This document shows, in pieces, positions 1 to 64,000 of a stretch of DNA of 64,000 nt. The notes under the pieces were generated by a model that saw only the letters and a program-made list of their open reading frames with translations, was not told where the DNA came from and did not search any database. Source of the stretch: Hirudinaria manillensis. Its lineage: Eukaryota > Annelida > Clitellata > Hirudinida > Hirudinidae. Position 1 is the stretch's first letter. Every line of letters starts with the position of its first letter. Both the position numbers and the translations under genes were made by a program. The stretch spans positions 6,687,501-6,751,500 of the forward strand of contig CM067536.1 in the NCBI GenBank assembly GCA_034509925.1, given 5' to 3'.

Positions 1-731
1 GCAAACGTTCCCACTACTCCGGCATTCTGAGAACTCCAAGCATCAGGAGAGACACGACCATCGAAGAAGATGTAGAGTTGACGGAAAGTTGCTGCAAAGT
101 AGGTGCAGGGGAGGTTGGCAGAATGGAGGCCATGGTCGATCTGGAGAGAGCCGATTGCAACATCGAACTGGCAAGGATTAGGGTCGCCGATGGTAACCTT
201 AAGATTGCCAGATCGACGAATTACATAAAGGTAATTAGTTTTATTAGTTTGTGATAACCCGTCGTAATGAAGTGCCTGAAGACTAAAAGCTAGTACCACC
301 AGGTAGTGGAAGAAGCCCTCAAGAAAAGTCCAGGAAGCTCCGAACTGACGGCGGAATTGCAGCGTGCCAAGGACGATCACACCAATGCCCTTCGTGAAAA
401 AGAGGAGGCAGAAGCTGAACTGAAGTTAGCCGAAGCCCAGCAGAATCATGCCTTCTTTATGAAGGAGCAAGAGGAGGACAGACAGGAAAGGCTGACATTT
501 CGTAAGATCAGCTTCTGGCAACACATGGCAACTTATCTCCTCTACTTCGTCATGCTCCTCAATGTCTTCATCACCACTTTCGGCATCTCCACCGGTGTCA
601 ACCATCACGACAATCCAAACATTCCAGCTCCGCAATCATTTCAAAACACCTTTTCTTACCACCCTTCTGCTCCTATAAACCAAGCAAAGGGTACTGGCTC
701 CAGTTTTGTTAATTTTACGACCAGCGTCTGA
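1..731 (+). CDS. 3' end of an unrecognised coiled-coil, single-pass membrane protein gene
   Basis: Two exons are visible. The first is open from the window edge to 230 and the second runs from 303 to the stop at 729-731. The junction (AAG|GTAATT ... CCACCAG|GTAGTG) keeps phase 0, and the frame in exon 1 is the third one. The encoded tail is rich in Glu/Lys/Ala with a heptad-like pattern (about residues 85-140 of the visible part), ending in the motif FRKISFWQHMATYLLYFVML. That motif contains one hydrophobic segment of about 20 residues followed by a short Ser/Pro/Asn-rich end, so a C-terminal membrane anchor is likely. The 5' part lies outside the window. I do not recognise the family. The coding call rests on the spliced open frame and its amphipathic character. 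Confidence 0.6.
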
Positions 732-2362
732 GAATTTGATTCAATTTTTGGACGTGTTTCTTTTTTTTTTTTGAAAAATTTGGACAATCCTTCGAGAATT
801 TGTTAAATATCAAATTTCAGGGATCCAGCATCTCAATTTGTAAGATAATATATTTGATTACGAGTCACATTTGAGTAAGTGTTTATTACCAGTTCTTTTA
901 ATCTTGTACTTAACGTGTATCGGTGTGAAATTTTTCAAACGTAATTATTTTTTTTTTTAGGGCTGAGTGAAACTGCATAATTTTTTATATATCTTCAAAT
1001 GTTAAATTTATTTCCTAGCTGGCATCGTCTTTTTTAAGTGTCTTTCCAACGGCGATATTTTAAAGCGTATTCGATCGACACCTTAAGTCGTACTTAGGCT
1101 CGTGTGTGTGTGTTTTTTTTGTTTGTTTGTTTCTAATTTCTTTATTCGTGTCGTGTTGCAACTACGTGTGAAAAACCCATGAACGAAAAATTATTTTTGT
1201 GAATGTTCTGAAACATTCTTAAAGCTGTACGTTGGACGTTTCTTACCTCATGTTGTGAACCTCAGTAATCGCTGCTTTCGTCGGATTTTAGTTCTACCTC
1301 AGTGTCTGTGTTTGTCCATTTCAATTCACTTTGAATATAATTTTTGCAAATATATCTTTTGCCTTTTATTTTCCATCGAAATTATAAGCTCTTTCTCTAT
1401 GGCATTCCTGTCAGCCAAACTTAAAAAACGCATTGGGGTCTGAGGTTACCTATATTTACTAAATCGTAAATTTGAAATTACGAAATGTGGAGAAAGAAAA
1501 AACGCGTGATATCAATCGGATGTAAAAAGGAGCTCGATGGTGGGAATGATTTATCTTCCTGTTGAGGTTGTGCAACAAACAGCCACAATTAAGGCACACA
1601 AGGAAAATTAATTCCAATAAAAAACAAACAAATAATAATAATGATAACAAATTTGCAGCAAGCATTGCAAAGATTCAAACGACTTATGGATTCGCAAGAT
1701 ATACTAACATAACAGAGGCATTGCTAAGTAAGATAAAGATGTTCAAGGGTTTTCTTTGGCATATTTTTCCATGTCAAATTCTTCCAATATCCACTGCAGC
1801 TTCTCAGAAACATTGCAGTAAGCTGAAAATGCATGAGAACATTAATCACGAAGCCATTAATAAACATTATTAATAAACAATCAAAAGCAATCGCTTCATT
1901 TATATGCTAGAGAACAAACAAATAGACAAGCAACAAGGAAGTTGCTGTATTTTAAATTGTATTTTGAAATATTGTTTTTAAACCAAATAAATATTCAAAT
2001 AAGTTGAATTATCTATCAAATTTAGAATTCAACATCAGAAGGCAGATACCTAGCGTTAGGACGGGTTCTCCTTCTTGGATTTCAACTGAGAGGCATTTCT
2101 TGTGATTTGTGTTTTCAAGGATGAAAGTCTAAAATGATGACAAATATACTTGCATTTAGCTATATTTAAAGATGATCTCTCAAAATACAGAAACTATAAT
2201 TTTTGTTAAAAGCTGGTGCATAGCATAAACAAAGTCTATTCCTAAGAACAAGACTGCAATGCCAAACTAATTGCAGTGACGACTAACAGACGATATTGAA
2301 AAAAAGAACCAGAATAAATAAGAAAACATACATTTATTGAATTAATTTCAGAAAATTGGGTG
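732..2362. other. Intergenic, no supported gene
   Basis: AT-rich, with stop codons in all frames apart from short open stretches (for example 1562-1873) that lack coding character. It presumably holds the 3' UTR of the leftmost gene and that of the GALNT gene. An AATAAA on the minus strand (TTTATT at 2333-2338), 25-30 bases past the GALNT stop, is a plausible polyadenylation signal. Confidence 0.6.
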
Positions 2363-5300
2363 TTAAACTCTCACGTCTTTGTGGTAGATCCAGACCTGGT
2401 CGCCACGAGGGGGAATGGTGCAAGGTGCAAGACCAACGTGGCTGCTGAAAAAACCCATCGCCGTCAGGCAATGTTTCTCCATGGTTCTCAGAGTTTTCCG
2501 TGACGTGTAGGAAAATATCTGAAATGAAATTATCCCTGAAAATTATTGCAATTATTTAATATTTATCGGATTAAATAAAAACAACAACAGTAATGATGAT
2601 GATAACGACCATGGTGATGATGATGATGCTACGAACGATAATAATAATAATAGTAATAATAAGAATAATAATCCACCTGTCTGTCAACTTCAAAGAAGCA
2701 GTTCTTCATCGTCAATGATTTTGAACCATCAGTTGCTATGTGTATGCATGTTCCACTTTTTATATTCCTGATCTGAAGATTCAAAGTAGGGATTCACTTT
2801 TAATCCAAAAACGGAGATGGAAGTTGACTACGTTTGTTTATGCTTTGCAATAATTTAAGGAGACCTTTCTGAGTAAGTGTTGTTAAGTAATTATATGTTA
2901 ATCATAGCATGTTGATTAAAAATAATGCCTTAATACATTAAGAACAATTCAACTGCTGGCATTTTAAGCATTGCCATTGGATTAATCTTGGATTTAAGTT
3001 GTAAATTAGGATAGAGACTGCAACAACTGAAACTGAAACTCACGTGACCGACGGAAAAGAAATCGAGGGGCAGAGGCGAATCGGTGTAAACATTGGCAAG
3101 GTACCACTTGAAGTCCTTGCATCCGAGTTTATCTCTCAATGCAAGCCTTTCAGACAGATTGCCAATTTGGTAATCCTTGGCAGCTTTGGGGAAGAGGATG
3201 TGTAATAATAATAATAATAATAATAACCAAAGCATAATAATAACAATATGTTGAAATGTAGGTTTTCTTAGACAATGCAAAACAAACAAAAAACATACTC
3301 AATACACAAGAACAACATAGAGGCAAACAACAATAATTTTGAGATAACATCAGGGCATGTAGAAGCAGTCAGCCCCGACCAAAGTCACCTGGATTGGACT
3401 TGTAGTAGAACTTTTTGTGGTCTCCGAGCCACACCTCGACGGTCCTCATCTGGTTCATGAAAACCGTTCTGTCCATCCCCCCTGGAAACGAGTACGGAGA
3501 GACGTTGCGGAAGACGTGGCCGACTCTGGAGCACGGGGATATGAACACCTGACTGCCGCATTGCCACAGCTGAAGAGGGAGACCGGTGCAATGTATTAAT
3601 ATTTTCATTGCAATTACAATGGTTTTGTTATACTTTTTTTAAATTTATGCTATTTTTGAAATAATTAAACAAATATTAGAAGCATTAGAGCAGCAAGCAC
3701 AAACACAATTAGTTAATTAGTTAAATAGTTAAATAGTTAACCACCTACTCTGAAAGACATTTCGAGGTTCTCCCCTCCCCAAATGTTCATCTGGTCGTCA
3801 TAGGAACCGATCTCATAGAAGAACTTCCTGTCTATTGTAAACAGACCACCGGCCATGGTCGGAGTCCTGGAATAAATAAGTATTTAAAACTGATTATGCA
3901 TTATGCATTAACAATATCATCGGTAATTAATGCTGCTAGTGTAACGAACCTGTAGGGCAGGGTCGAATCGTTCATCCTCCTTGCCTTCTCTTCTTCAGAG
4001 GGCGAGACCCAATCGAAGTTGACCCTCCAATCGAAACCTGCCAAGAGGTCAGGCACAATTCTGGAAATAATTTTAAGTAATTGTAGATTTTTTTTCAATG
4101 CGGTGCATGCCTCGGCCATGACGGTGACGTCATTGCAATCGCATGCACAAAGCATGAATGCATCTGCATTTCAAAAAGGCTTACTATAATTATTTGTAAA
4201 CGCAAATCAATCGCATCAATCGTAAAGTTGAAATAAATTTAAAATTTAAAATTAGCTTTGTAAATCCTCAAGCACTAGCTCAGGAAGAACAGCACTTTAC
4301 ATCGAGTACATTTACAGTAACTTGTCATTTTTCTTGTATAATTATTAACCTGTATTCAAAATTTGAGTCATTGATGACATCTATGATCGGAGACACTACT
4401 GACTTCCTGAGAAATTAAACAATAAATCCGATGATGACATACATATAATGTATAATAAATTATATATATGTATAATAAATAATGTATACTAAATTATATA
4501 TATATAATCATTTATATAATAAATCCATTATTTATTTCACCGATCGTACTATTGCGGATCACCTGATCTCTCAATTAAACCCACGGATTCGATTGGATAC
4601 GAAATGAGTTTGACCAAAACAACGAGCATTGATTTAGTTGGGGTATTTTGGATTGCATGTCAGAGATATAATATCTGATGATGATGATGTCGATGATGAC
4701 GACGACTACGATGATGATGAAGATGATGATAAGCATAGGTGCTCAGAACAATAAAGGCATCTCTGTTAACCTGTCCTTGTATATGTGAAACAAAAGGGGC
4801 TCCAACCAACCAGGACTGCACTCGCAATGGGCATCTAAAAAGGTCACTGTTTGACCTTTGGCAATGCTGACGCCTAAATGAGAAATGGTATTTGATGGGG
4901 TTATGTTTATACAACATTAATGATCTTTCAATGATTCAAATATTATAAATAAAAACCAAGCACTGTCAATCTATGAAAGAATAATAGCAAAAAGCAAATC
5001 TCCTCATTGACCTTATATAACCTAACCCAATAATATTATACCCAATAAAAGCCAGATCAGGCAATGACCCTGAGTCAATAATTTTTTGTATTTGTCCAAT
5101 CTTTTGATTGTCTAAATGCATCTTAATGAGAAGATACTTATAACTTAATGTATCTTAATTTGAAGGTACATAAAACACTTATAACACTAAGCCATACACT
5201 ACCTTACTTATGGTAGGGTACTTAAACTCTAAGAGGATGTGATGGTGCTTAATCAGCCATTTATACTGTACCATTGCCTGAGATCACAAACCTGATGCAA

Positions 5301-7229
5301 GACCATCACCATTGTTTCCAAACTAAGGAATGCAGCCCATTCAACATTCAACACATACTCATAGAAAGTTGTTACTGCAAGCTTTTATAGTATTAAATCC
5401 AAGTTAATTCATAGGATTTGATCAATCACCTCTCAGTCTGGATCTGACGAGACCACTTCTATTACCCATCCTTTCAACATGAACAGGCACAGGAAACTTA
5501 GACAAGTACTTTTCTAGGTTCTTCCCAAGGAAATCTAAACTAAACATAAGGAAATGATTAAGAAGTCAACATGATCTGTGATGAATAACGAAAAATACTT
5601 TAAGTTGCTAAATTATTACAGCCATAATTAATTTATTAATATTTTATTTATTAATATTATTATTATTGAAATTATTATTATTATAATTATTATTATTAAC
5701 ATTATTTGAAATCATAATCAATGAAAAAAATTAAAAAATTCTACTTCAGACAGCACATCACCTCTTTCACTGGCATCATCAACGACAATGATCTCCTTGA
5801 GCAGACGCCTCGGTGACCTGTTCACGACACTCCACAAAGTCCTGACGAGAGTCGACCAGGCTTCGTTGTGGAAAACTATGACTATGGAAGTGTCGGGCAG
5901 AGATTCAACTGGATACATCTTTTCCTTGCACCTAATTATGCACACAAATTGATAAACATAAACCATTAAATCACCGTACAATATTATATAATTAGTTAAT
6001 GTGCCACGTATTAATTTGCTATAATCATGACTCTGAATCGTTTTGTAAAAATGTACTCGTTTGTTTTCATTGTTATTGTCATGTTGTTGCTATGTTATCA
6101 ATTTGATAACAGTAATCGCTGTTGGCCTAAAGTATTACATCGGTGGGTGCTGAGCAAAGCGATTCAGCATGTTTGCTTCTTTGCAAGTTTTGCTATTAAA
6201 AATCTTTTTAATAAATGAAGAAATAAATAAAGTAGACAAATATAAATATATCACGTAATTAAAAATTAAACCTTACTACAAAGCAATTAATCAATAATAC
6301 CCTCACTTATATCCAACTATTATTAGGTTTTTTTGATTCTTTCAAATAAAAATCAATAAAAACATGTTTATTAAAACCAAAAATGGATGAACATCTCCAA
6401 GCTTCCTATAACATGAACATAGTCATTGTAGCAATAGTATAATATTATTAAAAGTAACTGCATTTCCAAATCTTTATAAATCTTGATTCCTGTAATAAAT
6501 TCACATTCACCTCTTAATCATTAAAAAAATCCAAACCAAACTCTTTTGATCTGATGTCAGGGAGGGTCCTATTCAGAAGAAGTAGATCACTGGCCACAAG
6601 GTTGAATTGGTTGATGTGGAACAATTCGTCTGCCTTCTCCTTCAAATTTTCGGGAATGTTGACCGGCAGTCCATTTTTTCCATATTCGGTTGCCTCTCTG
6701 TAAACTTCCAATTCATTGTAAAGATCTGGAAAGTAGATTCGATCATCTGCCAGAGAGATCAGTTCCTTATGAGTGGCTTGTTCATTTCTAAATCTGGCAC
6801 CAAATCTTTTCTTCTTTAGCAAAGGAAATTCTGAAACATGGTAACATTTAAAAATAGAAATGTGACATCATAGACTATCCATATTTAGTCTGCAAGTAGC
6901 ATTTGTTGGCACTTATTAATATCTTTGAGAACATTTTATAACAAGGTAGTATTTAAATCTAGGTTACCTTTTCCTTGTTCCTCCTCCCTGTGTATTAATC
7001 CATCCTTAGGATTAGTAATTACATTAAATCCAACTTCTCTAATGCTTGGACAGCTAGGTTTGGAAAAACAGTCCAATAGGTAGGTGTATATAATAAATGT
7101 GTCAAACAATATCCAAAAGAGTGATGTCACGAATGCAACTTTTAAATAGTTAGTATATAAGCGCCTTGAGAATTTACTGTAATTTTTATTCATATAACTA
7201 ATATCACCCGTTCCAGGGAAGCCCAACAT
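2363..7229 (-). CDS. Polypeptide N-acetylgalactosaminyltransferase (GALNT family)
   Basis: Transfers GalNAc from UDP-GalNAc to Ser/Thr, starting mucin-type O-glycans in the Golgi. Twelve exons, read downward: 6968-7229, 6542-6830, 5762-5931, 5430-5534, 4771-4873, 4350-4406, 3950-4060, 3749-3866, 3389-3569, 3044-3183, 2677-2772, 2363-2518. They total 1,788 nt and 595 aa with all phases matching. Type II topology: short cytosolic N-terminus and a membrane segment near residues 30-55. The GT-A core has [17 protein letters not shown], the metal-binding DXH as LDAHCECS (about 289-291), TPTMAGGLF and WGGEN (395-399). Its Golgi-lumenal core looks catalytically intact. The C-terminal ricin-type lectin part is only about 85 residues (two repeats at most). 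The exon 2 donor (AAAAGA|GTTTGG) is weak but is the only one that keeps frame. Subfamily not assigned. Confidence 0.93.
2581..2671. repeat. (GAT/AAT)n microsatellite in GALNT intron 11
   Basis: Runs of GATGATGAT and AATAATAAT triplets lie just 3' (minus-strand sense) of exon 11. Similar triplet tracts occur at 3203-3226 and 4676-4730 inside the same gene. Confidence 0.8.
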
Positions 7230-7963
7230 TGTTTATCAGCTCTCTTTGACAGCTGATACTGAGGTACACGTTCCCAACGTTGCTATCGATGTTCAGTTGT
7301 AAACATTGATAAACCCTACCCCGAAATTAAAATAATCAATGTGAATCACATATTACAATTAAATAAAGATATCGACAGTTCAGAACGTCATTCAAATTAA
7401 AGAAAATGAATAAAATTGTATGTCGTGTTTAGAATTTCATCCCCTCTCCTCAAATGTCCTTTATAGCATTCTTCTAAATTACACTTTAGTGGAAGACACG
7501 CAAACAAGACACTACAAAAGATGACTTTTTCCCATGGACAGACCAACATGATAATCTGATTAAGTAGATGATCTGGACTTGTCAGATTCTTTGAATAAGC
7601 CTTAAATTGTAACTTAAGGAATCTGATCAATATCATATTAATTATGGCTTTTATAATTTTTTTAATCCCAAAACTATTTCTTTGTGCATGCGGATAAGTA
7701 ATCGAATGTTTTAAGATAAACCCTGAATTAACTTATGAATTATAAAATTTAAATTTAATTTAAAAATTGATTTTCAAAAGTTTCAAAATAATTATTTAAA
7801 AAGTTATTATATATTTTTAAAAATTTGATAATATGAAAAGGTGCAAGATCTTTTACTTGAAAGTAAACATTGTTGCGCAAGATCAGACTTCTTTTGGTTT
7901 ATCATTAAAGAATACATATTTAATTTTTTGTGAAAGATATAAGTATAATAGCTTTGCAAAGTC
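7230..7963. promoter_or_regulatory. Divergent intergenic region between GALNT and ASCC2
   Basis: The two start codons point away from each other, about 730 bp apart, so this stretch must hold both 5' UTRs and promoters or a shared one. No clear TATA box or GC-rich island is visible. Short open frames here (such as 7397-7636) look non-coding. Confidence 0.4.
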
Positions 7964-10347
7964 ATGGCCAGCAAAGCCTTTCCCAAGGTTTCATCTGAAG
8001 ACACTGTCAATCTAAATGAACTAACTCCGGATAAAGCAGGAGATGTAAAATTCTTAAGATTTACACCTGTCCCAATGAATGATAAACTAGAAGCTTTAAG
8101 TAAATGGATGGAAAGTACATGGTACATTGAAGATGACCTGCATCAGTTGCTATCAAAACCTGCACAACAGTTAGTTTTAGTTGATCTCATATTTTTGATT
8201 CTGCATGTTTGGCTTGGTAAAATGAATTCTAATCTTCTGGACCTTATGCGAATACGCCAAATCCACTAATCAATTTGCTAAATTTCTAGTTATGAAGATA
8301 ATTTAACGTTTAATGGCTTATCCAAGTTAGTTGTGGAATGCAGCTTTATATTTTAAATCCATTGATAAAAATACAAACATTGCAATGGGATTTGAAAAAA
8401 AACAAATAGTTGAATTTTTAATGTTTTAGTAAAATAATGACCATGTTTATTTGTAGATTCTGGTGCCAAGTAATTTTTAATGATTCCCTTGAAAAGTGCA
8501 TTACTAGTTTTCTCAGACATGTTCCACGTCTTGATTTTCCACTCAATGAAAATAAATACTCAAAAGAGGTAGAAGGCAGGTTGAACTCACTGGGAAGATT
8601 GTTTTTCCTGACATGTTTAAGAATGGCCACCTATAAAACTGATGCTCGCAACATCATTCCCCGGAGAGAATTTGCCGAAATAATTTACGAAAACTTCTTG
8701 TTTGACATTCCAAAACTGCTCGACTTCTGTGCCGTGTATGCCGACACTTACAGGACTCAAGTAGAAAAAGCTGTCAATGGAATCTTTGAGGTCCAGCCAA
8801 AGTATCTCTTAGATGTCAGATCGGTGGCCAATTCCTTGCCAGAAATATTGGACTCCGTTTGCGAGAGTTTTGGCCTGACAGCAACGGATGACATGCCACG
8901 AAAAATATCTCCGAGTAAAGGTCGTGTTTTCAAGAAGTCTGAACCGGTCGATGCTTGGACGGAGTTAATAAGTTTCACGTTCGACACTTTCAATTCTCTG
9001 AGAGTCCTATTTGAGGTTTACCAGCCGTCGGCAGAGCCTTTCTTCCCCGTTTTGAGCAGAGTTGCGGAATTTTACGAAGTATTCTGCGAGCATCTTTGCG
9101 AAGAATTGTCGACGTCGAAAAACTTGCCAGAGGAATTGAGCAACGCTTTCTGCCTGACTCGGCACTCGATGCTCCGGGCGTTTCGACAGGTTTTCTACCA
9201 GTCGACTTTAAAGCACATCTTCGAAGTTGATGAAAACAGGGAGGTAATAGTCGAACAATATCTCTCGACTCTTCAGATCGTCCTGAGCAACGGCAGGTTC
9301 ATTGCCGACTACTTCCACTTCTTCCCGATCCAGGATGACCTCGAGTTGATCGAACAAATAAGCGTCGAGTTTGATGAAATGAGACTCAACCTCATAAAAG
9401 ATTCCATCGTCGAACTGACCAACATCCATTCTCCCGGTCAGGATTTCGTACCCAATGGCACCACGGCAGAAGATTACGATTACTCGAGCGATGCCGAGAG
9501 CTGTGCCGGTGCGGTCGGAGGCGGAGACTGGAGCTCGTTAAACGATGACGAAGCCCAAAAGATTTCATCCATTCAAGAGCTACTGCCCCATCTCGAAATG
9601 GGCTTCATAAGGAGATGCCTCGACTATTATGGAGGCGATGCGGAGACAGTCATCGGTGCAGTCCTCGAGGGTAATTTGCCTCCGTCTTTGACCGACGAAG
9701 TATTGGAGTTGGGCGACGCGGATTGCCTAGCAGGGCCTTCGCAGGATGGTCGGGAAACTTCCGCTTTGGCGAGCAGAAGAAACATTTACGACGGAGATGA
9801 TTTCGACTTCCTCTCTCGCGACATGGATCTGTCGAGGGTTCACATCGGCAAAAAGTCGCTCGGAACGAAGATTCCCGGAATAGATAAATCGCTCAAGGAG
9901 AAAGTCAAAAACTACATCAAGGTCGATGGAGGAGACGAGGCCCTTTATCAAGATGAGTACGACGACACCTATGACGATCATGCCCTGGGTGAGGTGGACG
10001 TGGACGACATAGACGAACTGCTGGAGAGGGATGAGTCCGTGTTCAAGCCGACCAACCGTCCCTTGAGGCAGGAAGAGTCAGAGGAGGAAGAAGATGAAGA
10101 GGAGTCCAGGCCTGCCAGAAATCCCATGTTATTCCACGAAGATCCCGCCGTCCTAAGGGAACGTGCCGCACAGAATCGAGCATTGAAATACCCTCCGAGA
10201 GGAAACTTTGACAACAGGCAGAATCGACACAACGGAAACAATGACGGAGGACATTTGGCAAGGCCCAACAATCAGAGACCAAAAAATAGAACTGCTAAAA
10301 CCAATCACAACAGAAGAGATTTGGCTGCAAAGAAGCAGAGATTTTAA
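7964..10347 (+). CDS. ASCC2: Activating signal cointegrator 1 complex subunit 2
   Basis: ASCC2 binds K63-linked ubiquitin and recruits the ASCC helicase/ALKBH3 complex in alkylation-damage repair and in ribosome-collision rescue. Two exons, 7964-8169 and 8457-10347, give 698 aa. The junction (ACA|GTTAGT ... TTGTAG|ATTC) recreates the family's conserved QFWCQVIF stretch. Other family signatures are NNFLFDIPK-like text (YENFLFDIPKLLDFC), a CUE ubiquitin-binding domain around residues 435-480 (SSIQELLPHLEMGFIRRCLD), FLSRDMDLSRVHIGK, YQDEYDDTYDDH, an acidic stretch, and the basic end TNHNRRDLAAKKQRF. Length is close to the roughly 750 aa of the human protein. A polyadenylation hexamer AATAAA lies at 10460-10465. 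Intron 1 reads on for a few dozen codons, so retention would give a truncated N-terminal peptide. Confidence 0.95.
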
Positions 10348-10835
10348 CTTTTGAATGTTAAAGTCTCAAGTCGGTCACTAATGTACATCTTAATTTAGGA
10401 AATTGAATGATGTGCCATGCCCAAAAAGCCTTTTTGATTCAAGTTTCGATCAGTGTTGTAATAAAGTTCAACATTTTCCGTTCTTTGATTTTAAATTTGA
10501 GTTTGCATTTGGAGCTTAAATGGCTTTCTGAATTGATATAGCAGAAATATAGTAACTCTGCAAACATCAATCTAAGAATGGTTGAAATAGTGACTTGGTT
10601 AACGTCTCGATTGCTTTGTAATCAAAGATTTAATGTCAATTAAAAGAGAAATTATCGTTCGTTATTATTATTTTTAGGAGTTTGAGTTGTATTTGTGCAG
10701 AACCATCGCCCATCTCTAGCGAGGTACAATGACGTAATTTTGAATAAATCTTGTTTATTTTATTAGTGGAGATATCTTGATCGCCTGCCATGTGTGTAAT
10801 TATAGACTCTGCGAGTCGTTGATCCTTGTAATCAG

Positions 10836-11828
10836 TTGATAGCGCCAAAAGAAAACACAAAACTGGAGCCAGACACGTTTAGCGAAGCTCTGGAGGGGTA
10901 AGTGTACTTAAGTCTATAGACGGGTGGTTAGAGTGATCTAATTAATCTTTATTAATGGGCAATAAATGTTATAATTCGGTGGACACTGTTAGCCTATAAA
11001 TTCTTTGTAAAGCATTAGTTTCGGTAAAACGGAACTTTAACCAGAAGCGGAATCCATACTGGAATACAGAGAGAGTAACAGAAATGAATTTAATAACTGG
11101 AGGTCTAGTACTCAAATAATAATAGTTTTTAATTATATTTTTACAAAGGACGACTGACGAAGAAGGCCTTAGATCGTTGATGAGGCTGCAGTACAATGCC
11201 AACAAACTCCACATTGAGTTTCATCAGAAGATAGCAGCATTGCGAAGCAAATACGAAACCAGTCTGGAGTCGATATGCCAAGCGGTGAGTTGGTCAGGAA
11301 TCAATGGTAGACCTTAGGAATTCAAAAGTAAAATCTGTGGAATTCTTTGGTGAGATGGGACACACGTTAAATATGGCCACCCTGCTTTAAGACGTACCTC
11401 ATGCCTATAATTTAAAAATTGCCAGAGGGGCATGGCCCTATTCCCTAACTCAGCTATGGAAGAGAGCAGAATAAACTCAACAGATATTCTTAAATCGTGG
11501 ACTTGGTCACGATTTAAAGTTTAAAGAAATAAGTTAAAACTTATTATTAGATAATACCATAAGATAACATTTGGGAAATATTATTTAAATTACTCTGTGA
11601 TTCCAAAAACGGTTATTGTGATCTGTGTTGTAATCTGCCAACAGCTCGATCAGACAACGCATAGCAACAATAATAACGGAAAACAGGTTCACAACAAATT
11701 GAAATCGAAGCTAGAACTTCCCTTTTGCCAAAATGAGATGTTAGAAATGAAAAACAGAAACACCAACAACCTTACGGTACAAAACCATCTCTTTGAATAT
11801 TAAATGTTAACGAAAACAAACAATGTTT

Positions 11829-11864
<36 letters not shown>

Positions 11865-13462
11865 TTTTTGGATTGATTTCCATGGAAAAGTCGTAGCAAT
11901 CTTACGCATATTTGCTTTTCGGTCTCTTGTAAATAATGAAGAAGCTTTGTTATAAAATCAAACGCAATTATCCAGATGCAAAGAATATTACAATTCGTTC
12001 CAATTATCTATTCAATATTCGAATTTAATAATTTTCAAAGCAACCAGCCCCAAAAGCTCAGAGCAGAGTCAACAAACCAGACTCAGTGATGTCTTCACTA
12101 TCCCAAACAAACGCCAACGTTCCTTCCTTTTGGTACAGGGTTTTTGCAAACTCACGGACCATGCTGAGGGCAATCCAGGTGTATTTTGTTTCGAAGAATG
12201 TCAATTATCTTCTCGCATTAGCATAATTAATTAATTATTTACATTACTATACACCAATATGTTATCATGGTTGTTGTATAATTAAAACATGAATTTGCCG
12301 GATTATTTGAATATTTAATTTTTTAAATTATTTGCCAAAGATTGTCGATCAGCCAATTCTCCAGAGCTTGAGGAACGTCAAGGTGAAGACGGACATGTCT
12401 AAGTTGCAATCTCAAAAATGCTTCGTTAGTGGCATCTTGACTAAGTGATCAATAAAAATAAAAATAAACTGCAATTAATTTCATTAAAACAACGTTATTT
12501 AAAATAATTAGTGAACAAAGCAGATAACTTTATGTTAAGATATGTATAATAATTCCACCTCTATTATTATTATTATTATTGTTATTATTATAATTATTAT
12601 TATTAAACACAACTATTACGATGACAACAATCCAAACCATAACATTAACATAAATAAATTATGTTTATTATTGCATAATAATTATTGTAATTCAACCAAC
12701 TTATTACTGCTATTGCCATAGGTTTCGTGGCACAAATAAAGCTCCAAGTTAATAATAATATTTTTGTTTTTCTCGTCAGACTTTCATGCTTGAATTTCAC
12801 TTTGACGCAAACGACTACTTTACAAATCCTGTCCTGACGAAAGAATATTTCGTCCAGCTAACTCAGAACAATCCTTCATCGAAGATCTGCACGATTAATC
12901 CACAAATTATAAAAAGCAGAGGGTCGCTAATATTTCGAATACTTAATGAATATCCATATATATTCACTTTATAATCCCTAATTAATATTTAATTAACATT
13001 AAATAAAATAACTGTAACAAGTCATAACGGTTGTTAGATGTGCTTAATCTTGTGCTTCTTGTTCTTGTCGGTCTTGAAGGTTCGGACTTCGATTCCTGTC
13101 ACGTTCATGCCCATAATTAAGCACATCTATGAGCTCATATTTCTACAAACAGTATTCAGGTTAATATTTTATAAGCGTTTTATACTAAGTTATTTGCATT
13201 TTCTTTTGACATTCAGTTGTCAGATTTACTGGAAGCCGGGCATGAACGTGACAGGAATCGAAGTCCGAACCTTCAAGACCGACAAGAACAAGAAGCACAA
13301 GAAAGTTGTTGTCAAACACTACAACAAGGAGTCTTTCTTCAACTTTTTCAATACATCAAAATGTTAGTCCATTCAGATAGCCGCTTTAAAATTATGAACT
13401 GGGAATATTAAAATAAAAACAACAACAACAACAATAATAATAATAATGATAATGATAAAATC

Positions 13463-13514
<52 letters not shown>

Positions 13515-14057
13515 AATCATAATAATAATAATAATAATATCTTTTTTGAAATTCAGATTCGGACAACGAAATATTGGTAAGGGAAAATATTTTTCTATTT
13601 GTTATTTTAAATCTTTATCGTCCTTTATTTCATTCAAAAGTTTGTTTATTTTAAAAGAACTGTTTGTATAAGTTTATAAATGTAATTACGACTTACATAA
13701 AATTATTATTATTATTATAATACAATTTTTACAATACAATTATTAAAAATGCCAAAATTATTCAGGACTTTATAATCAATTAGATCAATTATTTTCAACT
13801 GGTTAATGAAGTTTATTGAATTAATCATTATTATTGCTGTTATTTATCTGTTATTTTTGTTAGTCATGCTTGTAAATCAATCATTGCAGACACCGAAACA
13901 GAAAGAGGAATTGGAGGCCGACTACAACTTGGGCCGTCACATCAAAGAGCACATCGTTCCCCGGGCAATCTCCTACTTCCTCGGGGAAATTTCTGACGCG
14001 AGCAGCGGCGAATCGACCCCAACTTCGGCAAGCAGCTCCCGATCCTCTCTGAACTGA
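10836..14057 (+). CDS. Nucleosome assembly protein 1-like (NAP/SET family), 5' exon(s) not found
   Basis: A histone H2A/H2B chaperone of the NAP family. Exons supported by phase: 10836-10897 (5' limit uncertain), 11149-11284, 12041-12178, 12341-12424, 12780-12922, 13217-13362, 13557-13576 and 13890-14057, giving 298 visible residues. Recognisable family text: VPSFWYRVFANS, QPILQSLRNVKVK, FMLEFHFDANDYFTNPVLTK, GCQIYWKPGMNVT, ESFFNFFN and HIKEHIVPRAISYFLGE. The long dimerisation helix is in the second exon. No in-frame ATG lies between the upstream stop near 10803 and exon 1, so an initiator exon lies further upstream. The long acidic tail typical of NAP1 is missing; the protein ends in a Ser/Thr-rich stretch. 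One exon is only 20 nt. AATAAA is at 14231-14236. Confidence 0.85.
11829..11869. repeat. (ATTT)n microsatellite
   Basis: About ten uninterrupted TTTA/ATTT units in NAP1L intron 2. Confidence 0.9.
13035..13129 (-). repeat. Inverted copy of NAP1L exon sequence framed by 14-bp arms
   Basis: Bases 13048-13112 are the exact reverse complement of 13238-13302, which lies inside the downstream NAP1L exon. The 65-bp inverted copy sits in the intron just upstream. It is bordered by its own perfect 14-bp inverted repeat: TAGATGTGCTTAAT at 13035-13048 against ATTAAGCACATCTA at 13116-13129. Read by eye with no mismatch. Confidence 0.9.
13425..13541. repeat. (AAT)n microsatellite with internal duplicated block
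   Basis: Two AAT tracts, each preceded by the same motif AATGATAATGATAAAATCAT, giving a tandem arrangement just before the 20-nt exon. Confidence 0.85.
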
Positions 14058-15333
14058 TCGGCTGATCAGCTAACCAATTGATCAATTATTAATCAATAAT
14101 AATAATAGGTTAGCAAAGCCTAATGGAGTACTTTAAACAGACCCGCCTGTTGCGATTGTTCAAATGATTAGTCTTGTAACTCAATACTCTGTGAATAATT
14201 ATTTCGAGACGTTATTTTAAACGTAATAGCAATAAAACATGTTTTTAAATATTAAAATATATATTTATATATATAAATACATCTACTATTTAAATGTAAA
14301 ATATAAATAAATACATCCATTAATTATTTCACCGTTTTATATAATTACTAACATTGCAGCTTGAAATTTAACAAAGACTTTTTTTGCTTCATTCTGAAAG
14401 TTTGTAGACCGAGATATTTTTTCCATTTTTAATCTAATAATTCATTTAAAATTTTTTAAAGAAGACATTTTCTTTTCCATTTTTCAAGCTTTTAATATTT
14501 ATAAAATAATTTATATATTTAATAATTTCTTCCAATAATTCCAACGACAGTAGCAACACCAACAACAAACAAACACCACAGCAACAACAACAACAATTCC
14601 TCAAATTACTAGGTAATACTTTTTTCCCAAAGAAACAAACTTTCTAAAAGAACAACGATCAGAAATAACTTAATGAAGGTGGTTAAGTCTCAGCAACAAC
14701 AAGAACAATTGATAATAATAACATTATTATTATTTAATTACTAATATAATTTAGTGTTACATGATACTATAAGGATAATAATAATAATAAAAATAATAAT
14801 TATTATAATATAAATAATAATTATTATTGTTATTATTTTATTGGTATTAGCATGTCATATTAACGAATAATATTAGGTTTAATAATAACAATTACTAGGA
14901 GAAATGATTTGATGTGATGTGTTAATAACATAAATAACATAAATGTAGGATTTGTGATATTAATTAGACAAATTGTAGGTTGCTGAGTTACGAATTCGGA
15001 TTGGTTGTAATAAAAGATTTACATAATTTACGTAATTAAAACGCAAATATTGTTCATCTGCAGTAAATTCCTAACATATCATTTCCTCCAGCGAGACATA
15101 ATATAAATAAATAAATAAGTAAATAAATAAAGGAGACATAATATAAATACATATTTTTCATCTTAATATTTCAAACAATACACCGTTTTAACCAATGGCA
15201 CTCTTATGCACCGAATAGAAATAATAATAACAACAACAATACTAATAATAAATAATAATAATAAAATAATAATAGTAATAATAATAATAATAATAATACT
15301 TAGCAAGACAAGATCGTGAACTTCAAGTGAGTG
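14058..15333. other. Intergenic, AT-rich, with triplet repeats
   Basis: Contains the NAP1L 3' UTR and multiple imperfect AAT/ATT tracts (about 14770-14835, 15224-15300). I see no open frame with coding character. Confidence 0.6.
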
Positions 15334-18300
15334 TCACTCGACATTGAGCTTCCTGAAGGACATGGAAATGTTTGGACTGGCTTTTGAAAGGTCAAAGCAG
15401 AATTCAGGGTCACTGAGGTACATGATCCTTTCCCTTGCTTTTGGCACCAACATGTCTTCTATCATTCTATCTGTTTTGACCGAATTGATAGCATTAATGA
15501 CAAATTAATACATTGATTTACCCAAGGTTACATTGTATCCAAAATTACTTCAAAAATAAATAAATAAATTAATTAATTAATCATTATTAGTTAATTTTGA
15601 CAAGTAATTATATTTAAAATATAGTTTTATTTACAGTATACAGTTTTATTTAAAATATAGTTATATTTAAAATCTAATCATGTAATTTAATAATTACTTA
15701 ACATTATTAATTAAAATTTAATGTTAGATTAAACTTATCATTAACCTAGTAATCCAACAATGAAATGTACTATACCCTGTCTCAAATACACTAATTACTA
15801 ACATAACATTCATTACAAATTAAAATAATATTAATAATAATCATAATAATAATTTTTGTCATTTTATTTAAATTTCTTTTTAAATTAATTAAATCTTAAA
15901 ATCCGATTTCATTTCTTAAATAAATAAAAATATATTCGGAAATATAAATAATGTCCATCAGTCGTCTGACCCACGTTCTCGGCCGCGGTACCCCCGTGTG
16001 GACCTTCGTAATCCTCGGGCAGGTATTCCACTGGCAGGAGTTGAACCTCAATTTCCTTGTACAGCATCTCCAACGATGAACCGCAGTTAATGATCTGAAA
16101 GACATTAGAAATAAATTACTGATTGTAAATCGTTTAAAAAATAAATTATGAATTGTAACGAACATAAATAATAAATTACAGGAATATAGATTATAAATTA
16201 CGTAAAATTAAATCATAAATTACATAAAGCTGAATTATATGAAAATAAATTATATTACATTATATATCATTATACAATATTATTATTATTATTATATAAG
16301 TTATGGGTTATATATAAATAGATTATTAATTACATAAAAAACAAATTATAAATCGCACGGAAATAAAAATCAAATAAATTATGTTAAAAAATAAGTTAAT
16401 AATAATAACTATTATTATAATAATAATAATTATTATTATTATAATAATAATTATTATATTATTTAATTATTATTATTATAAATTATAAATAAGTTGTAAA
16501 TTCTTCACCCGTTGAGTGAGTTTTTCTGGAGTGACCAATTTGAGGATCATGTAAACGAAGTCCCCAAACGAACCTGCGTTGTACAAGCAAATCTGCTTTA
16601 TTCGGGCAGGAATACTTTTCTGCAAAAGGAGAATTTAAATTTTAAATTATTTAAATTATGAATTATTTAATTTCTATATAATTTCTATTTTTTATTTTAT
16701 TTTATATATATCTGATTGTATTTATATATATATATATAAATTCATAATTATGATAATGATCATAATTCATAAAAGTTAAAAATGTAACTTGCATGCCATC
16801 CTCCATAGAAGAGTCTCTGCTCTTCCAAGTTAAACAGAGTTTGATGCTTGAAGCACATGCTGGAAAGGTCGTTGATGATGACGATCCCGTTCACCTGTAC
16901 GTCTTCACAGGTGAAGAAGAGAAAGTAGGTCACGCACACTATGGCCCTAAGGACGTCCCTCTTCGTGTATCTCCCCGACCACGGTTGTATCTTTCCTATT
17001 GGTCATATATTTTTAGCTGACCTACTTATGATGTAACGTTGTTGTGTTATTGTGTTTCGTGATTTCTTAAATTACTTAAATTTTTATAATGTGTTAGTAT
17101 TGTTATTGATTATTATTTTCATAATTAAATGCTAAATCAATATAAACCTTTATGAAAGTCGGAGGTTTAATATTTTTAATCTCTTTTTTTGTAAATAAAT
17201 CATTTTAAATTAATTTTAAAATTAAATAATCAAAACTATTAAATATCAACCATAGTTGAAGACCACGAGAAGGCAACCATTGGAATTTCTTCTCGGCAGA
17301 GGATAAGCGAATCTGAAATTGACACGCAACTACATGTAGAATGTATGTAGCATTTATGTAGCGCTTAATTTAACACTCGTCATAATTTAATTTAAGCCGT
17401 ATAGTTAATTACTAAGGCGTTAAAATAATTAAATAAAGTTTGAAATAATAACATCCACTAAGCATTAAATATAATTAAAATAACAAATACTAATTAAATA
17501 ATAATAATAATATTAATAATAAGCACTAATAATAAGTAATTTATACCCATCTTTCAAGACAGCCATTATTCCTGATTCTGACGGATCGACATTCTCAAAC
17601 CAACTCCTCATCTTCGTCTTCATCATCAAATGTCGCTTCATCAATTCCAGGGCTTCCAATTGGCTGAATTTCCTTGCCCTGAGGAAGGCCAATAGGAAAG
17701 CAGAATCTGAATAAAACATTTGTTAAGGGATTACAAAATATTATAGTTAACTTACAAGATTGTCCACGATTGTAATTTATTATAAAATAACAAATAATAT
17801 TTCAACAGACAATATTGTCCACGATGGTAATGGCTGTGTTGACATTTGTATCACGTGATAGATACCTCTACAATAATTGGTTGCCGTAAAAAACAAATAC
17901 TATAGCACTCTGGTGGGATTGAAATATGTTATTGTATTCACTGTCGGGATGCAAATAGGATCGATACAAAGTGGGAAGTTGCAGACAAACGTTATAACAA
18001 GAAAATTGTAAATAATTTCGTGATTCATGACTTAATTATCAATAAATATCGATTTCAAATATTAAAAATATTAATTAATAATATTTAATAATAATATATA
18101 TCTATAATATTCGCCAAAAATATGGTAATGATTGAGTTACGTAATAAGTAAAACTCTTAATGAGCAACACGTACAAGCAACTTTTTTTTATTTTATAAAT
18201 AATCAAATATTCCAGGTATACGTCTAAAAATAGGTACGGGCACCTGATATCGAAACAGGTGTTTTTGCAGACGATAATAATATCTATCTGGTTGCATATA

Positions 18301-19292
18301 ATCTCGACGAAAGCGAAAACGAAGGAAATAATAAAAAATAAACATAAATAAAAAATAAAAAAGTTAATAAATAAAAAATAAATAAAAATTAATATCTGCA
18401 GATAATTCATATTTTATTGAAAGAGGAATCGCCGAGAAAATTCAAATATTACAGAGAGTTTCGACCTCATTACTATCCGTTTGTCCTTTTTTGTGTTCGA
18501 TCAACAATTGATTGGGGATTCGATTGCAGAAAAGTTATAGCAACAACAATAAATAAATAATTAATTAATTAAATAAATAAATAAAATAAGAGCAATTTTC
18601 TCCGTTTCTTTTTAAACGGATTTTAATTTCTAGGAATCAAAATATTAAAATATCTATGGTAATTTAAATTTTAATCATCACAGTTTGGATTTTTTTGTTA
18701 CGTTTTTATTTTGTATGTCCTTAATGCATTCCTTGAAGAAATAGATACAAATAGATGGACATATTAAAAATGAATTTCATAATTAACAATAAAAAATGAA
18801 AAGTATTTAATTCCGGTGATTGCAATTCTGACCTTTCTTAAATAAAACACCGCAAATCGTTTTTGGATAACGGACAATAAAATTTATAAAAATGATTTTA
18901 AAGATTTTAGCGATTAAACTTTATTCACAATCGGTTTGCTGTGTAATTACGAATTAAATGAAATCATTAATAAAAAGTAGATTTAAACTACAAATACTTG
19001 CTTACAAATTATTACAATATTATTATTACAAATTATATTACAAAATTATTACAAATTATTACAATACAAATACATTTTGTTGATCATGTTCAGTTAAACG
19101 ACATCGTACCCCACCTGTGGGACATTTTAGGGAGGGCTGCTTGCCCAAGATCTCCTTGAAGGTTTGGACGCAACTTTCCCTTTCTTTCGGGTCTTCTCTC
19201 AATTCCTTCAGTGCCTTTTCCTGGGTGGACGAGTCCAGACTGCAATAATATTCGCCATCTGTGGCTCTGTCCAGCTTGCATAATCCGGCCAT
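15334..19292 (-). CDS. CRAL-TRIO lipid-transfer protein (alpha-TTP/clavesin-like)
   Basis: Cytosolic Sec14-type carrier of a small hydrophobic ligand. Seven exons: 19115-19292, 17547-17706, 17251-17312, 16793-16995, 16509-16619, 15971-16094, 15334-15470. They total 975 nt and 324 aa, in frame throughout. The CRAL-TRIO N-terminal helical domain spans about residues 25-110 (SAFLLAFLRARKFSQLEALE). The lipid-binding domain follows (FAYPLPRRNSNGCLLVVFNY, then EDVQVNGIVIINDLS, then SIPARIKQICLYNA, then LPVEYLPEDYEG). The C-terminus SFRKLNVE is typical of animal alpha-TTP-like proteins. The exon 4 to 5 junction works only as a GC-AG intron (CAT|GCAAGT). Ligand unknown. The start is the ATG heading a compact first exon. 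Confidence 0.92.
16385..16500. repeat. Palindromic (AAT/ATT)n tract
   Basis: Alternating AATAATAAT and ATTATTATT runs that can pair with each other. They lie in the intron immediately downstream (minus sense) of CRAL-TRIO exon 5. Confidence 0.75.
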
Positions 19293-20655
19293 TCAAGGTG
19301 CTGCTTGGAAAAGCTGAGTTTTGAAAAGTTTAATATTTTAGTTGGTATATATATATTTTTTTTGGATAAAGAGTTACCGTTGAAATTTTAATGGTATAGT
19401 GTTGTTATTGTTGTTGTTGTTGTTTGTGGTATTACAATACAAATGTATAGTTAATATCAATTGTTTAACAAATTTGGGCATGATTGTTGTGTTGAGATAA
19501 CTTTTGATCCCTTTGATTAATAGGAATTTTACATAATATATAATACTTTGTTACGTAATATTACATATTATATAACAAATTTATGAATGAGTGGGAATAA
19601 TGTTGTAGAAGTAACTTACTGTAGTTATTTTACATACATTAAAACTGTCACTTGTTTAATGAACGTTTACAGAACGCATCACATTGGAATTTAATGCAAA
19701 TGAATCTCTTAAAATCGATCGATTTTAATAAATTTTGATTAATTATCTCACGTATTATTTTGATAAATTATCTCTTAAATATGTTTGAGTTGGAAAATCC
19801 CAGCGAAGCCACGTGCCCAATTTGAACTTAATGCAAATGAAGGCTATTAAAAATCACTTTCAACTGAATTTTGCAAACAAAATAAAACTTACTCGTCTCG
19901 AGTATTTTATTCAAGGATTTCCGAAGACGTTTTTACAAATTAAGCTTTGAAATTGCAAAAATTACTTCAACAATTCACAGGGCAACTGACGGGCCATTGA
20001 TCATGAAATGTTTCTGAATGAGTCACTGTTACCAATCAATAACCTTCAACCCAACGTGTCTAGTGAGAGGACAACCATGTCGTTTTCTCTCTCTCTCTCT
20101 CTCTGTGTTTTGAAAACAAACTAATCTAAAGATTAATCAAAATCTTCTTTTTAATATTTAACGTCTCGGTCAGCGTTCACGACATTTTAAGAAAAAATTG
20201 ACGAGTTTCTGAAACGAAACCCACGTGAAATATTGGAGCTCAAATTATTTAATTCAGTCGTAAAAAATTATTAGAAATAAATTCAGTTTTAGTCAAATAT
20301 TTTAGACATTTTGGATAGCAATAGAGTTTATAAAAATTATTTTTATTACTAATTACCTTTATTTACAATCGGTCTGCATAAATTTTGATTTAAATGAAAT
20401 CATTATTTAATAAAAAGTAGATTTAAACTACAAATGTACGCTTGAAAATTATTACAATACAAATTTTTATAGAAAGATCAAATAAATTTTTTAACCTGCA
20501 ATATAAATTTAACACGTGTCTATTGAATGTCTTTTACAATCCCATCGTCAACTTTAAGAAGCGGAAGTTTCTTTCTCAACCTACGAGTAAGAACATCACA
20601 AAAAGCCATTTTCTCTTGAAAAGCAAACACCTCACTCAACTCGAGTCTAAAAAAG
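19293..20655. other. Intergenic between CRAL-TRIO gene and first ELOF1 copy
   Basis: Holds the promoters of both flanking, divergently oriented genes. A short CT dinucleotide run is at about 20088-20105. No supported coding region. Confidence 0.5.
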
Positions 20656-20904
20656 ATGGGAAAAAGGAAATCAGCGAAAAAGCCGGTGGCCAAAAAGAAG
20701 CTCACGGAAAAAATTGTCAACGCTTTCCAGTGCCCTTTCTGCAGCCAATTGAAATGCGAAGCCAAGGTGGACAAAATAAGGAAGATAGGTTACATTAAGT
20801 GCAACGATTGTGGAGAAGATTTCCAGACCAAGTCTCATTCTCTCACAGAACCTATTGACGTCTACAATGACTGGATTGATGCCTGCGAAGAGGCCAATGG
20901 ATAG
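20656..20904 (+). CDS. ELOF1: Transcription elongation factor 1 homolog, copy 1
   Basis: An 82-residue intronless copy of ELOF1, a Pol II-associated zinc-ribbon protein acting in elongation through chromatin and transcription-coupled repair. It has the basic N-terminus MGKRKSAKKP, zinc ligands in CPFC and CNDC, and the conserved end LTEPIDVYNDWIDACEEANG. The human protein is 83 aa. This copy is one residue shorter between the first CxxC and the following basic helix (CPFCSQLKC). ATG at 20656 matches the family start, and AATAAA follows at 20967-20972. Absence of introns would suit retroposition, but the family gene is tiny, so this is not decisive. Confidence 0.95.
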   Translation: MGKRKSAKKPVAKKKLTEKIVNAFQCPFCSQLKCEAKVDKIRKIGYIKCNDCGEDFQTKSHSLTEPIDVYNDWIDACEEANG

Positions 20905-22381
20905 ACAGGAATGTTTCTGTTCTTTTCAAGAGCTGCTGCATATTAAAATTGGACGATTTTGTTCTCAATAAACGTCTAATCTTCGCAAGTGTTAATTGTT
21001 TAAATAAAATTTTCTAAACTTTCTCAGACTTAAAATCCATTGTAAATACTCAGTCCTTCTTCTTTAAGTAAACCTAACAAAGGACTTTGTAAAGAGCACA
21101 TCACATTCAATATTATGTCAAAATATGATGTTACAAGAGCTGTTTCAAAGAACTTCCCTAACAGTTATTTAAGTCAATGCAATATAAACCGTTGACATCC
21201 AGGAAACTCGCCGAACTGGAAAATATAATATCAGTAATCAAGATCTGCTCTGAGCTGTCTTGTGTAAGGCGTTTTGGATGCGCATTGGAACAAATTTCCC
21301 AAGAGACATGCAGGTAGGTTAAATAAGGATATAGTTTTTACAAACAACAATTTTTGACGTAAAAGTGGCTGCTGAAAGGAACACTCACGTCTAAATCATG
21401 TATATTGATCTAAATTAAATTTATTAAACATTTAAATGCAGTGTTTCATACACGGTTTACTTTTATCTTTGATCCATTATGAATTGAACGCGCCCATGGC
21501 CAAAAAAAAAAACAACGCTGAACGTTCCAACGATAAAATGTTTTGCGTCTCTTTTATTCCAATTCAGGACAAAAGCGACTATCTTGTTTCTTGGTTAATT
21601 TTTAGACATTTTGTTTTCATAAATGAGTTGGAGTTCCTGTTTAATTGCATGCTGCTTACATAATTCCAGCAATTTGACGGCTAAGTTGTCCCCTGGCAGA
21701 CATTACAGTGACTTTTGGTCTAATATTTTAATCGTAACTAATTATGACTAATTATCCTCTTTGTTTATGAAAGATAAAAACGCTATTTGTTACAAAATGC
21801 TTTCTTGAATAAAAGTTTCAAACGAGCAAATTTTTGAGTGACCGAGCGTCACTGAGCGACACTAAACGTCGGTTGGAAGCGTCAGCGTCTCCAAAGTGAC
21901 GGCCTATCAACGTGGTCTTGAAGTCGAATTGAGGCCCACTTTTATTTTTTGCAAAGTTACGATTTGTGACGTGAGGAAGCTAATGAAATGTGAAATGTTC
22001 ACACCTATCCTCCAAAGTCCGTAAGAGAAAAGGTCAGATTATTAATGAATAATTATTTGGGAGAAGAAAGTTCGATACTTAGTATTGGAAATGGGGTAAT
22101 TGAGTTCTTAAGAGAGGCTTAGTTACACAAATTCAGCTTTTTATTCTAAGTTGAAACTTCGGCAGTGCGGTCATAATGCTTAACTGATACGCAAATTCTA
22201 TTATTAGAGATTTTGATAAGGAAAGAGCTCCTGTATATCTCTACGATTCTACGCAATCGACTCAATTTTGTTCGATAATTACAATTATTATAATGTAACA
22301 TCAGTTCCGTTATCCGACAGGATTGAAAGCTACGACGATAAAAGGCTAGAGAGTTTTAGCAAGGCAATACAAATCTTTGGT
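20905..22381. other. Spacer between ELOF1 copies
   Basis: No supported gene. Near 21836-21905 there is a cluster of GTCAC/TGACG-type motifs including the inverted repeat GTGAC-CGAGC-GTCAC. It might be part of the upstream region of the second ELOF1 copy. Confidence 0.4.
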
Positions 22382-22630
22382 ATGGGTAAACGCAAAACTG
22401 TGAAAAAACCTGCCCCCAAGCGCAAAATGACCGAGAAAATACAAAACCGTTTTCCGTGCCCTTTCTGCAATCTGCCTACCTGTAAGGCCGAGATCAACAA
22501 AGAAAGGAAAGTGGCTTGCATAATCTGCGAGAAGTGCCTGGAAAGTTTCCAGATGAAATCGCACGCACTCACCGAACCTATAGACGTTTACTGCGAGTGG
22601 ATAGATGCTTGTGAAGACGCCAATCGATAG
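22382..22630 (+). CDS. ELOF1: Transcription elongation factor 1 homolog, copy 2
   Basis: A second intact, intronless 82-residue ELOF1, in tandem and same orientation as the copy 1.5 kb upstream. Start MGKRKTVKKPAPKRK, zinc ligands CPFC and CEKC, end LTEPIDVYCEWIDACEDANR. Roughly 65-70% of residues match copy 1 by eye, so the pair is not a very recent duplicate, yet both keep all zinc ligands and the C-terminal motif. An upstream in-frame extension (from 22268) lacks an ATG and is not family-like. Both copies share the one-residue shortening relative to vertebrate ELOF1, which suggests duplication within this lineage. Confidence 0.93.
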   Translation: MGKRKTVKKPAPKRKMTEKIQNRFPCPFCNLPTCKAEINKERKVACIICEKCLESFQMKSHALTEPIDVYCEWIDACEDANR

Positions 22631-23126
22631 AACCTGAAAAATGTCGGAACAACTCAACATCTTGCGGTCTTACAATCACTTCATTTGCTGATTTATTTGT
22701 TAAGTGGATATTTTTAACAGAAAGGGAAATTCAAAATTGCTCGTTAAAACTCACTTTAGTCTGAGATAATATCTTTGAGGTGTTACCAAAATCTGCTTTT
22801 CCACTCAGTTATGGTGATACTTGATATATATATATGACCTAGTCATAGCATTAATTTTGAGACTTTTATGAAGGCTATTTAAGCAATTTTATTTCAACAG
22901 AGTATAACACTTTAACAAATTCCAAGTAACTGGATACAAAAGTTACACTCCAAAAATTACACTGACATGTTTACATAAGTAGCTTTCACAATTGCAACTG
23001 TGCAACTGCACAAGTTAGAAAAGTCTCATAAAAACAAAAAATGAAATCATGAAATGTTTAAAAGCAAAAACAAATTTAGGAGAAATCCAGAATATAAATG
23101 CCATCCAGAGTCTGATGGATACATCT

Positions 23127-26100
23127 TCAAAAATCTTCCAGCGTTACAATTGGTCCAGCATCCATGTGAAACTCAGGAATTGCTAAATCGTAACTTATTC
23201 CTGCAATAACGAACAAGTGTTATGTCATCCGCAAATGTCAAAACAATGACTCGTTCACTGTTTTCATAACTATGTCACAGGATGTCATATCTATGTTGTC
23301 ATGGATTTGATGTCATATGTTGTGGAGCAAGAACAAGCGTTATTCCCAGGGTGACATGTGCAACAAAGTCACTAACTTTCAACACACATAGCAAAACTAT
23401 GAACCCGGATGCAATTTAAAATAAGTAAAACCCCAACCTGATGCTAGATTAGTCACTGTATAATAGCCTTTCATGGAGGTTTTAGGGACCTGAGATTTGG
23501 TACAGCTGATGTAAGAGAATTCTGTTCCTGGTCTAAATATTGGTGTGAGCCCTTAAAAGGAATAATTTAAAAAAAGCATAAATAATTGTATCATTAAAAC
23601 AATGTATATTATGTTTTATGTTAGTACAATAAATATAGGCATATATTTTAATATATGTTAATAATATTTTCTTAGTATAATGCATCTTACCTATGACACC
23701 AGGACCATCAACCACTCTCACTGAGCCTCCTTCGAAGACCTCCCAATGCCTCGTCTTCAGTTGGCAGGTCATTCTTTGGGACACATTCTTGTCCATGGTA
23801 AATCTGGAAGATTTTTGAAAATTTGAAGAAACCCAGTGAAAAGTTAGGAAAATTCCCATGCACCGACAGACGCAACAAACCATTTACAATTTAAACTAGT
23901 CATAATTACGGACTGATTAATCTCATAAATAATGTCAATAATAAATAATATAATAAAATGGACATAATCCTTCAAATCAAATAAGGGATTTAAAGCAAAT
24001 CCAAATTCCTTCAGAAGCCATTAATTAATAAGTAATAAGTAATAAACTGGACATAATCGACTTTAAGATAATAATAATTAAAAATACTGAGACAAGACGA
24101 TCAGACAAGCAACAAGAATCAAAACTCAGCAAGGGGTTCATCACCTGACAAGGTAGGCATAAACGTACGAGTCGCCTGATAACTCAGGCAAAAAGGCTGT
24201 CATGACATCGACTTTGACGTCGTAACTGAGAGCTACGGAGGACGGGTCCTTGTAGAATCTGAATTTTAATTTTCCTCTATCATCACGTGATTGGCCAGCA
24301 ATGCAGGGCGTAATCATAGCATTACAAGAACCTAAATTTTAACGATTAAATAATCAATTGCACGAATAACAAGGACAACCTGTAAACCCTTTCGTCGATG
24401 ATTGGAAAGTACTTTTCTTCCAATTTCTTTGCATAATCCAAGAAATAGTCGAGGAAGGAATTTGCTAAATCAATTAAGAATTAATAAATCTATTAAATTT
24501 AATAGTGTATTTATTAAAATATATTTCAACCAACCACGAGATTAGTTAAAAGCTCCCGTGCTTTCGGGATGCAAACAATGCAGAGAAAGCATCAGAACAA
24601 AACGTTTCATGAATAATTCATACCCGACTTCAAAGCCGTACTTCATTGGTCATTTAAATAAACTCATTATTATTTATAAATCCATTGGTTCCCCAACCCA
24701 ATATCAAGAAACTCCTAGATGTTGGAGGGCTTAAAGTGACCAAATTTCCAGACTCGAGAGGAGGTTTGTCTTTGAGAAGGCAGAGCATCCGAACGTTTTC
24801 ATTTCCCGTCACTGCAATGCAGGGAACACCAACACCCTATGACAATTAAGTCACAATTAAGTTGTCATGTTTTTTTTTGTTAATTACTGAGTATTGCAAA
24901 TTAATAATTACTGTGCATTACAAATTAAAATGTAGGTAACCTTCATCATTCTTACCTACTTAAATGACAATAGAGTTAAGTAATGGCATAGATTATAAAT
25001 AATATCGCAATTGAAAAAGTCAACATATGAATAAATAAACATACAGTTGCAAACTCCAAACAATCATAAATAAAATATGAATGAATAAATAAATAAATAA
25101 ATAAATAATGCATATTTTATATCCATGATAGCATAGCATGGTTGTGTTCCTAAATATGACCATCACATTTTCAATGACTTGAAAGCTTTGAATCTCTCTA
25201 AGTGCTGGTGAACTATCTCTCGTGAACTGTATCGTGCTAGGATCTAATTTACTTACTGTTTTTATAACTTTCAAAGGCAATAGACTCTCACTTCTGAAAT
25301 AATCATAATTCTGCACCACTCCAAATATCCTGCAATGCAAGGCAGAATTAGTACAGTGATTGAATTTGCAACTATGCTTATGCCATAATTGTTACGGAAA
25401 TAATAAAGTATTTTAAATTCATAAATAAATAGAAAAATAGATAAGAAAACATTTAGTCATACCAAACATGTTTGCCATAATTTATCATCAAATGTTAAGA
25501 AATTATCATTTCATGAATCTAATAAATAAATAAATAAATAAATAAATGAAAATGTAAAAAAAAGGAAATGTACTCCAAGTTATTTTTATGAACGAAACAC
25601 CAAACCCATTCCTTCTGCCTTTGATCTGTCCCTTGTGAAACCTGTAAACACATCTCAAGTCGTCGGGGAGGGAAATTCTGTTCTCAATTTCAAATTTGTC
25701 CAATTCTGCCTCTGACATCCCACCTATGACATCCCAATAATGAAGGAATGATTGTAGAGATTGATTATGAAAATGACAGGAAAGAATTAATGTTAAGAGT
25801 TTTAAATTATTATACCAATGGAAAAGCAGTTACTTTAACTAATAGCTAAGTTTCAAATAAGTTATCTAGTCATCATAAGGTAAAGACAATAAAATATTAT
25901 TCTGTTCAAATAATTTATTTTATATTATATTATATTATCACATAAAGGCACGGGCGAACCCCTCGCCTAACACAAATTGCTTAAGTAAACAAAAAGCAAA
26001 ACCCTCTACATATCAAACAAACAATAAAACAACCAGTCACATCAAATATTTACAATCCCCAAAAAAATCATCCAATAACATTTTGAAGATGTCCAGGTTT

Positions 26101-27780
26101 GGAGCACCGACAACCGACCGAGGAAGATCATTCCACTCTTGGACAACTCTATTGCTGAAAAAAAACTTCCTCAAATCCCTGTGAGCAATGTTTGTTGATA
26201 GTTTCCAATCATGGCCCCTCGTTCTCTCCTCTGGGCAAAACATAAGCCTAGGGCATAGGAATTCTGGTGCAGTTCCTCTGATGATATTGAACATCAATAT
26301 CAAATCAGCCCTTTTTCGTCTGTACACCAGGGAGGGCAGTTTCAAAATTTTTAATCTATCAGTATATTCTAAGTCTTTGCATGATTTGCACATATGGGTG
26401 AATCTATGCTGCACACTTTCTAAAGTATCCACCAGGCCCTTTCTGTATGGATTCCATACCTGCACAGCATATTCCAGATGTGATCTCACTAGGGCCTTGT
26501 ATACTGAAACCAAAGCATCTTCTGACAGATGCTTGAAGTTTCTATAAATGACTCCCAACATCTGGTTAGCCCTACTGACTCTCTGCAAAATATGCTCCTT
26601 AAATCCCAGTTTCGAGTCCAAGATGATTCCAAGATCTGATATTTTGTCTACCTTGGGTATCAAGTGAAGAGTTCCCTCTGTGTCTGTTACTGTGTACTCG
26701 TAATCTGCCTGGTGAGTTCCAAATTTCATACAGCAGCATTTATCCCAGTTGACTTTCATGCCCCACACATTATACCAATTGATGACCCTGCTTATATTAT
26801 GCATGAAATTATCAAAAAATTACATCTGCAAAAGAAATTGAACATCAATTCCACACACACAATGTGAACCTTGAGCTTGGCAACAAAATTGAGAGGCACT
26901 GCTAAATAACTAAATAATGCAAAGCATTTTTAATAAAGAAAATATAATAGTAAACTGAATAAATAGCTTTTTCTTTTAAGAGCAAAGGACTGCAACCTAA
27001 GAGCGACGAAGCAATTGCAGGATCTATTCGGTCCATGGTATTCTTGATGACTTCCCAAGCAAGCTTGACTTTCTTGTAAAAATGAATGTACTTCTTCTTG
27101 TCTCGATACTCTTGTATAAAAGCTTCCTTCCATGTCTTGTCATTGCTTGGCATGCTTTTGTGAAAAAAATGCAAAAACGTGAGCTCTTTATGGGATTAAA
27201 TAAATTTTAACATATTAACAAATCTTGGAATTAACCACCTAATTCAACCATTTTCTTATTAGCACTAGTAAACTGATTTTGTTACTAGAATAACATGTGA
27301 AATGTAATTCAAAGCCAAATTTTAATTTTGCAGTACATTATTATGTCTACATTTGAAAATTCTGCCATCAAATAACTGGAAGGCAATTTGGCAATCATGT
27401 GAAATATTACGTAAACTAGTTAACCCACTCACCTCATCATTAAGTAAATAGAGAGGAAATTTACAACTAGTCTTACTTAATGAATGAAACAATAAATAAA
27501 CCACACCTGCAAAGTCTTACAACACTTACAAGTTATCGTCCCAATAGTGCCTGCAGAGCTTTTTCCAATAAACATCATCTTCGCACAACTCAAGTAGTCT
27601 GTTACATGTTTTTGAACAACTGTAAATAACGTTAAACAAGGTGATTTCCATAATCACATATCTGTTCCATTAAACAATATGTGACACCAACTTCACGAAG
27701 TCTTTGTAATCAAGGTATTCTAATATCTGAAAATGAATGGAAGAAGGCAGATCCACAAATTCGACTTGAGAGATTGCCAT
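23127..27780 (-). CDS. FBXO3: F-box only protein 3 (F-box, SMI1/KNR4 and ApaG domains)
   Basis: Substrate-receptor subunit of an SCF ubiquitin ligase. Eleven exons: 27686-27780, 27530-27619, 26997-27154, 25606-25723, 25257-25329, 24713-24836, 24380-24464, 24145-24258, 23691-23803, 23438-23551, 23127-23200. They total 1,158 nt and 385 aa with consistent phases. The F-box is at residues 9-55 (VDLPSSIHFQILEYLDYKDF, then VYWKKLCRHYW). A SMI1/KNR4-like part contains ISLPDDLRCVYRFHKGQ and NYDYFRSESLL. The ApaG domain follows (KDPSSVALSYDVKV, TCQLKTRHWEVFEG, DGPGVIG, GYYTV, LAIPEFHMDAG). It lacks the long acidic C-terminal tail of vertebrate FBXO3, and the SMI1/KNR4 part looks shortened after exon 5. 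Intron 3 carries a CR1-like insertion. Confidence 0.93.
25917..26815 (-). mobile_element. 5'-truncated CR1/L2-like non-LTR retrotransposon fragment in FBXO3 intron 3
   Basis: The minus strand encodes a 255-residue open frame (26037-26804) matching the C-terminal part of reverse-transcriptase ORF2 (thumb and beyond: LGFKEHILQRVSRANQMLGV, then LVRSHLEYAVQVWNPY, then TRGHDWKL, then FFSNRVVQEWNDLP). The catalytic palm with FADD and the endonuclease are missing, so it is 5'-truncated and dead. The 3' end (plus-strand left end) has a short TATTA repeat tail at about 25917-25941, preceded in element sense by a GC-rich segment. It is in the same orientation as FBXO3. Confidence 0.85.
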
Positions 27781-28011
27781 GTCAACTAAAAGTAAACGGA
27801 GATCACAACGAATAATAATTTCGCAAAATTTGATGTTTTCTTAGCAAGGAAATGGTTCATTTTCAAAATCAAGCAAATAAAAACAACTAAAATATCTTAT
27901 GGTAAATTTTGGATAAGATTCACAATAAAAAAAAGTAGAAAAACACTCCAAAAATACGATTATGTTGATATACTTGAATCTAGTGTTATAAACCAATTTA
28001 TTGAATTGAAT

Positions 28012-29330
28012 TGAATTGAAAAAAAAAATCAGCACGGGCCAACGGCCCCTCGCCGAAACCGAAAACAAAAACAAAAACCAGTGCACCGACCCCTCAATCT
28101 AAATTGTAAATTCTATTAACAAAAAAACCGTCCAAGTTTCTCTTAAATTCCTCCACATCCCTTGACATCACAACCTCATGTGGCAAACTATTCCATTCCT
28201 GGACCACTCTGTTGCAAAAATAAAACTTTCTGCAATCTTTGTGGGCCAGTCTTGTCATCAGTTTTCTTTCATGTCCTCTGGTCTTGGAATATGTGCAGAC
28301 AGAAAGGGAAGGACAAACCAAATCTTTCATTCCACTTGTCAACAACTTAAACAACAAAATCAAATCAGCTCTTTTTCTTCTATAACACAAACTTGGCAAT
28401 TTCAGTTTCTCTAGTCTCGATTGGTAAGTAAGGTCCCTACAGGATTGTCTTAATCTTGTAGCTCTTCTTTGTACTCCTTCAATCGCATCAATCATTCCCT
28501 GTCTATAAGGGCTCCACACCTGTACTCCATACTCCAACTGAGATCTCACCAAAGACTTATTCAAACTCACGAAAGCAAAATCCGACAGATATCTAAAATT
28601 TCTTGCTATGATACCCAACATCATATTTGCTTTCTTAACCCTTGAGAGAATGTGTTCTTTGAAATTTAAATCTGAATCTACAATAATTCCAAGGTACGTG
28701 AACGAGTTGTAAACTGGAATTTCATATTTTGTTCCATCTGGGTCTGTTAGCTGGTAGCTACTCAAGTGGTGTCTCCCCCCTACATGCAGTGCACAACATT
28801 TGTTCATATTAACTTTCATTTGCCATCTGTTGAACCAATCAATTACGTTATCCACGTCCACCTGTAACTTGCTGCAGTCCTCCTCTTTGCTAATAACTCT
28901 ATATATTTTTGTGTCGTCCGCAAACAAGAATAAGTTTTCACAGACAGTGTATATGTCGTTAATATATATGAGAAACAGCAATGGACCAAGTACGCTGCCT
29001 TGAGGGACTCCGCTAGTCACAGGCAACGAGTCTGACAGCTCCCCACCGACCCTCACCTGGAAACTCCGGCCCGACAAATAGTTACCAATCCACACAACAA
29101 CCATGTGATGCACCCCATATCTCTCTATCTTGAAGAGTAGCTTTTCATGCGAGATCTTATCGAAGGCTTTTTCCAAGTCCGTGTAAATTACATCAACTTC
29201 ATCTCCGTCCTCCACCGCACTGGTAAGTGTATCCATAAATCTGAGCATTTGGAGAGTCGTAGAACGACTTATAAAAAACAGCATTTGATGAAATCTTATT
29301 GAGAGATTCAAAACAAAATTTAAAATGGTT
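28012..29330 (-). mobile_element. 5'-truncated CR1/L2-like non-LTR retrotransposon with reverse-transcriptase palm
   Basis: A single 405-residue open frame (28094-29311, minus) covers reverse-transcriptase motifs: YTDLEKAFDKISHEKLL, GVPQGSVLGPLLFLIYINDI and the catalytic LFADDTK. The thumb and C-terminal region are as in the fragment at 26037-26804. The N-terminal endonuclease is missing and the first 20 or so residues are garbled, so it cannot move by itself. The open frame and clean 3' tail of TTCAA repeats (28012-28033) suggest a recent insertion. It lies between FBXO3 and the first BTB gene. Confidence 0.9.
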
Positions 29331-29372
29331 TGTAAATGTTATTGATAAAGTTTAGTTAAAATTAAATACGAA

Positions 29373-31222
29373 ATAAAAATAAATGTAATTAAAAAGTAAT
29401 AAATTTTGTCATTCTATTCATAATCTTTCGTTCGCATTAATTCGAAGCTCTGTAAGAGCAAACTACAACATAGCACAACATTTCAAATTAACACAATTCA
29501 AAAGTTTACCATCACACTTAATTATAACTTTAGACAGATTGCAGTGAAGTTAACGTCGAATAATTTTACAATATGGAACATGTTATTTCCTTCAATTCAG
29601 ATATTAAAAAGTCGGCTTTTCTTAGTTTATCAAAACTGTGCTTTAGCGAGGAATTGAGTGATATCAAGTTTCAAATTCATAACAGAATTTATCCAGCACA
29701 TAAATGCATTTTGGCTGCAAGATCTGATTATTTCAGAAGCCTTTTGACTGGGAAATTTGCCGAAAATCAAAATGATGTCATTGAGCTGAAAGAAGTAACT
29801 CCTGACGACTTTGAACTTGGCTTAGGTCTCATTTATGGAACTATTCCTGATTCTAAGGTTGTGGATGAAAATATGGTCTTGCGTATTATGAAAGTTTCGT
29901 CCCAATTTGCCATCGTCGATTTGGAGAAAACTATTTCGAATTTTACTCTAAGAAGTCGTCAATGTTTTAATATGCTGAGTAACAATTCTAAGATGAATGT
30001 TGAAGATGAAGAGAAACATATGCAGAATATCATTAGATTTCTTTCACAACTTAAATCGCATTTTGACAAATTCCCGGTGCTATACAAAGACAAACAGTAT
30101 AGCGATGCAAAAATCAAAGTTGAAGACACGGTTTTTGAAGTCCATAAATGCATTTTGGCTGCAAGATCTGATTATTTCAGGGCTATCTTTGTAGGAAATT
30201 TTACGGAGAAGGAACAAGACATTATAGAACTGAAAGAAGTCAGTGTCGATGAATTTGAACTTTGCCTAAGTATTATTTATGGAACCATTCCTGATTTTGG
30301 TATTACAGATGCGGATATGGTCGTAAACGTTCTTATTATTTCACAATGTTTTCTCATCGACAACTTTAGAGAAATTGTTTCCAATTATTTGATAAAAACT
30401 CTGCGATCTGAAGATGTTCTTAAGATATTTCCCATTGCTTATTCTTATTCTTTTACAAAACTAGAACTTGAGTGTATTGAGAAAATATCTCGCTGTGATC
30501 TCCCGTTACTAGAACTGGATGACTTTTTGGATTTACCTGCTCCTGCATTAAAGAAATTTTTATCCTTGAACTGTCTATATTTTCCAGAAATAGAAATATT
30601 TCATGCGGTTCAGAAGTGGCTTAAAATCAATCCCGATGTTGACTCTCAGCAAGAAATCCTTGATTTGGTGAGACTTGGTAGGATGTCTGAGAACGAACTC
30701 ATGGATATCGTTCTACCTACAAATTTATATTCAGAAGATAAAATAATGGAAACTATTAAACACTTAAAGTTTCATCCTGAACATCTGAAAAGAGGGCTGC
30801 TGGTGAAAAATCAAAACCTCTGCTTGTTAATCGAAAGCAATGTGAGAGTCTTAACTTTTTCGGGGACATTTCCAGATGCCTTTAAGATTTTTGAGAGTGA
30901 ATTTAAAAGATTGGACTACATCACCCTTGGGTTATCCAAGTGCTATGTCGTAAATTTCTTCGAACTTCACACATACAGTGCGACAGAGATTTCAAGCTTC
31001 AAGATAAATTATTCTAATGCGACATTTCAATTAGAGGATTTGGATAAAATCGAGTGGAAGGATGCCCAAGAATATTATTCCAGAGACACTTCGAAAAGGT
31101 GCGATGTTATTAGGATGTGTATTCCTGAAACAGTCGTACAATACGTAGGAATACTTGCTTTTCAGAAAGAAGATAGAGCGCGCTTAACCATCAGAAAAAT
31201 GGAATGCTCATTCGTGATTTAA
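29373..31222 (+). repeat. Segmental duplication, unit 1 (BTB gene plus upstream region)
   Basis: About 200 bp of upstream sequence plus the whole reading frame is repeated in the same orientation at about 35171-37029. Similarity stops at the stop codon. A partial third copy of the upstream stretch lies at about 35047-35160. Confidence 0.85.
29573..31222 (+). CDS. Double-BTB/BACK protein, copy 1
   Basis: Intronless, 549 aa. BTB/POZ domain 1 is at about residues 15-125 (CFSEELSDIKFQIHN, HKCILAARSDYFRSLL). BTB domain 2 is at about 165-280 (YSDAKIKVEDTVFEVHKCIL, then YFRAIFVGNF). A BACK domain follows at about 285-400, then a C-terminal region of about 150 residues with no kelch motif that I do not recognise. 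BTB-BACK proteins are usually dimeric Cullin-3 adaptors; two BTB modules in one chain could act as a built-in dimer (inference). ATG at 29573 follows an upstream segment shared with copy 2. Polyadenylation hexamer at 31325-31330. Near-identical to the gene at 35371-37029 except at the C-terminus. Confidence 0.88.
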   Translation: MEHVISFNSDIKKSAFLSLSKLCFSEELSDIKFQIHNRIYPAHKCILAARSDYFRSLLTGKFAENQNDVIELKEVTPDDFELGLGLIYGTIPDSKVVDENMVLRIMKVSSQFAIVDLEKTISNFTLRSRQCFNMLSNNSKMNVEDEEKHMQNIIRFLSQLKSHFDKFPVLYKDKQYSDAKIKVEDTVFEVHKCILAARSDYFRAIFVGNFTEKEQDIIELKEVSVDEFELCLSIIYGTIPDFGITDADMVVNVLIISQCFLIDNFREIVSNYLIKTLRSEDVLKIFPIAYSYSFTKLELECIEKISRCDLPLLELDDFLDLPAPALKKFLSLNCLYFPEIEIFHAVQKWLKINPDVDSQQEILDLVRLGRMSENELMDIVLPTNLYSEDKIMETIKHLKFHPEHLKRGLLVKNQNLCLLIESNVRVLTFSGTFPDAFKIFESEFKRLDYITLGLSKCYVVNFFELHTYSATEISSFKINYSNATFQLEDLDKIEWKDAQEYYSRDTSKRCDVIRMCIPETVVQYVGILAFQKEDRARLTIRKMECSFVI

Positions 31223-31817
31223 TTCATCCGCTCGACTTTTTGCTTTCTTTCACAGTTTTTACTTGATCTCCTATGATGTCTAAGTCGCTAGCTTATGGTT
31301 CTTCAATATATTATTGTCAAAGTAAATAAAATTAAAATAAAATATTTCCATTGGTAATTCTTAGACTGCCAGTTAAAAAGACTTTAACGATTCACTGTGA
31401 TTAGGGGACATTTTTAAAGTCTTTATTATTTTCAAGCTATTGAAACTCATTTTTTTTCATTCCCGAAGAACCGAATAAATTTATTGACGGTTCTACATTT
31501 AACTTAAAATCGAAATTCTTGTTAAACCAAAACTGAAGCTTAACATAGTTTAAGATAGAATCAGATGGTTAGATTAATGACATGTGGCAACTTAGAATCG
31601 ATGACGAATGAAGCGGAATAGGCAAGTAGAACGTGAAAGGGATGATGAAGCATCTGAATAAATAGGACGAACATGCAAACAATGGCCGACATTTTTTCAC
31701 TGAATGGTAAATGCTAATTCAGTTGATGCTACTTTTCAGGCGATTAATCGAGGGTGCTGGGGAACTGGTTAGCCGAGTTAGGCTACATCGTCCACATTTC
31801 GTGAGCTGGACTCAAAA

Positions 31818-32201
31818 GTGCAAATCGTACTGATAGAAGGAGAGAACATCCTCTCTTTTGATATCTTTCGAAATATAAAAATTTCTACAAAATGGCTTTT
31901 GGAAAATTTATTTTTCATATTTGCACAAATCGCACGACTATACAGTCGAAGACAACATTGGCTTTTTGAAGTCATAATAATTACTAGCTTGAAAAACAAA
32001 GCTAGTCGAATTTCAGTTCGAAAATGCAGAGAAAAGGTCCAACCTTCTTTTGATATTAAAGATATCTTCCAAAGCTTAAGAATAATTCTCAAAGAAGAAG
32101 ACGGAGAAAGAATTAGGAAAATGGTAGAAAAACTAAAAGAACCAGAGCTTTCTGAGCCTCAAGATTTGATTACACCCTGCTCCCGCCATCGAAGCTATTA
32201 A
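31818..32201 (+). CDS. Possible gene/exon of a local SAM-like family, member A
   Basis: Open frame ending SEPQDLITPCSRHRSY. Its part around residues 75-115 (DIFQSLRIILKEEDGERIRK) resembles the N-terminus of the gene at 32819-33468 (LFETLQEIFECEDDKRINKI). The same stretch recurs in decayed form at about 34112-34480. The 5' limit and splicing are unclear. No ATG in a convincing context was found. Might be an exon, a gene fragment or an early pseudogene. Confidence 0.4.
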   Translation: MQIVLIEGENILSFDIFRNIKISTKWLLENLFFIFAQIARLYSRRQHWLFEVIIITSLKNKASRISVRKCREKVQPSFDIKDIFQSLRIILKEEDGERIRKMVEKLKEPELSEPQDLITPCSRHRSY

Positions 32202-32818
32202 AATATTATATTATGTTAAATATTATATTATTATTAACATGTAAAAATTCTTGTAAAGAGAGTCTGAAATTCTTCCTGGATTATTAAATCCCATGGGAAT
32301 TTAACCCCCTGAGATGGCTCCTAAGTATCGTACACGATAAAATATAAAATTTCGCCATTCAAAATTTTCTTTTGGAATAAAGATTTGTTTGCATATGGCA
32401 GCTCCTGATCTTTCGTATTTTCGTTTGTTTAATTTATTAAAAAAACTTTCTGAGTTGTAATCATTAAAATTAATATCTATACAAAGTCCTAACTAATGGA
32501 CTTTTCTACATATTGTAGAAATAAGTGGTGGGAGCATGACACGCATCAACAAAATCAAAAGAATCAACATCCATTGAAGGGAGAAATAGTCAGGTGAATA
32601 CAAGAACAATTTTGAGAGCTTATTCAAGCTATTGAAAAGCTAGGCTCGGGAGCCAAATTAATTTACACCTGCGAAATTTAAGTGCATAATTTCATGAAGC
32701 CGAAATCGAATTTGAAAATAGGAAAATTTAAGGAATAAGCATGTGAGCCTATTTAAAGCCGATTAAGATCTTATTTAGGAAATTCCTCAGGGACAGTGGA
32801 ATCCATCGAGTTTCAAAG

Positions 32819-33468
32819 ATGGCATTGTTTGAAACATTACAGGAAATCTTCGAGTGTGAAGATGACAAAAGAATAAATAAAATTGCAAGGGAGTTGGGAA
32901 AAATGCTCATTCGCGAGCCTGACGATCTGATCTATCTAGATGAAGAACGCTTGAAAAGAGCAAGCTTTTTTGAACCCGTCGAAATTGGAAAATTAATGAA
33001 ACACAAAAAAAGACGTAAGTTATAGAATGTAACGTCAATCACGGTTAGGAATAAAATTCAATTAATGAGATTTAACGATAAATAATTAAAGAAATGAACT
33101 TTATTCTTAATTAAAAGAGAATTTTTAACGTGTTTCAAGTCGTGGAATGGGAAAAAGACAGAGCAGAAATCAAGGAAAGGGAACGTTTGGAAAAAGAACA
33201 CCAAGACAGAAAACGCTCCGAAGAAGCAAGAAGGCAAGAAGCAAACAAAAGATTAGGATGGACGTTGTTACGAGTTCTTGCAGGGGTTGTTGAGTACTAC
33301 TTTTCAGGTAAAAGTACTAGTTCAAGAACTGCTGAGTCAAGTTCGCGCACACCACCATCATCGTTATCCATGTTTAACAACATGGATTCGAGTAGCACTG
33401 ACAGAATGGTAAGAGAGTCCGTCTGCAATCGGGCTGAGCTGATCGAAAGACAATTGAGAACAGAATAG
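32819..33468 (+). CDS. Uncharacterised protein with SAM-like N-terminus and coiled coil, member B
   Basis: Two exons, 32819-33014 and 33140-33468 (AGAC|GTAAGT ... TTTCAAG|TCGTGG), join in frame to 174 aa. The N-terminal 65 residues are helical, with a pattern like a SAM/death-fold-type bundle: EPDDLIYLDEERLKRASFFE then EIGKLM. Then comes a highly charged helix (EWEKDRAEIKERERLEKEHQ), then a hydrophobic patch LGWTLLRVLAGVVEYYF, then a Ser/Thr-rich tail. ATG at 32819 opens the first exon. I do not recognise the family; the domain comparison is a guess from pattern. It lies between the two double-BTB genes and is probably related to the frames at 31818-32201 and 34112-34480. Confidence 0.6.
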
Positions 33469-34111
33469 ATTTCGTACCGATGCCATGACACGGACATTAC
33501 AAATACAATTTGGGATTCGATTTTAATTCTACATTTTGGTGTTTCCATTAATTTAACATTTTTAAAGCAATCATTCTTTTTAACGGTCTTGAATGTGTCA
33601 TCACAGTAAATACATTGAATGCATATTGTGTCCATCAAGAAGAGCCTGTCGATGTGCAACTATGATTTAAAATTTTTAATTTTTGATTTCATATTTTATG
33701 TCAATTTATTTAGAGCTTGGAATAAAAATCGATGGTCCATAAACTATTCCGTTATGGCATTGCCTGATTTTGGAATTGGTAGAGATGGTTGGAGAAAATT
33801 TGTACGCATGCGAAGGTATTTTATACATAGAATGGTTTTGGCTTTTGACGACTTATTTCTGCCTCTGATAACAAAATTACAATTCCTTGGTAAGGATAGA
33901 GGTAAGGTTAACTTTTTTAAACCGACTTTATCATCCTTGGGGATGATGGTATCCGGAAAATTCACCGAGCGCAAAATTCATCGCAGGAAAATTGGGATGA
34001 TAAAGCAACTAGTTGCTTAGAACCTGTCGGAGGAAACAATAACCAGATTTATTCAATTTGTTAAACGACATAGAAAATCTAAAACTACTATTTATTTTAA
34101 AACGAAAATTT
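33469..34111. other. Spacer with one unexplained open frame
   Basis: A plus-strand open frame (33619-34020) ends in a basic stretch. It has no recognisable motif and no clear splice context, so it is not called as a gene. Confidence 0.4.
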
Positions 34112-34480
34112 TGGTATTATTCAAAATATGAAATTTTTCATAAAGATGACTGATGGGAATTTATTTGTCATAACTGCGCAAATCGCTTTAATAACCACAA
34201 ACAAAAGCAGAACCAATTCTGTAGAATCACAACAATTATGAGCCACGCAAGCCTTCAAGAAACAGCTGAATTTCCGACAGGAACGTATTTGATTTTGAAG
34301 AAAAAACATGCCGCCCTTCATTAATATCAGAGAATCTCTTTCCTGCGAATAATTCTCAAAGGAGAAGATGAACATTAGGAAAATGATTTAAAATCTAAAT
34401 CAGCTGAATTTCGCTGAGCCTCAAGATCTGATGCATCCTACCAACTTCTATCAAAACCATTTTGATGTAAAAGTTCCTAC
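34112..34480 (+). pseudogene. Decayed copy of the 31818-32201 region, member C
   Basis: Alignable by eye to about 31858-32265. Shared stretches include AATAATTCTCAAAG, ATTAGGAAAATG, TGAGCCTCAAGA and a downstream GAGAGTCT block. It contains frame breaks and internal stops, so it is non-functional. Confidence 0.6.
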
Positions 34481-35170
34481 AAGGAGAGTCTTTAACACTC
34501 TCTGGATTCAATGACATTTTTGAGAAAAAGGGTGACATAATTAAATATTAAAATTGTTTGCCATCGCAAATTTTTTTAATAGTAAAAAATAAAGACTTTG
34601 TAACACTCGGTCATAAGTTTTCTATTGGGACAATTTATGGTTTTTACTTTATTTGTAAAAAGTTGAAATCTGTAACCAATGAAATTGAAGCATTAATTGG
34701 TACGAAACATAACATTCAAAAAGAAAACCATAATTTCAGCAGACGTGAGTGATCTTATCTCAAGTGCTTTAGATGTACAAGGAGCATTGCATTGTATTGT
34801 AAATTACCTTGTAATTTCGTTTTAAAAAATATAAGTAACTAACTTTAAGTTGGTAAGTTAATATAATTTTAATAAAACCAAAAAAACTGCAAAAATATGA
34901 ATTTATTTGTTGATTTCAAAGAATCCAGTTTTACGCCAATTTACAAGCACATTATTTGATACAATCCTACAGCATAATAAAAAACAAACTTAAACCGATC
35001 TGCAAATTGACATTAATATATTTTAAGTATCATTTAAAATTAAAATTAAAATAAAATTAAAATAAACTATAATGCAATTAAAATGTAATAAGTTTAGTCA
35101 TTCATTGACGATCTTTCGTTCGCAATAATTCGAATCTCTGAAGGGATACTTGGCTATCGGCAAATATAAA

Positions 35171-37029
35171 ATAAAAATAAATGTAATTAAAATATAATAA
35201 ATTCAGACGTTCTATTCATAATCTTTCGTTCGCATTAATTCGAAGCTCTGTAAGAGCAAACTACAACATAGCACAACATTTCAAATTACAACAATTCAAA
35301 AGTTTACCATCACACTTAATTATAACTTTAGACAGATTGCAGTGAAGTTAACGTCGAATAATTTTACAATATGGAACGTGTTATTTCCTTCAATTCAGAT
35401 ATTAAAAAGTCGGCTTTTCTTAGTTTATCAAAACTGTGCTTTAGCGAGGAATTGAGTGATATCAAGTTTCAAATTCATAACAGAATTTATCCAGCACATA
35501 AATGCATTTTGGCTGCAAGATCTGATTATTTCAGAAGCCTTTTGACTGGGAAATTTGCCGAAAATCAAAATGATGTCATTGAGCTGAAAGAAGTAACTCC
35601 TGACGACTTTGAACTTGGCTTAGGTCTCATTTACGGAACTAATCCTGATTCTAAGGGTATGGATGAAAATATGGCCTTGCGTATTATGAAAGTTTCATCC
35701 CAATTTGCCATCGTCGATTTGGAGAAAACTATTTCGAATTTTACTCTAAGAAGTCGTCAATGTTTTAATATGCTGAGTAACAATTCTAAGATGAATGTTG
35801 AAGATGAAGAGAAACATATGCAGAATATCATTAGATTTGTTTCACAACTTAAATCGCATTTTGACAAATTCCCGGTGCTATACAAAGACAAACAGTATAG
35901 CGATGCAAAAATCAAAGTTGAAGACACGGTTTTTGAAGTCCATAAATGCATTTTGGCTGCAAGATCTGATTATTTCAGGGCTATCTTTGTAGGAAATTTT
36001 ACGGAGAAGGAACAAGACATTATAGAACTGAAAGAAGTCAGTGTCGATGAATTTGAACTTTGCCTAAGTATTATTTATGGAACCATTCCTGATTTTGGTA
36101 TTACAGATGCGGATATGGTCGTAAACGTTCTTATTATTTCACAATGTTTTCTCATCGACAACTTTAGAGAAATTGTTTCCAATTATTTGATAAAAACTCT
36201 GCGATCTGAAGATGTTCTTAAGATATTTCCCATTGCTTATTCTTATTCTTTACCAAAACTAGAACTTGAGTGTATTGAGAAAATATCTCGCTGTGATCTC
36301 CCGTTACTAGAACTGAATGACTTTTTGGATTTACCTGCTCCTGCATTAAAGAAATTTTTATCCTTGAACTGTCTATATTTTCCAGAAATAGAAATATTTC
36401 GTGCAGTTCAGAAGTGGCTTAAAATCAATCCCGATGTTGACTCTCAGCAAGAAATCCTTGATTTGGTGAGACTTGGTAGGATGTCTGAGAACGAACTCAT
36501 GGATATCGTTCTACCTACAAATTTATATTCAAAAGATAAAATAATGGAAACTATTAAACACTTAAAGTTTCATCCTGATCATCTGAAAAGAGGGCTGCTG
36601 GTGAAAAATCAAAACCTCTGCTTGTTAATCGAAAGCAATGTGAGAGTCTCAACATTTTCGGGGACATTTCCAGATGCCTTTAAGATTTTTGAGAGTGAAT
36701 TTAAAAGATTGGACTACATCACTCTTGAGTTATCCGATTGCCATATCGTAAATTTCTTCGAACTTCAGATATGCACCTTGAAAAAGACTTCAAGCTTCAA
36801 GATAAATTATTCTAATGCGACACTTCAATTGGAGGATTTGGATAAAATCGAGTGGGTGGATGCCATAGGATATTATTCCAGAAGCACTTCGAAGAAATAT
36901 GGTGTTAAAGTTAAAAAAATTAAGATGTGTATGCCTGAAACAGTCGTACAATACGTAAGAATACTTGTTCTTCAGAAAGAGGATGAGCCCCCTACTATCT
37001 ATAGAATGCGGTGTTCATTTGTTGTTTAA
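35171..37029 (+). repeat. Segmental duplication, unit 2
   Basis: Counterpart of 29373-31222: about 200 bp of upstream sequence plus the reading frame. Most of the unit differs by isolated substitutions; the last 300 bp are clearly more divergent, and codons have been gained. Confidence 0.85.
35371..37029 (+). CDS. Double-BTB/BACK protein, copy 2
   Basis: Intronless, 552 aa. It has the same architecture as the copy at 29573: two BTB domains, a BACK domain and an unrecognised C-terminal region. The first roughly 450 residues differ at only about a dozen positions, whereas the last 100 carry dozens of changes, including three extra residues (near KVKKIKMCMPETVVQYV). The promoter-proximal 160 bp are almost identical to copy 1, so both may be expressed alike. 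AATAAA at 37090-37095. Confidence 0.88.
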   Translation: MERVISFNSDIKKSAFLSLSKLCFSEELSDIKFQIHNRIYPAHKCILAARSDYFRSLLTGKFAENQNDVIELKEVTPDDFELGLGLIYGTNPDSKGMDENMALRIMKVSSQFAIVDLEKTISNFTLRSRQCFNMLSNNSKMNVEDEEKHMQNIIRFVSQLKSHFDKFPVLYKDKQYSDAKIKVEDTVFEVHKCILAARSDYFRAIFVGNFTEKEQDIIELKEVSVDEFELCLSIIYGTIPDFGITDADMVVNVLIISQCFLIDNFREIVSNYLIKTLRSEDVLKIFPIAYSYSLPKLELECIEKISRCDLPLLELNDFLDLPAPALKKFLSLNCLYFPEIEIFRAVQKWLKINPDVDSQQEILDLVRLGRMSENELMDIVLPTNLYSKDKIMETIKHLKFHPDHLKRGLLVKNQNLCLLIESNVRVSTFSGTFPDAFKIFESEFKRLDYITLELSDCHIVNFFELQICTLKKTSSFKINYSNATLQLEDLDKIEWVDAIGYYSRSTSKKYGVKVKKIKMCMPETVVQYVRILVLQKEDEPPTIYRMRCSFVV

Positions 37030-38612
37030 GTCTTCTCTACTTCTTTGGGAAATTATTACTAGCAAATATTATTAGTTTTGCCTTAGAACAATAAACTCAT
37101 ATTTCTGTAATATTGATATTAATGTTTTTGTTTTTGTTTTTTTATAAAATTGCCTGTTTATTTTCATTCCTCTATTATTATATTAGTGAATTTAATGTCG
37201 CGGAAAGAATTATTTGGGTTCTTGAATTGAATGAAGTAGTAAAAGTTCTAAAAATAATTTGATGCAATGGTTCTCTTTTCAATAATCCTTCGATTTAACA
37301 AATTTTCTCCCTCAAGAGATGTGTTCAAGGTCTAAGTGAATCAGTATAGTAATATAGTAATAGCTTTACATTCATGTCAATTTCTGGCTACAGTTATTAA
37401 TTTACTGATTACGTTTATACGATAAAGTAGGATCTTTTAATAGTGCTGAGGATGCTGACAAAGTGATGGATGATTAATTTAATAGTTTTTTTTTTATATA
37501 AATAGTGAAAATAATGGTTGTTAGCTTTATTGTTGTTGAATTATGGAACCAATATTGCTGTTGAATTTTGTTTATACTGGTTCCATCTTGGAAGTGAACA
37601 ACGTATTCAAACATTTAAAATTGTTTGCTCCACAATTTGACAAAGCATTCGTCAGAGTGACAACAAAAAGAAATGAAATAATTATTCAAGATGGCGGATC
37701 CAGGACTCATCATGACCAAGCCCCTCCCTCATAAGAGCTGTTGGTGAATATTCCTGATTAAATTTCAAATATGTGCAAACTTCTCTTAATATCGAAATAT
37801 CCTAAATTTATAATATTTCGACCATTTTAGAGAAATTTTGTCTCCAAATTGTTCTTAAAAATACGGCTTTAACTAAGAATTTAAATATCTTCGAAACATT
37901 GTAATACTTGTTAAATAAAATAATTGAACACTCCGGTCAAATCTCTAAGTATCACAAACCTATAACGCCATTAACTAGCGAGGCAGACATGAAATTTGAG
38001 TCACATTTCGACGTACAGCAATGGTTAAGTAAGCAAATTAACAGTTTAAGTTCAAATTTAATAACGAACATCACTGAACAAATTTAGTAAATGAACAATT
38101 AAAAAGGAATTATCGTAACAAATCGTTAAAAGTTCAAGCGGAGTCAAACAAGGTATCAAAAAAAAATTATTAAGTATCAGAGTCATAAAGCACCCTTCAA
38201 AAGGCATGTTGTTGATTAATTTCTTCAGAAACCGTTATTTCCCTTCAGAGATTGGATTCAAGATCGTACTGTATGAATAAATTTAAACTAATTAGTAATT
38301 ATTAATTAAAATAAAGGAGTTTTTTCTTGTAAACAGATAAAATTGTCGAATTTCTAGTTTCTAGTTTCTAGTCTTAGGTGCAAGAAACGCCTCCTCGAGC
38401 TAACTGCCAAAGAAATTTACCATAAATCTATTTTTTGAATGGTCGCTTAAAGATAAATGCTTAAATGAATGCAATTGATTTTTTTTTATATTTAAATAAA
38501 ACATCTTACTTTGGTGTATTATTATTATTCCACATTTTTGTTAAAATAAATATTTTAGGCACACTCCACATTGCCTTATCTCTTATTTTATCATCACAAA
38601 ATACTTTAAAAA
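37030..38612. other. Intergenic, no supported gene
   Basis: AT-rich and without a coding frame I can defend; the short plus-strand frame at 37543-37734 has no family resemblance. If the giant ankyrin gene has further 3' exons, they would lie here or beyond, but none was identified. Confidence 0.45.
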
Positions 38613-41600
38613 TCAAGCGAACCAATGATTGTAACTCACGCTGCTGGTCTGAGCCTTCAGTCTGAGTAAAGTTTTGTGGTCCAATTGATCGGCTTCTGAA
38701 ATTTCTATTACCGGTTCTTCTTGACTCACTGATTTCTTGTGGTCTTTTCCCAGCAAGCCACTGGTGAACGCGCGGAACGAAGACTGGCTGCCGAGATGGA
38801 CGCCGGAAGAATCCATAGGAAGACCGTCTTGTTTGGTCGGAAGATTGGATTGACTTCTTTGCAGCGATGAAGTCGAGAGCCGGAACTTATCTCTGAACAC
38901 GGAACCCAGAGACTGCTTGCTTTCTCTCATCGACGGAACTTGCAGGCGACTACTTGAAACCCTCGATGATTCGTTCTGGAGAGGTTCTGCTAGTGCAGCG
39001 TAGCTGACGTTGGGAGATCTTTGGTCATACTCTATCATCATCCGGCTGACGTCCGGATCATTTTGAGACACTTCTTGTGTCATTAGCCTCTGAACTTTAC
39101 CCATGCTTCTGTTTCCGAGTTCCTCCTCCAACTCCTCTTCATCGCTGCCTCTCGCCGGATAAAAGAAGCTGGCATTTTCGTCTTCCTCCTGGACATACGG
39201 TATTTGGACAAATTCCAATGCGTTCTGGAGCTCCTCTATTGTAGCCGAATCTCCTTTTTTGATCCACCAGCGAGACATGAGATCACGTATCTGTGCACCC
39301 GCGTCTTCTTGATGCTTGAGTTTGATGTCCGCGATCGTTCGGACGGTTTCTGCATCGCTCTGTATTCCGTCGAACAAGATCCATGCCAGATCGGGCCAGT
39401 TGATTTGGTCTACTTTGAAGAATAGCATCGAGGACGGGTGGTTGGCGAATGACTGGTTGATGGTACTCCTAGTGGGAGAGCCTTCGTGGAAACTCTTGTC
39501 AGTGCCTTCGACTGTCAACAGATTCTCCTTCTGTTCCATCCACTTCCTCTTTGCCAGACGAACGCTACGACCTCTGGCGATGACCCATTGGCTTCCATCT
39601 TTCGAGTCTGCCAAGCTATCGGCACGTCCACCCGAGCGCTGGAGGTAACGTCTGAGTAAAGTATTCTCCAGAGTGTCCAAAGCAGAACCGCTAGAAGGCA
39701 AAACAGAGAGGTACATGGTGTTCGACTTTTGGACGGTTTTCATGTCGACGCATTCCATCCAAAGTTTGGATAAGTAGCCGTACTTGGTGAAATCAACCGG
39801 ACCGGGCTCAGTTATTTGAGGGGGGAGATCTCCCGACTGATTTGCGTTCGTCGAACCTCGGATAGGGTAGAGACTCAAAGAATTGTACTGCCTCCTACGC
39901 CTCAACGGCTTCACGTAAGTCACTTTTCTCGTCAACGAGTTGTACAGGAATGGCGAAAATGATTTTGAATACGGACTCAAATTTGCCGGCAAACTCATGA
40001 GATGGTTATCTTCACCATCCATCTTCCTGTGTTCGTCATCATCGATGTTGTCTTCCTCGTCTGTGAAATCGTCCAAGTGCTCTCCAGAAAAGTTCGGCGA
40101 TTTATCCAAAATTCTATCTGGAGAAGCACCGTCCATCCTAGCTGAATCGTCGAGTGAAGGCAAAAATACTTGGCTGATTCTGCTCTCGTCGGCCTTTCCA
40201 GGGCCATTTTCACCAAAATCTCTGGTATAGAGAGGTTGTTGTGGCTTGTACACACCCCTCGTGTATACCACCGGATTGGCTTTCCAAGTCTTGCGCCACA
40301 CTTCTGCCTGGCTTTGTTGCAGCATCTCAAAGGCAGCTTGCTGTAGCGTTTTATTCGGAACGTCGACATTAAGAGGCTTGTCTTGATATTGTTTCTTCGG
40401 TAGATTGTCAAAGCTCACGGATCTGGTTTGTCTTCTCGGTCGTCTCTTCCATCGCAAGGTGTCGATTATTTCGGTTGTAGTGGTTACAGTTGTTTCTTAA
40501 ATGAAAAAAAGAATTTTTTACGTTTTCATTTATTAGGAAAATAGTTATTCCTAAAGTATAATAAAGAATAAGAAAAAACAAAACTATATAAAACAATTCA
40601 AATCATAGTTGAAATACCAGACGTACCATCGTATTGCTTTGGAGTGCTGGAATATTGCCTTGGGACACGACCGCCAGCTAAATTGTTTTCATCTTCTTTT
40701 GGACTGTCGATGACGAGATTGGGCAGAGTGACGGAGAGGGGCTGCTTAGAATGATCTTGGTCGCTGCTTATCGGAGAAGAGATTTGTCCGTTCCAGTCAT
40801 TTCTGTTTTTAATTATTAAAGGAGCTATCTGGCGCTTCGACGGTGGTTTAGAACCGTGCGTGGCATTCTTCTGATCGTCAGGAGAGGTCCAATTGCTGTC
40901 GGGAGGCAGTGGTTCTTGGCAGTCAAAATCAGTTTCGATGAATTGTCTGCTTTTTTCATTCTTTTCTTTGTCGTCTGATTTGTCGCCGTTTCGTTGTTTG
41001 GACTTGAATTTATCATCGATTATTGTGGTCGTAGTTGCTGTAACTTCTTCTAAATAGCCATTTCTCCCCTTTTTCTTGGATACTGAATGTTTTTTGTCCT
41101 TTTCGTAATCATCACCTTCTTCGTCCATTATTTCTTCATCTTCTCTTCGTGCTATTGGAGATTCCCTTTGTTTCCGATCTTTTCCTGACTTGTCCAATAT
41201 CTCTTCAATATTCATTCCGTTGCCTGATTTGTCTCTGCCTCTGTGTTTGGACTTCCATCTGTCCTCCGTTATTGTTGTCGATGTAGTCGTGGTTTCTTCT
41301 AAAAAGCCATCTTGCGACCGTTTCTTCTTAGATTTTGATCTTGCATCGTTTTCAAGTTCCTCCTCTTGATCTTCTACGACCTCATATTGTATGATTTGCT
41401 GCTTCCCTCTATTTTCTGATGTATCTGCTTTCTTTTCGATCTCTTTCGCATCTGATTCTTTTTGTCCGTGACGTCTTCCTTTTGATTTAAACTTATCTTC
41501 TGTTATTGTTGTGGTTGTGATAGTTTCTTCCAAATAGCCATCCCCTTCTTTCTTCTTAACTTTTCTGCGACCGATTCCTTCTTCATCTACCGGCGTTTCA

Positions 41601-44600
41601 CCGACTGTTTTCTCGTCGTCAAGAGTCGAATCTCTCACTTTTACATCTTTCTCGGAAAACGATTTCACTTTTCCGACTTCCTCCGAATTGTTTTCCTCCG
41701 TCTTATCTCGCTGTTTGAACCTCCACTTGTCGTCTGTTATTGTCATTGTCGTTACAGTTTCCTCAAAATGGCTATTCTCGGCTTTCTTTTTCTTCTTTTT
41801 GCTTCTCCTGCCAGCAATTCCTTCATCATTTTCCAGTTGGTCATCTAAGGCTTCGTCATTAGTAGATATTGGATCTTTTATCTTCTCATCAGCCTCAGGA
41901 ATATCGGGTTTCTTCTCAACTGCATCCTTCTTTGTGATCTTTTTACGTCCGTCTTCATCGACTTCAATAACTTCTTCGACGACAGTCGTTGTATATTCTA
42001 CCAAGTCATTTTCTTTTCCCTGTTTTGATCTTCTATTTTTTTTCTTTGCAGCGTTGTTTTCAATCGTTTCATCTCCAAAAGCGGTCTTCGTAACATCAGT
42101 GATTTCTTTTGAGCCTCCCTTTTTGTTCTTTTTGTCTTTAAATCGATTTTCATTGAATTCCTCAGCATCGAGATTAGTTTCAACGTTTCCGCCAGTTATC
42201 GATTTATTTCTCTGGTTTTCGTCTGTTTCTGTCAAATGGGAGATGCTCGTCTCCTTCTGATCTGATTGTTTCAGTGAAGGTTTTGTTTTCACTTTCTTTT
42301 TCTTGAGTTGTTGTTCTTCTAAATTGTCCTCCTTTGTGATTATGTTGTTATTTGTCATCACGCGGCGATCGTCTGTCAGTTCGTCGATGTTTGTTTCTAA
42401 ACTGTGGTCATGGAAATTGTCTTTTTGCATCCCCTTATCGGTTTTGTATTGCGGTTTTGGCTCCTGAGGATCTTCATGTTGTTGTGGGTCGTCGTTTGAC
42501 GACTTCTCGATTGTCGTCGTTTCAAAAGCTTCTTTTCGAGTCTTTGCTTTCTTCTTTTGTTTTTCTGCAGCCTCGTGGTCCAGGATTTCAGTGGTTTCGG
42601 TTGTAATTTCGGTCGTGGTCGATTGAAATGTGGGTCCTAGGTTGTCTTCGGATTTTCTGGGTTTCTTTTTACTTTTCTTTGATTTTCTCACGTTTGTATC
42701 GTCAATCTCTCCATCGGTTATTTTTACTTCAGTCTCCAAATCTTTGTCATTGATGCCGTATTTGTCATCTTGAAATTTGACGGTTGAATCCATAGTTTTA
42801 GCTTTTTTTATCCTCGACTTTCCCGTGTAGTCGGGACCTAAGTTGACGTGATATTCTACATAGTGAGATGTGTCAGGGTCTGAGGAATTGAAATCAGAAT
42901 CACTGAATGCGTTTTCATCACGAGCGGCATTCCCCTTTTCTGGAGAAAGAAATATTCCAGAATTTTCTGGAGGCTTCTCGAATTCTTCGATCTTGTGAGT
43001 TATTTCACCTTTCTTGCTTTTTTTTCTGGACTTTTCTGGTGTCTTGTCGTCAGTAACTGCTGTTTTATCCTCCTCTGTTGTCACCTGGAAAATATCGTCA
43101 ACATTTGTCTCTCTGGATCTGTTCAATTTATCCTTAGTCTTTCTTTTATTCGCATCTTCCTCGGCATAATCATCGAGTGAAGTTTCTTTGGATTTTTGAT
43201 TTGCCTGAGGACTTTCGCCTTTGTTGGATTTATCTTTTACTATGACGTTATAATATTGGTGACTTGGTTCTTCCTCGGGGCCTTTTACTTGAGGCTTAAC
43301 TGAGGGTTTAGACTCTGTGGAATCATCTTTTTGCTGGCCACTTATTTCTGGAGGAACATCAACAATTTGGTCAAGAGAAGACTTTCCCTCCGTGTCGCTT
43401 TTTGAGGTTTTTCTATCTTTCTTTGAGGTTGCAGATGATATGTCATTTGTAGGAATGGGATCTACTGGAATTAATACGTCCAAATTGTTTGCATCGTATG
43501 GTGTCTTTGGAAATTCTTCTGCTTCATCATTCTGCTTCTCATTAAAAGTTTGTTCCTGGACTGAATCGGTTTTAGCAGGCTTTGTTTTTCTCTTAGCTCT
43601 GTCCTTTTTCTTTTCACCTTCAAATTCGACATCGTTTGATACTGGGAAATAAAGATCCCGCTCCAGAGAATGGCTTTTGTCAACTTTAGTTTTTCTTTTA
43701 GGACCCCCTTTTTTCTTAATCATAACTTGATTTTTCTCAGCATCTTGGTCACCTATTATTTCTTTATCCTCATATGCAGTGACTTTAGTGTCTCCACCCA
43801 AATCGTTCTGTTTTGGAATGTGCGGTCTTTCATACTCAACCGAGGCACTTCTATCGATCTTAGTTTTTCGTTTGGAATCTTTTCTTTTGACTTTTTGATT
43901 GACGTAATAATTATCTTGTGAATTATTCTCATTATTCTCTTTTGCTTCATCGCCTTTGGTTTTGATGTTCGACATTGTAAGGTAAAGATCTTCGCCTTGA
44001 GTGGATTCATGGTTTTTAATTTTTGCTCCATCGGATGGATCGTCAGACTTGATTTTTATTGTCTCCTTGAAGGATGAATCTATTTCCTTGTCTTTGTCCA
44101 CCACGTTTTGAGTTTCCTCTCTTGGTGGGTATATTTTGGAATCATCAACGGCTTCTTTCTTCTTTTTAACACTCTCTTTTCTTTTTGGTGGTTCTATTAT
44201 TTCAAGAACGGCTTTGTTCTTATCCTTATCTAATGCCGCCAAGTCGTCTGCTGATTTCGAGTCTTTTCTGTTGACAATTACTTGTGGAAAGATGTAATAA
44301 TTATTTTGTGAAATGCCCTCATTATTTTCCGCTTCGACGATTGTCTTTCCACCTTGTACATCTTCGTCTTTTGTTGTGATGTTTGACATTGGAAGGTAAA
44401 GATCCTCGCCGTGGTTTTTATTTTTGGCTTCATCGGATGGATCATCAGATCTTGTCTCCTTTATGGATGAATCCATGTCTTTGTCCATTTCTTTATGGGG
44501 TTCTTCTTTGTGTTGGAATATCTTAGAATCATCGACAGTTTTTTTCTTCTTTTTAACACTTCCTTTTCTTTTCGGTTCTGAAATTTGTATCATTTCAACA

Positions 44601-47600
44601 TCAGCTTTGTTTTTGCCATCATCTAATGGTACTAAGTCGTCTGCTGGTGTAACATTGATACCAGGTTCATCCTTTTCGTTCGTGAGAATTTTGTCTGCGC
44701 CCTCAGAGGTCTCAATTGAAACAGTTTTGTCTGTTTTTCCTTTTCTTCTAGAGTCCTTTCTTTTGATTTTCTCACGGTTCACATTTGTGTCTTTCAAATT
44801 ATTGTCCTCATTTACTGAAGTTTCAACATCAGCTTTGTTTTTGTCGTCATCTAATGGTACTAAGTCGTCTGCTGGTTTAACCTTGACACGAGGTTCATCG
44901 TTCGTGAGAATTTTGTCTGCGCCTTCAGAATTCTCAATTGAAAGAGTTTTATCAGTTTTTCCTTTTTTTCTAGAGTCCTTTCTTTTAACTTTCTCACGGT
45001 TCATATTCGTGTCTTTCAAATTATTGTCCTCATTCACTGCAACATCGGCTGCTTGCTTCTCCTCATGATCGTCGGGGTTGAAATCACTAGGTATTGGTAG
45101 GACGGTTTCTTCTTGATGTTTGGGTTCAGAATCTTTCGGTTTCGAATCTTTGTTAGAAGCATCGGCTTTTTCTTTGGTGCTTCGTTTCTTTTTCTTATCA
45201 GTCGTAGAATCAAATATATTGTTGACCTCTTGTCTGGCTGCATCTTTGGAGGGTGACCTTTCAAAATCGTGACTAACTCGGTCCCTATTTTTATCATCGC
45301 TATCGATTTTGGGCAAAGTCATTACATCGTCAATGAGGCTTTCCTTTTTACCACGCATTTCATTTTGATCGCCAATTTCTTGCGGCTCGTCCATCTTGTT
45401 GAAACCCGATTCGACATCCTTTGCTTCAATTCCAGCTCCTTCGTTATTAATATCAGTCGTTGGGTAGGAAGATATCTCGTTGTTGATGTCCTGATTGTCA
45501 TCATTCTTCCACTTATCGGAAAGGAACAACCTGTCAATGATTTTATGCGTCCAATCGTCTGGAGGGTTGACAACATTGTCTAGTGTAGGTCGAGTTTTCT
45601 TTTTGACTCTGACGCAATGTGCGCCGTGGGCTTTGCTTTTTGGTTTCGGAGTTTTTTCAATCGAATTGTCATTTTCAGATTGTTGATTCTTCTGGTTACT
45701 GTCCGTGTCTCTTTCGTCCATTGGGATGCTTACTACGTCTTTATCTTTTAAGTTATCACTGTCGGGTATTGCTGGTTTTTTAATATTTTCTTTGCTGATG
45801 AGCGAATCGGCTGTTTTTCCCTTCAAATGAATTAATTCTTCAGTCTTGTTATCCGTTGTTCCAAATCCAACACTCTCTTCAGCCTTAAGCTTGTTTTTTG
45901 GATCAGAAGAATCGTCAATATTAACATCTTGTTTTGCATGATCTTTATCAGTACTGGTGGGTTTCTTTGGTATCTTACTATGAGGACTTCTTTCTTTTGA
46001 AGGTTTTCTGGTAACTTTCTGCTTTGAACTGTCATCGATTTGCTTAGTCGACAGACTAGCGTCTTCATCGTGTGGTTCAAGGTCTTTAATGAATTGTACC
46101 GTTACTGTTTGCACCACATCTTTTTGAATTTTTTTCTTGGAAATTTTTCCTTCGATCGAAGGCACCTTTGGACGAAGCTGTTGTTTTTGATCTGGTGTCG
46201 TTTGATCATCTTGATGCTTTCCTGAGTTTTGTTTATTCTCGTCATCAGCGTCAACATTAACCAGTTGGAACGTGTCTTTCTGAAGCGTTTCGGGTCGAAA
46301 CGATGCCACAATTGCGGTCACGGTTTTATCCGATTTGCTCTGCTTGTTCTTGTTTGGATCCGAACCACTTTCTCTGGTGTCATTTTGAAAAGGAATGCTT
46401 GAACCTTCTTCATTGATTTTTTTATTGTCATCGATGTCTGCTATTTGAACGATATTCATGACATCGTCTATTTTGATACTACAGCAACTCGATCTCTTAG
46501 GGTCACGGTCATCGTCGCTTTCATCGCTACGCCACTTATTGTGATGCCGGTCGGGATGGAGGAATTCATCGTCCACTTCCAATGGACAAATTTTTTGCCC
46601 GTCATTCTTAACCCAGTTTGTTATTGGGTAATGTTCTTGATATGGATTTCTCATGTCCCAATTATCGTCTTCGAAATCTGAAATGTCTTCCATGGCTTCG
46701 TCCAAGGCGTCCGTTTTGATTTCAATTGGTCCGAAAGACTTGTAGGGAGATGGAAAGAATCCTATTAACTGGCCTTTGATCTTCGGTCGGCCTTTGAGTT
46801 TAGAATCGAAAGAATAAGGCAAATAATTTCCACGCGGGTCAATCTTTAGGTCGGACGGTGATTTCAACTTCTTGAAGGTGTCCAACCACTGCATTCTTCT
46901 TTGTATGGATTTTAGCCACACTTCATCTTTCGTGTGGAGATCTGGTAGACTGACTATCGACAGATGCGTCCTATCAGCAGATTCGAAGGTAGCTTCGATT
47001 CCAATCGGTGGATGGAGAATGAATTCTTTCCTTGCGGATTCCTTGTCGTCCTTATTGTAAGCCTTCGGCACCCTTCCGCTGACTCTCATCCTCAAACCTC
47101 TCCTGTTTCCTTCGCTGCGGAAGCTCAGAGGCGAAGATGATCGACGGAACTGTCGATTTGGAAAGAAGTTTTTATGTGGATCAAATACAGGAGAAACGAT
47201 GTCTGTTTCGCGAGGATCTTCAGGTTTCTGGGTATAAAAGAACTGATTCAGCTGGTCTTCAGGTCTTGACCTCCAAAATGTCGTTTCCTTTAAAACCGTG
47301 ACCACTTTAGTTGTGTGCACTCTGCTCCGAAGCCTTCGTTCGCTGTTTTCTTGTTCCGACTTTGTTTGTGACTTTGAGCCAATTTCGGGATCAGTAGTGA
47401 CAACTTTAACTGGAATCTTAGATTGTGATTGTTTTGGTTCCGTCTGTGCGGATTGGGTCCCAGGTTTTATCAAAATTGAACTTGTCGTTGGCTGATTGGT
47501 CGTTGACTTTGGCGTTTGATTTTTGTCAAATGATATGTACATCCTTTCACTTCCGTCCTTTGTGGAAACTGAGAAGGATGATATTTCGTTGTCTAAGTTC

Positions 47601-48688
47601 GGTTCTCGATGGTAATATTTAGGATCGAAATATGAAGGCTTTGTTGGTGCTTTATTTATCTCAACACTTTCTCTCGAAACATTCTGTTCCGCTTTCGATT
47701 CTTCCATCTGTTTCGGTTTCTTTCTCTGACTGACTTCCCCCAGCTTTTCATCTGAATTCTCGCTTCCATCTCTTTTTCTGCTTGCAATGTTAGAAACGCC
47801 TTTGGAAGCGAACAAAAGTTGAGCGATCTTTGGGAAGCCATTGCTTGCTGCGAGATTGAGGGGCGTCAACCCATCGCTGTTTTCACAGTTCAGATCCACG
47901 ACAGTCTTCAGAAGAGCCAAGGCGATGGCATATCGGGCGTTGGAATCTCCTTGATCTCTTGGGCCGCTTAAAAGAAGCAAGTGAAGGGGATTGTTGTCCT
48001 TGCTATCTTTAATGTTAACATCGGCACCAAACTGATTGATTAAGAGCAGAATACAATCGAGATGAGCATGTTCAACTGATATGTGAAGGGGAGTCTTGGA
48101 CGAGAAAGAACTTTCGGTCGAAAGGGCAGGTCGTTCCGTCTTTTTGTTAACCCATGACTTGTCTGACGTGCAGAAGAGATTGATTAAGTGAACATGGCCC
48201 TCTCTGGCGGCTATGTGGATCGGATACTCCCCCGTTTCTGGAAGAGGACTCTGGCCACTACCCGCTCTGAGCAGGATCTCTACCATGGATCGATGTCCGT
48301 GTCTTGTGGCGAGATGGAGAGGAGGCAGGTTGAGATGGACTTCGTCGTCTTTCCCGGATCCCGTATTCCCTCTCAGATTCGGATCAGCCTTCTGCGATAG
48401 CAACAACTCGACGCTTTTGCGGTCATCGTTAATGACGCAATACTGCAAGGGCGTGTTGGTCGTGTTGATGTCTTGTAGGTAAAGTGGCTCTTTGATGGGA
48501 CTGTTAGAACCGTCAGGTGCGGCTCCAAAGGATAACAAGACCTCGACTGAATTCGTCAGTCCGCCCAATTTGCAGGCTCTGAGGAGATTTGATTGGACGA
48601 GTTCTTTGAAGCCATAGCGATTCTTTTGTCGCTCTAAGGCTTTCCTCAGTAGGAGTGGATCTTTCAGTTCTTGGTTCGTTATGGACAT
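38613..48688 (-). CDS. Giant ankyrin-repeat / Lys-Glu-rich / death-domain protein
   Basis: Two exons: 40627-48688 (8,062 nt, one of the largest exons here) and 38640-40495, separated by a 131-bp intron that keeps frame (GATG|GTACGT ... TTTAAG|AAAC). At least 3,306 residues. Residues 30-300 carry six to seven ankyrin repeats (LPPLHLATRHGHRSMVEILL, TPLNLAASNGF). About 2,300 residues of highly charged, probably disordered Lys/Glu/Asp/Ser-rich sequence follow, with internal repeats. Near the C-terminus is a death domain (INWPDLAWILFDG ... LMSRWWIKKGDSATIEELQNA; about 39190-39411). The end is either an unspliced SVSYNHWFA stop at 38613 or a splice at the strong donor AGC|GTGAGT after 38640. Ankyrin plus death domain recalls ankyrins, but no ZU5/UPA is seen. 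Function unknown; a cytoskeletal scaffold is a guess. Confidence 0.85.
39190..39411 (-). other. Death domain within the giant protein
   Basis: Six-helix death-fold pattern: W-PDLAWILFDGIQSDAETV, then IKLKHQEDAGAQIRDLMSRW, then KKGDSATIEELQNALEFVQI. The conserved tryptophans and the final helix pattern match ankyrin-type death domains, known from family knowledge. Confidence 0.75.
40990..41800 (-). repeat. About 80-residue tandem protein repeats, C-terminal set
   Basis: Four units with the core (Y/F)LEE(T/V)TTTTTITEDKWKSK occur at about 41010-41080, 41250-41320, 41485-41560 and 41725-41800. They are separated by about 240 bp, and a fifth degenerate unit is split by the intron (DETTVTTTTEIIDTLRWK across 40627/40495). 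Confidence 0.8.
44010..45040 (-). repeat. Recent internal duplications in the charged region
   Basis: Two families of duplicated segments. One of about 230 bp occurs at 44596-44813 and 44823-45034 (NREK(I/V)KRKDSR(R/K)KGKTDKT). The other, of about 350-390 bp, occurs at about 44010-44200 and 44400-44560 (SVKKKK..VDDSKI, DDPSD.AK.KNH). Long runs of identical bases indicate recent origin. Confidence 0.75.
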
Positions 48689-49145
48689 TCTTTCAGTTCA
48701 TGACTGTTTCGAAACGAAGGATAGAATTTAATCAAGTTAAAACTTAAATTATTAAAAAGGATAACAAAAAAAAAATTAAATTAAAAATACAAATTCATTT
48801 AAGAAAAATTTAGATAAAATCATGATGGTAACTTGTTAGTATCGCTAATGTATCGATGTGATATTGATCTATTACCTAGTATCTTGAAAGTGTCAATGTT
48901 TGAAACATGTGACACCTTATCAAAGCTTTTAAATTTGTGGGCTTTTGAATTTGAGAGACAAAACCTTTTAATAAATCTAGCGATGATTAAGACAGAAAAC
49001 ATTTCAGTCCAAACAAATCGCAACCAGTTGTAAGCATAACATTTAAATGATTTAAATAATACAGCAGCAGTGAACGATGAACTTAAAAGTGAATTTAAAT
49101 GTAAATGATATTTTGTAAATGTTATCCGTTCCCAATAGCGCCCCT

Positions 49146-49170
49146 GTAGCGCATGCGCACGGCGCTATAA
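49146..49170 (+). promoter_or_regulatory. NRF1-like palindrome next to a TATA box
   Basis: The text AGCGCATGCGCACGGCG matches the NRF1 consensus (YGCGCAYGCGCR) and abuts TATAAAAA. This is striking in an AT-rich background. It lies about 460 bp upstream of the giant gene's start codon, but the TATA box reads on the plus strand, away from that gene. Confidence 0.4.
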
Positions 49171-49178
49171 AAATGACA

Positions 49179-49209
<31 letters not shown>

Positions 49210-49240
49210 GTTGTTGTTGTTGTTGTTATTATTATTATTA
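49179..49240. repeat. (ATT)n-(GTT)n-(ATT)n compound microsatellite
   Basis: Uninterrupted ATT units, then about six GTT units, then ATT again. Confidence 0.9.
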
Positions 49241-50305
49241 GATAATTTGTCCTTTCATATTAACTTTAATAAAAATATTCAGATGTTTACACCAAATTCT
49301 CCGACAGCGATGATCTTCAGACATTCAGGCATTCAGTAAATTACTGCGTTCGTTCAAATAATTCGTTTTTAATTACTGTCTTCCATGAAATCGATGCCAC
49401 GCGTAACAAATTTAATCTGAATTTGCACCGTAATTCCTTAATTGATGGCTATTGACACTACTGTTTGCTGGTTATCTCAACAAGTCTTGCCAGTGGGAAC
49501 TAATCCAAACTGCTATTCCTATTCATTATGAACCAAACTCCTGAGGGTATTCTGAGTATTATTAGGTCATTGTTTGTCAACAATCAGAGGTGCAAACACT
49601 CTTTGGCATTTCAGGAATTTGGGATTAGGGCATTCTGATCATTAATTTTCAAAAGATGACAAATGGATAATAACGTAATTAATAAATATAATTTATTAAC
49701 ACATTATAATATATTGAATGCTGAATTATAAAAGATGGGTTGAAAACATGGAATGTTGAATTCATTTATGATTTATTCAATGAAAGTCTGGTACCTTTAC
49801 ATAGCTTTTCTTAAAATTCTAACTCATAAGGTAGATTTAGCTATAGGGTATCTATGGTTATCATCTCGAGAGGGAGAATTTGTAAAGACACGAAATGGTT
49901 ATCGTATTTACTACTCACACTATTATATTTATTACAAAACATGGGGTTATTAACTTCAATCTGATATGTTGCATAACAATGTTGTGTCATCTTTTCATGA
50001 CAAGATACAACTTTAAGTGTAGCAAATAAAGCATTAATATTACATGACCGGACACGAATCGGTTGGTCAACATGTGAAGTATCACGCAGTGATTGAAGAG
50101 ATTGGTCTTCAATCGATTATTCGTACGATTGAAATGTCAATCCAAAGTCAAACGTCAATACGATTGTGTTTAAATAAACTATGGTCTTTGGTCCTCATCT
50201 TCATCAAAGTTGTTGTCGTCATCATCGCAGTAATAATCGTCATCATAATTAACATGAGCTTGGATAAGAAATATTTATATGTAATTATCAAAATATTGCT
50301 CTTTC

Positions 50306-50503
50306 AGGCAATGATTCCTGAAGAGGAAAGATGATGCTGTTGCGATGGATCAGCTGGTTCGAAATCAATCCGTTACGACGGCATCAACACCAACGACAAC
50401 AACGATGTCGATTAACTTTAACAATAAGCACACCAACGACCTTCACATTTCACAATCAATCAGTTCAATCAGCAACAACACGCGCCCAGAAAAGAACTTC
50501 TAA
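50306..50503 (+). other. Exon-like open stretch, uncertain
   Basis: A frame beginning KDDAVAMDQLVRNQSVTTA and ending SNNTRPEKNF at a TAA has more coding-like codon composition than its surroundings and is Thr/Asn/Ser-rich. It has no ATG, only a weak acceptor, and no upstream exon was found. Might be a terminal exon of an undetected gene or chance. Confidence 0.2.
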
Positions 50504-51737
50504 TTGGTAATCGAAACAGTTTGAACCAAGTTGAAAATAAATGGACCGCAACACGGCAAATCCATTAACCTATTATGCCCGAGACTTTCATCGGCATGGT
50601 CATAAACTTTCGCCTGGCATTTGACAGTCTATCGAACGAGACGATGCTAAATATATTCCACGAATCAATCAAGAACCCACCTTGTTCTTTCTCCGTGCAC
50701 TACGCCTTATGGTTGATATTTTATCTCGCAATCGAACTTCTAAAATACAACTGCTGTTCAGATAACGTCCATATATCGGCCAAGATTGTAAACAGATTCT
50801 AATTTTGTAAAGCCGGCTCTCTGATTGGCTGTCGGAAGTGCGTTATTTACATAGCTCGTAAGAGCACCTGTATTGCCAGCATTCAGGTGTCGCTGATCTG
50901 AAATGCAGGTGAAAAAGTTTGTTACTGTAGCGCTCAGGTAACAGAATTAAAGCCATTTTGATTTTATCAATTAATTTGGCATGATTTAAATTAATGGAAA
51001 TTTATTTTTTAATTTGAGCAAACGTCACAGAAATCAGGCCAGTTATAAAAAGTTTAATTGGTTAATGAGGACCATCGCGTTCTTTTTCAAAGATTCTTTT
51101 TTTGTCATTTCTTATTTTTGAGTTATTTATAAGTTCATTGATTCTTGATTCACTTTCTTTCGTAATCTCAATTTATAAATACTTAATCCAGCCTTAATAA
51201 CCCTCTTCAGCAGTATTGCGTAATGGGATTAAGGCTCCAAAATGGAGCACCTTTGCAACTATTATTGTCGAACAAACATGTAACAATTATCTTTAATTTT
51301 AAGTTTCTTTTTTAAATCTGCTATTATCATATTTTGAATTTTCATTTGATGGTTTACACATCTTTTTCTTGCTTAATTGAAAAATAAATTCGTCCAATCG
51401 TGCAGTTTTAGATTTAATAGCACGAAAGCTTTCTTAGGTAACTTGATCGGGCCACCTGTATTAGGTTCAAACGCTGCTTTTACCATTTAATTCAGTAATA
51501 ATTCAAATCGATACAACGTCATTTTGTATAAATAAATTTATATTTATATAAGCATATTCACTTTTCAGATTAATACGAGTTCGATTTCTTTATAAAGACG
51601 GACTCGCAAAAAAGACAAAATCGTGTTTAATGACGAATATCGAATTTGCTGTGCCGAATACTTGTTACCAGTAGAGCAACTCTGAATTACTTTAATAATT
51701 AATTTTAACAATTATCAACTTTAACGATAGCAATCAG

Positions 51738-53787
51738 TTAGTCTGACAAATTTTTTATCAGCAATTCTTGGTCCTCTGGAAGAAAGCCGATAAATTCCAG
51801 ATAGCCTGGAACTCCCCCGTACCTGGAAAAATAAATTTCGATGTTGAAATGATATTGATTTTAAAAAAAATCTCTCGAAATGATTGATCAGGTGATCTTT
51901 TTAATAAATCACTATCCATTCATATGATTTATTATTAATTAATTAATTAAATATTATTAACACCATAAATACAACTATTTTTAACTTAAAATCAACGCTA
52001 AATGTCAATATAATCGCTTGCTCTTTTTCAATGTATTCCAGCAGCAGTTTCATGACTTTGCGATTGGCTTTGACGATGATCTCTTTTTCCTCCATGACAC
52101 TCACTCTCTCTTTTTCCCACTTGCTAAAATACGGTTCCAGCTGGATCTACGAGGAGATTGATTATTCATTGACTTAAAGTTAAATTTCTTAGTTTTGGTT
52201 TTTGTTTCAACAATGGAAGATTTGTCAACATGGTAAAGGCAGAATAAGATGGTCTTGCTCGCAATACTAAAACACTCAATTGAAATTATTTCTTTTTAAA
52301 TATTAATTCCTAATTCTTAATTAAACTCCTGCAGACATTGACGATTGTTCAAGCAGTGCAACCCTGTTCGTTTACTGGCTCGACTCGTCATTGGCAAGCT
52401 TTTGCTATGAGAATGCTTTATAGTACGTCTATCAGTTAACAAATCTAATATAAATCATGTACGATTATATAATTTCCAGTTCAGTTCGAAGTTACCAACA
52501 ATGGACTGTGCGTAATCTTCGCAAATGTAATCTTTGGAATAGCCGAGACAAGAAAGCACAAGGGCTGACATTATTCCAGTCCTATCTTTTCCATAAGCGC
52601 AGTTAATCAAGGCAGGAATGTTACTTGGATCGCACAGAAGTTTCAGGCCTGTGAAAATGTTTCGTTCATAAATTGCAAGAATTCACAAAAAATTACTTAT
52701 GTAAAGTTTGTATTTAGATTTTGTTTTATTTGTTCTGTACGAAAAAAAAATTTGATATTGCTATTTCGATGCTTATTACATGATACTGACCAACTTATAA
52801 TTGCATCAAATCGATTGCATCAATAATTGAAATAATTTATTAAATTTCTTAACGCCAACCGGCACAAATGGATAGGCGACTGCGAAGGAGAATCTCCTTG
52901 TAAATCTGACACAAGCTTTTCCGTCTACGGATGAATCCGATCTTTTTCATGGACATGCTGTCGTAAAGTAGATAGAAAACCGAAAGAAACCTCAGAAGCT
53001 TTGGCAGTTCGTTTATGGTATTCCAGGCGTAACGAAATCCGTAAAAATCTATGAGGTAGTGTTTTCTTTCGTAACCGTTATCGCCGCTATATTTCGACTG
53101 TTTTACCCTCACACACTTTATGTTTTCTTGATATTTGAGGTCTCTAAAGAGTGGTATTTTGACCTACGTTGTTAAATAAAATGATAACGTTAATCTTCAT
53201 GAAAATTAATATGCACTTTGAGTAAAGCTCACATCTGATGCTAGAAATATTTAAGGTTAAAATCGACTTTTAAAAAAATAATAATAAGTCTTGGGGAAAG
53301 TTTTTGGAAAGTGGAAAGAAAGTGGATTTGGTGTTTAGAATGTCATAATATTTGCCAAAATACTGAGCTTTTGAACAACGACCTCAAAATCTTGCTATTC
53401 CCTGAAACAATTAAACATTTTGAGCGATTGTTTAATTGCTTTATTATATAAGTAATAAAGTAATTAATGGCCTACCTTGTAGAGAGAATAATATTGGTCA
53501 ATTAATTTGTACTGGCTAATTTTGTATTCGTAGGACGACCTGAAGTCGATGATTCCATTGATACGTATGGTCATAAACTGAGCCATTTCTTCTTTTGTCA
53601 AAAAGTCTGGTCTGGATGACCTGTATACTTTTCCTAAATTCGGTGTCGGCTTGAAACTTAGTCTCCCACCGTCCCCCATTTCAACATTCGTTATTAGGGT
53701 GAAATGAGATTTCAAGTCGCTTTGGCTGATTCCCTCTTTCTTTCCCACGAGCATACGGTAATTCAACATCGACGGAAATGGGTACAT
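51738..53787 (-). CDS. Tyrosine phosphatase (Y_phosphatase3-like), minus paralogue
   Basis: A protein- or lipid-phosphatase-fold enzyme of the DSP-like Y_phosphatase3 group. Five exons: 53476-53787, 52860-53163, 52500-52648, 52022-52146, 51738-51822 (975 nt, 324 aa, phases match). Early motif VYRSSRPDFLT then INGIIDFRSSYEY is the usual N-terminal signature of the group. The catalytic P-loop NCAYGKDRTGI has Cys at about 222 and Arg at about 228 (C-x5-R). The C-terminus is YGGVPGYLEFIGF. The residue before the catalytic Cys is Asn rather than the usual His. The exon 4 to 5 intron fits only as GC-AG (AAAGA|GCAAGC). It shares every exon boundary with the divergent plus-strand gene at 54552. Substrate unknown. 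Confidence 0.85.
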
Positions 53788-54551
53788 ATCCTTTTTTCTC
53801 AAAACTAACAAAAAAAAAATCAAATTCAGCTAAGTTCGAGAATTGTTTTAGTATAATTTATGTAATACTTCTAAAACGAAAATTCAACTCTCAAAAAGAG
53901 TTTTGTAAGTGGCATTTTGATAGTCTTGTTGAGTTTTTCATTTCTTACATTTTGCCATAATTACTTAACGTTTCCATATGAATCAATTTTCTACATCAAC
54001 AAATTCAGAAATCGGCTATTGTCTAAGGCGACATCTAAGTTTAATGCGAAAATGAAAGAAATAGATTGCAAATTCAAAAGCGAATTACTTTCTGCCTTCT
54101 TGTTGTCAGTAACTTTGTTCTTTTTCGGCATTTCGGGTCGTGCTTTTATCTGATTTAAATGATTTATTCAAAGAAAGGCCGATTCTATATGATTTATCCA
54201 GTCGATATCATAGTCAGTTAAAACTTTTCCGAAAAGTTAGATTTTGAATTTTATTTTAATAGAAGTATAGACACGCAAAATAAGTGAAAACTGGTGAAAA
54301 CATTTTAGACTGTAAACAATATGACGCAAAAGATCGTAGCATAAATGAAATTCACTGCAAATAATTTTTTAAATATCATTTTAAATGATAGATTTAAACG
54401 TTATGCTTAGTGATTCTTTATGATTGATATCACTTTCGAGATCAAATTTAGACCTGAAAGGAAATATCTTCAGTCGAAGTGTTACTGCTTGCGAAGTCCG
54501 CTTCTAGTTGTTTGAAACTGGGACGTTCCTTCACTTTGGGAATCTGAGACG
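53788..54551. promoter_or_regulatory. Shared upstream region of the divergent phosphatase genes
   Basis: The two start codons are 764 bp apart and point outward, so both promoters lie here. No shared inverted sequence was recognised by eye. Open frames at 53778-54153 do not look coding. Confidence 0.4.
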
Positions 54552-56262
54552 ATGCTCCATTTTCCATCGATGCCGAACTTTCGGCTTTTAGCAAATGCCA
54601 ATAACGAAGAACCAGAAGGCAACTCGGAAAATGATGAAGTAATTGTCACTGATTGTAGCGAAGGCGTCAGAGATCGTCAGCACATGGGATTGACAAAACG
54701 TAAAAAACAGAAAGTTGCTAAATTATATCGCTCGTCTTGTCCAGATTTTCTGACGGAAGGGGAAACAGAATTATTTAGAAGTATCAACTTTAGGAGCATT
54801 ATTGATTTTAGGTCGCGCACTGAGTATTACAAAGGTCGCTCGGTAAAACTGATCGATCAATACTATTCCCTTTACAAAGTTAGACTTACTGCTTGTGTTA
54901 CATCTATTACATTAACTAAATATTTACCCCATCATCACAGGTTAAAGTACCAACTTGGAGAAAATATAAACCTGGTGAGAATGTATCATATGTCTTGCTC
55001 AAATCTGCTGAAAATGAATTTAAAGAATCAAACATGAATAAAATTGAATCAGAAAAGAAACACTTCCTGATCAACTTTTTCAATCTGAATTATGTCTGGG
55101 AGATCTTCAACAGGGTGTCAATATTTTGGAGATTTTTCTCCCTTTTTTATTTATTACTTGACATCATTCTTAGAACAGACAGTAGGTATTTTGTGAGAAT
55201 ATTTGCTGAAAAAACCCTTAACAAACAAGGCTTGATAGGACAATACATAGACATACTCACTCACAGCCAGTCTTCTATATGTGCAGGTTAGTAATTACAA
55301 AATAGATTACAAGAATAAATGTTTAATACAAGTGAAGCATAAATTGCTAAAATATAATCCAATATGGCCAGTGCTTGTGGATAGATTTTTCTTTTTCCTA
55401 GGAGAGAATAGTTGCTATTTCACTGTATTGAAACTGAAAATTAAATCCATAATCCATAAAGTCTTATAATATAAAATTCATTCATTTTCAAAAAATTTTG
55501 AAGCACTCAAATTACTCTGCGACCCAAAGAACATTCCGGCAATGCTTAACTGTGCACATGGAAAAGATAGGACGGGTATCATGTCAGCCTTAGTGCTTTC
55601 CTGCCTTGGATATTCTGAAGACTATATTTGCGATGACTATGCCAGATCTGCTGTTAGTGTTGTTTTATTTGCAAGAGCAGACAAAATATATTGAATTTTT
55701 GAATATCAGGGTATCTTTAAACTTTGGCAAATTTTGCAAATCATCCACCAACTTATTTGACACACTGATAGTAATTTTAAGCACTTCCTTGACTATCAAA
55801 ACATAATTTAAAACTCAAGTTAATCAAATACAATTTAAAATGGCTTTTCTTTTTGTGTTTATGAACATTATCCAGCTTTTCAACAATTTCAACAGGTCCA
55901 ATTGGCCCCCATTCAGAGCGTGCTAGAGAAGGATATAGTTGAAAGATACCACATGTGTAGGACATTCACTACTGCGGACCGAGAGACCATGAAGCAAGTT
56001 CTTGAATACATCAACGACAAGTATGGTCTAACACTAGTACTAACTAATTATCATTAATTAATTAACAACAAATAGGTTTAATTAATAATTAATTAATTAT
56101 CACAAAACGCTTCTGTAGCTTTGAAGTTACATTCGTGTTTCGAGACTTTTTCCTTGATGATGATCTCTTCTAAACAGATATGGAGGGGTGCCAAAGTACC
56201 TGGAAACCATCGGATTTTCTCTTCAAGATCAGCAGAAACTGAGAGACAATCTATCAGGCTAA
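54552..56262 (+). CDS. Tyrosine phosphatase (Y_phosphatase3-like), plus paralogue
   Basis: Five exons: 54552-54878, 54941-55286, 55504-55652, 55896-56020, 56178-56262 (1,032 nt, 343 aa). Exons 3, 4 and 5 have exactly the lengths of the minus paralogue (149, 125, 85 nt). Signature motifs: LYRSSCPDFLTEGE, FRSIIDFRSRTEYYK, P-loop NCAHGKDRTGI (Cys at about 241, Arg at about 247), SCLGYSEDYICDDYARS, and the end YGGVPKYLETIGF. The N-terminus has an extra acidic stretch (NNEEPEGNSENDE) absent from the paralogue. As in its partner, Asn precedes the catalytic Cys. Donors include GTTAGA, GTTAGT (twice) and GTATGG. Likely active. Confidence 0.87.
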
Positions 56263-57288
56263 CTAATTACCTTCTGATCAACAATTACTGGCCTATTTTG
56301 CTTTATACAATTAACTATTAGATTTAAAATTGTACCAATTTTGTTGCATTCACTGAATGTTTAGTGATTCCTTGCAAGCAAACACTCTTTTGGTGTTTAT
56401 ACCCTTTTTCCAGTCAATTATGTATTCATGCCTTTTTAAGATTATTTGTTAATCGTGTTTGTAAACATTGCAAAGGGGTTTGTAACGACCGTTAATCAAA
56501 GTTAATGCACTTGTGACAAGTTGTATTTTTGCATGTTAAATGCTTTTGAGTAAAAAGGCATCTGGATGATAAAAAGTGATAACGTTTAACACTTTGAAAT
56601 AATCAAGTAATCTGCTGCCAACAAAGTTTTTAACTTGGATGCTCAACCAATAATGGGTGATGTACAATTTAAGATATTTAATACCTTAATTTAACAAGCT
56701 TAATTTAAAATACAAAACTAAACTCAACTTGAGGCAGCATTTTTTTTCTCAAACAAAAACAATAAAATTTAAGAAAAGAATCAATAAAATCTAAGTCAAA
56801 TTGACTTAAGACAAAAACCAGATAAATCAATATCTGTAGATTGGCTAAATCAGGCCAAATAAGTTTGAACATTCTAGAGCTATGCTAAGACTATAAAATA
56901 GAGACAGACTGATTATACATTGAAACAGGCAAGATCGTTACCAGATTAATATGTCAAGATCATCGCCTTATAAAACAGTCAAGACATAATAGATTAACAA
57001 AAACCACTATGTATGTAAGTTATTATGTAACAAACTGCTTTTAAAAAAATAAAGAGCAATATGCTATCAATGTTGGGGGTAGAACGCTTAAGGTAATCAG
57101 GTACCAATTGCATATCGTTGGAGCCAAACGGTATTACAGCCACTATTAATGCAGGCCAATCAATAGATAAGGTAACTTGATAAACAAAATTCAACACGAT
57201 TAGAAAAAGCTTTCAAGTCCACAAACAAATAAATTGCTACTGTGACTGTGTGATGTCTCTCATAATGAATTATGAAACTCAAGCACCT
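56263..57288. other. Intergenic between phosphatase and NIPSNAP 3' ends
   Basis: The two flanking genes converge here. AT-rich; the minus-strand frame at 56994-57197 was considered as a NIPSNAP terminal exon and set aside. No other gene seen. Confidence 0.5.
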
Positions 57289-60152
57289 TTATGCTTTCGT
57301 ATATTTTGCAAGCATGGGTTTTGATTCACCTCCAACTGTCATCGAAGATAGTCTTGGAATTACTTGAGAGGAGAGAAGGAGGTTGGTATGAGGATCCTGG
57401 AGACCATGGAAGAGACAAGTGGCACTGGAAGTCAAGGTATGTCATTTAAGTGCAACAGTTAAAATTATGGCCTCGTGCTTAGATTACCAGATTGGAACAT
57501 ATTTTAATTCTTAGAACAAACAAATAATTAGAAAAAGGACTTAACCAGAATAATGTTTCGACAACTCCTGCTATGTTACCTTTGATCAAAAGACCACCAA
57601 GCTCAGTGAATGATTTATTGAGCCTTGAAGACATAACGTCAGAACTGGCAATAACAACATCAGAACTGGCGGTAACAACATCTCACCTGTGTAGGCAACG
57701 CATTCATGCCAACCCTCTCTCTCCCAAGCCATATCTCTTACTTCCTCCCTGGCAGCAAGACTCTCATAAGCTGGACAGAATAACAAAAAATATTATTCAC
57801 ACTCTGCACAGATAAAAGATAAAACAATTAAAGTATTATTAAAAACAAATGGGAAAATGTAATCCCTAATTTTGTACCAACCAGAAACAATAAATTTAAA
57901 TATAATATCAATGACTTATTATTGGCAACAGCTATCACAGTTCTAGATAATGATAACAAAAGTTAGGAATGATAACATTTTAGTCAAAAACTTACATTTG
58001 AAGAATAGCTGATTTACTTTGGAGATTAAATATTTATTAGCCTTAAAAGCTACCTACTCACCCCACAAGTGATGGGCTTTGTACAACTCCCCGATGTGGG
58101 AGAAGAAGCCAGCCACACTTTCCTCTCCTGTCTGTCTGTACTTCAATCCACGAGCCCTTATTGATTAGTCAAACTTATTGATCGATGTTTGTGACATTTC
58201 ACAGATTGTCGATTGAGATGCAAGAGAAACACATCACTTTAATACAATTTTTTTAATATGAAATGTATCACCTACAACATACAAAGGGAGGTAAATATGC
58301 AGACTTTGATGGGCAACCAAGAAATTAACAGAAAATATCTTCGTTATATTAAACAGTCATGCAAATATCATATGTTAAATCCAAAGCTGATTCCAGTGAT
58401 TACACAATAGACATTTCTACCTCTGTTTTTTAATATATATTATTTTGCTTATATTTACATTATAAACTACTTCCAAAAACTATGTTTTCATTTCTTTGCC
58501 AATATTAAAAAATAAAACTGTTTTATTTTATAGCACAAAATTAGCTATCAAACTCACCAACTATTTCCCCAATCGATCATAGTTCCTGGCTGTAAACAAG
58601 ACATCATAAATATTTTTAAAAAATCTTTGATTAAAATATTTGCTTAATTATAATATCAAGTTTTGAGTGCAGACTAGCTTCACCGGTTCTTGAAAGTGAT
58701 TGTAAAGCAATAGTCATTTGGTGCAAAGTTCAAAGCCTAGACCTCATAACCAGGTATAAGATTTAATGCAGATTCCAATGCATATCCCAGAAGATACTCA
58801 AACAAATAAAAATATACAAATTCAAACAGAGTTTGTGTCAGTACCTACTAATTTTGCAGCACAAAAATAAAATCATGTCTAATCATTCTGAACTCATTAA
58901 CCTAAAGTCCCAACAAATAGATTTAATTTGTCTTTTAAAAACCTTGAGAGTGTAACTTCGGAGCTCATAAATATTATTTCCAGGTCGTTGGTTGATGTTT
59001 GACCAAAAACTGAAGGCAAGAAGGGTCTGATTGATCCTGTTTCTCAGCAAAACGTTCCTCCTTTTCCGAAAATCCTTAAATTCCTGCTCGTGCCTCAGGA
59101 TTTGTTTGTGTTTATCAAGTGTCTGATAACCACCTTTAAATCTCCAGAGATGGACTGGAGAAATATTAAGGTGAAATTATTAAAGTAAATTGGTTAATAA
59201 ACTCTTGTACAAATATTGTTAAACTTGCTAAAAGAACATGTTATTTTAACACCAATGTGATTATGATAAATTGTTGGACACATTTTATTTTAATGACTCA
59301 ACCAAAAATTACTTCACGATTAAACATAATAATAATAATAATACAATAACAACAGTACAAAAGGTAAACTCAAAATGCTGGAAATGAACATTTGGATGCC
59401 ACCCCATCCATCCTAGAGCTTCTCAAATGTCAACTGAAATTCTTCACTCGAATTAAATGCCAGAAATTCTTCCTAAAATAAAAATGCATACTTGCTTCAT
59501 CCAAGTCTCCAACTTCTACAGTCCAGCTACCAATGTGTTCTCCACCTGTGTTCCACTTCTTTATCATATGTGTTAAACCCTCACTGAAAAAAAACCATTA
59601 GAAAGTTTCAAAATAATAATACATTCAGTCAGTGAACGAGTTAGGACAAGATTAATTAACTGAAATCAAGACTAACTATTCATCCAAATACTTGTCCATG
59701 CTGTCAGGCTTGACTTTATGAACTGCAAGCAAAAAACATCTTAAATGATCTTAATGTGAGTTTAAAATGCTCTCAAATATTTCCAAAACAGAACTTTAAG
59801 ACAAACATTGGAGCTCAAAGACGACATCTTTGTTTGCCAAAAGATTGGAATGAGACTCTGTTCCAGTCTCCATCTTGCGCCCTTTCAAGAGGCGAGTCAC
59901 CCATCCCAATTCCGATGACTGTGCCTTTTTGTCGTCTGCTTCAGATGATTTAGGCGAAGCCCCATAATTCCTAACAACCATATTAAGTACATAATGATGT
60001 GAAATAACACTTGACAACAACCGCGCAGCACAAAATGCAATAAACGAGGAGCTTTATTACCTTTTACTAGCATTAAAATTGTAAACTTCATAAAATATCG
60101 GCGAGAAAATCCTGCGAAACTGCAAACCCAGGGCGCAGCTAGTCATGCCCAT
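57289..60152 (-). CDS. NIPSNAP family protein, mitochondrial
   Basis: NIPSNAP proteins are mitochondrial and carry two ferredoxin-like dimeric alpha-beta barrel modules; vertebrate ones act as a mitophagy signal. Nine exons: 60061-60152, 59807-59970, 59677-59722, 59492-59583, 58943-59154, 58558-58589, 58062-58156, 57687-57770, 57289-57362. They total 891 nt and 296 aa, with phases matching. The Arg-rich, acid-free start ([20 protein letters not shown]) fits a mitochondrial presequence. Family text: [77 protein letters not shown] and [16 protein letters not shown]. The last exon ([12 protein letters not shown]) follows a strong polypyrimidine acceptor but matches the family end only loosely. 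The initiator may be the first or third codon (MGM). Confidence 0.92.
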
Positions 60153-60812
60153 GACTGAATGAGGTTAAGGCCATGAAGTTGCGAGACTTTAACATTCATT
60201 TAATTAATTTACTTATTATATATTATTTGACTATCAAAATTTATGAAATTTCACGATAATTTAACTTTTTACAAGTAAATTAATTGATGGTAATAACATC
60301 GTAAATTCCGTAAAATACTTTAAAATAGGCACATTTTTATTATTTGCCTAATTTAGTAAATATACTAAATTATTTCGTTCCACTGCCTGCAAAAATAAAC
60401 TCGTGATATGTGGCATAAAAACAACAACCTGTACCGTAAACAGGCTAAAAATAACTACTAGGTTAGTCGTTCGCATTTCTGGATGTGATTCAACATTTGC
60501 ATAATTCAATCACGAATTCCCAGTGTAATTAAAGCGTGCTGACACTCAGTTTAGGTGTTTGGAGTTGTAGAAAAGTACCATGTATCGCAAGGACTTCGTT
60601 CGATGCAGGACGCATTGAGGCACTTGTGCTACGCTCGAGCCATATAAGAGCAGTCCGAAGCGAGCCAGATCTGATCAGCGGAGTTGGCGGACAAAGGCTG
60701 CCAGTCTCTCTGAATGTAGGGTTCTCGTTCTTGCCTTCGGTCGGTTAAATTTGGAGATTTTTTTTTTTAATTTGTGCATTCAAAATTCCAGTTCCTCGTC
60801 GAACTGTTCATA
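60153..60812. promoter_or_regulatory. Divergent promoter region of NIPSNAP and MDH2
   Basis: 660 bp between outward-facing start codons. The stretch 60580-60740 is noticeably GC-richer than the window and contains CATATAAGAG (about 60638-60648), a possible TATA element for the plus strand. Both flanking genes encode mitochondrial proteins. The MDH2 5' UTR probably includes the sequence just before 60813. Confidence 0.45.
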
Positions 60813-63521
60813 ATGGCTGTAAGAAGGGTGCAGTTATTAGGATTGGCAAAATTTCTCAAAATCCAACCAACGTCATCGGTTATCAGTCGAAGGTCAATTT
60901 CGCTAACCTCACAGGTGAGTTATTTTTGTTTCACGAAATTGGTTGGTTTTATATTTTCCGTTACGCAGATGTTTTTGTGGATTTTATGCTTGGAAATATT
61001 TACGACCTTTGGAGGTTACTTCATACTCTGTGGTTATTGTCTTAAAATTCTCAGCCTAAAATAGCGAGGCCTACTAGCATGTGCTAAGTCTGTCATTTTG
61101 CAATTTATTATCTTGCTGCAGAGATGGAAAATTTTTTGTTTTTTTGTAGTTTAGACCAAAAATGTGGTATATTTCCTGAGCCAGAAAATTGTTTATCTTA
61201 ATTTCATTACAATGTGTCTTTCACCATTTGTGAGATAAGATTAAAAAGTTATCATTAACATTAAGCTTTAAGTCACATAATAAGTCATTGATCCAGATAA
61301 ATGTTTTGCGTAAATAGGAAGGACATTTTTGGAACGAGCCTGTTGTGGGACTGCTGTCGGATAATAAAATTACAATTAGCTTCTTAGTTTCGCTGGTGAA
61401 TTTGAATTAAAAAATCTTACAAGCACTAGATCGGTTGATTACAACTTTAATAAATGAGATACTAACATGCTTTGCACTTTGGCCCCACAGTTTCTACTCA
61501 GATTTTAGAAAAATACTTCAGCTTGATTCTGGGGATGTCAATTGGTTGGAATAATCCATATGTGATTTCAATTAGTAATAAATACCAGTTGGTCGGGGAA
61601 ATTAGATACACCTTCAACTGTATTTATGACAAATTCGTTGCAGCAGCTGAGCCGAAGGAACGTCCCTAGTTAAGCCGCGTGTTATTATAAATCTGTAATA
61701 ATTTTTTGCAACTAAATACCGGATTACTTTTTATCAACTCGATCAGGTTGCTTAAAAATTCTTTGGCTTTGGGGTCATTGTTCTCTGTGCCTCCTTTGTC
61801 GAACTTCATGCAGCATTTGAAAGGCATGATGTGCATTAACACTGAATTAATTACTCGCTAGTGGTTAATTATTATAGTTAATTATTTTACAATGGAGCTG
61901 CCTGTTGATAATTAGTTACCTGATGCTCAGCTGATAAACATTTTAAGAACAAAAATGTCTTAATTATCATAACATTTTGAATCTCCACCTGAATAATATT
62001 TTCTCTTCAGAACTTTTCCAAAGTAGCTGTCCTTGGAGCGGCCGGAGGGCTGGGTCAACCTTTGTCCCTCCTCTTAAAGATCAACCCTCACATTTCTCAT
62101 CTCTCCCTCTATGATATTAACCAGGTTTGAGTCTTTGGCCATTATGTTTGTCTTAAAAGATTTAAGCCATCATCATTCTATGTTAGGTTTACTCATCTCG
62201 CTTTTGTTAGCCATAATTCTCGATTCTTTGTTTAAAAATATAGGTACCTGGAGTAGCAGCTGATCTCAATCATTGCTCCACAAGGGCAAAGGTTACTGGT
62301 CACCTTGGAGTTCAGATGCTGAAGGAGTGCCTGGATGGGGCTCAGGTTGTGGTGATTCCAGCTGGTGTGCCTAGGAAACCAGGTCTGTTATTTGCTGTCC
62401 ATCAATGGTATTGTCATGTTATTTGCTAAAAGAGTCTACCAGTGTTTGTATTGGTAAAGTAGGTGGTATAAGTGCATACAGGAATAATGTAACTTATGAA
62501 ATTATTTAGCATGAGAGGCACCTAATTTTCGTGATGCTTAGACTGTGATGTTTAATGAAAGCTACAATTTGAGCCACAGCAATATTCGGCCATAATATCA
62601 TTGTTTATTCCATCTTAAGTTGAAAGATAACACCATTTGAGTTCTGACGAAAAGGCAATTTTCTCCGTTATTGAGGCTAATCTTGTCCGGCAATTTCTAT
62701 AGAACGAGAATTTGATGATATTCTGGAGATTTGCATGCTGGTGTTTCAAGACTGTCTTGGGAGCATGTCATTAAGACATTAATCATATTCTTCAGTACAG
62801 CTGTGCATCCTGTACGTTCTTATGAATTGTTTGTTGAAACGTCCAAAATCAAGTAAAGGCAAACTGCAATAATTTTTCTTTCATTTTTTGGAAAGAAATA
62901 TTGTGCGCAAGGTGCCAAAACTCGATTATTTTAAGCTTTGTTATTTATTATTTTACTTTCTTTGTATTATTTATTAAATTGCCATTTAGTATTTATCAGA
63001 TTTTGATTGAATTTTTTTTATGGCTTTCTCAAAAATAAACTTATTTGCATCATTGATAATGACAAATTTGAATTTCCAAGCTAACTAAGAAAGTTAGCTA
63101 AATAAAACTTTAGCTATTTAGATATATAATCTTTGAGTGTTTTTATGTATGACCTTGTAATTGAAAAACCATTTTTATGTATTCGTACTACCTTTTGACT
63201 GTTTTGGGAGGGGGTTCTCCAAGGCAATAAAAGACAATGAAAATATATTGTGGGATCCATGATTATTGAACATTGATTATGATTATTGATTATTGAAGCT
63301 TCATAGGCTTCATTATTCATTATTGTCACTACCTTTCCTGCCAGTACACATCCAGATAACCTACACTTCTCAGCTGTCTGGTCAGATCTGAGAAGTGTTG
63401 GTGATCAGAAATCACAGATTTAATTAAGAAGTCCGAGAATATCAAACCTTGTTTATCATTTTATTAGAGTTTTGATGATGCATAAATAAAAGCCATTTAT
63501 TAAAAGGTTTAATATTAAGTA

Positions 63522-63552
<31 letters not shown>

Positions 63553-64000
63553 GTAATAATAATAATAAGTAGTAAGTGGAGCTTCAATGGTCTTTGTACT
63601 TTAATCATTCATAGGAGACCTTGTCGGTCTTCATTCTCACTTTCTTAGGACAACTAATTGGTTATCTTCAAAGGCCTCTTGTTTTAAATAATGAATGTTT
63701 GAATTTTGATTAAGTTACTCTGAAGAAGCTAATTTCATTTGGTCTCAGAGCAGCTTCATAACTGTCTGTTGAAAGGCTTTGATATTTGTAAAAATATTGG
63801 AAGATTTATTATATGAAAAGAAAGGACAGAGGATGCATATGATTTGTTGGCAAAGGCAAAAAAAAGTTGAAAGTGCGAAATGCATTCTGGCTTGAAGTGT
63901 GGTTTGTCACTCACATGTGGTGGTGGTAAGATATCATGGCTGCACAAGATGGGTTGTCGTTATTGTTATGTTAAGCTTGTTTCCATAAATGGTGTATAGC
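60813..64000 (+). CDS. MDH2: Malate dehydrogenase, mitochondrial, 5' part
   Basis: Interconverts malate and oxaloacetate with NAD in the matrix (TCA cycle, malate-aspartate shuttle). Three exons are present: 60813-60914, 62011-62124 and 62244-62382 (118 full codons), all in phase. The first exon is a mitochondrial presequence rich in Arg/Ser ([20 protein letters not shown] ... [11 protein letters not shown]). The second carries the Rossmann GxxGxxG as [19 protein letters not shown]. The third has [11 protein letters not shown] and [13 protein letters not shown], the substrate-side loop start. The following intron (donor GTCTGT at 62383) runs at least 1.6 kb to the window edge. No later MDH exon (for example the catalytic-His segment) is visible, so the gene continues to the right. 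Confidence 0.95.
61491..61669 (+). other. Exon-like frame inside MDH2 intron 1, uncertain
   Basis: An acceptor-like GGCCCCACAG precedes a frame that ends AAAEPKERP at a stop. It lacks any family resemblance and any upstream partner exon. Inclusion in MDH2 would remove the NAD-binding domain. Probably chance or an unproductive cryptic exon. Confidence 0.15.
63524..63571. repeat. (AAT)n microsatellite in MDH2 intron 3
   Basis: Near-perfect AATAAT run interrupted once by AGT. Confidence 0.9.

Follow-up and report, generated by a model that had tools for sequence, protein, structure and literature searches.

The intron upstream of a NAP1-like coding exon in the leech Hirudinaria manillensis carries an exact inverted copy of 65 nt of that exon, joined flush to an exact inverted copy of 14 nt of the intron beside it. 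We conclude that the locus is very probably the scar of one composite inverted templated insertion of ~78 bp (13035-13112), a confidence that covers the general class and leaves end joining and replication template switching unseparated. All positions are those of the window, the whole stretch of 64,000 nt that was analyzed, and the features of the locus are as follows.

12923..13216, + strand: host intron, 294 nt (216 nt without 13035-13112), placed from the reading frame and splice motifs
13035..13048, − strand: second piece, a 14-nt inverted copy made from 13116-13129 (14/14; the copying direction is our reading of the geometry)
13048..13112, − strand: inverted 65-nt exon copy in the upstream intron (65/65; one genome locus found)
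13113..13115, no strand: ATA, 3 nt between the copy and the flank, whose first and last bases continue neither template
13116..13129, + strand: flank from which the 14-nt piece was presumably copied (14/14)
13217..13362, + strand: template-bearing exon of the NAP1 paralog, 146 nt, with a CAG/T acceptor, a T/GTTAGT donor and an open frame
13238..13302, + strand: template, 65 nt of the exon, exact inverted match

Structure of the inverted copies

Positions 13048-13112 are the reverse complement of 13238-13302 at 65 of 65 bases, with 125 nt between the arms, and positions 13035-13048 are the reverse complement of 13116-13129 at 14 of 14, with 67 nt between them. Both pairs are maximal, with no further base pairs inward or outward, and they have base 13048 in common, which makes a flush join with an overlap of one base. 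All templates of the two copies lie within 268 bp. A perfect match of 65 nt far exceeds chance, and in mononucleotide shuffles of the insert-free intron the longest perfect stem, with a gap of up to 100, was at most 12 in 200 of 200 cases. The sequence-only reading had described a perfect 65-bp inverted copy of a NAP1L exon bracketed by a perfect 14-bp inverted repeat. The bracketing repeat is just as described and the longer match is exact, with two refinements: its source is 65 of the 146 nt of the exon (offsets +21 to +85) rather than the whole exon, and the gene is a divergent NAP1 paralog, a more canonical NAP1 sitting on contig C9.

The two ends of the 65-nt copy both fall within exon sequence, so the copying requires no RNA intermediate, and nothing calls for a retro-copy or other RNA-mediated copy. 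The ATA at 13113-13115 could represent either untemplated bases or original intron. Read on the present allele alone, the overlaps at the three junctions are 0, 1 and 0 bp, a pattern that matches none of the described mechanisms strongly.

Host gene and intron

Exon ends were set by reading splice motifs, and the resulting series (12780-12922, 13217-13362, about 13557-13576 and 13890-14057) can be read as coding for the C-terminal half of a relative of NAP1 (nucleosome assembly protein 1). Exon 13217-13362 has the open frame CQIYWKPGMNVT...FFNTSK, and the reading frame of its 146 nt is given as CQIYWKPGMNVTGIEVRTFKTDKNKKHKKVVVKHYNKESFFNFFNTSK. The best phmmer match, PDB 11bd (nucleosome assembly protein 1-like 1), has an E-value of 3.6e-24 and covers residues 1-136 of the 157-aa translation, a query that includes this exon; the last exon matches Pfam NAP with an E-value of 2.2e-7. 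NAP1-family similarity is thus found across the exons. The donor of the host intron, GG/GTCGCT, is weak.

A more canonical NAP1 lies around C9:8,407,727-8,407,861, with 44% identity over the exon. The intron before its matching exon appears, by reading, at the same position and in the same phase as the host intron, so this intron probably predates the gene duplication. The 10-kb stretch that holds this paralog (L026) lacks inverted pairs of 21 nt or longer under limits of 3 kb for the distance and at least 20% for the arm GC. With an intron apparently at the same place in the C9 paralog and no such pair in its stretch, the intron also looks older than the insert.

Two further observations concern the surroundings of the exon. 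A frame at 13038-13367, whose ATG comes right after a stop, stays open for 109 residues from the insert through the intron into the exon frame, which is probably due to chance. Two microsatellites, one TAT-rich (12545-12605) and one AAT-rich (13464-13524), are 84% complementary over 61 nt and lie in the introns flanking exons 12780-12922 and 13217-13362; such flanking inverted repeats could favor exon circularization or pairing across both exons.

Elsewhere in the window, two related short frames in tandem (20620-20904 and 22220-22630) resemble transcription elongation factor 1 (ELOF1). Reverse-transcriptase-type frames occupy 26037-29338 on the minus strand, with a Pfam RVT_1 match (E 5.2e-24) for 28097-29338; 26040-26819 matches no Pfam family and by eye resembles the C-terminal part of the 28097-29338 frame, so the region is perhaps two related broken non-LTR copies. 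Two near-identical long frames lie in tandem at 29564-31222 and 35362-37029, each with an exact 38-nt internal direct repeat, and a Pfam scan of the first frame finds two BTB stretches and a BACK domain. The minus strand of 40598-48697 holds an uninterrupted frame of 2,699 residues with ankyrin repeats and a long tail rich in lysine and glutamate. Inside this frame is a 222-nt tandem duplication (44593-45039), and the AT skew falls to −0.42 over part of 40598-48697. Finally, 52510-52662 and 55491-55642 are inverted copies of each other at 77% over about 150 nt, separated by 2,828 nt and near related opposite-strand frames, perhaps an inverted gene duplication.

Rarity of the inverted pairs

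Used as a query against the genome (148,429,096 bases in 23 contigs), the 268-base stretch found only this locus, in both orientations, in a DNA search of 148.4 Mb; the search skips very common words, and a single locus is not proof of absence elsewhere. We surveyed inverted pairs in the window and 20 stretches of 10 kb, 264,000 bases in all and 249,000 without N, with 16 of the 20 stretches at set positions and the other 4 chosen for a reason. The survey for perfect inverted pairs (within 3 kb, arm GC of at least 20%, arms with N dropped) is exhaustive from 21 nt upward, and in this range the 249 kb hold a single non-microsatellite pair, the 65-bp one. A complexity-filtered survey of pairs of at least 14 nt, which leaves out arms below 15% GC and also removes the 65-nt pair, returned 18 pairs. 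The reported 14-bp pair alone has a gap of 0-100; 7 of the 18 are self-overlapping short palindromes and 10 have arms at least 311 nt apart. A general fold-back habit of the genome was not seen in the 264 kb (249 kb without N). The 65-nt and 14-nt features are best taken as one event, because two rare features touch, overlapping by one base. Literature listings on leech inverted repeats and template switching, on end joining in genome evolution and on the origins of hairpins and microRNAs show nothing on this locus.

Probable origin of the inverted copies

The locus has two hallmarks of an inverted templated insertion: the inserted sequence is an exact reverse complement of nearby sequence (65/65 and 14/14), and more than one local template was joined flush (two pieces with a 1-base overlap at 13048). 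Among the origins offered by the sequence-only reading, a template-switch product or small foldback insertion is the best supported. Read from the right, the bottom strand runs through exon antisense, intron, flank, TAT, exon sense (65 nt), flank antisense (14 nt) and left intron. This geometry is observed directly; the order, direction and enzyme of copying are what we infer from here on. A break or stalled fork would open the intron near 13034/13113, and a bottom-strand 3' end from the right side would then fold back and copy 65 nt of the bottom strand of the exon. The released 3' end would re-pair beside the break and copy 14 nt of its own flank (13116-13129), after which the new end would be joined to the left side at 13034. 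The footprint expected from Pol theta end joining is much like that of replication template switching.

A small DNA transposon, either a MITE or a fold-back element, with 14-bp terminal repeats and captured exon sequence would also give exact 14-bp inverted repeats framing the insert, and these repeats have TA as their outer bases, which is what insertion at a TA target site would leave. With at most two mismatches, the 14-mer occurs at 1,539 sites as opposed to 1,186 for its reversed control, a modest excess (30%) that may reflect base composition. Its exact sites, however, number only three in 148.4 Mb, namely both arms in the window and one locus on contig C3 that looks coding by eye. Of 61 sites with at most one mismatch, all of them on contigs C1-C13 in keeping with 13 chromosomes, the sole inverted pair within 1 kb is formed by the arms in the window; the other close pair, on C10, is 23 bases apart and in direct orientation. 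A genome search for the 14-bp arms around other inserts, as had been proposed from the sequence, thus turned up no second example among these sites. Since there is one other exact site and no other inverted pair among the 61, the 14-mer is not a transposon end. Terminal repeats common to other genomic copies, by which a MITE is recognized, were not found, nor is there a longer target-site duplication outside the arms (gttgt against tgagc); the 2-bp TA at both arm ends is indistinguishable from the repeat itself. We reject the transposon reading on the genome counts of the 14-bp arm and give it next to no weight. An artefact of assembly or library, such as a chimeric read or a polishing error, is likewise improbable. 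Amplified DNA is known to yield inverted chimeras as an artefact, and the locus is read here from assembled sequence. Against this, a nested two-piece insertion of 78 bp would be unusual for a consensus error, no further such pair occurs in the surveyed 249 kb, and the assembly matches the PacBio HiFi genome polished with PCR-free Illumina data that is described in the available part of PMC10671345. The same part reports 23.80 Gb of HiFi reads with a mean length of 18.73 kb and an assembly of 148.59 Mb in 22 scaffolds, of which the 13 longest measure between 14.76 and 8.30 Mb, together with a mitochondrial genome; another H. manillensis assembly is given as 157.5 Mb in 13 chromosomes in the accessible text of PMC10087013. 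If ours is the HiFi leech genome so described, the assembly error that had been raised as an option looks unlikely.

The identity of the arms was earlier taken to mean a very recent origin or strong constraint, which is stronger than the data allow: 0 differences in 65 only sets an upper limit of about 4.5% (95% bound) on how far one arm has diverged. Perfect identity fits an event that is young, though it need not be very young, and fits hairpin-templated correction as well. An older inverted copy could be kept perfect by repeated correction of this kind (quasi-palindrome to palindrome), a process described in the consulted sections of PMC8794818 and PMC7954356, but nothing at the locus requires it and plain youth accounts for the identity, so we see little chance of it. 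Equally doubtful is selected self-regulation, in which the intronic arm would pair with the exon in the pre-mRNA and masking, or double-stranded RNA acted on by ADAR or Dicer, would retune or lower the NAP1 paralog. The predicted fold of intron plus exon has an energy of −167.5 kcal/mol, whereas shuffles average −78.5 (z −14.8) and none of 100 reaches the native value, and the 65-bp stem is present in the minimum-energy fold, so the earlier statement that the transcript could form a 65-bp hairpin holds. For the 121-nt region with the 14-bp arms the corresponding values are −35.8 and −23.3. In addition, the acceptor and the first 21 nt of the exon sit in the 125-nt loop, and skipping of the 146-nt exon would shift the frame. 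Matches to the adenosine-deaminase domain occur at four places on three contigs, compared with none in 14 control genomes; the Pfam family also takes in tRNA deaminases, and enzymes able to act on such a duplex are probably encoded in the genome. These fold energies are nevertheless not evidence of function, because any exact inverted copy gives such folds and such a z-score anyway. The stretch around the C9 paralog, moreover, lacks such a pair, and Rfam found no matches in the window, where none were expected in any case.

Possible consequences for the host transcript

The simplest view is that of a tolerated intronic scar, with splicing of the intron probably intact and the 65-bp RNA hairpin an incidental result of the insertion. 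On present evidence, the locus is the footprint of a mutation and not a mechanism. Silencing, editing and exon masking are physically possible, as candidates suggested by the predicted fold. By geometry, the 14-bp hairpin and the full 65-bp duplex should be mutually exclusive, which brings up a candidate newborn RNA switch, a remote prospect, in which the 14-bp hairpin (13035-13129) would fold before the exon is made and hold the antisense arm in its loop. If this were true, a race between splicing and refolding would set the share of pre-mRNA that is masked, edited or diced, and one repair accident would have given the gene its own attenuator. The locus is a clean natural example, from an annelid, of how a single repair event probably left a coding exon with a perfect antisense arm next to it. 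Scars of this kind may serve as raw material from which hairpin RNAs arise, and this one offers a cheap natural test of the tolerance of the cell for a 65-bp exon-intron duplex.

Comparison with known systems

Hairpin RNAs, plant microRNAs for example, can originate when a target gene is duplicated in inverted orientation. The leech locus resembles these in being an inverted coding copy that could target its parent gene, and differs in that the copy is 65 nt long, lies inside the same transcript and is known here from DNA alone.

Pol theta, according to the available portion of PMC11292364, extends stem-loops from two terminal pairs, and templated insertions are inverted copies of adjacent sequence that may use more than one local template. 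The leech insertion is similar in its inverted nearby copy, several local templates and identity to the template. Unlike the inverted insertions of mammalian cells, for which the same portion quotes 3-30 bp, the leech piece is 65 nt long, and its junction overlap is 0-1 bp where Pol theta uses two terminal pairs; a break, too, would be presumed here.

MMBIR insertions are flanked by microhomology, as stated in the accessible part of PMC8421209. They share with the leech locus an inverted, proximal template, whereas the leech template is 125 nt off, past the 100 bp searched by the tool of that study, and its junctions are without clear microhomology.

Template switching makes perfect stems in one event (PMC8794818, in the sections available), and during replication it yields perfect inverted repeats (PMC8794818 and PMC7954356, likewise in part). 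The four-point model set out in these sections has one reverse segment where the leech locus needs two; in both, a single event produces a perfect reverse-complement repeat that is capable of forming a hairpin. The probable insertion scar described here is a known kind of mutation, in this case unusually clean and rather large.
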